Notes under the pieces: model-generated
What the model saw: only the letters and a program-made list of their open reading frames with translations
What the model was told of the DNA's origin: nothing
Databases searched by the model: none
From: Pseudomonadota bacterium
GTDB lineage: Bacteria > Pseudomonadota > Alphaproteobacteria > Rhodobacterales > Rhodobacteraceae
Direction: 5' to 3'
Assembly (NCBI GenBank): GCA_029567145.1
Contig: JAKQLM010000471.1
Span: 1-48,137, forward strand
Length of the DNA stretch: 48,137 bases
Shown: positions 1-48,137 of the stretch, in pieces
How positions within the stretch are numbered: the stretch's first letter is position 1
How the letters are laid out: each line of letters starts with the position of its first letter
Made by a program: the position numbers and the translations under genes

Positions 1-81
1 CTCCCGAACCGGATACCCACGCAACGTGATCTGCTGCACCGCATCCCGCTTGAATTCGTCGCTGTAGTTGCTCGTCCCCAT
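1..81 (-). CDS. IS3-family transposase OrfA, N-terminal part, truncated by the left window edge
   Basis: Reverse complement of 1-81 reads MGTSNYSDEFKRDAVQQITLRGYPVRE, typical of IS3-family OrfA N-termini; runs off the left edge. Confidence 0.8.
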   Translation of the reverse strand, partial: MGTSNYSDEFKRDAVQQITLRGYPVRE

Positions 82-135
82 CTCGGCCTCCTTGCCTCAA
101 AGTTAGGGGGCAAAGCGTCTACAAATCTAGGGGCA
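1..135 (-). mobile_element. IS3-family element, terminal part (putative end ...ctaggggca at about 135)
   Basis: OrfA start at 81 preceded by noncoding terminal DNA; IS66 tnpA coding sense resumes just to the right at about 143. Confidence 0.6.
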
Positions 136-157
136 CCTCAGGGTTTCCCGTCTGGAA

Positions 158-517
158 GTGATCGAGGGTCCAAGCGGACGGCGTCGGCGCACGAAGGCGG
201 AGCGGGCTCGGATCGCGGCGGAAAGCATGATGCCCGGGGTGGCGGTGGCCGATGTTGCGCGCAAGCACGGCACGACGCGTTGGCAGATTTATGATTGGCG
301 CAAGCAGATGCGCAAAGGCAGCCTGGTGCTGCCCGAGAGCGTGGCGGCGTTGCCGATGTTTGCCGAGCTGGTTGTCGCGGAACCCGAACAGGCCCCGTCC
401 GCGGCGGGTTCTGATATTGAAATCGTGGTGGCCGATGTCGTGATCCGCGCCGGTGCGGGTGCCGACGAAGGCCGGCTGACGCGAGCGATCAGGGCGGCGC
501 GGGCAGCGGCATCGTGA
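158..517 (+). CDS. tnpA: IS66-family accessory protein TnpA (helix-turn-helix), N-terminus probably truncated
   Basis: EGPSGRRRRTKAERARIAAESMMPGVAVADVARKHGTTRWQIYDWRKQ; in-frame codons continue upstream (VSRLEVIEGPSG), so the 158 GTG is likely not the native start. Confidence 0.85.
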   Translation: MIEGPSGRRRRTKAERARIAAESMMPGVAVADVARKHGTTRWQIYDWRKQMRKGSLVLPESVAALPMFAELVVAEPEQAPSAAGSDIEIVVADVVIRAGAGADEGRLTRAIRAARAAAS

Positions 518-870
518 TGCTTGGCCAGGGTGGGCCGGTGAAGGTCTTCGTGGCGATGCGGCCGGTGGACTTCCGCAAGGGGATCGACGGGCTGGCGCTG
601 GCGGTTCAGGAGATGTTCGGCCTCGACCCGTTCTGCGGGGCGGTCTTCGTATTCCGATCGAAACGCGCGGACCGGATCAAGCTGCTGGTCTGGGACCAGA
701 CCGGGATGGTGCTCGTTCACAAGCGGCTGGAAGGGGGCAAGTTCGTCTGGCCACAGGTGCAAGACGGTGTGATGCGGGTGTCGTCGGCGCAGCTTGCGGC
801 GCTGTTCGAAGGGCTGGACTGGCGGCTGGTCCGACCCGAACGCGTTCGGCGTCCTATGGCGGCAGGATGA
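514..870 (+). CDS. tnpB: IS66-family accessory protein TnpB
   Basis: GGPVKVFVAMRPVDFRKGIDGLALAVQEMFGLDPFCGAVFVFRSKRADRIKLLVWDQTGM; overlaps tnpA by 4 nt. Confidence 0.93.
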   Translation: MMLGQGGPVKVFVAMRPVDFRKGIDGLALAVQEMFGLDPFCGAVFVFRSKRADRIKLLVWDQTGMVLVHKRLEGGKFVWPQVQDGVMRVSSAQLAALFEGLDWRLVRPERVRRPMAAG

Positions 871-939
871 TCATCGCAAGATGCTGCAATTCCATGTTTT
901 TACTGGCCAGAGGGGCTGCCTCATGATTCACTTTGGATC

Positions 940-2505
940 ATGGATGCCACCGCTCTTGCCCGCGAAAACGCCCTGCTGAAAGCCCGCCTGACCGAGGTCG
1001 AGGCGGCGCTCGCCGAGGTGCAGGAGGCCAATCGTCGGCTGGAAGATATCCTGCGCACGTCGCAGCGCGAGAAGTTCGGCAAGCGCTCCGAGAAGCTGTC
1101 GCCCGACCAGTTCAACCTGGCCCTGGAAGATGCCGAACTGGCGCAGGGTGTGCTTGAGGCCGCGCAGGAGAAGGCCGAGGCTGCGCTGCAACGGGCCCGA
1201 GGGGAACCGCCTCGCAAGCCGGCACGCAACCTCGGTCATCTCCCGCCGCACCTGCCCCGGATTGAACGTGTGATCGAGCCCGCGAGCCTCCTGTGTCCTT
1301 GCGGCTGTGGGGAGATGGCGAAGATCGGCGAGGACGTATCCCGACGGCTCGACGTGATCCCGGCCCAGTTCCGGGTGCTGGTCACGCGGCGCCCCAGATA
1401 CGCCTGCCGCCGCTGCTCGCAGGCCGTAGCGCAGGCGCATGCCCCCGAGCATGTCGTGCCTGGCGGGTTGCCCACGGAACTGTTCATCGCCTCGATCATC
1501 GTGTCGAAGTTCGGCGATCATCTGCCATTCTACCGCCAGGTCGAAATCTTCAAACGGCAGGGGATCGATCTGGATCGCGGCACGCTTGGCAACTGGGTCG
1601 GACGCGCCTGCTTCCACCTGATGCCGGTCATCAACCACATGAAGGACCATCTGCGCCGCGCGGACCGCATCTTTGTCGATGAAACCCGGGCACCGGTGCT
1701 GGACCCGGGCCGAAAGGCCACCAAGAGCGGCTTCTTCTGGGCCGTCGTCGCCGACGACCGCGGCCATGGCGGTGCAGGCCCGCCCATCGTGCTGTTCCAT
1801 TACGCCCCCGGCCGGGGCAAGGAACATCCGTTGAAGCTCCTCAGCGGATACCGCGGCCGGTTCCTGCAATGCGACGCCTACCAGTCCTACAACGCGCTGA
1901 CGGAAATCTCACGCGACAACGGCCCATGGCAGTTGGTCTACTGCTGGACCCATGTCCGCCGTCGCTTCGTCAAGCGCTTCGAGAACGAGGGCTCCCCCAT
2001 CGCCGAGGAAATGCTGCGCCAGATCGCGCTGCTGTATCAGGTCGACCAGACCGTGCGAGGAAAGGAAGCATCCGTGCGCCTGGCCACCAGACACGAACAT
2101 TCGGTCCCGATCATCACCGCGCTCAAACCCTGGCTCGAGGCTCAGCTGTCCCGCATCCCGCAGAAATCCCAGCTGGCCGAGGACATCCGATACACCCTCG
2201 CACACTGGCCCGGCCTGATCCACTTCCTGGAAGACGGCACGCTCGAGCTCGACACCAACCCGGTCGAAAACCAGATCAGGCCGATCGCCCTCACAAGAAA
2301 GAATGCCCTCTTCGCCGGGAACGAAATCGGTGCCGAGAACTGGGCAATGCTCGCCTCGCTCGTCGCCACCTGCAAGTTGTCCGCGGTCAACCCGGTCGAC
2401 TACATCGATGCCACGCTCCGTGCGATCCTCGACGGCCACCCGCAAAGCGGCATCGAAGACCTCATGCCATGGCGCTACAAGCAAACGTCAACCCTCGCAG
2501 CGTAG
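940..2505 (+). CDS. tnpC: IS66-family transposase TnpC
   Basis: 521 aa with leucine-zipper-like N-terminus, CxCG zinc motif and a DDE domain (FVDETRAPVLDPGR, FLQCDAYQSYN, NPVENQIRPIALTRKNALFAG). Confidence 0.95.
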   Translation: MDATALARENALLKARLTEVEAALAEVQEANRRLEDILRTSQREKFGKRSEKLSPDQFNLALEDAELAQGVLEAAQEKAEAALQRARGEPPRKPARNLGHLPPHLPRIERVIEPASLLCPCGCGEMAKIGEDVSRRLDVIPAQFRVLVTRRPRYACRRCSQAVAQAHAPEHVVPGGLPTELFIASIIVSKFGDHLPFYRQVEIFKRQGIDLDRGTLGNWVGRACFHLMPVINHMKDHLRRADRIFVDETRAPVLDPGRKATKSGFFWAVVADDRGHGGAGPPIVLFHYAPGRGKEHPLKLLSGYRGRFLQCDAYQSYNALTEISRDNGPWQLVYCWTHVRRRFVKRFENEGSPIAEEMLRQIALLYQVDQTVRGKEASVRLATRHEHSVPIITALKPWLEAQLSRIPQKSQLAEDIRYTLAHWPGLIHFLEDGTLELDTNPVENQIRPIALTRKNALFAGNEIGAENWAMLASLVATCKLSAVNPVDYIDATLRAILDGHPQSGIEDLMPWRYKQTSTLAA

Positions 2506-2625
2506 GGCCAAGCCATAGCGCTTACGAATTAAAAGTACAAGTGCCTTGAAGAACTGCAAAGCTTTTCAACACGGCTGGCCAGTGCCGGGCAGGCCGGGCA
2601 GGCAAACCCCCAAGGCTGGTTTGCC

Positions 2626-5600
2626 CTAAAAGCCGAGCAAGTTCGCGTGGGTCACAGCGGCGTCCAGAAACCGGCCCTTGTCCGCTTCCGGGACCCAGCC
2701 CAATGCAGCTTTCGGTCGGCTATTGTCAAAACGCGCAAGATGCGCACGCGAAAGCCAGTCCTTGCGCGACGACCGGAGGGCGTCGGTCTGGCCCATAGCA
2801 TGCCGTTTCAGCAGGAACTTTGCCCCATCCGCCAGCCACAGGGTGTTCAAGGACCCACTGGTGACCGTCATCTTAGCGCCAAGCAAAGCATGGATTGCGT
2901 CGAAGTAATCCCGAGCCGTCAGCATCGGGTCGCCAATCAGGTTGAACGATTGGCCCGACACATTCTCGGCATGCAGCATCCGGATGAGCCCGTCCGACAC
3001 GTCATCGACCAGAACGAAAGGCAGCACGTTGTGACCATTGCCCCAAAGCCGGACCGCCCCCGCACCGTGCCAGCGCCCGATCCCCCAATGCTGCAAAGGC
3101 CCGCCATTGCCAAGCACGATGCCGGGCCGGGCAATGACCAAAGGCAGCCCCCGGTCGCGGTGCATGGCCAGCAGTCGGGCCTCGCATTCGGCCTTGGACC
3201 GGGCATAGATGTTTCGCTGCGCAAGATCGCCAAACTCTGTCGCCTCGGTGATCACCTGTGCAGGGTCGGACATGTCATAGGACGCGATCGTTCCCGTATA
3301 GACCAGCCGACGGACCTTGGCGGCTTCTGCGGCCTCGGCCACGCGCACGGTGGTGCCAACGTCATTTTCCAGCGCGGCGGCCCAGGATTTGTCGGTGGAC
3401 TTGGCCAGATTGTAGACCGTATCGATTCCTGCCATCGCCGCGCGCAGGCCTTCGTGGTCGGTCAGGGCCACTGGCACGGTCTCGACGTGATCGGCAATGT
3501 CATCGAAGGGGCCGCTGCGGCTTCGGCTTAGCACCCGGACATCGTGGCCGCGCGCCACCAGCGTCCGGGTAAGGTTGCGCCCGATGAAGCCTGTTCCGCC
3601 GATCACCATGACCTTCGGCGCGGGCCTGCCAATCAGAACCGGTGGTGCGGCTGCGGCGGGCATCTTTGCCAGCGTGGCCTCGATGGCCTGCATCACAAGC
3701 AGAGCCGCTTCGCCGCCAAAGCGCGGATCCAGCTGCCGACCAGTCGATATCCCGTCATAAAAGCCGCGAACTGCGCCCTGAAAGCCAAGGGCATACGGCG
3801 ACTTGCGCCCGAGCGAGGCAGTCTGACGGTGCACATTCACCAAGCCCTCTCGCAGATGTTGTGCGGCAAGCGACAACGACCGCACCAAAGGGTTGGCCGT
3901 CAAATCGGCGGTGTTGTTTCTCTCGACGACCAGACAGTCATTGCCAAAGTCCAGTTGCGCCAACGCCGATGACCCTCGCAGGGTGATACTGCGCTGCTCC
4001 ATGGTTTCGACCAGCGACAGGACTATGGTGATATCCACGCCACCTGCCCGCGCCAGGATATGCCAGCCCTGGTGACGACTGCCGCCGCCCGGCAAATCGA
4101 TCGGCTTTGACAGACTGAGGCCGAGAATTTCAAGCGGCCCGAACAAGTCGACCGCGAAGGCATAAAGATGCGGCCCAAGCTCCAGCAAGAGATTGCCGGG
4201 TTCACGCAGCATCCACAGCCCGAAAGGACCCGAGCGCAGCAGAGAAAGCGGGTAGCACCAGTTGATCTCGGCACTTGAGATCCGGCCCAACCGCCCCGAG
4301 TCTCGCAACGACTTCAGGCGCACATAGCCAGGAATCCCAAGAAAGTTGTGGCAGATCCCGATCCGACGCCCGGCCTTTTCAGCCGCGGCTACCAAGTCGA
4401 CCGCCTGCACGGCCGACGTCGCGATAGGTTTTTCGATGAACACATGCAGACCGGCCGCAAGACATTGCATGGCGATCTCGTGATGCAGGGGGGGGGGCGT
4501 CAGGATGTGCACCGCGTCACAGACCTGCGCTTTTAGCAAGTCTGCGACTGACCCATAGCACTGTGCTCCAAACCGCGCCGCGAGCGCGGACGCAGCACTT
4601 TCAGACGGATCGCAGACGGCAACCACATGTACGCCCGGCGTGGCCCGCAGAGCGTCGGCATGCTTGCTGGCGATGTACCCCGCACCGATCAGTCCCACCC
4701 GTAAATCGGCGTGGCTATGCACTCTGGCCCCTTTGTACTCGATGATTCGCATGTCTGCGCCTGAAAGGCGCCTGAAGTGGAACGTCAACATTCCCAGCAG
4801 GTTGGGAACCTTTGATAGCGTCAAGAAAACCGAATGATGCGCCGCCTGGACCGCAGGCTGCCCGTTGTGCATCAGTCCGAGCCAGGTGCGGAACCAGTTG
4901 AACCCCCAAGCTCCGATTGCCAAGGCCAACACCAGCCATTGCCCGGTCACGAGCCCCGCAAGCAGACCCGCCAAGGCCAGCAGCGGTATGACCAAACCGT
5001 AAAACCACACCCGCCGCCGTTCCGCGACGAAGTGGCCGGGTTGCAGACGTCCCACCTGGGCAAAGCCATGACCGGTTCGAACCGTGCGTCGCCACCATTG
5101 GGAAAACCGGGTGATGTCAGAGTCGTGGTGCGTCATGGTTTGGGGCAACCTGCAAATCCGAAGGCCCGTGGCCCGAACCCGCAGACAAAAGTCGTCGTCT
5201 TCGGCTGCAATGACGCTGGGATCAAAACCTCTGACTGCGTCAAAGGCTGCGCTGCGCACCATCATATCACCGCCGCAGGTGCTGATTTCGCCAGCCGGAC
5301 GGTGCCATTCCACCTCGGCCAGCGCGTTGTAGACGGACCGCTCTGGCGCGATCTCGCGTCGCCAGCCGGTGACGATCCCGATTCCGGGCTGCTGATCCAG
5401 GGTTGCCAGCGCCGCAGCAATCCATCCCGGCTCTACCCGGCAATCGCCATCGACAAACTGGACATAGTCCGGCGTCCCCGCGTCTTGCAGCGCGTAGAAC
5501 CCCGCGTTGCGCGCCCGCGCGGCGGTAAAGGGAATGCTTGTATCAAGCTCGACCACCTGCGCACCGATGCCCCGGGCAAAACTTACGCTGTTATCGGTTG

Positions 5601-5754
5601 ACCCTGAATCGACATAAACGATCCGATCGACCTGCCCTTGAAGCGAGGTCAGACACGCCTGCAAACGGCTGCCTTCATTTCGAGCGATAACAACGGCAGC
5701 GACGGTACTTGGTCTCATGATCCCAGGCTTTCCTATGTTGGATAAGGCACGCAA
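2626..5754 (-). CDS. Three-domain fusion: GT2 glycosyltransferase + Gfo/Idh/MocA oxidoreductase + NAD-dependent epimerase/dehydratase (alternative start 5718)
   Basis: AAVVIARNEGSRLQACLTSLQGQVDRIVYVDSGSTDNS (GT2); LRVGLIGAGYIASKHADAL...IEKPIATS (Gfo/Idh/MocA); KVMVIGGTGFIGRNLTRTLVARGHDVRVLSR (extended SDR). Confidence 0.9.
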   Translation of the reverse strand: MRALSNIGKPGIMRPSTVAAVVIARNEGSRLQACLTSLQGQVDRIVYVDSGSTDNSVSFARGIGAQVVELDTSIPFTAARARNAGFYALQDAGTPDYVQFVDGDCRVEPGWIAAALATLDQQPGIGIVTGWRREIAPERSVYNALAEVEWHRPAGEISTCGGDMMVRSAAFDAVRGFDPSVIAAEDDDFCLRVRATGLRICRLPQTMTHHDSDITRFSQWWRRTVRTGHGFAQVGRLQPGHFVAERRRVWFYGLVIPLLALAGLLAGLVTGQWLVLALAIGAWGFNWFRTWLGLMHNGQPAVQAAHHSVFLTLSKVPNLLGMLTFHFRRLSGADMRIIEYKGARVHSHADLRVGLIGAGYIASKHADALRATPGVHVVAVCDPSESAASALAARFGAQCYGSVADLLKAQVCDAVHILTPPPLHHEIAMQCLAAGLHVFIEKPIATSAVQAVDLVAAAEKAGRRIGICHNFLGIPGYVRLKSLRDSGRLGRISSAEINWCYPLSLLRSGPFGLWMLREPGNLLLELGPHLYAFAVDLFGPLEILGLSLSKPIDLPGGGSRHQGWHILARAGGVDITIVLSLVETMEQRSITLRGSSALAQLDFGNDCLVVERNNTADLTANPLVRSLSLAAQHLREGLVNVHRQTASLGRKSPYALGFQGAVRGFYDGISTGRQLDPRFGGEAALLVMQAIEATLAKMPAAAAPPVLIGRPAPKVMVIGGTGFIGRNLTRTLVARGHDVRVLSRSRSGPFDDIADHVETVPVALTDHEGLRAAMAGIDTVYNLAKSTDKSWAAALENDVGTTVRVAEAAEAAKVRRLVYTGTIASYDMSDPAQVITEATEFGDLAQRNIYARSKAECEARLLAMHRDRGLPLVIARPGIVLGNGGPLQHWGIGRWHGAGAVRLWGNGHNVLPFVLVDDVSDGLIRMLHAENVSGQSFNLIGDPMLTARDYFDAIHALLGAKMTVTSGSLNTLWLADGAKFLLKRHAMGQTDALRSSRKDWLSRAHLARFDNSRPKAALGWVPEADKGRFLDAAVTHANLLGF

Positions 5755-6016
5755 GTACGGTCCTGCCCGTAGAAGTGGTGTAGCTGCCGATCGTCACCGT
5801 GATGTCAGGCGTGGGGCTCCTTTTTGAAGATGCCAGTGCAGGCAAGCCGATCATGGACATTTTGCCCATTGGCGCGAAGGTTTCCAGCGTCATGCAGCGG
5901 GCGCGTTGACCGCCTGTTCATCGTTTCTTTGTGGACGCTGCGCTCTGACCTGGCGGACAAGTTTTTCCTTAAGGAAGAATGCCGCGGAAGCCCGGGCGGC
6001 GCGCAATCTTGGCGAT

Positions 6017-7291
6017 TCATGGGCTTGCTTCATTGCCCTGGTCGGTTGGCCTAAGCCTTCCACTCGCACCGCCATTCCGAAAGATCTCGGCAAGCCATGC
6101 GCCTTCTTTTTCAATGTTGAAATCGCTTTTCACAAGCTGGCGGCCAGCCTGACCCATCATCGCCGCGAGCTCTGGCGATTTCATCAGCCGCCCGATCCGC
6201 TCGGCCAGCGTCGCGACGTCGCCAGGCGGAATGGTGTAGCCCACTACGCCGTCTGCCACCAATTCGGGCACGCCCGCAACACGCGTTGCGATCACTGGGA
6301 TGCGGCTGGCCATCGCTTCCATCAAAACCACCGGCACACCTTCGGCAAAAGACGGCAGAACAAGCATGTCTGACTCGTCAAGCAGCGCGGCCACCGCACC
6401 TTGGGACTGAAAGCCTGCAAAGGTGACCACATGTTCCAGACCCAGTTGGGCCACCTTCTTCTCTGCAAGGACGCGCGCCGGTCCGTCGCCGACAAGTGTC
6501 AGGCGTGCATCTGGATGGTCCGGAACCACCCGTGCCATTGCCTCGATCAAAAGCGATGCTCCTTTGACGGGGTCAAGGCGGCCAACAAATATGACCCGCT
6601 TGCCGAAAGCCCCCCGGACTTTGCGACCGTAGGCTTCAGCCTGCACACCACAATGGACGATGGTGATCTTTTGCCAGTCCCCTGGGTCCGAGAACAGCAT
6701 CAGTTGCGAGCGGCAGAAATGGCTTATCGCAACGACAAACCGGGCTCGGGCAATCTTTTTGTCCAAGGCCCACCGCTCCGCCTCGAAAAAGATCGCCGGG
6801 CCATGTTCGGTGAAACTGAATGGAATGCCCGATAGCGTTGATGCAAGCATCGCGACCGTGCAACTTGAGTTGCCGAAATGATTGTGCAAGTGCCCGACAC
6901 CCTGGGCACGCAGATGCTGCGCCAGGACTCCGGCTTCCACAAAGTAGAAGATTTGCCACAGAAGGGCCTTGAGACCTGGATGACGCGAGCGCAGAGCCAA
7001 CGCGAGGCTTGAAAACCAGCGCCCTGGGGCGCGCAGCAGAAAGCCCGCGTGCGCAGCAAGTACTCTGACCGGGTTGCTCGCGGCCGCGATCACATAGAAC
7101 GTCTGTGCTCTGGCGTTAAGCTCTTCCTCGCCCATGAATTCGCCCGCCGGAGGCTTGCGGATGGAACAGGTGACAACCTTCAGTCCGTGGGCACGAAGAC
7201 TTTCGACCTCGCGCAGGATGAACGTGTGCGAAATCTTCGGATAGTCACCCGTCAGATATGCGATCGGTTCGATGTCGGGCCTTCGGTCCAT
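6017..7291 (-). CDS. Glycosyltransferase family 4 (WcaL/exosortase-associated type)
   Basis: IAYLTGDYPKISHTFILREVESLRAHG; VIFVGRLDPVKGASLLIEAMARV; PSFAEGVPVVLMEAMASRIPVIATRVAGVPELV. Confidence 0.92.
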   Translation of the reverse strand: MDRRPDIEPIAYLTGDYPKISHTFILREVESLRAHGLKVVTCSIRKPPAGEFMGEEELNARAQTFYVIAAASNPVRVLAAHAGFLLRAPGRWFSSLALALRSRHPGLKALLWQIFYFVEAGVLAQHLRAQGVGHLHNHFGNSSCTVAMLASTLSGIPFSFTEHGPAIFFEAERWALDKKIARARFVVAISHFCRSQLMLFSDPGDWQKITIVHCGVQAEAYGRKVRGAFGKRVIFVGRLDPVKGASLLIEAMARVVPDHPDARLTLVGDGPARVLAEKKVAQLGLEHVVTFAGFQSQGAVAALLDESDMLVLPSFAEGVPVVLMEAMASRIPVIATRVAGVPELVADGVVGYTIPPGDVATLAERIGRLMKSPELAAMMGQAGRQLVKSDFNIEKEGAWLAEIFRNGGASGRLRPTDQGNEASP

Positions 7292-7297
7292 ACGCCC

Positions 7298-8197
7298 TTA
7301 CCCTTTCAACTTTCGCTTCCACCAGAGAAGCTTTCCCAGCCCGCCGACAGCGGTCAATCCTAACTGCGTCGACCGCCTGCGCGAGAACGGCCGAGTGGCT
7401 AGCGCCAGTCCGCCGTGAAGGACGACCTGCGCCGCCCCCACGGCCATCCAGACGGCTACGCGGTATGCCCCGCGCAGTCCGCCCGCGCTGTTGTCGACGA
7501 CGCACCGAAGTTGCCCGTCACTGAAGCGTCGCTGCTGCAAGAACGCCAGCGTCGCACGCCGATCCGGGACAATTTCGCGTACTCGCGCGTCCGGACACCA
7601 CATCAGCGCAATCCCGTGACACTCGACCAGCTTGCGAAGCAGCCATACGTCTTCGCCCCCGGCATCGAAGGCCGGATCGAAGACCGGGCTTTCCAGCATC
7701 AGCACCTCGCGACGAAACATCGAGTTGCCCGACCCCAGATAGGCGCGAAGATGCCCGATGTCCTGGCCCGAAGCTGCCGGAAACCGCCGACTGAAGACAC
7801 GGTCAAGCGGGCCGCGCAAATGTTCGGCAGGTTGTTCCTGAAACTCCGGCTCAATGGATCCGAACGCCGCCGGATCGCCGCGTGCCACAGCGCCTGCGAA
7901 AGCGGCAAGCCAACCGGGATCCGGCATTTCATCGTCATCGAGAAAAATGATATGCGCACCACGGGCCTCGGCTATGCCGCGATTGCGGGCTCGCGCAACG
8001 CCGGTCTGAGGTTCATGGACATAACGAACGAAATCGGGCGCGGACGCCAGAACTGACCGGGCTGACCCGTCCGGCGAATTGTCAACCAACACAAGTTCGA
8101 CCGGCACCGCGATAGTCTTGATCTGTGATGCAACAGCGCGGAAAAGCGGGCCCAGCAATTCTTCGCGGCGAAAGGTCGGCACGACTATCGAGATCAT
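7298..8197 (-). CDS. Glycosyltransferase family 2
   Basis: ISIVVPTFRREELLGPLFRAVASQ...ELVLVDNSPDGS; IIFLDDDEMPDPGWL. Confidence 0.92.
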   Translation of the reverse strand: MISIVVPTFRREELLGPLFRAVASQIKTIAVPVELVLVDNSPDGSARSVLASAPDFVRYVHEPQTGVARARNRGIAEARGAHIIFLDDDEMPDPGWLAAFAGAVARGDPAAFGSIEPEFQEQPAEHLRGPLDRVFSRRFPAASGQDIGHLRAYLGSGNSMFRREVLMLESPVFDPAFDAGGEDVWLLRKLVECHGIALMWCPDARVREIVPDRRATLAFLQQRRFSDGQLRCVVDNSAGGLRGAYRVAVWMAVGAAQVVLHGGLALATRPFSRRRSTQLGLTAVGGLGKLLWWKRKLKG

Positions 8198-8389
8198 GCT
8201 GGACGTGCTTGCCGAAGATTGGCAGAGAAAAGTCGCAAAGCTGACGGCTCCCGCCTGATGCCCAAAGAGATTCCGGCATTTGAGGTTTTTCCAATACTAT
8301 CCTCTTGACGACGAATGGACAATCACCCGTGATTTGCAGACCTGACTTGTGGTCAAGCAGGTTATGAAGCAGGCGGTCCGAAACCTTAG

Positions 8390-9157
8390 ATGACAGATTT
8401 TGGTGCACTTCGGCTGGTGAATGTTCCGACAAGAGCGGCGCTCTTGGCGCAGATCGCTGATCACCTTGATGCGGGCAAAGGATTTGCGATTGCGACGTTG
8501 AACCTTGATCACATCGTCAAGCTGCGCAATCACGCCGAATTCAGGCAGGCTTACCGCGCGCACACGCATGTTGTCGCCGACGGCAATCCCATTGTCTGGC
8601 TCTCGCGACTAGCCGGGTACAGCGACGTGCGCCTGGTTCCAGGGTCCGAGTTGATCGAACCACTCGCCAGCCTTGCCGTCAGCAAGAAGGCGTCAGTCGC
8701 CTTTCTGGGATCGACCGAGCAGGTGCTTCTGCGTGCAGCTGTGCGTCTGGCAACCCATCATTCCGGACTGCAGGTGACAGCTTGCCTTTCTCCGGAGTTT
8801 GGTTTTGACCCGCATTCCGCAGCTGCGGACGCCATGCTCGATAGTCTTGCAGCTTCGGGTGCACGAATCTGTTTCCTGGCGCTTGGTGCGCCGAAGCAGG
8901 AAATTCTGGCTGCCCGCGGCTTGCTCCGCCATCCGCATCTTGGCTTTGTCTCCATCGGTGCCGGTCTTGACTTTATTGCCGGACACCAGACACGTGCCCC
9001 GGTCTGGGTTCGCAAGATCGCGATGGAATGGCTGTGGCGACTGCTGACAAACCCCCGCCGTCTGGCGCGCCGATATCTTGACTGCCTCGTGATCCTGCCG
9101 GGGCTGACGTATTCCGCCCTGGTTGCGAGGTTGCGGAACGGAGTGACCAGATCATGA
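8390..9157 (+). CDS. WecG/TagA/CpsF-family glycosyltransferase
   Basis: ATLNLDHIVKLRNHAEFRQAYRAHTHVVADGNPIVWLSR...FLALGAPKQEIL...GFVSIGAGLDFIAGHQTRAPVWVRKIAMEWLWRLLTNPRRLARRY. Confidence 0.93.
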   Translation: MTDFGALRLVNVPTRAALLAQIADHLDAGKGFAIATLNLDHIVKLRNHAEFRQAYRAHTHVVADGNPIVWLSRLAGYSDVRLVPGSELIEPLASLAVSKKASVAFLGSTEQVLLRAAVRLATHHSGLQVTACLSPEFGFDPHSAAADAMLDSLAASGARICFLALGAPKQEILAARGLLRHPHLGFVSIGAGLDFIAGHQTRAPVWVRKIAMEWLWRLLTNPRRLARRYLDCLVILPGLTYSALVARLRNGVTRS

Positions 9158-10113
9158 CGGAAGCCTTGACGTCCCCGACCGTCCTGACTGTCATCCTGAA
9201 CTGGCGGACCGCCGAAATGACCCTGCGCGCTGTCGCTGCCGCCGAACTGGCGATGTCCGGCATCGCGGGGGAGATCACCGTGGTCGATAACGACTCTGGC
9301 GACGGGTCGTTCGAGACTTTGACGGCCGCGCTGGCAGGACATCCGCGTATCCGGGTCGTTCAGTCTGGCCACAACGGCGGGTTCGGCGCGGGAAACAACG
9401 TCGGCGTCCGTCTGGGCCTGCGCGACGGGTCGCGGCCCGACTTTGTCTATTTCCTGAACTCGGATGCCTTCCCCGCAGGGGACGCGATCCTGAAGCTGCT
9501 GGAGTATCTTGGGACGCATCCGACCGTCGGTTTTGCTGGCAGCTTCATTCACGGGCCGGACGGGGAGCCACACATCACCTGCTTTAGGTTCCCGTCCGCC
9601 GCATCCGAGTTCGAAGGTGCGGCGCGCAGCGGTCCCATTTCGCGGCTGCTGTCACACCGAACGGTTCCGCTGGGTGTACCGACCGAAAGTGGCCCGGTGG
9701 ATTGGCTTGCGGGCGCTAGCCTGATGGTGCGCGACCCTGTTCTGCAGAGGGTCGGACTGTTCGACGAGAATTTCTTTCTGTATTTCGAGGAAACCGATCT
9801 GTGCCGCCGGGCTGCCGAGGCCGGGTGGTCGACCCATTTCGTCCGTGACAGCCGGATCGAGCACATCGGATCGGTTTCAACCGGAATGAAGGAGTGGCGG
9901 CGTGTGCCGGGCTACTGGTTCGACAGCCGCTGGTTATATTTCAGCAAGGTCGGAGGCACGGGGTACGCGGTTCTTGCCACGATTGCGCATGTCGCTGGCG
10001 GGCTGATCCTGCGCGCCCGGCGCGTCGTCCAGCCGCAGGTCAGGCCAGACCCGCCGCATTTCCTGCGCGACCTTGTCGCCCATGCGATCCGCACATTGGG
10101 ACGCCGCCACTGA
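9154..10113 (+). CDS. Glycosyltransferase family 2 (rhamnosyltransferase-like)
   Basis: VLTVILNWRTAEMTLRAVAAAELA...ITVVDNDSGDGSFETL...GHNGGFGAGNNVGVR; overlaps the preceding CDS by 4 nt. Confidence 0.92.
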   Translation: MTEALTSPTVLTVILNWRTAEMTLRAVAAAELAMSGIAGEITVVDNDSGDGSFETLTAALAGHPRIRVVQSGHNGGFGAGNNVGVRLGLRDGSRPDFVYFLNSDAFPAGDAILKLLEYLGTHPTVGFAGSFIHGPDGEPHITCFRFPSAASEFEGAARSGPISRLLSHRTVPLGVPTESGPVDWLAGASLMVRDPVLQRVGLFDENFFLYFEETDLCRRAAEAGWSTHFVRDSRIEHIGSVSTGMKEWRRVPGYWFDSRWLYFSKVGGTGYAVLATIAHVAGGLILRARRVVQPQVRPDPPHFLRDLVAHAIRTLGRRH

Positions 10114-10117
10114 CGGC

Positions 10118-11329
10118 TCAGGGGCGAAATTCAAAGCTGCGCGACAGCGCGATAAAGACGTCCGGAGACTCTGACCGCCCCTCGGCGTCTTGACGGACCC
10201 GGTAGCGGACACCACTGTCCAGCCCCCAATCCTCGGTCAAGGCATAGCGGTATGTGGCCGCAAACTGGGACAGGGTAGAGCGTTCCGAAGGGGCATCGGC
10301 AATCTCATGCGACAGGGAGAGGCCGAGCGACGACAGGGCGTTGATATCATGCCCCCACGCGATCGACGCGCGCGTTTCGGTGACGGATTCTATCGCGTCT
10401 TCGTCAAAGGACACGCTGCGCTCGACCAACAGGTCGAGCGAGCCGCTTGGCAAGGCCTGTGCCCAGGCCAGACTGCCAATGACGTCGGTCCCGCCGATCT
10501 CGCCATCGGTCGCTCCGATCTGAACCGTGACCGTTGCCGCAGGCAGGACAAAGGTTCGGCCAAGGACAAGGGACGTCCGGTCGCCCTCCTCGTCGTCGGA
10601 ACTGCGGCTGAGGTCCGCATTCGCGCTGCCGTTGGCCAGAAGATAGGTCAGGCCGACCGATGCGACCCCGGTCTCGACCGGGACGCCGGGTGTGTCGGCC
10701 CGCGTTTCGCGCTGGAAGGCAAGACCAACCCGTCCTTCAAGCACTTCCGTAAACCGCAGGGTCGCTTCGGCGCCGATCCTGGCGGATTCGGTGTCGACAA
10801 GCTCTGGGTCGGTGGTGTCTTCATACTCGGTCTTCAGATACTCCGCGTTGAAGGCAAGGCCCAGCGGAGCGGTTCGCCCGGTTTCCAGACGCACGTCGGC
10901 GCTGGTGTCGGAACGGGTGACGCCAAAATCCGTTTCGGCAAGACCTTCGTCGAACGCGTCGATATCGTCACGCCGATACTGGGCACCGATGGAGAAAAGT
11001 GCGTTCGGCACTTCCCGGGTGTAGCGAAGTCCCATCTCTGGTCGATCAAATCCGACTTCGGTGCCGTCCGCAGCATGTTCGACCAGCAATGCGCCTGCTG
11101 CGCTGAACTCTAGCACGTCAAGCGGAGTGCGTGACACCGCCCCGAACGCCAGTCGGGTCACGCTTGCAACGCTGCGCCCTTCTTCCGGCACGGATAGATC
11201 AATGTTCCGCCCCGCCTCAAGACGCTGCTCGATCCCGAAGGTCAGCACGACTTCGGCGGCAGCGGGGCTGACGCCGATTACGGCGACTGAAACCAGCACA
11301 CCGGCGCGCGATGATCCAAGCGACAGCAT
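10118..11329 (-). CDS. Outer-membrane beta-barrel protein of an EPS locus
   Basis: Cleavable-signal-like N-terminus ending SPAAAE, alternating beta-strand pattern, C-terminal FIALSRSFEFRP; adjacent to the SLBB export protein. Confidence 0.75.
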   Translation of the reverse strand: MLSLGSSRAGVLVSVAVIGVSPAAAEVVLTFGIEQRLEAGRNIDLSVPEEGRSVASVTRLAFGAVSRTPLDVLEFSAAGALLVEHAADGTEVGFDRPEMGLRYTREVPNALFSIGAQYRRDDIDAFDEGLAETDFGVTRSDTSADVRLETGRTAPLGLAFNAEYLKTEYEDTTDPELVDTESARIGAEATLRFTEVLEGRVGLAFQRETRADTPGVPVETGVASVGLTYLLANGSANADLSRSSDDEEGDRTSLVLGRTFVLPAATVTVQIGATDGEIGGTDVIGSLAWAQALPSGSLDLLVERSVSFDEDAIESVTETRASIAWGHDINALSSLGLSLSHEIADAPSERSTLSQFAATYRYALTEDWGLDSGVRYRVRQDAEGRSESPDVFIALSRSFEFRP

Positions 11330-11338
11330 CAGCGACAG

Positions 11339-11941
11339 TTATTCGAAAAGCTTGCGCTGCGGGACGATGATCACATCGCCATCGACCAGTTGCATGGCGC
11401 CCCCGGCCCCCTCGCCCATTTCGATCGCCTCGAAGTTCAGCCGATAGGTCTTTTCATTGCCCTGCTTGTCCGTGCGACGCAGCTGAATGCGTTTCTTCGC
11501 GGCAAACGGTGAAAGCCCCCCGGCCTGGGCAATCGCCTGCAGCAACGTCGATCTTGGCGACATCTCGATACGGCCGGGTGCATTCGCTGCGCCAACAATG
11601 AAAACGTCGATGGTTGGGGGTTCACCTGCCGGCAAGCGTTCTGCCAGTGCGCTGAGCGTCACGTAAACGGTCGGCGCAGCGGCGAAGCTTCCCGACAGTT
11701 GCGTGGCGACGTCCGCCTGCACCTCGGCAAGCGTGCGGCCCCCGGCACGGACGGACCCGATCAACGGCAGCGAGATCTGCCCGCCCGGCAGCACGATGGC
11801 CGTCCGGTTCAGGGTGCTGTCCTCCAGAACCTCGATCTGGAGGACGTCGCCGGTCTTCAACCGATACTCTTGCGCCAAGGCGTGCCCGACGAACCACGGC
11901 AACACGAAAAGCATCGCGACCAAGGAACGGATCAAAACCAT
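11339..11941 (-). CDS. Polysaccharide biosynthesis/export protein (Wza-like, SLBB)
   Basis: YRLKTGDVLQIEVLEDSTLNRTAIVLPGGQISLPLIGSVRAGGRTLAEVQADVATQL...VFIVGAANAPGRIEM. Confidence 0.92.
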   Translation of the reverse strand: MVLIRSLVAMLFVLPWFVGHALAQEYRLKTGDVLQIEVLEDSTLNRTAIVLPGGQISLPLIGSVRAGGRTLAEVQADVATQLSGSFAAAPTVYVTLSALAERLPAGEPPTIDVFIVGAANAPGRIEMSPRSTLLQAIAQAGGLSPFAAKKRIQLRRTDKQGNEKTYRLNFEAIEMGEGAGGAMQLVDGDVIIVPQRKLFE

Positions 11942-12079
11942 GGCGTATCTCCCCTTACATGCGCTTATTTGCAGCGGCCGCTTGGAACGAGACTACGGGT
12001 GAAATCGGCGGGGCAAAAGGCGATTCGGACCGAAAGACCACGGATCGTTCCCCAAGAACAGAGTCGGACTCAGGTCGAT

Positions 12080-13057
12080 TCAATCCTGACGCGATTCCGC
12101 TGTGGATAACTGCGACACTCCGGTGATCGGCAGGCTTTGAACGACGGTTAGAACCGTTTGCTGCATCAACAGCGCGGTTTCCGGTGCCGGTGCATCGGCA
12201 AGGCTGCCGTCGGCCCGACGCATTTCATGCGGACGTCCAATCGGGCTCTGATGATACAGGACGGTGAAATGGGTCAATGCGACCAGATAGTTGCCCATAT
12301 CGTTCAAATGGATCTGGTCCAGTTTTCCATCGGCATCCTTGGCAAAGAGATCGGTCCTCGTCGCCACGTTCCCGACACCCCCCTTGGCCTCGACGGCACG
12401 TACAAAGGCTGCAAGCACCTGCCCTGCCGGAATAATGTGCAGGCTGGCATCAGGGTGCAACCTTGCCAGCGCCGGTTTGGCGATCCCGTCCAACCAATAG
12501 CGTTGAAGGTCGGCATCCAGACGGTCAAGCCAGCCCTCGGGGTCATCAAGCGCATGCCAGGTTTCATAGAGGTACAGCCGAGTATCAGGCCGGGCCGTCA
12601 GCGCTTTGTCGGCCCAGCGAAAGAAATACTCCGGGCTGTCAAACCAGCGCAACGCGGCGCGAATCTCGACCATCTCGGTCAGGATGACGGCGTCATAGGA
12701 GCCGCTTGCGATCGCGTCATGCGCCGGGCGAAAGCGGGGATGATCGTTTTCTTCGGCGAATCCGGTGATCGTGTCGTCACCCCAATGCGCTTTCAGCGTG
12801 GTTCCCCAGCCGAGCTGGCTGTCATAGCGGTGGCCATCACCTGCAAGCTGGGCAAGCATCGCGGGCATGTCTCGGTTGACCAGGCTGTGACCCAGATGGA
12901 ACACCGCCATCGGCCCCGGTGGTGCTGGCAGGGGCGTGGCCAGGCGGGCGTCCAACCCAGCGCTGTCGGCCCGGCTGGCACCGCGCCACCATGCGACGCC
13001 AGCAACCAGCCCCGCCAGCGGCGCGACTGCAAGTGCCAGGCGACGCGTCAGCCTCAT
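12080..13057 (-). CDS. SGNH-hydrolase-like protein (possible esterase/acyl-transfer enzyme)
   Basis: Hydrophobic N-terminus; block I-like VFHLGHSLVN and C-terminal DQIHLNDMGNYLVA (DxxH). Confidence 0.55.
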   Translation of the reverse strand: MRLTRRLALAVAPLAGLVAGVAWWRGASRADSAGLDARLATPLPAPPGPMAVFHLGHSLVNRDMPAMLAQLAGDGHRYDSQLGWGTTLKAHWGDDTITGFAEENDHPRFRPAHDAIASGSYDAVILTEMVEIRAALRWFDSPEYFFRWADKALTARPDTRLYLYETWHALDDPEGWLDRLDADLQRYWLDGIAKPALARLHPDASLHIIPAGQVLAAFVRAVEAKGGVGNVATRTDLFAKDADGKLDQIHLNDMGNYLVALTHFTVLYHQSPIGRPHEMRRADGSLADAPAPETALLMQQTVLTVVQSLPITGVSQLSTAESRQD

Positions 13058-13710
13058 AGGGAGACCCCCGCGAGCACCAGACCTTGTGCAAATGCCAACC
13101 GTCCGTCGATCACAGTGCCCGTGGCAAATCGGCCCTGATCCTGAAGGAACCGGGCCACGAACGTCTCATCTGCCAAGGTGATCTGCACCGCGTCAAAGTT
13201 GAACATCACACGCTCTTCCGGTGCTTGCGCCTTGAACACCGCCTCTTTCGCCGCAAAGGCGCGCCGCACCCAACGCCCGGGATCGTCGCGCGGAAGCTTG
13301 GCCAGTTCATCAGCGGTGCAGACCACGGGCCAGAGGTCCGGCTCGATCCCCTCATCAAGTTCAAGGTCAACGCCAAGCGGTGCAGACAGCCCGGCGGCGG
13401 CAACGGCAAGTCCGTGCGCATGGCTGATCGACCCAAAGACGCCATTCGGCCAGACGGCAGCGCGATCCTTGCCGATCGCAAGGCCGGCAGGCACCCGGCC
13501 CAGCGCAGCGAGACAACGCCGCGCTGCCGTTCGTCCGGCAGCAAACTCGGCCCGGCGCGCAGGGACAGCGCCTGCAATGCCGGCAAGCTCTTCCGGCCAG
13601 AGCGGATGGGGCTGCGAAGGCGAAATCCGTTGCAACGCGACGGCGACGTGCCGTGGGAAAAGTGTCCCCAAAGCCGCTTCGATCGCCGCCAGTCGCAAGG
13701 GCAGCGTCAT
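13054..13710 (-). CDS. 4'-phosphopantetheinyl transferase (Sfp/EntD type)
   Basis: GSISHAHGLAVAAAG...LGVDLELDEGIEPDLW...RRAFAAKEAVFKAQ (GVDLE and FxxKE motifs); overlaps neighbours by 4 nt on both sides. Confidence 0.92.
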   Translation of the reverse strand: MTLPLRLAAIEAALGTLFPRHVAVALQRISPSQPHPLWPEELAGIAGAVPARRAEFAAGRTAARRCLAALGRVPAGLAIGKDRAAVWPNGVFGSISHAHGLAVAAAGLSAPLGVDLELDEGIEPDLWPVVCTADELAKLPRDDPGRWVRRAFAAKEAVFKAQAPEERVMFNFDAVQITLADETFVARFLQDQGRFATGTVIDGRLAFAQGLVLAGVSL

Positions 13711-16700
13711 CCCATGGCCCTTTCGCGCGCCTCGCGCATTGCCCGCCTGCGGGCCATCGCATCCAGTCTGGCGTCGGGCGCAGAGTCAGGAACGGCGGAC
13801 ACGGGCGGCTGGGCTACTTTCGCCCCAAGATGCGCCGCAAGGGCGGAGAGGACGGGAAACCGAAAGATGTCGGTGATCGTCAGGCGGTCGGATTTCAGCG
13901 CAACCTTCAGGTCCCGATGCGCCTGAACCGCCAGAAGCGAATGCCCCCCCAGCGCAAAGAAGTTGTCCGACCGGCCAATGTTGGTCACGCCAAGCACCCT
14001 TGCCCAAACCGCCGCGATAGCCTGCTCCACGTCGTCCTCGACCGGCAGCGCGACGCCCCCCGCTGCGGTGGACCGCGCAGCCGGCGACGGCAAGGCGTTG
14101 CGGTCGACCTTGCGGTTGGGGGTAAGCGGGAAGGCTTGCAGAATGACGACATGGGCCGGGACCATCACATCGGGCAGACTTGCCGACAGGCCTTGACGCA
14201 AGCCATCTTCGGTCACCAAGCCATTTGCCGTGACATAGGCGACCAGGCGCACGTCGCCCGGCGTGTCTTCCCGCGCCAGGACCACGCCCTGCCGAACCAC
14301 GGGGATCGCCTCAAGCGCGGCTTCAATCTCTCCCAGTTCGATGCGGTGCCCGCGTATCTTGACCTGAAAATCCGCGCGACCCAGGAAATCGAGACGGCCA
14401 TCGGGACGGCGCCGCACCAGATCGCCGGTGCGGTACATCCGTCCCGTGGCGGCAAACGGGTCCGGGCGGAACCGCTCTGCGGTCAGGTCGGGCCGCTGGA
14501 AATAGCCCTGCGCGACTCCGTCGCCACCAATCCAAAGCTCGCCTTCGGTCCCGTCCGGCAGCGGATTGCCAGCGTCGTCCAGCACGTAAAGCGCCGTATT
14601 CGCGATGGGGGTGCCAATATTCACCACCCCCTCTTGCCCAGTCGTCGCCTCGACCGAGGACCAGATCGTCGTTTCGGTCGGCCCGTACATGTTCAGCACA
14701 GGCCGGGCGATCAATCCCGAAAGATCGGCGGCCAGGCGTCCGGGCAATGCTTCGCCACCGACAAGGATCTGCTTCAGCCGGGCGAGTGCGGTCCGCGCGC
14801 CAGCGTCTTCGATCAGCATCCGCGCCATCGACGGTGTGCACTGAAGATGGGTGACGCCGTGCGTGACGATCAGTCCGGCCAGCGACTCGTCCTTGGCAGT
14901 CCCGCTGTTCGTACGCCGCAGCACCTCGGCCAAGGGCGTCAGGGCCGCCAGAACCTGCGCCGAGGGGATACCATAGTCGATCAGGCAGGCCACTTCATCC
15001 ACGTCGATCATCTTCAGCTCTTCGACGCGGGCAACGCAGTCCTCGACCGTCCCGAACAGGCCGGAGTCTTCGAAATACCGCTGGAACGCGAAGTCGAGAA
15101 TTGCCTCCATCTCTTCGGCCGCCAGTCCGGCAAGGTCGATCTGCATCGGGTTCGAGACACCCTGAGGTTTCTTGAAAGCAGGAAAGGCCCAAGCGTACTG
15201 CTTGATCAGGGCAGCGGCGCTGCGAAGGTAGTCTTTCATCGGCTCGCGGGCAATTTCGCGGGCGACGTCCCGATCTTCGGCGATGAAGGTGTGCAGCATC
15301 AGCGTCACTTTGAACGCAGCCGGGTCGTGCCCGGCCTCCGCCAGCGCCGCGCGGTAGATCTTCACCTTCTCACCAACCTCAGCGACCGATTGGCCCAAAA
15401 GGTGGGTCAGCACGTTCGCACCAAGCCGCCCGGCATCGCGCCACGTCTCTGGGTTGCCAGCCGTCGTAACCCAGACCGACAGATCTTTCGACACCGGGCG
15501 AGGTTGGGTCACCACCGGATGCATCGTTCCGTCCAGACGCGGAAATTCCACCGGTTCGCCGCGCCACAGACGACGAAGCAGGCCAATCGCATCCAGCATC
15601 GCCTGTCTGTTTGCGGGGGGGGTGTTTTCTGGCCGAAGCACAAAGTCGTCCGGCTGCCAGCCCGAGGCGATGGCCAGCGCCGCCCTGCCGTTGGTCAGGT
15701 TGTCGATGACCGCCCATTCCTCGGCGATCCTAGCTGGGTGGTGCAGGGGGGCGACGCAGCTGCCCGCCCGAACCCCGATATTCTTCGTCACGGCGGCCAC
15801 CGCCGCCCCCGTAACCGAGGGGTTGGGGTATGGTCCGCCAAAGGCGTGGAAATGCCGCTCTGGTGTCCAGACCGCGCAAAACCCGTTTGCATCGGCGAAC
15901 TTGGCCCCTTCCAGCAGCAACTCGTACTTGGCGGGTCCGGCCCCGTCGTCATTGCCCCAGTAAAACAGGCTGAACTCCATCTTCCGCGCGCTGAGCGGCT
16001 CGCCACCCGACGGTTGCAGCCGCGCAGCATCGCCTGCCACGACCACAGAAAACCCACGCGACAAGGTCCAGAACAGCTCCAGCACCGAAATGTCGAAAGA
16101 GATCGAGGTGACTGCCAGCCAGACGCCGGGATCGGTGCCGATGACATCGTCCATTCCGGCAAAGAAGTTGATCACGTTGCGGTGGCTGACAACGACGCCT
16201 TTCGGCCTTCCGGTCGAGCCGGAGGTGTAGATCACATAGGCCGCATCGTTCGCGTCAGGTCCCGCGTCAGGCGCAGTCGCGCTGGCCGACTGCACCCGCG
16301 CGTCGGTGTCCACCGCCAGCAGTATCGGCCCCTTGGGCAAATCCGGCATGACGCCGGCCTGCGTGACGATGACGGTGCAACCCGAATCCTCGGCATAGAG
16401 GGACAGACGATCTGCCGGATAGCTTGGGTCCATCGGCACATAGGCGGCTCCGGCAAGCTGGACGCCAAGCGCGCCTGCAATCATGTCGATGCCCCGGTGG
16501 CAGGCCAACCCGACCAACGCACCCCGGTTGATTCCCATTGACCGTAGGGAATTGGCGATCCGGGCTGCCCTTTCCACCAGCCCAGCATAGGTGACTCTGC
16601 TTTCACCTGACACCACCGCAATTGCATCGGGCGTCCTGGCGGCTTGGGCCAGAATTGCTGCGGGCACGGTCAAGGTGTGGTCATAGGCCCGGCTGGTTGT

Positions 16701-18233
16701 GGCCAAAGCGCCAGAGAACCGCTGCCTTTCGCTGTCGAATAGGGCACTGATCCCCGCAAGCGCGACGTCCGGCTTTGCCCGCATCTCTGCTGCGATGCGC
16801 GCCATCCGCTGCGCAAGAGCGTTCGCCTGCCCGGTGGAAAGGCGCGCGGCGTCGTACCACATCATCGGCGACGTTCCGAACGCCAGGGTCACGACTGACC
16901 CGTCAACCGGCGCTTGCCCAACGCTTATCGCAAGGGCCGAAGGGACCAGCGACGACAGGTCAGGCTCACGCAACGCAAGGTCGGCCGCCACTCCGCCCGC
17001 AGCGCGCGCCAGAGCAATTGCCTGTTCCGCCAGCGCCTCTGCGTCTTTGGTCGCGCCCGAGGCGTCAATCCGAACGGGCACCCAAGGCAAGACATAGCCA
17101 GGCGCCGGATCTTTCCCGTCAGAATAGGCCAGGTCACCCCGGCCACGGCCAAGCGCCCGCAGCGCCGCAAGGGCGAGACGCGCCATCGGCTCGTCCGGCA
17201 ACGGCACCGATTGCCAGTCTGCTGCGGCATCCGAAACCGTTCCGAACGTTACGGGATCCGGCGTCAGCAAGCGGCCGCGCAGCCGCGCCTCGCCCTCTGC
17301 CACAGGTGCCAGCGCCGCCGAAATGCATGCCGCTTCTGCAGCGTCAGGCGATTCAAGACGGCCGACCTGCAGCGTCGATGGATCGACCATCGCCCCGTCC
17401 ATTCTGCGCAGGCCCGTCAAGCGAACCGCACCCTCAGCGCACGCGACGGTCAGCGTGTCGTCAGTTGCGCCCAGGACATCTCCTGCGGTGCCAGACCCGG
17501 TCACGGCTTCGGCGCCGGACACGGCAAACACCGTTCCGCTGACGTCGATCTTGGGGACGGCAATCGGATTTCGATAACCACTGTGGTCCAGCGCCCTGAC
17601 CGTCCGCGCCACTTCGGCAGCGGGTTTGCCAAAGTCCAGCCGCCCTGCCGCCCAGGGCCGATCTGCCCGGCGCCACATGCGGCGCGGGCCGACGGGCTGC
17701 GGCTGACGGGGGTGGCCCCCGGCCTCAAGCGCGGACATCACGTCGGCAAAGCTGTCCAACCCTGCCGCAAAGCAACGGGTGTTCAGGGTAAAGGCCGTAT
17801 CGTCGGGTTCGACCGGAAAGTCCCGGCAGGCCAGCACGTCACCGTCGTCGATCCCTGCAGTCAGCAGATGCCACGTCACCGCGTGGGTTGGCTCGCCGTT
17901 CAGGATTGCCCAGACCGGGGCGTTCAGCCCGGCATACCCTGGCAACGGACCATCGTGAAAGTTCACCCCGCCCTGCCCCGCCAGCGCCAGCACCGCGTCG
18001 GGGACCAGCGACAGGTTAGCCACCGAAAGCACCCAGTCCACGTCAGTCCCGGCAAGCCGGTTGGCCAGTCCCGGGCCGGGAGCCACGATGCGCAGCGACC
18101 GTTCGGCTGCCCAAGCCGCCACCTTTGCCTCCCGCGTGACCACCGCCGCAAGACTGTGGCCCCGCTCCAGCCAGCGGTTTCCGCATTCGACGGTCAGACT
18201 GTTGCTGCCGATCAATAGCGCTGTCAGGGGCAT
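13707..18233 (-). CDS. NRPS: N-terminal formyltransferase-like domain, adenylation domain with embedded MupA/Atu3671-type luciferase-like monooxygenase, PCP
   Basis: ATG at 18233 (MPLTALLIGSNSLTVECG). Formyltransferase-like: GGVNFHDGPLPGYAGLNAPVWAILNGE. A motifs: YVIYTSGSTGRPKGVVVSH and NMYGPTETTIWSS. Luciferase-like insert: MEFSLFYWGNDDGAGPAKYELLLEGAKFADANGFCAVWTPERHFHAFGGPYPNPSV. PCP: DNFFALGGHSLLAVQ. The listed ORF start at 18518 is out-of-frame read-through of the TE region. Confidence 0.93.
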   Translation of the reverse strand: MPLTALLIGSNSLTVECGNRWLERGHSLAAVVTREAKVAAWAAERSLRIVAPGPGLANRLAGTDVDWVLSVANLSLVPDAVLALAGQGGVNFHDGPLPGYAGLNAPVWAILNGEPTHAVTWHLLTAGIDDGDVLACRDFPVEPDDTAFTLNTRCFAAGLDSFADVMSALEAGGHPRQPQPVGPRRMWRRADRPWAAGRLDFGKPAAEVARTVRALDHSGYRNPIAVPKIDVSGTVFAVSGAEAVTGSGTAGDVLGATDDTLTVACAEGAVRLTGLRRMDGAMVDPSTLQVGRLESPDAAEAACISAALAPVAEGEARLRGRLLTPDPVTFGTVSDAAADWQSVPLPDEPMARLALAALRALGRGRGDLAYSDGKDPAPGYVLPWVPVRIDASGATKDAEALAEQAIALARAAGGVAADLALREPDLSSLVPSALAISVGQAPVDGSVVTLAFGTSPMMWYDAARLSTGQANALAQRMARIAAEMRAKPDVALAGISALFDSERQRFSGALATTSRAYDHTLTVPAAILAQAARTPDAIAVVSGESRVTYAGLVERAARIANSLRSMGINRGALVGLACHRGIDMIAGALGVQLAGAAYVPMDPSYPADRLSLYAEDSGCTVIVTQAGVMPDLPKGPILLAVDTDARVQSASATAPDAGPDANDAAYVIYTSGSTGRPKGVVVSHRNVINFFAGMDDVIGTDPGVWLAVTSISFDISVLELFWTLSRGFSVVVAGDAARLQPSGGEPLSARKMEFSLFYWGNDDGAGPAKYELLLEGAKFADANGFCAVWTPERHFHAFGGPYPNPSVTGAAVAAVTKNIGVRAGSCVAPLHHPARIAEEWAVIDNLTNGRAALAIASGWQPDDFVLRPENTPPANRQAMLDAIGLLRRLWRGEPVEFPRLDGTMHPVVTQPRPVSKDLSVWVTTAGNPETWRDAGRLGANVLTHLLGQSVAEVGEKVKIYRAALAEAGHDPAAFKVTLMLHTFIAEDRDVAREIAREPMKDYLRSAAALIKQYAWAFPAFKKPQGVSNPMQIDLAGLAAEEMEAILDFAFQRYFEDSGLFGTVEDCVARVEELKMIDVDEVACLIDYGIPSAQVLAALTPLAEVLRRTNSGTAKDESLAGLIVTHGVTHLQCTPSMARMLIEDAGARTALARLKQILVGGEALPGRLAADLSGLIARPVLNMYGPTETTIWSSVEATTGQEGVVNIGTPIANTALYVLDDAGNPLPDGTEGELWIGGDGVAQGYFQRPDLTAERFRPDPFAATGRMYRTGDLVRRRPDGRLDFLGRADFQVKIRGHRIELGEIEAALEAIPVVRQGVVLAREDTPGDVRLVAYVTANGLVTEDGLRQGLSASLPDVMVPAHVVILQAFPLTPNRKVDRNALPSPAARSTAAGGVALPVEDDVEQAIAAVWARVLGVTNIGRSDNFFALGGHSLLAVQAHRDLKVALKSDRLTITDIFRFPVLSALAAHLGAKVAQPPVSAVPDSAPDARLDAMARRRAMREARERAMG

Positions 18234-18246
18234 GCTCTGGCTCCGT

Positions 18247-18777
18247 TCATTCTGCGGCCAATCTGCGGTCGAAGACCGGCGCCGGCTTGGCCTCGGCCGC
18301 GAGGATAGCATTGCGCATCCGCGCGGACAGGACCCGCACATTGGGCTCCAGCACCATCGAGTCGTGGTCTCCCGGCACCTCGACCACGTCCAGTCTGGGC
18401 GCGAACGGAGTCCAGAGATTGTCAGGGAAGACATATTCCCGCGCCGAACTGACCCAGTTCCCCTTGGTGACTTTCCAGTGGCGGTCCGGCGGTGGCCGGT
18501 ACAGGACAACCCGCCCATCCGCCCAGGGTTTCAGCTGATAGCTGCCGACAGCCTGCAGGAACGCGGCCTCGATCTCGGCATTGTGAAAGGACGGTACCGT
18601 GGGGTCCGGCTCGTGCGCCGCGATGGCCCGCCGGGATCGTTCCCATTCGATCCTTCGCCGCGCCCATTCGGCCAGGAACTTCGGGCCGCCACGACGCAGT
18701 TCTGCCATCTTTATCATGGCCTTGTCTGGGGCGGTCAAGGTCGGCCTTACCGGCATCGGGGTGTCCAGAAGTGCCAT
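18247..18777 (-). pseudogene. C-terminal half of the PKS thioesterase, in a shifted frame from the PKS ORF
   Basis: EIGQQLRAAGEEVALMALLDTPMPVRP...VVEVPGDHDSMVLEPNVRVL is a thioesterase C-terminal half; start overlaps the PKS stop as TGATG. Confidence 0.8.
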
Positions 18778-21700
18778 CAGCGCGACCTCTTCGCCGGCCG
18801 CGCGAAGTTGCTGGCCGATCTCCAGGCCGTCAGTCCCCCCCCCGAGAAGCCGCCCAGCAGGTAGGGGCCCTTCGGCTGCACCTGCCTGATTTCAGCCACG
18901 CAGTCTGCCGCCGCCGCTTCGATGGTGCGATGCGGCTCTGCATCGCCGAACAGCCCGCGCGCCTGCAGGCCGTAGAATGGCCGGTCGTTGCCCAGAAGGT
19001 GCGCCAGATGCCGCAGATTCAGAACGTTTCCGAACATCCCCGCCACCAGGAAGAAGGGTGTTCCCGGTCCGCCCTCGCCTGCGTGCATGGCCACAAGATG
19101 AGTAAAGCTCGGGCCAGCCGGATCAGCCTTGGCTGCCGCCGCCGCAGCGGTTTCATCCTCGGGCCCAATGCGGGCGGTGATCAGGGCAGCACAGCGCGCG
19201 ATCGTCGGCACTTCGAACAGCACGGAAATGGGGAGATCGATCTTCCACTGCCGACGGATCATCGCAAAAAGCCGGACAGCAATCAGCGAGTGTCCACCCA
19301 GCGTGAAGAAGTCGTCTTCCACACCCACATCGCTGACACCCAGAAGGTCGGCCCAGAAGCCAGCCAGCGTCCGCTCTACGCCCGTGCGCGGGGCGACATA
19401 GGCGGTCTCCAGGTCCGGACGCGCAAAGCCCGACCCATCCCCATCGGGCCGCACATCCAGCGCTGCGCTTTGGCGCAGCAGGGCTTGCAGGTCCAGCGAC
19501 GAGACCAGAACCTGCGGCGCATCGACCGCAAGGGCGCGCAGGAACGCCTCGGCCCCCTCTCCCGGACGGATCCCGCCCGCAAGCGCCTGTGCCAGCCGCA
19601 ACTCGGCCGGAGAGGTCGACCGCTGCACGTCATCCGCCATCACGTCACGCGGCGCGGGCGGGGCCGGTTTTGCCAGCACCTCATTGGCCGAGATCAGACG
19701 GAAGGTGATCCGCTCCACCTCCACCAGGACCTGCCCGGCAGCGTCGGTCAGGGTCACGTCGAACGCGGCCACGTCCGCACCGGCAGGTCCCGCCAGCCGG
19801 ACCCAACTGCGGATGTCTGCGGGCAAGGACGCAAAGACCCGCACCTCGCCCAGGGTCACCGGCACCCAAATCGCGTCTTCGGGGGCTTGCGGCAACAGGG
19901 CCAGCCCCCAGCCGGTGCCGATGTCGAAAAGCGCCGGATGGATCGCGCAGGTCCCGACATCGGGCGCAGCCTGGGCGGAAAGCGACAGAGTCGCAAGCCC
20001 CTCGCCCGAGCCTAGCGCCGTGGCCCGCAAGACCTGCCAGCGTGGACCGAAGGCCAACCGATCCTCTTGCGCCGAGGGAAGATTCACGCCGCCCTGCGCG
20101 CTTTGCCGCTGCGGGCAGCGCGCCCCGATTTCAGCCAGATCCAGCTTGGGTGCCGATCTTTCCAGCAGTGAAATCCCCGCCTCGGCGGTCAGCACCCAAC
20201 CCGCCGTTTCCAGCGCGCGCGCCTGCATCCTTTGCCCGCCGTCGCGCGTCCGCGTCAGAGACACACGCAGATCACGCGGCGTGTCCGCTTCCAGCCGGAA
20301 GGGCCGGAAGACGGTCAGGTCGGTCAGCGTGAATCCGGGCTTTGCCCCGATCGCGGAAAGCGCCTCGGCGGCGACTTCGGGCCAGGCCGCGCCAGGCAGA
20401 ACCGCCGTCCCGTCGCGCAAACGGTGATCATCCATCACCCAATCAGCCGCGCTGAGAGTGGACAGAAACCGGGTCTCCTCCTCGGCTTTGATCATCCGCT
20501 CAAGGATCATCATTCCGGGCAGCGGCACCGTCATGCTGGCCTGACCCTGACGGCGCGCGTCGGCGTCTGCGGCCATGCCGATCCCGGACCAGATCCCCCA
20601 GTTGATCGCCGTCACCTTGGTCTTGCCGCCTGCCCGCGACCGGGCGAAGGCATTCAAATACTCGTTCGCCGCCACATAATCCGCCTGCCCCGCTGGCGAG
20701 ATCACTGTCGAGGTCGAAGAAAACAGGACAAGCCGCGCAATGCTGCCGTCGGGAAACAACGTCCCCAGCAGTTTCGTCCCGTGCACCTTGGGCGACAGGA
20801 CCGCCTCTGCGGCCCCCGGGTCCTTGCCCAGCAGCGGCGCATCTTCGACCGTGCCTGCCGCATGGATCACGCCGTGGGCCGCCCCCAGCTCCAGCCTGAC
20901 GCGGTCCAGGGCGACGCGCATTTCCTCGGGGTTGCAGACATCCGCTGCCAGCGCCAGCACCTTGCCCAGACGCTGCAATTGCGCCAACACGCCCGCCCGG
21001 ACGCTTCCCGGCTCGGGCAGGTGCCGCCCGATCAGTGCCACTTTCGCCCGGCTGTCGCGGAGCAACCGCTCGGCAACCGTCACGCCAATGCCACCAAATC
21101 CGCCGGTCACGACCCAGACCGAACCTTCGGGAATCCGTTCCATTTCGGGCAGGGGAGCCGATGCCAGCCGCGCCTCTAGCCGCCGCGATCCGCGAAGGGC
21201 GGCCACCGTGTTGGCGGGGACGGCCAGCATCTCTTCTAGCAGCAGCACCAGCGTTTCGTCCGGGACTCCCTTGCGGACGCCCGAAAGCGCCACGTCCAGC
21301 ATCGCGCCAGTCAATCCCGGCAATTCGCGCGGCATCACCTTGATCGGTCCGGCCACCGTCGCCTTTTCCGGATAGGCAAGCGGTTCTTGCCGAACTTGCG
21401 CGGCACCGGACGTGACGACCAGCAGATGCGGCAAAGGTGACAACCCGATTTCGCCGATGGCCTGCCCAAGGAAGAACAGGCTCCAGAATCCCTGCTCCAG
21501 ATTGCGCTGGAAGAAGCTGCCACCGGGACGGAACGTCTCATCCGATGTCACCAGCCAAAAATGCACGATCCGCGCCGGTGACAGGCCGCGCTGGCCAAGG
21601 TCGGCCAGCAGGGCATCATAGCCTTCTCGCCCGTGTTCAGGGGCGATGATGTAGCTGTCTTCATTGGTCCGCGCGAACGCGTCGCCCGCATGGACAGTGA

Positions 21701-24587
21701 TCACCCGGTGACCGGCCAGTCGCAACCTTTGCACAGCCGCCCGGGCCAGACCGGTCTCATCCGCAAAAATGAGCCAGGTTTGCGGCGTGCCAAGCTCTGT
21801 CTCGACGTCCAGCGGACAGTCCGCAGGCGCCGCGCGCCATTTCAGTTGATATCCGAAGTCGGCAACCTTGTCGTGGCGCTCGGGCACCAGGTCCAGGTCT
21901 GTGCCTGCTGCGGGCTTGCCGGGCTCGACGAAATAGCGCGCACGCTGGAATGGATAGGTCGGCAGCACCACCCGCCGCCGCCGCGCCCCGCCCCAGATCT
22001 GGCTCCAGTCAGGATCGGCGCCGCAGGCCCACAAACGTCCCAACGTCGCCATGAAGTGCCGGTCGTCCGAGACGGGATCTTCCGGGTGCCGCAAGCTTGC
22101 TGGAACCGGTTGCCCCCCCATCGCGCCGTTGGCCTGTGCCAGCGTCGCCAGAGCGCGCCCTGGCCCGACCTCGAGATAGACACGATCCGCCTTTTGCCGA
22201 AGCGTCTGCATCCCCGCTGCAAACCGAACCGTTCCGCGCAGGTGCGCCACCCAGTAGTCCGGGCTGGTCGCGTCGGACGCGGTCAGTATCTGGCCGGTCC
22301 GGTTCGAGATGATCGGAATCTGCGGCGGCATCAGCCGCATCCCCGCCAAGTGGGACCGAAACCGCTCCAGGATCGGCTCCAGCATCCGACTGTGCGCGGC
22401 GATGTCGATGGCGATGCGGGTGGTGTCGATATCCTCGTCCTTCAGACGGGCGGTCAGGGCGGCAAGGTCGGCGTCAGCGCCAGACACGACGGTAAGCTCG
22501 GGGGCATTGACGGATGCGACGTCAAGTCCGGCCAGATAAGGCAGCAGCGCAGCTTCCGACATCGGGACCGACAGCATGCCTCCGGCCGGAACGGTATCGA
22601 AAAGCTGGCCGCGAAGCCGCACCAGACCCACCGCCTCTTCAAGGCTCATCACCCCCGCCAGACAGGCGGCGGCGTTCTCTCCCATGCTGTGACCGATCAG
22701 AACCGAGGGCTTTATCCCCCAACTCTCCCACAGCCGGGCCAGCGCAATTTCGACGACAAGGATCAACGGGAGCTGCAAGGATGGCCGCCTCAGCCGCTCT
22801 GCCGCTGCCGCTTTGGCGTCCGGGCCGGGCAGCCAAAGGGCGCGAATCTCGTCTTCGGCGGGGCCCAGCGCTGCAAGTCCGCGGTCCATCCATTCTGCGA
22901 ACACCGGCTCGGTCTCGTACAGGTCGCGCGCCATGTCGGGGTATTGCGCGCCTCCGCCCGGGAACATGAACACGACGTCTGGCGTGTCGCCAACGCGACG
23001 CTGGGTGAACACCCGCCGGGGGTCGCCTGCCTCGAGCAGGGCGGCGGCCTCGTCGTGCGAGCCTGCCACCAGAACGCGCCGATGCTCGAATGCGCGGCGG
23101 CCCTCCTTCAGCGTATAGGCCACATCGGCCAGGGGTTGCTCGGGATGCGCACGAAGGTGGGCGGCAAGCCGGACCGAGGCCTCGCCCAAAGCCGCCGAAC
23201 TACGGGCCGAGATCGTCAAAAGCTGGAACGGCCAATCCGACGCATCCGACGCGGCGGCATCGGGGGCTTCCTCCAGCACGACATGCGCATTCGTGCCGCC
23301 AACCCCCAACGAGTTCACCCCGGCCCGCCGGGGCCCGCCCCGCCGTGCCCAGTCGGTCAACCGATCATTGACCCGGAACGGGCTGCCCTCGAAATCAATC
23401 ACCGGGTTCGGTGTCTCGAAGTTCAGACTGGGCGGCATCTGGCGATGGTGCAGGGCCAGTGACGTCTTGATCAGACTGGCCACGCCCGCCGCAGTGTCCA
23501 GATGGCCGATGTTGGTCTTGACGCTGCCGATCCGCGCAAAGCCCTTGACCTGCGTCGATTTTCGGAAAGCCTGTGTCAGCGCCGCCACCTCGATGGGATC
23601 GCCAAGATAGGTGCCGGTGCCGTGGCATTCGATGTAGTCGATCGACTCGGCCGTCACTCCGGCGATGCCCAGTGCCGTGGCGATGCAGTCGGCCTGCCCT
23701 TCGACCGAAGGGGCAAGATACCCCGCCTTCGCCGCGCCGTCGTTGTTGACTGCACTGCCCTTGATAACCGCCCAGATGTGATCGCCATCGGCCAAGGCGT
23801 CGTCCAGCCGCCGCAGCAATACCGCGCCCGCACCCGATCCAAAGACCGTGCCCTGCGCCCTGTGGTCGAAGGCGTGGCAGACACCGTCCGGCGACAGCAC
23901 CTCACCCTCCTTGTAAAGATAGCCGCGGCCCTGGGGCAGGTCGATCGTTGCACCGCCGGCCAGGGCCATGTCACACTCGCCGGTCAACAGCGCCTGCACC
24001 GCGTAATGTACCGCCACCAACGAGGTGGAGCAGGCGGTTTGCAGCGACAGGCTTGGGCCCTTGAGGTCGAAGACGTGGCTTACGCGGGTGGACAGGAAAT
24101 CCTTGTCGTTCCCGGTATGGCGCAACAGGAACATCCCCGTGCTGTCGACTAGCGCCGGGTTGGAACACAGGTTGAAGTAGAAATAGCTGCCCATGCCGCA
24201 GCCGGCAAAGACCCCGATCCTACCCTTGAACGCTTCGGGCGGATGGCCTGCCCCCTCCAGCGCCTCCCAGGCGACTTCCAGGAACTGCCGGTGCTGCGGA
24301 TCAAGAATCGCGGCCTCTTTCGGCGAGAAGCCGAAGAAATCGGCATCAAACCGGTCGAACCCGTCCAGCAGGGCCGCATGGGGAACGTAAGCAGGGTTGC
24401 GCAACATCGCGGCGCTTTCGCCTGCGGCCAGCAATTCTTCCTCGCTTAACCGCCGGACTGCGGACCGGCCAGCGCGCAAGTTGTCCCAATAGCTGGCAAT
24501 ATCGGCGGCATCCGGCAGATGCGCTGCCATGCCGACAATGGCGATATCGGCGCTACCCAGAGTCGCAATCGGGGATGCGTCGCTCAT
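18777..24587 (-). CDS. Type I modular PKS (KS-AT-KR-DH-ACP-partial TE)
   Basis: KS TACSTS, HGTGTYLGDP, KTNIGHLD; AT GHSMGENAAA; KR VVTGGFGGIG...SSTSTVISPAGQADYVAANEYLNAF; DH-like DDHRLRDGTAVLPG...HPALFDIG; ACP DDFFTLGGHSLIAV; TE GPYLLGGFSGGGLTA then frameshift. Confidence 0.95.
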   Translation of the reverse strand: MSDASPIATLGSADIAIVGMAAHLPDAADIASYWDNLRAGRSAVRRLSEEELLAAGESAAMLRNPAYVPHAALLDGFDRFDADFFGFSPKEAAILDPQHRQFLEVAWEALEGAGHPPEAFKGRIGVFAGCGMGSYFYFNLCSNPALVDSTGMFLLRHTGNDKDFLSTRVSHVFDLKGPSLSLQTACSTSLVAVHYAVQALLTGECDMALAGGATIDLPQGRGYLYKEGEVLSPDGVCHAFDHRAQGTVFGSGAGAVLLRRLDDALADGDHIWAVIKGSAVNNDGAAKAGYLAPSVEGQADCIATALGIAGVTAESIDYIECHGTGTYLGDPIEVAALTQAFRKSTQVKGFARIGSVKTNIGHLDTAAGVASLIKTSLALHHRQMPPSLNFETPNPVIDFEGSPFRVNDRLTDWARRGGPRRAGVNSLGVGGTNAHVVLEEAPDAAASDASDWPFQLLTISARSSAALGEASVRLAAHLRAHPEQPLADVAYTLKEGRRAFEHRRVLVAGSHDEAAALLEAGDPRRVFTQRRVGDTPDVVFMFPGGGAQYPDMARDLYETEPVFAEWMDRGLAALGPAEDEIRALWLPGPDAKAAAAERLRRPSLQLPLILVVEIALARLWESWGIKPSVLIGHSMGENAAACLAGVMSLEEAVGLVRLRGQLFDTVPAGGMLSVPMSEAALLPYLAGLDVASVNAPELTVVSGADADLAALTARLKDEDIDTTRIAIDIAAHSRMLEPILERFRSHLAGMRLMPPQIPIISNRTGQILTASDATSPDYWVAHLRGTVRFAAGMQTLRQKADRVYLEVGPGRALATLAQANGAMGGQPVPASLRHPEDPVSDDRHFMATLGRLWACGADPDWSQIWGGARRRRVVLPTYPFQRARYFVEPGKPAAGTDLDLVPERHDKVADFGYQLKWRAAPADCPLDVETELGTPQTWLIFADETGLARAAVQRLRLAGHRVITVHAGDAFARTNEDSYIIAPEHGREGYDALLADLGQRGLSPARIVHFWLVTSDETFRPGGSFFQRNLEQGFWSLFFLGQAIGEIGLSPLPHLLVVTSGAAQVRQEPLAYPEKATVAGPIKVMPRELPGLTGAMLDVALSGVRKGVPDETLVLLLEEMLAVPANTVAALRGSRRLEARLASAPLPEMERIPEGSVWVVTGGFGGIGVTVAERLLRDSRAKVALIGRHLPEPGSVRAGVLAQLQRLGKVLALAADVCNPEEMRVALDRVRLELGAAHGVIHAAGTVEDAPLLGKDPGAAEAVLSPKVHGTKLLGTLFPDGSIARLVLFSSTSTVISPAGQADYVAANEYLNAFARSRAGGKTKVTAINWGIWSGIGMAADADARRQGQASMTVPLPGMMILERMIKAEEETRFLSTLSAADWVMDDHRLRDGTAVLPGAAWPEVAAEALSAIGAKPGFTLTDLTVFRPFRLEADTPRDLRVSLTRTRDGGQRMQARALETAGWVLTAEAGISLLERSAPKLDLAEIGARCPQRQSAQGGVNLPSAQEDRLAFGPRWQVLRATALGSGEGLATLSLSAQAAPDVGTCAIHPALFDIGTGWGLALLPQAPEDAIWVPVTLGEVRVFASLPADIRSWVRLAGPAGADVAAFDVTLTDAAGQVLVEVERITFRLISANEVLAKPAPPAPRDVMADDVQRSTSPAELRLAQALAGGIRPGEGAEAFLRALAVDAPQVLVSSLDLQALLRQSAALDVRPDGDGSGFARPDLETAYVAPRTGVERTLAGFWADLLGVSDVGVEDDFFTLGGHSLIAVRLFAMIRRQWKIDLPISVLFEVPTIARCAALITARIGPEDETAAAAAAKADPAGPSFTHLVAMHAGEGGPGTPFFLVAGMFGNVLNLRHLAHLLGNDRPFYGLQARGLFGDAEPHRTIEAAAADCVAEIRQVQPKGPYLLGGFSGGGLTAWRSASNFARPAKRSR

Positions 24588-24871
24588 TCCTCTGCGTTCT
24601 CCATCTGTGGTGACCGGTCCAAGACGTGCATCCAGGCGTGTAGATGCAACTTATGATTGCGCATCCAACAGCATTGCTCCCCGGCAGCTTAATGTATCAT
24701 CCCGATAAGCACTCGCGAATCCCGCCATGCTGCCGATTCTCGGGTTGAAAGGAAAGATACTTAGTCCAAACACTCGCTTTGTTTACTAACCGGAACAAGT
24801 TTTTCAACGCCATTGATGCTTCGAATCGGCTATGCCTACAGTGCTGGTCTTAATTGCCGTCAGAGTGATTC
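24588..24871. promoter_or_regulatory. Intergenic region between divergent PKS and ExeA-like genes; likely divergent promoters
   Basis: Comparatively AT-rich, no supported ORF; contains TGCATC-N10-GATGCA (24627-24648) and a further GCATCCA copy. Confidence 0.5.
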
Positions 24872-25915
24872 TTGCCTGAGGAAGGACGTATGCGGACTGC
24901 CCGATCGCGCAGGTTGTTTTCTGGTTTCGGAATTGCAACTCAGGGTGTTTCCGATGTCACTTCGGAGGCCGCAATTCCTACGACAGATAGCGCGTCGGGT
25001 TCACCGGCCCTGAACTCGGACCGGCAATCGCGCGGCCCTGGCGGGGACAGTCGAAGCTCTGGTTCCGCATCGCCCGATCTCTATACCGCACATTTCGGGA
25101 TGACCATCCGGCCCTTCGCCCTGGCCCCCGATCCCGACTTCCTGTTCTGGCCCCCGGCCCACCAGCGTGCCTACGCAATGCTGGAGTACGGGGTGATGAC
25201 CCATTCGCCGATCACGCTGATCACTGGCGACATCGGCGCGGGCAAGACCACGCTGTTGTTACATCTGATGCGGTCGCTTGGACCGGAGATCTGCGTTGGC
25301 CTGATCTCGAACCCCAGCGGCGCCCGGGCAGAGTTGCTGCGCTGGGTGCTGATGGCCCTGGGGCATCCGGTCGCGCCGGATCAAAGCTATGTCGATCTCT
25401 TCGCCACGTTCCAAAACCTGCTGATCAGCGAATACGCTGCCGGGCGTCGCGTCATGCTGATCTTTGACGAGGCGCAGAATCTTAGCGTCGAAGCGCTGGA
25501 AGAGTTGCGGATGTTCACGAACATCAACTCGGGAAAGGACGAACTGCTTCAGCTGATCCTGGTCGGCCAGCCCGAACTGCGTGACATCATCGACCGGCCC
25601 AACATGCGGCAGTTCGCCCAGCGGATCGCCGCGAACTTCCACCTTACCGCAATGGACCGCCGCACCGTGCGGGCCTACGTCGCGCATCGGCTGAAGGTCG
25701 CCGGTTGTGCGGATTGCGTCTTCACCACCCCGTCGGTCGATCTGATCCATGAGCGGACAGGCGGAGTGCCACGGCTTGTGAACCAGCTTTGCGATCTGTC
25801 GCTGGTCTATGCCTTCAGCAAGGGCCGGAAGTCCGTCACCGCAGCGACCGTTCAGCAGGTCCTGGACGATGGCGTGTTCTTCGCGGTGAAATCATTGCCA
25901 GCAAAGGACAGCTGA
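24872..25915 (+). CDS. ExeA/GspA-like AAA ATPase (exosortase/PEP-CTERM EPS-locus type)
   Basis: YTAHFGMTIRPFALAPDPDFLFWPPAHQRAYAMLEYGV...TGDIGAGKTTLL...LIFDEAQNLS. Exact start uncertain. Confidence 0.88.
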   Translation: MPEEGRMRTARSRRLFSGFGIATQGVSDVTSEAAIPTTDSASGSPALNSDRQSRGPGGDSRSSGSASPDLYTAHFGMTIRPFALAPDPDFLFWPPAHQRAYAMLEYGVMTHSPITLITGDIGAGKTTLLLHLMRSLGPEICVGLISNPSGARAELLRWVLMALGHPVAPDQSYVDLFATFQNLLISEYAAGRRVMLIFDEAQNLSVEALEELRMFTNINSGKDELLQLILVGQPELRDIIDRPNMRQFAQRIAANFHLTAMDRRTVRAYVAHRLKVAGCADCVFTTPSVDLIHERTGGVPRLVNQLCDLSLVYAFSKGRKSVTAATVQQVLDDGVFFAVKSLPAKDS

Positions 25916-25917
25916 CC

Positions 25918-27477
25918 ATGTCGCTCGACTTGCGCCACTACCTCAATCTGTTCCTGCGTCGGTTGCCTTACGTGATCCTGATCACGGCTGCCTGCACCAC
26001 GGTTGGCATCGTCTTTGCGTTTGCGATTCCGCCGGTCTTCCGCGCCGAAGCCCGGCTACTGTTCGAAAACGCCCAGATTCCCGATGAGCTTGCGGCCTCC
26101 ACGGTCGAGGCGTCCGCCGATGAAAACCTGCTTGCCATCCAGCAGCGAATTCTGACGCGGGAAAACCTGCTGGCGATGGCGGAAGACTTTCAGATTTACG
26201 CCGAAACCAAGGACGCCACCCCCGAAGTCATTGTCGAGGAAATGCGCTATCGCATCGGCATCAACATGCCCCGGCCCGAGGGTGGGACTGGCGTCATCAC
26301 CGTGTCGTTCTCGGCCCCGAACCCCGAGCTTTCCGCCGTCGTGACCAATGCGGTCGTCGAACAGATCCTGGCGCAGAACGTGAAGATCCGCACCGATGCG
26401 TCCGGGAATACCCTGGAGTTCTTCGAGCAGGAGGTTCGCCGCCTGAGCGAAGAAATGGTGGCGCAGAACGCCCGGATCCTTGAGTTTGAAACCGCGAACC
26501 GCGATGCTCTGCCCGAAAGCCTGTCCTATCGCCGGAGCCAGCAGACGGCCCTGCAGGAACGACTGCTGCAGGTCGACCGTGAGCTTGCATCCCTGCGCGA
26601 TCGGCGACAGCGGCTGGCCGATCTTTACGACCGGACCGGCAGGCTGGCGACCGCCATTGGCGATGTCACGCCCGAACAGGCCCAGCTGGAACTTCTGCGA
26701 CAGGAACTTGCCTCGGCGCTGGTCATTCTTTCTCCGACCAACCCGCGCGTCCGGGCGCTGCAAACCCAGGTCGCCGCCCTGGAAGAAGCTGTGAAAGAGC
26801 AACTTGGCGCTGCCGGGGGCGGGTCTTTGTCTTCGTTCGACGTGCAGATGCTCGATATTGACGGCCAGATCGAATACCTCGCAGAGCAGAAGCAGCAGAT
26901 CGAGACCGACCTTGCCAAGATCGAAGCCTCGATCCAGGCCACCCCCGGCAACTCGATGACGTTGGGCACGTTGACAAGCGACTACGAGAACCTTCGCGTG
27001 CAGTATGATCAAGCGGTTGCAAGCCTTGCCAACGCCCGGATGGGCGACCGGATCGAAATGACCGACCGCGGCCAGCGCATCAGCGTCATCGAACTGGCCG
27101 TCCCGCCCGCCTACCGGTCCGAACCCAACAGAAAACTGCTTGCTTTGACCGGATTTGGCGTCGGTGCCTTGCTGTCAGCGCTGATGATCACGGTGTTGGA
27201 GGCGCTTAACAGCACCATTCGCCGACCTTCCGAAATGGTGCGCGCCCTGGGGATCACGCCGTTCGGCACTATCCCGTTCCATGAAAGCAAGCTTGCCAAG
27301 AAGACCCGTCGTCGCTGGCAAATCTGGACGGCTGTCGGGGCTCTTGTCGTGCTGCCGCTGGGTATTTTTGCGCTTGTCACTCTTGTCATGCCGATGGACG
27401 CCGTGTTCGCCGCGCTGACCAAGATGCTTGGCATGGCCGACGCCGGGGCGACGACCTTGCCGGGCTCATCTGAATAG
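25918..27477 (+). CDS. Wzz/GumC-type polysaccharide chain-length determinant
   Basis: ATG at 25918 (MSLDLRHYLNLFLRRLPYVILITAACTTVG), long coiled-coil, C-terminal TM and Pro-rich PPAYRSEPNRK. Confidence 0.9.
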   Translation: MSLDLRHYLNLFLRRLPYVILITAACTTVGIVFAFAIPPVFRAEARLLFENAQIPDELAASTVEASADENLLAIQQRILTRENLLAMAEDFQIYAETKDATPEVIVEEMRYRIGINMPRPEGGTGVITVSFSAPNPELSAVVTNAVVEQILAQNVKIRTDASGNTLEFFEQEVRRLSEEMVAQNARILEFETANRDALPESLSYRRSQQTALQERLLQVDRELASLRDRRQRLADLYDRTGRLATAIGDVTPEQAQLELLRQELASALVILSPTNPRVRALQTQVAALEEAVKEQLGAAGGGSLSSFDVQMLDIDGQIEYLAEQKQQIETDLAKIEASIQATPGNSMTLGTLTSDYENLRVQYDQAVASLANARMGDRIEMTDRGQRISVIELAVPPAYRSEPNRKLLALTGFGVGALLSALMITVLEALNSTIRRPSEMVRALGITPFGTIPFHESKLAKKTRRRWQIWTAVGALVVLPLGIFALVTLVMPMDAVFAALTKMLGMADAGATTLPGSSE

Positions 27478-27478
27478 G

Positions 27479-28291
27479 ATGCCAATGGACCGTATTCACT
27501 CTGCCATCGCCAAAGCCCGCGCGTCCCGCGAATCCGCTGATCCCGTCCGGCAGGCCGTGCAGACCACCCCGACACAGCGGTCGACGGGTACTGCCAACTG
27601 GGCAAACCTGCCGGAATTCCAGATATCGGACCAGGCGTTCGACACGAACCACATCGTCGCCCATCGCGCCGACCGTGCGGCGACGGCCTTCGACATGATG
27701 CGCAGCACACTTTTGCACAACTTGCACCACCACAACTGGACCCGCGTCGCCGTAACCTCGCCGGACGCAAGCTGCGGCAAGACCACGGTCACCTTGAACC
27801 TTGCCTTCAGCCTTGCCCGGATGTCGGACATGCGCGTCATGGTGCTTGAGCTTGACTTCCGCCGACCCGGAATGCTCCGCGCCCTTGGGTTTGACCGGTC
27901 CTTGAACTTTTCCGCGGTTTTGACCGAAGCTCAGTCCCCCGAGGCGCAACTGATTCGCTGCGGCACCAACCTGGCGTTCGGGCTAAGTACCACTCCGGTC
28001 CAAAGCCCGGCAGAACTGCTGTCGTCTGTCTGCGCGGCCGATGTCGTTGATCGGATCGAAGCGGCTTATCGACCGGATGTCATGCTGTTCGACATGCCCC
28101 CGATGAGCGCAGGGGACGACACGCTTGCCTTCCTTGATCAGGTCGACTGCGCCCTGATGGTCGCCGCAGCCGAGGAGACCTCAGCCAGCATGATCGACCA
28201 ATGCGGCAAAGACCTTGCCAAGCGGACACAAGTGCTTGGCGTCGTCCTGAACAAGTGTCGGATGGTCGATCCGAACGACATGTACAGCTGA
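27479..28291 (+). CDS. CpsD/CapB-family tyrosine-kinase-like ATPase
   Basis: ATG at 27479 (MPMDRIHSAIAKARASR); Walker A SPDASCGKTTVTLNLA, Walker A' VMVLELDFRRPGML. Confidence 0.88.
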   Translation: MPMDRIHSAIAKARASRESADPVRQAVQTTPTQRSTGTANWANLPEFQISDQAFDTNHIVAHRADRAATAFDMMRSTLLHNLHHHNWTRVAVTSPDASCGKTTVTLNLAFSLARMSDMRVMVLELDFRRPGMLRALGFDRSLNFSAVLTEAQSPEAQLIRCGTNLAFGLSTTPVQSPAELLSSVCAADVVDRIEAAYRPDVMLFDMPPMSAGDDTLAFLDQVDCALMVAAAEETSASMIDQCGKDLAKRTQVLGVVLNKCRMVDPNDMYS

Positions 28292-28304
28292 CGGTCGCGG
28301 CTTT

Positions 28305-28568
28305 TCAGACCCCGGCCCAGTCCACTTCAGACGCGGTTTTACCGGTCAGGTGCAAAATGAGCACTCCACGAACGCCGGGCAATCCCATGAACCCGAGCGC
28401 GGTTTCTCGGGCGGCTTGTGCCGAAATCGCAGGATAGCGTCCGATGAGGATCTGGCGGGACTGACCGCCGAAATCTTTCTGGTAGGACCAGCCACATGAC
28501 GTCTTTCCTACAATCAGCACAGGGCCGCGGATCTCGGTATCCCTATACTTTGCCGTGCCCTCTTTCAC
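28305..28568 (-). pseudogene. Fragment resembling the N-terminal arm domain of a phage-type tyrosine integrase
   Basis: AKYRDTEIRGPVLIVGKTSCGWSYQKDFGGQSRQILIGRYPAISAQAARETA resembles the integrase arm domain; no catalytic domain follows. Confidence 0.55.
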
Positions 28569-28938
28569 GAGGGAAAGCTTGCTTACGTAGGCCTCTTTCA
28601 GCTTTCACCGGGGCGCGTGCGACCACGCCGGCGCCCCCCCGGCGATCCGAACGACCCGCAAGCACGGGATGCGGGCAAGGGCCGAGGCGTGGGCGCCTGG
28701 GACCAACCGGCAACCGGTCGCGGGCCAACGCGTCCGACACAGGTTGTCAGGCATCGCCCGTATGACCCGTTCCGACAGCAGCATGCCGCGTTCGCGGTCA
28801 CCCGTGTCCGGTCCTTTCGCTTGGGGGGCATCCGCACCGCCCGGTATCTGGTTCGGGCCGTGTCTGCAGGGCAAGACCACATGCGCCTTGACCGCATCCT
28901 GTGAAGGGCTGAAATAGCGGGACCCTGACCCAAGGCGC

Positions 28939-29997
28939 ATGCCGATGATGCACGACGAACCTCTGGTTCCGAAAGGCGCCGCTTTCCTGCCGGTCCCGAC
29001 CCCCGGCGCACCGCGAAACTATGCCTTCGTGCTGGTTCCGGGGTTCACGCTTCTGGCCTTTGCGTCGGCGGTGGAACCGTTGCGGATCGCCAACCAGCTG
29101 TCCCAGCACCCCTTGTATCACTGGCGCGTCCTGTCCGATTCTGGACTGGCGGTGGCCAGTTCGTCCGGAATTCCCTGCGGGGTCGATGGCGGGCTGGAGC
29201 CTCTGGACAAGTCGACCTGGTTGATCGTCTGCGCCGGAAACCCGCAGATGGCCGCCGCCGATCCCGCCATTGTCGCTGCCGTCCAGCGCCACCACCGCTT
29301 TGGCGGCCGAGTCGGCGGCATCTGCACCGGCGCGATCGCGCTGGCCAAGGCGGGCCTTCTGCAGGGGCGGCGCTTTACCCTGCACTGGGAAAACCAGCCG
29401 GGCTTTGTCGAGACCTTCCCCCAGCTTTCCCCGACCGCCAGCCGCTTTGAAACCGAGGACCGGCTGATGACCTGCGGCGGGGGGGCGGCCTCGACCGACA
29501 TGATGCTGGCGATCATCGCCGAGGATCACGGTACCGCCTTTGCCGCCATGGTGTCCGAGATGTGCCTGCGGACCGTGCTGCCCGGGATCAACGCCGAACA
29601 GCGCAGCTCGCTGGCGGCGCTGTTGTCATCGCGCAATCCGGTGCTGGTGGCGACGGTCACGCTGATGAACCGCCACATCGAGGACCCGCTGTCGATGGAC
29701 GATCTGGCCGCCGCCGCCGGCTATTCGCGTCGGCACCTGGAGCGGCTGTTTCGCGACGCGGTCGGCGCGTCGCCGGGTGACTTCTATCGGGGGCTGCGGC
29801 TGGACCGGGGTCGCAACCTCTTGGGCACCACCGACCTGACGCTGCTGGAGGTTTCGATCGCCTGCGGTTTTGCCACCGTGTCGCATTTCTCGAAAAGCTT
29901 TCGCGCGCGATACGGCGTGGCTCCGACCCGGCTGGTTCAGGGACTGGACCGCAAGCGCACCGACAGTGGCCGCCCAGTCCGCCGGGCAACCGCCTGA
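28939..29997 (+). CDS. GlxA-family transcriptional regulator (DJ-1/PfpI + AraC HTH)
   Basis: NYAFVLVPGFTLLAFASAVEPLRIAN...GGICTGAIALAKAGLL...MDDLAAAAGYSRRHLERLFRDAVGASPGDFY. Confidence 0.93.
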   Translation: MPMMHDEPLVPKGAAFLPVPTPGAPRNYAFVLVPGFTLLAFASAVEPLRIANQLSQHPLYHWRVLSDSGLAVASSSGIPCGVDGGLEPLDKSTWLIVCAGNPQMAAADPAIVAAVQRHHRFGGRVGGICTGAIALAKAGLLQGRRFTLHWENQPGFVETFPQLSPTASRFETEDRLMTCGGGAASTDMMLAIIAEDHGTAFAAMVSEMCLRTVLPGINAEQRSSLAALLSSRNPVLVATVTLMNRHIEDPLSMDDLAAAAGYSRRHLERLFRDAVGASPGDFYRGLRLDRGRNLLGTTDLTLLEVSIACGFATVSHFSKSFRARYGVAPTRLVQGLDRKRTDSGRPVRRATA

Positions 29998-30008
29998 CGC
30001 GGTCAGGC
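29992..30008. terminator. Short hairpin GCCTGAC-GCG-GTCAGGC between convergent genes
   Basis: Perfect 7-bp stem, 3-nt loop, contains the stop codons of both convergent genes; no U-tract. Confidence 0.4.
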
Positions 30009-30769
30009 ATAGGCCGTATCGGACGCGCCCTTGACCCCGGTGATGTAGCTGACGATGTCGTTGCCATCCGTCTCGTCCTTCCGGAGGCTTGCCACGATCC
30101 GGCCACGGCGGAAGACGACGATCCGGTCCACCAGATCGAACACCTGCCGCAGGTTGTGGCTGATCAGGATCATCGGGATGCCCCGCTCTTTCAGCCCCCG
30201 GATGATGTTTTCCACCTGAGCCGTCTCTTGCACCCCCAGCGCCGCCGTGGGTTCGTCCATGATCACCAGCTTTGACGCGAAGGCCGCCGTCCGCGCGATG
30301 GACACGCATTGCCGCTGCCCGCCCGACATGTTGCGGATCGGATTGTCGACGTTGGGGATCTTGACCGCCGTGGTGGCCAAAGCCTCCATCGTCCGGTCGC
30401 GCATCGTCTTGCGGTCCAGCCAGGAAAACGGCCCCAGCTTGAACTTGAACAGCTCGCGTCCCAGGAACAGGTTCGACGGCACGTCCAGATCGTGGCTAGC
30501 GCAAGCGTCTGGAACACCGTCTCGATCCCCGCCTGCCGCGCCTCCAGCGGGCCAGAGAAATGGACCGGCTGGCCGTCAAAGATCACCTCTCCGGCCGAGC
30601 GTTGTTCCACCGCCGTCACCTGCCGGACAAAGGTGGATTTCCCCGCCCCGTTGTCGCCCACGACGGCGACATGCTCACCCTCGTGCAGGATGAAGTTCGC
30701 GTCGTCCAGCGCATGCACGCCGCCGTAGTGCTTGGTCAGGCCCCGGGTTTCCAGAATGATCTTCGACAT
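30003..30769 (-). pseudogene. Sugar ABC transporter ATP-binding protein (FrcA-like), frameshifted near 30490
   Basis: 5' part (ATG 30769, MSKIILETRGLTKHYGG...VGDNGAGKST...FQTLALA) and 3' part (LDVPSNLFLGREL...MSGGQRQ...LVIMDEPT) are in different frames. Confidence 0.85.
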
Positions 30770-30784
30770 GGCCGTTGCCCCCAC

Positions 30785-31897
30785 CTACCCACGTATCCGT
30801 CTGCGTTGACGCCACTGGTCCAGCACTACCGCGCCGACGATGATCGCGCCCTTGACCATCTCCTGATAGTAGGCGTCCAGCTTGATCGAGGTGAAGCCCG
30901 AGATGATCACCGAAAAGATCGCCGCACCCAGCACAGTCCCCAGGATCGACCCGCGACCCCCGGCCAGCGAGACGCCCCCGATCACCGCCATGGCGATGGC
31001 GTCAAGCTCATACATCACCCCCATCCCGGCCTGCGCCGTCAGGTTCTTTGACGTCAGAAGCACCGCCGCAACCGCCGCCAGCAGCCCGGCAATGGCATAG
31101 ACCAGCACTTTGTGCCGGTCGACGTTGATCCCCGACATCCGCGCGGCGGCCTCATTGGACCCGATGGCGTAGCTGCGCTTGCCGTACAGGGTGTAGGTCA
31201 TGATGACGTGGAACAACAGGGCAAGGACGACAAAGACCACGGCGGGGTTCTGGCCGGGCCAGGACAACAGGCCAAAGGTCATGCCGCCCAGAATGTCGCC
31301 GTTGGCAAGGGTTCCATATTCGGCCGTCGGAAAGCTGACCGGCTGACCATTCGACCACCAGCGCGCGGCACCCCGAGCGCTGACCATCATGCCAAGCGTC
31401 GCGATAAAGGGCGGGATTTTGGTATAGGCGACCAGCAAGCCATTGATCAGCCCGGCAAACAGGCCGCAGGCCAGACCGATCACGATCGGCACGATCACCG
31501 GCAGATCCATCGCCCAGTCGCCGAAGATCGCTTTCGGGTTCGGGTTGCCGTTGACCAGCGCGGTCTGCGCAAAGCTCATCACCACCATCGCGGTGGCCCC
31601 CACCACGGACCCCGAGGACAGGTCGATCCCGCCGATGATGATGACCTGCGTCACCCCCAGCGCGATCACCCCGATGATCGCGACCTGCAGGATCATGATG
31701 TCCAGCCGCTGCTGGTTGAAGAGCGAGTCCACATTGTCGCGCATGTTGAACAGGAACGACCCACCTTGCAGCCGGTTCAGCACCTCGAAGATTACGACGA
31801 TCAGCACCAGCGCTCCGAACACGTTCCACTCTGGTGCGCGGGTCCGCTTTGCAGGATCGTATTTCAGGCCGCCCAGCCCATGCGTCGCGTCTGCCAA
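30785..31897 (-). CDS. Sugar ABC transporter permease (FrcC/RbsC-like)
   Basis: GVTQVIIIGGIDLSSGSVVGATAMV...GLACGLFAGLINGLLVAYTKIPPFIATLGMM...GGVSLAGGRGSILGTVLGA; probable TTG start at 31897 after a purine-rich SD. Confidence 0.9.
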   Translation of the reverse strand: MADATHGLGGLKYDPAKRTRAPEWNVFGALVLIVVIFEVLNRLQGGSFLFNMRDNVDSLFNQQRLDIMILQVAIIGVIALGVTQVIIIGGIDLSSGSVVGATAMVVMSFAQTALVNGNPNPKAIFGDWAMDLPVIVPIVIGLACGLFAGLINGLLVAYTKIPPFIATLGMMVSARGAARWWSNGQPVSFPTAEYGTLANGDILGGMTFGLLSWPGQNPAVVFVVLALLFHVIMTYTLYGKRSYAIGSNEAAARMSGINVDRHKVLVYAIAGLLAAVAAVLLTSKNLTAQAGMGVMYELDAIAMAVIGGVSLAGGRGSILGTVLGAAIFSVIISGFTSIKLDAYYQEMVKGAIIVGAVVLDQWRQRRRIRG

Positions 31898-32011
31898 GGT
31901 CCGCTCCTCCCCCCGAAGATGGTCGCAAATCCAGTCTACCGCAGCGCAAGCCTTGCGGCGCAAAAAAGCGGGGCGGCCGTCGCCAGCCGCCCCAAGGTCC
32001 CCGGGAGGGGA

Positions 32012-33015
32012 TCAGTTCTTCGACAGGTAGCCGTCGATGTTCGCCGGGGTCACCAGCTCGAACGGGATGTAGACCTTCTGGTCCACCGCCTCGCCCGCTG
32101 CCAGCTTGACCGCCGCATCCAGCGCGCCGCCGCCCTGGGCCGCCGCGTTCTGGAACACGGTGATGTCAAGTTCCCCGGCCTGCATCGAGGCCAGCGCGTC
32201 CTGCGTCGCATCGACGCCCGACACGATCACCGACCCCATGTCGATCCCGGCGGCCTTCATCGCCTGAATCGCGCCAAGGGCCATCTCGTCGTTGTTGGCC
32301 AGCACGCCGTCAAACGCGGCGCCGGTCGACAGCCAGTTGGTCATCAGCGACTGCGCCTGATCGCGGCTCCAGTTCGCGGTCTGCTGGTCGATCACGTTGA
32401 CCTTGACCGCGCAAAGGCCCTCGTTGACCACGTCGGTATAGTTCTGCGTGCGCTGCACGGCGGCCTGGTTCGACAGTTCGCCCTGCATGACATAGACGCT
32501 GACTTCTGCCTTGCCCGCCGCCTTCCACTGGTTGCACTGTTCGATAAAGCCCTGCCGCGAGGATTCGGATTCGTTCGAGGCGACGAAGGCCTGGTTGTCG
32601 GGCAGCGTGTCGACGTTGATCGGCTGGCGGTTCACATAGACCAGCGGCACACCGGCCGCTGCGGCGGCGTCCGACATCGCCTGCGTGGCGCTGGTGTCGA
32701 CCGGGTTCACGATGATCGCATCGACGCCCGACGCGATGAAGTTGTTGATCTGATCCAGTTGTTGGCCACGTCGTTCTGCGCATCCTCGATCTGCACCGAC
32801 AGGCCAGCCGCATCAGCCTGCGACTGGATGCCGTTGCGCAGGACGGTCAGAAAGTTGTCGTCAAACAGCGCCATCGACACACCGATGCCATCGGCCATCG
32901 CGGTGGTGGTCATCAGCGAGGCAAAGCCTGCCGCGATAAGGGTCTTTTTCCTGGTCGTCCTCCCACTGTCGGCCTGCCGTCCAGTACGGCAGGTCCGGTT
33001 CTCCCAATCAATCAC
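32012..33015 (-). pseudogene. Sugar/inositol/rhizopine-type ABC substrate-binding protein (MocB-like), frameshifted near 32755, apparent start-codon loss
   Basis: KKTLIAAGFASLMTTTAMADGIGVSMALFDDNFL...DAQNDVAN in one frame, QINNFIASGVDAIIVNPVDTSATQ...GYLSKN in another; expected initiator codon reads AGG (32950-32952). Confidence 0.85.
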
Positions 33016-33151
33016 CGCACTCTCCCGGTGCGGCGCAGGCGACTCGATCAGTCTGGATCGCCAGACTGAGGAGTTGCGGGCAGCCGGTCAACATACTCTT
33101 GCAACCGGTTGCAAAATGACATCAGCGCGCGAATGGCGTTGACGAAGCGGC

Positions 33152-33958
33152 TCAGGAAACCGCCCGCTGCACGTGGTCCATGCTGGCGCGCAGGGCGGCT
33201 TCCGGGTGGGTCAGGGCGTGAACCTCGGGCGAAAACGCTTCAAAGCTGACCGGCCCGGTCCAGCCCGCAGCGTGCAGCGCGGTGATCTGGTCGACATTCC
33301 CCAGTCGGTCCCCGGGAGTCACAAGCACCCGGTGCCCGTCGCGCATTTCCGACAGGCTGACCGCCTGGTCCACCACGCCCGAGACATGGACGATGCCGGT
33401 ATGGTCCGGGAACAGCGGGCCGCCATGCGCCAGCGTGTGGTGGAACGTGTCGTGCACCAGCCTGAACCGTCCCTTGCCGCCAACAGCCTCGATCCCCTCG
33501 ACCGCTTCGGACTTGTACCGCAGCGCACAGTCTTCAAAGCCCAGGGGTTCGACCATGCCGACCAGATCGTGATCCTCCAGCATCGGCTTCAACGCCTTCA
33601 GCGCGACGCGCAGCGCCGCCTGGCGTTCGCCGTTGCCCATGCCAAGGTTGTCATTGCGCGGGATCAGGCTGACCGCCTCGGCCCCCGCAGCCTTGGCGAT
33701 CTGCATCAGGGCCAGCGCCTCGGCAGCCTTGTTCGCCGACCAGTCGTTGAAACGCTTGACCTCGGCCACCGCCAGAAGCCGCAATCCGGCCGCACGGACC
33801 TGCGCCCCGGCCTCTGCCGGGTCCATCCCGTCGAACAGGGGCTGCGGCAAGTCGTTGCGAACCTCGATCCCGACGCAGCCAAGGCTTGCGGACAGGCTGA
33901 CAAGGTCCCGGAACGACAGCTTGGCAACCGTCATGTGGTTCAGTGCGAACTGGATCAA
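33152..33958 (-). CDS. Sugar phosphate isomerase/epimerase-type TIM-barrel protein (MocC/IolI-like)
   Basis: IQFALNHMTVAKLSFRDLVSLSASLGCVGIEVRNDL...LVHDTFHHTLAHGG...GIVHVSGV; probable TTG start at 33958 with GGGGAG upstream. Confidence 0.8.
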   Translation of the reverse strand: MIQFALNHMTVAKLSFRDLVSLSASLGCVGIEVRNDLPQPLFDGMDPAEAGAQVRAAGLRLLAVAEVKRFNDWSANKAAEALALMQIAKAAGAEAVSLIPRNDNLGMGNGERQAALRVALKALKPMLEDHDLVGMVEPLGFEDCALRYKSEAVEGIEAVGGKGRFRLVHDTFHHTLAHGGPLFPDHTGIVHVSGVVDQAVSLSEMRDGHRVLVTPGDRLGNVDQITALHAAGWTGPVSFEAFSPEVHALTHPEAALRASMDHVQRAVS

Positions 33959-34083
33959 TCCCGGTCTCCCCAACCGTGGCCATTCTGGTGGGCGGACAAT
34001 CCGCGTCGTGGGGCATCGCGTCAATCTGTCGCTGGCCGAACACATCATCCCTGACGAAATGCCCGGTCATCGGCTGACGCGAT

Positions 34084-34158
34084 TTCGTCAGACGGGCTGG
34101 AAATTGTCAGAAAGATGGGGTTCGTCAGACAGACTCGGGTTCGTCAGACGGACTCGGG
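34084..34158. repeat. Four tandem 17-20 bp repeats (consensus TTCGTCAGACGGACTCGGG) at the 3' end of the lacI-type gene
   Basis: Copies at 34084, 34104 (degenerate), 34121 and 34140; the last overlaps the final codons and stop of 34144-35175. Confidence 0.85.
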
Positions 34159-35175
34159 CAGGAAAAGCTCTGGTGGCAGGAAATGCTGACCCTGGACGGC
34201 GGCCATTCCGTCGACCAGCGCCCCGGTCGCAAGCCGGATCAGGTCATCGCACAGCCGGTTCAGCGGCGTGCCGATCACCATGGTCACCGTCCGGTCGATC
34301 AGCGCCGCGCGGCTTTCCGGGGTCAGTTCGTTCACCACCAAGGCCACCTGGCCCGGCTGACGCACTTCGGACAGGGCGGCTATCGCCCCCTCCATCCCGC
34401 CCCCGGCACAGTAGATCCCGCGCAGGTCCGGGTGCCGCCCCAGCAGGTCCAGCGTCGCCTCATAGGTCAGCTGCCGCGTTTCCAGGTTGACCAGCGTGTC
34501 CAGCACCTGAAACTGCGGCGCGTGTTCGCGAAAGTAGCTGCGCACCCCGGTTTCGCGCAACTCATGCCCGTGCCAGCGGTAGCCGCCGACAAAGACCGCG
34601 ATCTTGCCGCCATGATGCGAGGCCGTCGCGATCATGTGCGCCGCGATCCGCCCGACCTTCAGGTTGTTGAGCCCCAGATAGTTCTGCCGCACCCCTTGGG
34701 CAAAGTCGTTCAGCAGCGAAAAGCACGGGATGCCCCGGGCGTTCAGCCGTTCCACCGCATCCGTCACGTCGGGATGGGTGACCGCCGTGGCCGCCACGGC
34801 ATCGACGCGCGGGGCCAGCGCCTCCATCAGCGCGGTGAAATCCCCGGGCGATTGTGAGGCGGCAAATTCGACCTGCACCGTCGCGCGGACCCCGGTGGCG
34901 CGGGCGACGGCGCGCTCGGCTTCGGCCTTGAACTGCCGGTAGAACGACTGCCGCTCCTTGTGCAGCACCAATCCCAGCCGCAACCGGGGGCGATCGGCCT
35001 GCACCCGTTGGCCGATCAGCGATGCGGCATGGTACCCGACCAGTCGCGCCGCGTCATAGACCTTTTGCGCAGTCTCTTCGCGGACTTTCTCCCGTCCGTT
35101 CAGCACACGGTCAACCGTCGCGCTGGACAGTCCGGCCGCGCGGGCGACATCGTGGATTGTGGGGCGGTTTGCCAT
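34144..35175 (-). CDS. LacI-family transcriptional regulator
   Basis: RPTIHDVARAAGLSSATVDRVLNGREKVREETAQKVYDAARLVGY plus periplasmic-binding-like effector domain. Confidence 0.95.
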   Translation of the reverse strand: MANRPTIHDVARAAGLSSATVDRVLNGREKVREETAQKVYDAARLVGYHAASLIGQRVQADRPRLRLGLVLHKERQSFYRQFKAEAERAVARATGVRATVQVEFAASQSPGDFTALMEALAPRVDAVAATAVTHPDVTDAVERLNARGIPCFSLLNDFAQGVRQNYLGLNNLKVGRIAAHMIATASHHGGKIAVFVGGYRWHGHELRETGVRSYFREHAPQFQVLDTLVNLETRQLTYEATLDLLGRHPDLRGIYCAGGGMEGAIAALSEVRQPGQVALVVNELTPESRAALIDRTVTMVIGTPLNRLCDDLIRLATGALVDGMAAVQGQHFLPPELFLPESV

Positions 35176-35189
35176 GGCGTTGCCGAAAT

Positions 35190-35218
35190 TCCATCATTTC
35201 TGATGCAAGAATGATGGA
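35190..35218. promoter_or_regulatory. Inverted repeat TCCATCATT-N11-AATGATGGA in the lacI/mocD-like divergent intergenic region; candidate operator
   Basis: Perfect 9-bp arms, 15 bp upstream of the LacI ATG. Confidence 0.5.
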
Positions 35219-35323
35219 GGCTGACGAAACCTGCAAGCATTGCTCTTGGCGATCCGGCCCGAACGCCCCTATCCATGTCGGCAGAGGGCGCGGGACCGGT
35301 CCGCCCCGCAACGGGAGTGCATT

Positions 35324-36427
35324 ATGGGCAAGCGGGATTACAGCCCCTTTGGTGCCGATGCCAGGCGCGCGGTCGAAAGCGGCCTGACGGCAGCGGAATG
35401 GTACCACACCGACGTGCCGCGCAAGGTGATGAAGGACCTGATGGCCCGCAGCGACCAGCCTGCAATCCGCGACACGATCCTGTTGTACGGCAGCATGATC
35501 CTGCTGGCCGGGATCGGCATCGCGCTGTGGCCAAGCTGGTGGTCGGCCCCGTTCTGGCTGGCTTACGGCGTCCTTTACGGCAGCGCCTCGGATTCGCGCT
35601 GGCACGAATGCAGCCACGGCACCGCCTTCCGCACGCCCTGGATGAACAATGTGGTTTACCAGATCGCCAGCTTCATGATCATGCGAAACTCTGCCACCTG
35701 GCGTTGGAGCCATGCACGCCACCATTCGGAAACCTACCTTGTCGGCCGCGACCCCGAGATTGCCGTAATGCGCCCGCCAGAGCTGGCCAAGCTGATCCTG
35801 AACATCTTCGGCATCATCGACGTGCTGAAGTTCATCCCCTTGATCCTGCGCAATGCGCTGAACGGCCCCACGCCCGAAGAGCGAACCTTTGTCCCCGAAA
35901 GCGAATGGGGCAAGGTACAGAAGGTCGCCATCCTCTATGTCGCGATCTATGCGGTCACGATCCTGTCGGCCTTGGCCTGGGGGTCGATCCTGCCCTTGAT
36001 GGTGATCGGCCTGCCCCGGATGTACGGCGCCTGGCATCACATCATGACCGGCCTTCTGCAGCACGGCGGCCTTGCGGACAACGTGACCGACCACCGGCTG
36101 AACAGCCGCACGGTCCTGATGAACCCGATCAGCCGCTTCATCTACTGGAACATGAACTACCACGTCGAACACCACATGTTCCCGATGGTGCCCTACCACG
36201 CCCTCCCGCGCCTGCATGAGGTGATGAAGGACGACCTGCCCCCCCCGAACCGTTCCATTGCCGAGGGCCTGCGCGAGATGTGGCCCGCGATCAAGCGGCA
36301 GCTTCTGAACGAGGACTATTTCCTGCGCCGCGACCTGCCGCCCACGGCCAAGCCGTATCGTGAGGATTTCCATCAGCACGTGCCCGGGATGATGCGTCCC
36401 GGCGCCCCCGCCAATGCAGCCGAGTGA
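35324..36427 (+). CDS. Membrane fatty-acid-desaturase-superfamily di-iron oxygenase (MocD-like)
   Basis: ATG 35324 (MGKRDYSPFG); histidine boxes HECSHGT, HARHH, HVEHH; followed by a Rieske ferredoxin. Confidence 0.88.
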   Translation: MGKRDYSPFGADARRAVESGLTAAEWYHTDVPRKVMKDLMARSDQPAIRDTILLYGSMILLAGIGIALWPSWWSAPFWLAYGVLYGSASDSRWHECSHGTAFRTPWMNNVVYQIASFMIMRNSATWRWSHARHHSETYLVGRDPEIAVMRPPELAKLILNIFGIIDVLKFIPLILRNALNGPTPEERTFVPESEWGKVQKVAILYVAIYAVTILSALAWGSILPLMVIGLPRMYGAWHHIMTGLLQHGGLADNVTDHRLNSRTVLMNPISRFIYWNMNYHVEHHMFPMVPYHALPRLHEVMKDDLPPPNRSIAEGLREMWPAIKRQLLNEDYFLRRDLPPTAKPYREDFHQHVPGMMRPGAPANAAE

Positions 36428-36435
36428 GGTGACCG

Positions 36436-36747
36436 ATGCCCTGGATTGACGCCTGCAGTACCTCTGACATCGACGAAGAAGACCTGATCCGCTGGGATCA
36501 CGTCGGCCAGACCTTCGCGATCTACCACTCGCCCGAAGGCGCGTTCTTTGCGACCGCCGGTCTGTGCACGCATGAAAACGTGCATCTATGCGATGGCCTT
36601 GTGATGGGCAACCTGATCGAATGCCCCAAGCACAACGGCCAGTTCGACTACCGGACCGGCGAGGCGATGCGCGCGCCGGTCTGCGTCAACCTTCGGACTT
36701 TCCCGGTAAAAGTCGAAGGCGACCGCGTCTTTGTGCAGGTCGCCTGA
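36436..36747 (+). CDS. Rieske [2Fe-2S] ferredoxin (MocE-like)
   Basis: GLCTHENVHLCDG...IECPKHNGQFDYRTGEA (CxH...CxxH). Confidence 0.92.
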   Translation: MPWIDACSTSDIDEEDLIRWDHVGQTFAIYHSPEGAFFATAGLCTHENVHLCDGLVMGNLIECPKHNGQFDYRTGEAMRAPVCVNLRTFPVKVEGDRVFVQVA

Positions 36748-37544
36748 TGGCCCGCCTGACCGTCAAGGACCTGATGGACCAGCGCGGCAAACACCCGTTC
36801 GCCATGCTGCGGGTCGAGACGCTGGAAGAAGCCGAAGCCGCCGCCCGCGCCGGGGTGGAACTGTTGTCGGTGCCACCCGCGATGATCCTGGATGCCCGGT
36901 TTCGCGAGGCAGCGCCCGACGCCTTCGCCTTTCCGGGCGACAACTTCTACGAAATCGGCGGCACTGACGATTTCCTGCGCTGGGCTTTCCCGCTGTATAG
37001 ACGCGGGGCGGACGGGTTCTACTGCTCGGGCTCGCTGGCCACGGTCCGGGCCATGGCCGATCATGCCCTGCCGGTCTGCGGCCATGTCGGGCTGATCCCG
37101 TCGAAGCGGACCTGGACCGGCGGGTTCAAGGCGGTGGGCAAGACGTTGGACACCGCCAAGCTGGTCTGGTCCCAGGTCCGCGCGCTGGAAGAGGCCGGGG
37201 CCTTTGCCGCCGAAATCGAGGTGGTGCCGCAGGCGATCACCAAGGCGATTGCCGAACGGACCAGCCTGTTCCTGATCTCGATGGGTGCGGGCACGGCGGG
37301 CCATGCGCAGTATCTGTTCAGCGATGACGTGCTGGGCCAGAGCCGGGGCCGCGTTCCGCGCCACGCCAAGGTCTATGCCAACTTCGCCGCCGAGTATGAC
37401 CGACTGCAGGACCTGCGCATCGCCGCGATGGGGCGGTTTGTCAGCGATGTGCACGACGGCGACTACCCCGCCCCGCAACATCTGGTGGACTGCGATCCGG
37501 ACGTGGTCGGGGCGTTCCGCGACTGGCTGGAGCAGGTTGCCTAG
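36747..37544 (+). CDS. 3-methyl-2-oxobutanoate hydroxymethyltransferase (PanB)-family protein, probably a divergent paralog
   Basis: MARLTVKDLMDQRGKHPFAMLRVETLEEAEAAARAGVELLSV...VCGHVGLIPSKRTWTGGFKAVGKTLDTA...LEEAGAFAAEIEVVPQAITKAI; start overlaps the Rieske stop (TGATG). Confidence 0.8.
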   Translation: MARLTVKDLMDQRGKHPFAMLRVETLEEAEAAARAGVELLSVPPAMILDARFREAAPDAFAFPGDNFYEIGGTDDFLRWAFPLYRRGADGFYCSGSLATVRAMADHALPVCGHVGLIPSKRTWTGGFKAVGKTLDTAKLVWSQVRALEEAGAFAAEIEVVPQAITKAIAERTSLFLISMGAGTAGHAQYLFSDDVLGQSRGRVPRHAKVYANFAAEYDRLQDLRIAAMGRFVSDVHDGDYPAPQHLVDCDPDVVGAFRDWLEQVA

Positions 37545-37560
37545 GGCGCTTCCGGCAACC
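37535..37560. terminator. Hairpin GGTTGCC-N12-GGCAACC at the overlap of convergent stops
   Basis: Perfect 7-bp arms around the convergent stops of 36747-37544 and 37541-38431; no U-tract. Confidence 0.35.
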
Positions 37561-38431
37561 GCAGGCCCAGCGCTTGTTGCGCTTGCCCGCCGCTGACCGC
37601 CAGGGTCAGTAGCATCGGGCGCAGCCGTCCGGCCCGGCAGGCATCGGCCAGCGCCGGGTTCGCCGCGCCGCCCTGGTCAAGAAGGCGGCGCAGGACGGCG
37701 TCGATTCCCCCCGCCTGACGTGGGTGCAAAAAGGCCGCCAGTGCCAGTGGCGTGCCGTCGGGCCCGACCGACAGGCTAAGGCCCAGCTTCCACGCCGCGT
37801 CCAGCCCCTGCCCCGTCCAGCGCTGCAGCTCGGCCTCCAGCGCCTCGGCCAGATCGCGCAAGGCGGGGACCTGCCGCATGCGCCACAGATCCCCCGGCTG
37901 GCACCGGCGCTCCCAGTAAAGCTCGCGCTGGCCGGTGCTGGCGATGCCGGTCATCATCGGGCGATCCTGCGGCAAAAGGTGCCGCCCCAGATCGGCAAAG
38001 CCGAGGGGCACGCGCACCGCCTGGACATAGGCCTTGCCGGTGTCGCGACCCGCCCCGTCATGGCGCCCCGCGACAAAGACCGGCCAGGCGCCCGGCGCGT
38101 CGCGGCAGACGCGCCGCACCAGCCCCTCGCGCCCCGGTCCCAGGCCGGTGCCGTTGGCGCGCAGCACCGCCAGCCCGCGCCGCAACCGTCGCGGACGCGG
38201 CAGTTCGGGCGCGGCAGGTTCAGCCGTCCAGAACAGCCCCGGACGCCCGGGCCGCCAGACCAGTTCCAGCGGCGTCCCCGAGGCAAGACCAGAGAACGCC
38301 CAGGCCGCCTCGGGCCAGTCGGTGCGGTCCAGCCAGCCCAGCGCCCGGCCCAGGGCCACCCGCCCCCGCGCGACCGCGTCGGGGGCTTCGGCCTCCAGCG
38401 CGTCCAAGAGGCGGGCGAGCGCGGGGGTCAT
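37541..38431 (-). CDS. Uncharacterised protein (~296 aa), last gene of the caspase/beta-module operon
   Basis: MTPALARLLDALEAEAPDAVARGRVALGRALGWLD; ATGA overlap with the upstream 971-aa gene. The ORF extension to 38848 is out-of-frame read-through. Confidence 0.8.
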   Translation of the reverse strand: MTPALARLLDALEAEAPDAVARGRVALGRALGWLDRTDWPEAAWAFSGLASGTPLELVWRPGRPGLFWTAEPAAPELPRPRRLRRGLAVLRANGTGLGPGREGLVRRVCRDAPGAWPVFVAGRHDGAGRDTGKAYVQAVRVPLGFADLGRHLLPQDRPMMTGIASTGQRELYWERRCQPGDLWRMRQVPALRDLAEALEAELQRWTGQGLDAAWKLGLSLSVGPDGTPLALAAFLHPRQAGGIDAVLRRLLDQGGAANPALADACRAGRLRPMLLTLAVSGGQAQQALGLRLPEAP

Positions 38432-41343
38432 GGCAACAGTTCCACCAGCGTGTCGGTCACGGCAGCCGCCGCCCGTTCCACCCGGCCCCCGGCCTTCATC
38501 AGGTACTTCGCCCGCCAGCCGAACGCCTTGGCTTGCCGGTTCCGGATCGCCATCCGCAGGCGCTGCACGTCCTGGGTCGCCCCGTCGATGTCCAGCCGCT
38601 CCAGCCGGTCGATGCCGTTCGCCGGGTCCTGATAGGTCACGTCCACCAGCACCTTGCGCACCAGGTCCGGGTCCCACATCGGCACCAGGTCGATCTCGAT
38701 GGCATCCGGGAAAGGATCGTCCACCGGCAAGGCATTGGCCGTGCTGGCGGCCGGCGGATCGACGATCGGCGCGGCCCCGCCCTTCAGGTGATGCGTCAGC
38801 ACATAGGACCAGCTTCGCGCATCGGGCGACGAGGTGCGCACTTTCCACGCCTGCGCCTCATCCCCCGGCCGCACGATCAGCACCTTCGTCGCCACCCAAC
38901 CCGAGGGATCCTCGAACCGCATCGCCACTTCCACCCGGTCCACCATCGCCGCATCGATCCGGTTCGGCAGCACCTGTACCTCAATGAACCCCAGATGCGC
39001 GTGCGGGTTCACCATCAGTGTCCGGTCCATCGTCTCGAACGTGGGCACCTCATGGCTCAGCGTCTCGCCCATCCAGCCCGACCCCTGTTCCGCGTCAAAG
39101 TGGAACTGCGCCGAGGCGCGATAGCCAAGATCGCGGTTCTGGTTCAGGAAAGCCTTGAAACTGGCCCGCGTCGCCGTGCCCGCGTCAAAGATCAGGTCGG
39201 CATGCTTCAGCGTCGCCGGATCGGCGGGGCTGCCATAGTCCAGCGCCACCTGCACCGAATTCAACCCGATCCGCGCGTAATCGACCGGGGCATCCACCAC
39301 CACCTCGAACTCGCGGAAGAACGGGTCGTCCAGATCGACCTCGACAAAGTGTTTCGACAGATCGTCGATGTCGCCCAGCATCAGCCCGATGAACCCCTGC
39401 GGTGCATAGCTGCGCTGCACGGCTTCGGTCCGGTTGTAGCGCAGGGTCAGGGTCTTTCTTTCTTCCTTGTGGACGAACTTCAGCTTGAAGGACACCAGCG
39501 CGGGCATCGACGTCGGGACCGGCGGCACGATCGGCGGCACCACGACCGGGGGCGTCGTGCCGGGGGTTCCGGGCGTGCCCGGCGTGCCGGGGCTGACCAC
39601 CGGGGCGGCGCGCTGGATCGTGCCGGTCAGCCGGACCTCGGCCACCACCGGCTGCGGCGGCGGTGGCCGAGAGGCAGGGCCGGTCCAGGTGCACAGGACA
39701 TAGCGGTCCTCCTCGCGGTCGTTGCGGCCTTCGGCCTTGGCCACCGCGTGCCCCTTGGCGATGGACCGCCCGAAGCTGCCCTTGCCCTGCATCGCGGCGC
39801 GGGCGACGTCGATCCGGCGGCGCGACAGGGCCAGGTCGTGGTTCTCGCGCGCTGGGGGCGGCCCCAGCGGATCGGCCCCGGGCGCGAACTGTTCATGGCT
39901 GGCATTGCCTTCAAAGTCGATGATCCGGGGGGATGGCAGGCTGTCAAGCCAGGCCCGGAACAAGTCCGACCCGGTCAGCCCGCCTGCCGGGGCGGGTTCG
40001 CCCTCGGGTCCGCTGGCGGTCTTGAACCGGACATCCGGCGTGCGATTGCTGACGTAAAGCGCGGTCGAGGCGGCAAGCCCCGCCGCAAGCGGTTTGTCCT
40101 TTTCGAAGAACAGCTTGAACTTCCGCGTCGTGGGTTGCGGCGGCACGGTGCCACCTCCGCCACCCGACTGCGGCCAGACCACGCTGATGGTCTGAGGCAC
40201 GTTGGTGCCCGGCACGCTCAGCACGATCTTGCCGTCGCGCAGGGTTGCGGGTTGGCCACCGACCGTCGCCGTCCAGCCGGGCGGGCCATCGACGATGACC
40301 TTTTCTTCGTCGCCGGTCGAGCCTGGTTCCAGCCGCAGGGTCTGGCCTGCGGGCGGGGGTTCGGGGCTGCGTGCCACGATCAGCGTCGCGGGCTGGCGCT
40401 GGCTGGTGCCGGGCTGACCCGGCTGGCCCGGTTGCGCGGGCTGCGTCGGGTTCATCTCGCGCGCCCGCTTCATCACCGCATCCAGGCTTTCGGGCTTGGC
40501 GATCCGGCTTTCGACGTCGGCGGGGCTGATTGACGGCTCGAACCATTTGGACAGCAGGTTGTCCTTGAAGAAATCCAGCGCCCACTGTTCCTTTTCGTTC
40601 TTGTCCGCCTCGCCGGTAAAGTCGATCACTTCGATGTCGATGACCCCGTCGGCGACGAACTTTTCGAACGCCGCGTCGATCCCGGCCTTGACCCAGTAGA
40701 CCTGCGCCTCAAGGCCCGCCGAGAAATGCTGGAACATGTCCTCGTACCTGGCGGTGATCACCACCGACAGCGCGGGCCGCAGGATCGTGTATTTCAGGTC
40801 ATAGACCGCGCCGACCGGGGTCGTGCCCTTGGCAAAGGCCTGCTCCAGGATGATCGCGCCCTCTTGCGTCAGCGACAGCGAAAACGCCGCCGTGTTGTCG
40901 CCCGCAAGCGACGGTTGCGCCGCGCCACGGATCGCCTCGACCGCGCGAAAGGTGCCGGGAGGCAGGTTCGCCGGGGCCGAGGTGCCGCCCGACCCTTCCA
41001 GGTCCAGCGCGATGCAGCGCACCGTGCCTTCGTCAAACGGGATCGCCGACAGCGTGACCGCCCGGGTCACGCCCGGCAGGCGGCGCAACTGGGTCTTGAT
41101 CGACCGTTCGGTATCCGCCGGCAGCTTCAGGTTGACCTCGAAGGTCGCGAACCCGCCGCCCTTGGCCCCCGCCGCCACGGCGGCCGGGCGGAACTTGATC
41201 ATCGACAGGGCTGGCCGACCGTCCAAAGCGCGCTTGGCCAGCGCGACCGGGGCGGGCAGGTACCAGTACTGGTTGGGGTCGGCGTGGTCCGAAAACACTG
41301 TCACGCCATCGACCGTCAGCGTCCGTGCGCCAAGCTGTTGCAT
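38428..41343 (-). CDS. Uncharacterised 971-aa protein: conserved N-terminal domain, Pro/Gly linkers, OmpA-like insertion, C-terminal beta-sandwich-like modules
   Basis: VTVFSDHADPNQYWYLPAPVAL; IDFEGNASHEQ...ENHDLALSRRRIDVARAAM; HFVEVDLDDPFFREFEVVVDAPVDYARIGLNSVQVALDYG; paralogous to 42279-44531. Confidence 0.88.
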   Translation of the reverse strand: MQQLGARTLTVDGVTVFSDHADPNQYWYLPAPVALAKRALDGRPALSMIKFRPAAVAAGAKGGGFATFEVNLKLPADTERSIKTQLRRLPGVTRAVTLSAIPFDEGTVRCIALDLEGSGGTSAPANLPPGTFRAVEAIRGAAQPSLAGDNTAAFSLSLTQEGAIILEQAFAKGTTPVGAVYDLKYTILRPALSVVITARYEDMFQHFSAGLEAQVYWVKAGIDAAFEKFVADGVIDIEVIDFTGEADKNEKEQWALDFFKDNLLSKWFEPSISPADVESRIAKPESLDAVMKRAREMNPTQPAQPGQPGQPGTSQRQPATLIVARSPEPPPAGQTLRLEPGSTGDEEKVIVDGPPGWTATVGGQPATLRDGKIVLSVPGTNVPQTISVVWPQSGGGGGTVPPQPTTRKFKLFFEKDKPLAAGLAASTALYVSNRTPDVRFKTASGPEGEPAPAGGLTGSDLFRAWLDSLPSPRIIDFEGNASHEQFAPGADPLGPPPARENHDLALSRRRIDVARAAMQGKGSFGRSIAKGHAVAKAEGRNDREEDRYVLCTWTGPASRPPPPQPVVAEVRLTGTIQRAAPVVSPGTPGTPGTPGTTPPVVVPPIVPPVPTSMPALVSFKLKFVHKEERKTLTLRYNRTEAVQRSYAPQGFIGLMLGDIDDLSKHFVEVDLDDPFFREFEVVVDAPVDYARIGLNSVQVALDYGSPADPATLKHADLIFDAGTATRASFKAFLNQNRDLGYRASAQFHFDAEQGSGWMGETLSHEVPTFETMDRTLMVNPHAHLGFIEVQVLPNRIDAAMVDRVEVAMRFEDPSGWVATKVLIVRPGDEAQAWKVRTSSPDARSWSYVLTHHLKGGAAPIVDPPAASTANALPVDDPFPDAIEIDLVPMWDPDLVRKVLVDVTYQDPANGIDRLERLDIDGATQDVQRLRMAIRNRQAKAFGWRAKYLMKAGGRVERAAAAVTDTLVELLP

Positions 41344-41357
41344 GATCCCGGTCCCCC

Positions 41358-42266
41358 CTAGCGGCTGTCGACAAAGCCGTCGAGAAAGTTCTCGACCATG
41401 CGGTTGTCCTGCCCGATCAGCTGCGGCGACTGGACCAGGCCCAGGCCGGGGTAGACCTGGTTGATGTAGTCCACCACCTTGGCGCTTGCCTCGTCCACCA
41501 GGCTGCGGTGGTCGATCTTGAAGCTGGACTGGTTGACGATGTCGAGAATGGACCTGGTCAGAAACCCGTTCTTCACCGCCGAATTGGGCAACCCTTCCAG
41601 GCTGGATTCGTTCGGCGCACAGCCCGAGATCAGCGTGGTCTTGGCCTGCGGAATCGTCGTGAACCGGGGCGATGGATCAAGGTCGATGTGCCCATTTTCC
41701 AGTCGCAGCCCGCTGACATTGTTGTCGCAGACGATCCGGTCTTGCGGCGACAGCAGCGACCCGCAGGGAATGATTGTGGTGACCGTCTGGGTGATCAGCT
41801 CGACCAGCGTCTGCTCCATCGGCGGCGATTTCGCCTCGGCTTCCAGCGACAGCCCGCCGGAATGGCAACTGTCGAAGACGCAGGTAAAGTTGACGTGGCT
41901 GGGCTGCAGCTGGTCGGCGATCAAAAACAGCTCGTGGTCCGAAATCCAGCGACCCGAGGCGGGGATGATCACCTCGTACGCGCGGCCGATCTGCCGGGGA
42001 TGCGGCAACCGGCTGCCGTGACCCGAGAAGTAAAAGCAGATCACGTCGCCCGGCTGCGATTGCGTCACAGTGTAGCGCAGAGCCTGCAGGATGCGTTCGG
42101 AACTGGCAGCCGTATCAAGGTAGCACAGGATGTTTTCCGGCAGGAAATCGAAGGCGTCGATCAGCAGGTGATAAAAGGCGCGGGCATCGCGGACGCACAT
42201 CGAAAGGCCTGTGATCCTTTGGATGGAGTAGTCGTTGATCCCGACGACAACAGCTCGTTTGGTCAT
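41358..42266 (-). CDS. Caspase-like cysteine peptidase (clan CD, C14/metacaspase type)
   Basis: MTKRAVVVGINDYS...GDVICFYFSGHGSRLP (His codon 42018-42020) ...CVFDSCHSGG (Cys codon 41865-41867). Confidence 0.93.
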   Translation of the reverse strand: MTKRAVVVGINDYSIQRITGLSMCVRDARAFYHLLIDAFDFLPENILCYLDTAASSERILQALRYTVTQSQPGDVICFYFSGHGSRLPHPRQIGRAYEVIIPASGRWISDHELFLIADQLQPSHVNFTCVFDSCHSGGLSLEAEAKSPPMEQTLVELITQTVTTIIPCGSLLSPQDRIVCDNNVSGLRLENGHIDLDPSPRFTTIPQAKTTLISGCAPNESSLEGLPNSAVKNGFLTRSILDIVNQSSFKIDHRSLVDEASAKVVDYINQVYPGLGLVQSPQLIGQDNRMVENFLDGFVDSR

Positions 42267-42278
42267 GGGAAAAGTCCT

Positions 42279-44531
42279 TCAGTCTGAAATGGCGATAAGG
42301 GTTTCAAGGGTATCGGTGACAGTGTTCGTGATCATCGCGCCCGAGGTCGGCACGAGGGTGATCTTGACGTCGAACGATTTTTTCGCCCCGGCAGGCAGAC
42401 CGATCCTGACCTCGCGGTCGGTGTCTTCCGGCGTCAGGCGGATGCGTTCCTTGCGGCTGTAATTCAGCCGGGTGTCGGCATAGGCAAAGTCGACAAAGGC
42501 CATCCGCGTCCGCTCCGGGTCCAGGATCGGGATCAGTTGCAGGTCCAGGCTTTCGGGGAAGGGATCGTCGATCTGGATCGTGGTGGCCTCTGTGCTGCCC
42601 GCCGTGCCGGGGCGCCTGGTGCGGTCCTTCATCATGAAGGTTGGAGTGAAGCTGACGGTCCGGTCGGCCGGATCGTCGAACCGCAGCTTCCAGTCGGTCG
42701 CGGGGGCGTCCTTGGTCAGGCTGACCACCCGCTTGCGCGCGCCGTTCTGCAGGGCGACCTCGACCTTGGTGATCTGCCCCCAGTCCACCGGACCGGCGGC
42801 GACCTGGATCACGCCGATACCAAGATGATCATGCGGGTTCAGGACCAATGTGCGATCAGAGCTGCGGAACGGCCCAAGGCTGTAGGACAGCGCCTTGCCG
42901 TCGAACCCCGCGCCGGGGTCAAAGTGATACTGGACCGTGTAGTCGTACTCTTGCACCTCGCCCGAGTTCTGAAAGATCTGCCAGCCCTGTTCGGCGGGCG
43001 CGTCGCCTTCGAACCGCAGGTCCTTGTGCTTGACCCCGCCGGGATCGGTCGGCTTGCCGTAGGACAGCGCAACCTCCACCGCCTTCAGGCCCAGCCTGGA
43101 CATGTCCGACAGCGTGTTCACCCGGATGTCCATCACCCGGAAGAACGGATCGTCCAGGTCGATCTCCATGAAGTGACTTGCCCGGTCCAGGTCCCCGGCC
43201 AGGAGCCCGACAAAACCCTGCGGTGCATAGCTGCGCTGCGTGGCCTCGGCGCGGGCGTAGCTGAACGTCAAGGTCTTGCGTTCGTCCTGGGCGACGCCCC
43301 GGAACCGGAACGAGGCGACGGCCTGTGGCGGGGCATCGCGGTCCGCCCCCGTGGCTGGCGTAGCCGTGGGGGCCGCCCCTGCCGGCAGACCTGGCGCGGG
43401 GGTGGCGCGCGTCACCCCGGACTGCGCCGCGGTGCCCAGCTCGGCCGGGGTGGCGGCCCCTGCCGCTTCGCCCGTGCCGTCGGTCGCTTCCTCGGCCCCG
43501 GCCGGGGGGGCCGCGACCGCGCCGGGCGTCTTGCCGCCATGGCCGGTGCCAACCGTCGCGCTGTCCTCGGGGTCTGCCGCCGGGCCGGGCCGGGCCGGGG
43601 TTTCCCCGTCCGTGGGGCGCGTCGGCGCAGGCGTCGGCGGCGGGCGCAACTGGTTGGCGCGGGTCAGGACGGCATCCAGGCCTTCGGTGGTCGGAAAGCC
43701 GTTGACGACGGTGCCCAGCGTCAGCGAGGGGGTGAAATACTTCTCCAGCAGGTGATCCTTGAAGAAGTTCAACGCCCAGGTTTCCTTTTCCGCCGCATCA
43801 GAGGCGTTGGCAAAGTTCAGGACCTTGATCTTGATCGACCCGTCCTGCACCAGCCGCTCCATCGCCTGGTCGATCCCGGTGCGCAGGAACATCACCTGGG
43901 CCTCGCCGCTGACGGCAAACTGGCGATAGACCCGCTCCATGTTCGCGGTGATCGTCACCTCCAGCGACGGCCGCATGCCCGAGTATTTCAGGTCATAGAT
44001 CACCCCCACGGGGCTGCCGCCCTTGGCAAAGGCCTCGTCCAGGATCGTCGCGCCCTCTTGCGTCAGGGTCAGGGAAAAGCTGGCCCGGTTCGCGGCATCC
44101 AGTGACGGGGTCGTGGCCCCCAGCGCGGTTTCCACCGCCCGGAACCCGCCGGGGGGCAGGGCCGCCCGGGGCGTGCCGCCGCCGCCGCTGTCCAGGTCCA
44201 GCGCGATCACCCGGACCGTGCCTTCGTCGAACGGCACGACCGACAGCCGGGGGCGCCCGCGCGACACACCGGCCAGCTTGGCCAAGATGCGCCGCTCCAG
44301 GCTTGGGTCCAGCAGCATGTCTACCGACAGCATCAGAAAGCCGCCGCCCTTTGCCTCGGTCCCCGCTTGGGCGGCGCGGACCTTCAGGAAGGTGAACTCG
44401 GCCCGACCGTCCGACCTGCGGCGGGACAGCTGGACCGGGCCGGGCAGGAACCAGAACTGCGCGGGGTCGGCGTGGTCGGCAAAGACCTGGATGCCCTCGA
44501 TGGTCCAGGACTGCGAATTGAGCAAAAGCAT
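42279..44531 (-). CDS. Uncharacterised 750-aa protein: conserved N-terminal domain, low-complexity linker, C-terminal beta-sandwich-like modules
   Basis: IQVFADHADPAQFWFLPGPVQLSRR...SYAPQGFVGLLAGDLDRASHFMEIDLDDPFF; paralog of the 971-aa protein. Confidence 0.88.
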   Translation of the reverse strand: MLLLNSQSWTIEGIQVFADHADPAQFWFLPGPVQLSRRRSDGRAEFTFLKVRAAQAGTEAKGGGFLMLSVDMLLDPSLERRILAKLAGVSRGRPRLSVVPFDEGTVRVIALDLDSGGGGTPRAALPPGGFRAVETALGATTPSLDAANRASFSLTLTQEGATILDEAFAKGGSPVGVIYDLKYSGMRPSLEVTITANMERVYRQFAVSGEAQVMFLRTGIDQAMERLVQDGSIKIKVLNFANASDAAEKETWALNFFKDHLLEKYFTPSLTLGTVVNGFPTTEGLDAVLTRANQLRPPPTPAPTRPTDGETPARPGPAADPEDSATVGTGHGGKTPGAVAAPPAGAEEATDGTGEAAGAATPAELGTAAQSGVTRATPAPGLPAGAAPTATPATGADRDAPPQAVASFRFRGVAQDERKTLTFSYARAEATQRSYAPQGFVGLLAGDLDRASHFMEIDLDDPFFRVMDIRVNTLSDMSRLGLKAVEVALSYGKPTDPGGVKHKDLRFEGDAPAEQGWQIFQNSGEVQEYDYTVQYHFDPGAGFDGKALSYSLGPFRSSDRTLVLNPHDHLGIGVIQVAAGPVDWGQITKVEVALQNGARKRVVSLTKDAPATDWKLRFDDPADRTVSFTPTFMMKDRTRRPGTAGSTEATTIQIDDPFPESLDLQLIPILDPERTRMAFVDFAYADTRLNYSRKERIRLTPEDTDREVRIGLPAGAKKSFDVKITLVPTSGAMITNTVTDTLETLIAISD

Positions 44532-44543
44532 GGGGGCCTCCTC

Positions 44544-46856
44544 TTACGGTGCCGGAATGGACAGATGTGCCGCGTCCGAGCGCGCCCAGTCGGTGCGCTT
44601 GGTCATGCCGTTCTTGAACAGGAACTTTGCGCGCCAGGTGTAGGCATCGCGGGTCGCGTCCATGTAGTCGAACTCAAAGGTCTTGCGCCCGCCCGGGGCT
44701 TCGAACACCGCCATGTCGGCGATATCGGTGCCGTCCAGATCGTCAGTATAGGACAGTTCCACCTCGACCTTCGCCAGCTTCGGGCGACCGAAATCCGCAG
44801 GCGGCGTCACGGTGATGATCCGGTGGCCCTTCATGTCGGGCCGGACCAGAATGCGCGGGCTTTCGGTAAAGCTTTCCGGCACTTCCAGCACCATGCCGCC
44901 CAGCATCACAGTGGTGACCTTGAAGCTGACCAGCTTTCGCGCCCGGTCCTTGCGGTCGATCACGAACTTCTTCGGGCTGCGGTCGTCAGGGGTGAAGGTC
45001 AGGCTTTCGGCCTGCTCGATCCCGTTGGCCGGATCGCTGTAGGCCAGATCGACAAAGACCTGCTCCACATCCTCCCACCGGGGCACCACCGGCACCACGT
45101 CCACCGCCAGCCGCAGGCTGCCAAAGGGATCGCGGATGTCCACAAGGTCGCCGCTGGCGGGCAGCCAGCCGGTATCCTCGTCCTTGTGGTTCGCTGCCTG
45201 ATGCAGCACGCGGTAGCTGAAGTCGCGCTTGGCCTTGTCCAGCGCGATGAAGGACCAGGCCGGACTGGCGGTGTCCTTCTTCACGACGATGGTGTCGTCG
45301 GTCTTGATGCCGTTGCCCGCATCCTCGTACCGCAGCATCACCTGCGCCTGCGGATACTTGTCCCAAGGGTAGGCGGGCGAGGACACGATGGGGATCGTCA
45401 CCCGGCTGAAGTATTCGGCAGGCTGCACCTCGAACACGTCGCCGGACAGCACCTGCCGGGGCGCGGTCACGACCAGCGGACGCTCGCCCCCGGCGTCCGG
45501 CTTGAACCGCACCGTCAGGTCGGCGGACACCGGACGCGCCATCGCACCGTTTTCCATCACGGACGACCACTTGACCGTCTCGTCCTTGCCCGTTTCTTCC
45601 AGCACCACGGTCCGGACCTGACCGCCATAGTCCAGCACCGCCTGGATCGAGGCCAACTGGTCGCGCGCCATCTCGCCCCGGTTGATCACGCGGACGCGGC
45701 GTTCGGCAAAGAACGGATCGTCCGCGTCCACCTCCAGGATGAACCGTGCCGGGTCGATCCCGTCCGCCAACGCCGTGAACAGGCCCGACACCGTGCCCTG
45801 CGGATAGATCGTTCGCACCACAGCCGAGCGTTCGGAAAATTCAACATCCAGCTTGCGCTTGTCGATGCGGGTGTAGTTGGTCTTCTTGTAGCTGAAGCTG
45901 CCGATGAAGCCGCCGATCCCGCCCGTGGCGCCCATCATCGCCGCCTGCCGCCCGAAATGGCTGATCGTGTCGATCGCCTTGTCCCAGCCGTCGGGGCGTT
46001 CCTTCATCGGCGGCAGGCTTGCCTCGAAAAAGCCGTCGGTGATCATCTCTTGCACGCGGGTGCGGGCGTCTTCGAACCGGGCGGCGACCGACTTGCCGGC
46101 ATCACCCACGTCGGGAACGAAATTGTCGGCCTCCATCGTGATGACCTGGCTTTCGACCAGCTTGTCGACGGCATTGTTGATCTCGGTCGTGGTGAAGAAA
46201 CTCTCGTGGCCAAAGGTTTCGTCCATCGCCGTCTGCACCCGGTCCCAGTCGATCTTCAGCCGGACGCTGAACGCAGGCCGCAGCCCCGCGAAATCCACCG
46301 AATAGACCACGACCATCGGCGTGATCTCGCCCTTAAGCGCCGCCTCCATGATCGCGGTGCCCTCGGCGTCCAGCTCCACGCTGAACGAGGCACCATTGTC
46401 GCCGAAAAGGGCGGGCTTGGCGAAATGCGTGGCCTTCAGGACAAACCGGGGCGCTTCGGCCGGGGTCGTCGGTTGGCCGGGACGCGGCGGCGGGGCGGTC
46501 GACACCGACTCCCGCCCCATGATCAGAAGCCGGACCGAACCATCCAGCGGCTGGATCGGCGCGACCGAGGGCTGGCGCGGCAGGCGGCCCAACCGGCGGA
46601 TTTCGGACGCCAGGTTGTCCACCTCGGTCTCGGACAGGCCCAGATGCACGTCAAAGGTCAGGAACCCGCCCTTGCCCGCCACCAGCGACCGATACTTGAT
46701 CAACTGGATGCGCGGCACCTCTTTGCCCGTCGCCGGATCGGTGGTGGTCCGCAGCCGGGGCTGGGCCAGCGCATAATAGTACTGCAACGGGTTCGCATGG
46801 TCGCGAAACACCGAGATGCCGTTGATGTAGTAATAGGGGGCGTCCAGATACAGCAT
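44544..46856 (-). CDS. Uncharacterised ~770-aa protein, third paralog of the beta-module family (alternative start 46877)
   Basis: ISVFRDHANPLQYYYALAQPRL; FILEVDADDPFFAERRVRVINRGEM; four C-terminal modules (YEDAGNGI, YSDPANGIEQ, YTDDLDGTD). Confidence 0.85.
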   Translation of the reverse strand: MLYLDAPYYYINGISVFRDHANPLQYYYALAQPRLRTTTDPATGKEVPRIQLIKYRSLVAGKGGFLTFDVHLGLSETEVDNLASEIRRLGRLPRQPSVAPIQPLDGSVRLLIMGRESVSTAPPPRPGQPTTPAEAPRFVLKATHFAKPALFGDNGASFSVELDAEGTAIMEAALKGEITPMVVVYSVDFAGLRPAFSVRLKIDWDRVQTAMDETFGHESFFTTTEINNAVDKLVESQVITMEADNFVPDVGDAGKSVAARFEDARTRVQEMITDGFFEASLPPMKERPDGWDKAIDTISHFGRQAAMMGATGGIGGFIGSFSYKKTNYTRIDKRKLDVEFSERSAVVRTIYPQGTVSGLFTALADGIDPARFILEVDADDPFFAERRVRVINRGEMARDQLASIQAVLDYGGQVRTVVLEETGKDETVKWSSVMENGAMARPVSADLTVRFKPDAGGERPLVVTAPRQVLSGDVFEVQPAEYFSRVTIPIVSSPAYPWDKYPQAQVMLRYEDAGNGIKTDDTIVVKKDTASPAWSFIALDKAKRDFSYRVLHQAANHKDEDTGWLPASGDLVDIRDPFGSLRLAVDVVPVVPRWEDVEQVFVDLAYSDPANGIEQAESLTFTPDDRSPKKFVIDRKDRARKLVSFKVTTVMLGGMVLEVPESFTESPRILVRPDMKGHRIITVTPPADFGRPKLAKVEVELSYTDDLDGTDIADMAVFEAPGGRKTFEFDYMDATRDAYTWRAKFLFKNGMTKRTDWARSDAAHLSIPAP

Positions 46857-46930
46857 GACGAAAAGACCTTCATCCAAAAGGGGTTAGAGCCGGGCGCGCA
46901 AGGGGAGAGGAGCGCGCCCGGCCCCGCGCT

Positions 46931-48137
46931 TCAGGCCGGAAGTTCCAGCACCAGCGCCTCGTCCGAGGACGAGAAGGCAGCCTCTTTCTTCGATCCGTCC
47001 TTCAGAAAGAACTTGGCCGCGACGCTGTATTCCGTCTTGGTCTTGTCCTTGATGTTGACGGTCCAGGGGTCCGGCATCGCGCCATCGACCAGCCGCACGC
47101 TGTCGGTCTCGGCAATGCCGTTCAGCCGGTCCTCGTATTTCAGCGTCAGCATCACCAGCTTCAGCGCGTCCCAGTCCAGAAGGTCGGTCACCAGATCGAC
47201 CTTCAGCTGCAGCACATCCTCGCCCTCCAGCACGGTGTTGCCGGTCACCGTCTTCTCGCCGATCTCCAGCGGAGGCCGCCCGTCGCGATAGACGATCTGG
47301 CCACGATACTTCAGCGTGCCCTGCTTTTCGCTGATCACCGGGAACGACCAGTCGGTGAACCGCTGCCCATCCTGCGAGAAGGCAAAGGACTGGGTCTGGC
47401 GATAGCCGTTGGCGCTGTCGTCGTATTCGAAGTCCAGGAACAGCTGGTCGATCACATTGGCGAAATCGCCCTTGGTGCGGATCGACAGCGTCCGGATCGC
47501 CGAGAACGGATCGTTGACGTAAAGCTGATCGCCCTCGCTGCTCGCTTCCGGCACGTTGATCTCGCGCCCGCCCTTCATGAAGTACTTCAGCTTGTACTTC
47601 CACGGCTGGCTCAGCGGCTTGAAGATGACCTCGCGGATCTGGTGGCTGCGCTTGTCCGGCGTGATGGTGAACTGGCGTTCCAGGTTCACCGTGCCATCCT
47701 TGTAGGTGCAGGTCAGTTGCGCCTGCGCGACCTCTTCAAAGTTGATGTCGCCGACGTCGATATCCACCTTCCAGATGCCCAGGTCGCCCACGTTGATCGA
47801 CACGTCCGACTTCGACGTCATCGGCGGCGATTTGTAGACCTGCGCCTCGCCCTTGTAGTTGACGGTGTAGTGGTAGGTGAACTCGCCCTCGCCACCATCG
47901 TAGAACGCCTCGAACCGATAAAGGTCCTCGGGCTTGCGAAAGGTATAGGTCTTGGCCGAGCCCTGCCCCGTCTTGCCCTTGTAGCTGACCTGCGCGATCA
48001 CGCTGGCGATGGGCAGGTCGGCGAAATCGGCGTTGACCATGAAATTGGCGGCAAAGCTCTTGAAGAACGGGTCGTCCGCATCGACGGTGATCGCATAATC
48101 GTCCCATTTCAGCGCCTTGCCGCCCACGGTGATCGAC
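46931..48137 (-). CDS. Fourth beta-module paralog, 5' part beyond the right window edge
   Basis: YAITVDADDPFFKSFAANFMVNADF plus about 93-aa modules (FEYDDSANGYRQ, LKYEDRLNGIAETDS); open to the right edge. Confidence 0.85.
   Translation of the reverse strand, partial: SITVGGKALKWDDYAITVDADDPFFKSFAANFMVNADFADLPIASVIAQVSYKGKTGQGSAKTYTFRKPEDLYRFEAFYDGGEGEFTYHYTVNYKGEAQVYKSPPMTSKSDVSINVGDLGIWKVDIDVGDINFEEVAQAQLTCTYKDGTVNLERQFTITPDKRSHQIREVIFKPLSQPWKYKLKYFMKGGREINVPEASSEGDQLYVNDPFSAIRTLSIRTKGDFANVIDQLFLDFEYDDSANGYRQTQSFAFSQDGQRFTDWSFPVISEKQGTLKYRGQIVYRDGRPPLEIGEKTVTGNTVLEGEDVLQLKVDLVTDLLDWDALKLVMLTLKYEDRLNGIAETDSVRLVDGAMPDPWTVNIKDKTKTEYSVAAKFFLKDGSKKEAAFSSSDEALVLELPA

What the first reader, a model, noticed from the sequence alone, without database searches (positions are those of the whole stretch)
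37541..48137. Caspase-like peptidase within an operon of four large paralogous beta-module proteins: candidate undescribed system
Seen directly: a tight minus-strand gene string (gaps of about 12-14 nt, or ATGA overlap, over most of it) encodes four paralogs. All share a (V/I)D(L/A)DDPFF module. The three with visible N-termini also share a V(F)xDHAxPxQ(Y/F)(W/Y) N-terminal motif. A C14-type peptidase with an intact dyad sits between two of them, and a ~296-aa unknown closes the operon. Established: prokaryotic clan CD caspase-like peptidases often sit in conflict or programmed-death systems and cleave genetically linked partners. I recognise no described system with this architecture. Inference: the beta-module proteins form a multi-subunit assembly that is a substrate, regulator or scaffold of the peptidase.
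Basis: partly seen in the sequence, partly recalled or inferred. Interest (0 to 1): 0.9.

Follow-up and report, generated by a model that had tools for sequence, protein, structure and literature searches.

The report
Mobile six-paralog operon with swappable caspase
A gene string carried by scattered bacteria of many phyla, and by one archaeon, encodes six related giant proteins with no recognised relatives, and one lineage of it has gained its own dedicated caspase-like protease, so it looks like an undescribed multi-protein machine whose attached enzyme can be exchanged.

Summary
A minus-strand operon encodes four large paralogs, an intact C14 caspase (H83/C134) and a 296-aa protein. The window ends inside it: contig C448 overlaps by a unique 141 bp and adds the rest, giving nine genes and six paralog families in the order F9-F8-F7-F6-F5-F2. 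Outside the caspase, no window operon protein matches Pfam, NCBIfam, PADLOC or PHROGs above background. The shared N-terminal module models well (pLDDT 86) but has no PDB counterpart; behind it sit Ig-like repeats. The 296-aa protein is not unknown: it is a DMATS-type prenyltransferase relative (E=2e-8).

Across 60 related loci in about nine phyla the core order is conserved and most lack the caspase. Twelve operons in five phyla carry it, always directly after an F2 copy lacking an OmpA-like insert (9/22 versus 0/22, p=0.0014). This caspase subfamily is almost confined to the operon. Most other operons have the prenyltransferase in that slot; the window has both.

Best reading: a cytoplasmic hetero-oligomeric machine whose F2 subunit pairs with an exchangeable enzyme, the caspase being one. 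A defence role is possible but unsupported: flanks are ordinary genes and no NTPase or sensor is present. Function is inferred.

The parts
46931..48137 (-). F6 paralog, C-terminal 401 of 728 aa (Ig-like repeats, VDADDPFF); start lies on contig C448
   Evidence: ORF; 141-bp unique contig overlap; phmmer to F6-type proteins of Paracoccus and Pararhizobium E about 1e-31 to 1e-30
44544..46856 (-). F5 paralog, 770 aa: N-module plus Ig-like repeats
   Evidence: hhalign F2-F5 100%
42279..44531 (-). F2-short paralog, 750 aa, without OmpA-like insert; the type of copy that precedes the caspase in caspase-type operons
   Evidence: AlphaFold model m1f8230d0866b pLDDT 77
43698..44531 (-). N-terminal module (residues 1-278) of F2-short: predicted alpha/beta fold shared by the paralog families
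   Evidence: model m5b146284b9e1 pLDDT 85.8, pTM 0.68; no PDB match at E<=0.001; hhalign with F7, F8, weaker F9
42279..43274 (-). C-terminal tandem Ig-like beta-sandwich repeats of F2-short (residues 420-750)
   Evidence: pLDDT mostly above 85; Foldseek to C3, alpha2-macroglobulin, TIE, pilus adhesins, FN3
41358..42266 (-). C14 caspase-like peptidase, 302 aa, catalytic H83 and C134
   Evidence: PF00656 E 5.3e-18; metacaspase-4 structure E 1.4e-20; dyad conserved in intact operon homologues
38428..41343 (-). F2-long paralog, 971 aa: N-module, low-complexity linkers, OmpA-like insert, Ig-like repeats
   Evidence: tree places it with F2-long of Reyranella, SH-aLRT 100
39664..40146 (-). OmpA-like insert of F2-long (about residues 400-560)
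   Evidence: profile A12: RmpM 1r1m E 0.049, also YiaD, YfiB, OprF; Pfam OmpA 0.15-0.21 in relatives: weak but consistent
37541..38431 (-). F1, 296 aa, DMATS-type aromatic-prenyltransferase relative; last gene of the operon
   Evidence: profile A8 against PDB: 6zrx E 2e-8, CymD 3.8e-5; invariant P54, E56, K133, Y135, E170, Y172

Best explanation
The finding is part of a horizontally mobile, self-contained operon that builds a cytoplasmic, hetero-oligomeric protein machine. SHOWN: six paralog families (F9-F8-F7-F6-F5-F2) in fixed order across about nine phyla; a shared N-terminal module without a solved counterpart (clear in F2, F5, F6, F7, F8; weaker in F9); Ig-like repeat arms; a variable enzyme after F2, usually either a dedicated caspase or a DMATS-type prenyltransferase relative (with or without a DxDDT-motif protein), the window carrying both; the caspase directly after an F2 copy lacking the OmpA-like insert. 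INFERRED: the N-modules assemble the subunits; F2 is the exchangeable adaptor or client that gives each machine its enzyme; F2-short binds the caspase and is its substrate or activator, so that a change sensed by the assembly releases or directs proteolysis. What the machine senses or does for the cell is not known.
For: Fixed gene order and near-universal core in the loci with full flanks. N-module homology by profile-profile comparison: F2-F5 100%, F2-F6 100%, F2-F8 97.7%, F2-F7 96.3%, F8-F9 86%, F5-F9 77%. Confident N-module model with no PDB match; Ig-like arms. Caspase after F2 without insert 9/22, after F2 with insert 0/22, Fisher p=0.0014, not corrected for relatedness; on the F2 tree the caspase label needs 2 changes against 9.3 in shuffles, 0 of 500 as low. 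Operon caspases are a near-exclusive subfamily: of 16 matching stretches in 8 caspase-type genomes only one weak one (E 2.8e-5) lies on another contig, and four genomes with caspase-less operons have none. Tails alternate F2-CASP(-CASP), F2-CASP-F1, F2-CASP-F2long-F1, F2long-F1(-TOR). Other enzymes in a related operon: PLD-like, tyrosinase and trypsin-like in Paracoccus. No TM segment or signal peptide in most of the proteins by a simple hydropathy scan.
Against: Assembly, cleavage and enzyme activity are untested. The link of caspase with insert-less F2 is partly shared descent. F9 shares the N-module only weakly. An OmpA-like insert and collagen-like linkers in F2-long would fit the envelope better than the cytoplasm, and the 558-aa F8 has one hydrophobic stretch above the usual TM threshold. 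F1 is absent from several caspase-type operons, so not every machine has it. 13 insert-less F2 proteins have no caspase after them.
Confidence: 0.42

Rival explanations
1. A conflict or anti-phage system: the Ig-repeat assembly recognises an invader and unleashes the caspase (or another effector) for abortive death.
For: Sporadic distribution (only the own genome of 61; 2 of 191 in the class, own included), presence on large plasmids, several different enzymes in one operon family, and one homologous operon directly downstream of EAD1-trypsin, EAD1 and STAND-like ATPase genes, parts typical of the NTP-dependent conflict systems of PMC7159879.
Against: No NTPase, EAD or nucleotide sensor in the window operon or seen in most homologues; flanking genes are mostly metabolic, with 5 single-member PADLOC families among 79 neighbours; most operons have no recognisable toxic effector; apart from a generic caspase model nothing matches PADLOC.
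Confidence: 0.25
2. A biosynthetic or protein-modification machine: the DMATS-type protein (and in some operons a DxDDT-motif protein) prenylates an aromatic residue or small molecule held by the paralogs; the caspase matures or releases the product.
For: F1 keeps the P-x-E and K-x-Y motifs; TOR proteins keep an invariant DxDDT motif like class II terpene cyclases (motif recalled, not a profile match); F1 is the commonest tail gene.
Against: An invariant Glu replaces the lysine of the second diphosphate-binding motif (E170-x-Y172 aligned to K-L-Y of 6zrx), so activity is uncertain; F1 was not found in six caspase-type loci; TOR has no profile match in the PDB; six giant structural paralogs are unusual for a small-molecule pathway.
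Confidence: 0.2
3. A particle or appendage (injection-machine-like or surface lattice) assembled in the cytoplasm and released or anchored through the OmpA-like domain.
For: Several large paralogs in fixed order, Ig-like arms, collagen-like or Gly-rich linkers and an OmpA-like insert in F2-long.
Against: No PHROG match above background, no homologue in phage or viral collections, no recognisable sheath, tube, baseplate or export gene in the operon; no signal peptides.
Confidence: 0.1

Closest known systems
C14 caspase-like peptidases / metacaspases (Pfam PF00656; e.g. metacaspase-4, 6w8s)
   Same: Same family above Pfam's cut-off, intact His-Cys dyad.
   Different: Stand-alone 302-aa form without prodomain or adaptor domain, in a subfamily almost restricted to this operon in the genomes checked.
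NTP-dependent conflict systems with EADs and swapped caspase or trypsin effectors (Kaur et al. 2020, PMC7159879)
   Same: Constant components plus exchangeable effectors, caspases among them; one homologous operon lies next to EAD1 and STAND-like genes.
   Different: The constant part here is six Ig-repeat or N-module paralogs with no NTPase and no EAD; PMC7159879 mentions neither prenyltransferases nor immunoglobulin domains.
DMATS-type aromatic prenyltransferases (6zrx, CymD 6os3)
   Same: F1 aligns over nearly its full length, with the P-x-E glutamate and first K-x-Y motif kept.
   Different: Second diphosphate motif carries an invariant Glu; encoded with giant structural proteins, not in a usual natural-product cluster.
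Ig-like repeat proteins (complement C3, alpha2-macroglobulin, TIE and pilus adhesins)
   Same: Tandem beta-sandwich arms.
   Different: Whole-chain TM-scores by query length are 0.16 or less, no signal peptide seen, and the N-terminal module has no match among solved structures.

Membership tests
C14 caspase-like peptidase | Match to PF00656 above the curated cut-off | tested here: met
   66 bits against 21.4, E 5.3e-18
C14 caspase-like peptidase | Catalytic His-Cys dyad | tested here: met
   H83 in SGHG and C134 in DSCHSGG; kept in intact operon homologues
C14 caspase-like peptidase | Proteolysis with Asp or Arg/Lys specificity | not testable with these tools
   needs an enzyme assay
DMATS-type aromatic prenyltransferase (F1) | Full-length profile similarity to DMATS structures | tested here: met
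   A8 against 6zrx E 2e-8, CymD 3.8e-5, 4yzj 4.3e-5
DMATS-type aromatic prenyltransferase (F1) | Catalytic Glu and first K-x-Y motif | tested here: met
   E56, K133, Y135 invariant in 23 sequences
DMATS-type aromatic prenyltransferase (F1) | Second diphosphate-binding motif K-x-Y | tested here: not met
   invariant E170-x-Y172 instead, so F1 is called a relative of the family, not a proven prenyltransferase
NTP-dependent EAD/STAND conflict system | Signalling NTPase or EAD encoded in the operon | tested here: not met
   no Pfam family in the window's operon proteins apart from the caspase; only the Paracoccus homologue has EAD1 and STAND-like neighbours
Described anti-phage defence system | Match of the system's core proteins in PADLOC-DB | tested here: not met
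   only the generic caspase model matches; flanks not enriched
Phage tail or contractile injection machine | Homology of structural proteins to phage proteins | tested here: not met
   PHROGs best 0.045; no match in phages or viral contigs
OmpA-like domain (F2-long insert) | Significant match to the OmpA family | tested here: inconclusive
   five of eight PDB matches are OmpA-like but best E 0.049; Pfam 0.15-0.21
Class II terpene cyclase-like (TOR, in relatives only) | DxDD motif plus profile similarity | tested here: inconclusive
   DxDDT invariant in five sequences but no PDB profile match; not found in this genome at E 0.01

The most novel reading that the evidence does not exclude
A new class of prokaryotic modular machine: an assembly of six paralogs, perhaps a pseudo-hexamer, with an unseen N-terminal fold, in which the F2 subunit is an exchangeable docking adaptor that loads a dedicated enzyme (caspase, prenyltransferase relative, possibly phospholipase D or another peptidase), spread across bacteria and archaea as one operon.
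Probability: 0.3. Interest if true: 0.92.

Novelty: categorically new. Interest (0 to 1): 0.76.

Why it matters
The operon family spans about eight bacterial phyla and an archaeon in conserved order, yet its large proteins have no family in Pfam, NCBIfam, PHROGs or PADLOC, and the shared module has no PDB counterpart. It gives a natural experiment: the same core with and without its own caspase. That makes two questions directly testable: what stand-alone prokaryotic caspases act on, and what a multi-paralog Ig-repeat assembly does inside a cell.

Tried and rejected
Phage or viral origin: no relatives in IMG/VR, none in phage records, PHROGs at background. Defence-island context: 79 neighbours scanned in Pfam and PADLOC, ordinary genes. 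AAA-ATPase neighbours in L045 and L060 looked like STAND proteins but are LuxR- and SARP/BTAD-type regulators. Caspase as recent foreign insertion: GC3 0.83 against 0.86-0.87 for the neighbours, only slightly lower, so not argued. Whole-chain Foldseek for F2 only returned generic Ig-like chains, hence the separate N-module model. A weak Rix7 match of profile A6 covers mainly the low-complexity linker and is discarded. An alignment of eight divergent paralogs was too loose for a scan. A phylum-wide genome search failed on the server. The other three caspases of this genome, on C190, C39 and C30, lie in longer open frames and other contexts and were set aside. TOR was sought in this genome and not found. 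Literature searches found no description; the held library lacks most subscription journals and preprints, and no library of predicted cellular structures was available.

Full report
CHECK OF THE OBSERVATION. The minus-strand gene string is as described. The caspase is real: PF00656 at 66 bits, closest solved relatives metacaspases, dyad H83/C134. The window is a whole contig of a fragmented genome (818 contigs, estimated contamination 8%).

THE OPERON IS LONGER. Contig C448 begins with the last 141 bases of the window, and no other contig carries them. It completes the fourth paralog (728 aa) and adds 247-aa, 558-aa and 767-aa genes upstream, beyond which lies an SRAP gene. Profile-profile comparison shows that these are further paralogs: F7 and F8 share the N-terminal module with F2 and F6 at 96-98% probability, F9 at 77-86% with F5 and F8. 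So the 'four paralogs' are part of six families; the window has two copies of F2, a short one and a long one.

ANATOMY. An AlphaFold model of F2-short has an alpha/beta N-terminal region, a disordered linker (about residues 303-413) and well-modelled beta-sandwich repeats (420-750). The repeats match Ig-like chains such as complement C3, alpha2-macroglobulin, TIE and pilus adhesins, always with low whole-chain TM-scores. The N-module alone, modelled with 53 sequences, reaches pLDDT 85.8 and finds nothing in the PDB at E<=0.001, the best being 0.029. F2-long carries an extra low-complexity stretch, a small beta-like segment and an OmpA-like domain (the OmpA assignment is weak but consistent). 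Hydropathy shows no signal peptide or clear TM segment except one hydrophobic stretch in F8, so I infer a cytoplasmic machine.

THE 296-aa PROTEIN. A profile of 23 homologues matches DMATS-type aromatic prenyltransferases across nearly the whole length, 6zrx at 2e-8 and CymD at 3.8e-5. The glutamate of the P-x-E motif and the K-x-Y motif are invariant; the second K-x-Y has become an invariant E-x-Y. That these motifs are the catalytic base and diphosphate-binding residues is my knowledge of the family, not a test. Many relatives are followed by a further protein (TOR) with an invariant DxDDT motif, which I could not tie to a solved fold and which was not found in this genome.

DISTRIBUTION. 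A scan of genomes of 85,462 species returned 60 loci in Bacillota, Actinomycetota, Pseudomonadota, Nitrospirota, Bacteroidota, Cyanobacteriota, Acidobacteriota, a Kuenenia (Planctomycetota) and a Methanosarcinales archaeon. Four plasmid records also carry relatives. It is sporadic: absent from all 60 other relatives searched and found in one other genome of 190 in the class. That other genome has the orthologous operon F9-F8-F7-F6-F5-F2long-F1-TOR without a caspase. Gene order F9-F8-F7-F6-F5-F2 is the same almost everywhere.

THE CASPASE IS A CASSETTE. It occurs in 12 operons of five phyla: the window, Paenibacillus oceani, P. koleovorans, Cohnella, Micropruina, a Nocardioidaceae MAG, Hydrogenophaga, Nitrospira, Fermentimonas, Nonlabens, a Flavobacteriaceae MAG and Larkinella, sometimes in two copies. 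Among F2 proteins of at least 690 aa with room downstream, it follows 9 of 22 without the OmpA-like insert and 0 of 22 with it, Fisher p=0.0014 without correction for relatedness. On the F2 tree the trait needs two changes, against 9.3 in shuffles. In eight genomes with caspase-type operons, relatives of this caspase lie in the operon apart from one weak match, and four genomes with caspase-less operons have none. Tails are of four kinds: F2-CASP, F2-CASP-F1, F2-CASP-F2long-F1 and F2long-F1, the last two often with TOR. The window is the third kind, without TOR. In Paracoccus a PLD-like protein, a tyrosinase and a trypsin-like protein lie in the gene string, with EAD1 and STAND-like genes just upstream. 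In Pararhizobium an unassigned 588-aa protein sits in the slot before an F2; its papain-like look is by eye only.

HOW IT MAY WORK. Shown: conserved core, shared N-module, exchangeable tail enzymes, caspase tied to one F2 type. Inferred: N-modules assemble the paralogs, F2 pairs the machine with its enzyme, and F2-short is the caspase's partner or substrate. The trigger and the benefit to the cell are unknown. A conflict role fits the sporadic spread and the Paracoccus neighbours but lacks sensors, NTPases and defence-type flanks. A modification or biosynthetic role fits F1 and TOR but not the operons without F1.

NOVELTY AND LIMITS. Outside the caspase, and borderline DMATS matches in relatives, no library describes these proteins. 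PMC7159879 and PMC8195603, the nearest published framework, mention neither prenyltransferases nor terpene enzymes. The scan patterns were drawn from F2 and F5, so frequencies are not a census. AlphaFold DB and HHpred could not be searched, so a distant link of the N-module to a known fold is not excluded. The label 'categorically new' rests on architecture, not on a tested function.

Noticed in passing
window 13707-24587 (-): A hybrid biosynthetic pair: a 1603-aa protein with formyltransferase, AMP-binding, luciferase-like monooxygenase and carrier domains, next to a 1936-aa polyketide synthase with KS, AT, KR, DH, carrier and thioesterase domains.
   Followed up: partly
window 2626-5754 (-) and 25789-27477 (+): Polysaccharide-type genes flank the biosynthetic pair: a 1042-aa fusion of GT2, Gfo/Idh/MocA and epimerase domains, and a Wzz-like chain-length protein.
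   Followed up: partly
window 940-2505 (+): Intact-looking IS66-family transposase near the left end of the contig.
   Followed up: partly
L017:4020-8907: In Paracoccus sp. SMMA_5_TC, EAD1-trypsin, EAD1-only and STAND-like ATPase genes lie about 130 bp upstream of the homologous operon on the same strand.
   Followed up: partly
L018:15047-20231: On a Paraburkholderia megaplasmid only a C-terminal piece of the paralog is matched, followed within 1.2 kb by an 898-aa WD40-repeat protein.
   Followed up: no
L016:14222-15988: A 588-aa protein between paralogs in Pararhizobium has a QGAAGTC...GGHAVLAL pattern that looks papain-like by eye; no Pfam or PDB match supports it.
   Followed up: partly
L039 and L051: In Cohnella faecalis the operon copies are broken into many short frames, which suggests decay or sequencing errors; L039 appears to carry the region twice in opposite orientations.
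   Followed up: no
F2-long linkers, e.g. L052, L058, L071, L074, L078: F2-long linkers differ widely in length and are made of simple repeats such as GGTGGTGGG, GSSGGSSGG and GATGATGAT, longest in Lysobacter.
   Followed up: no
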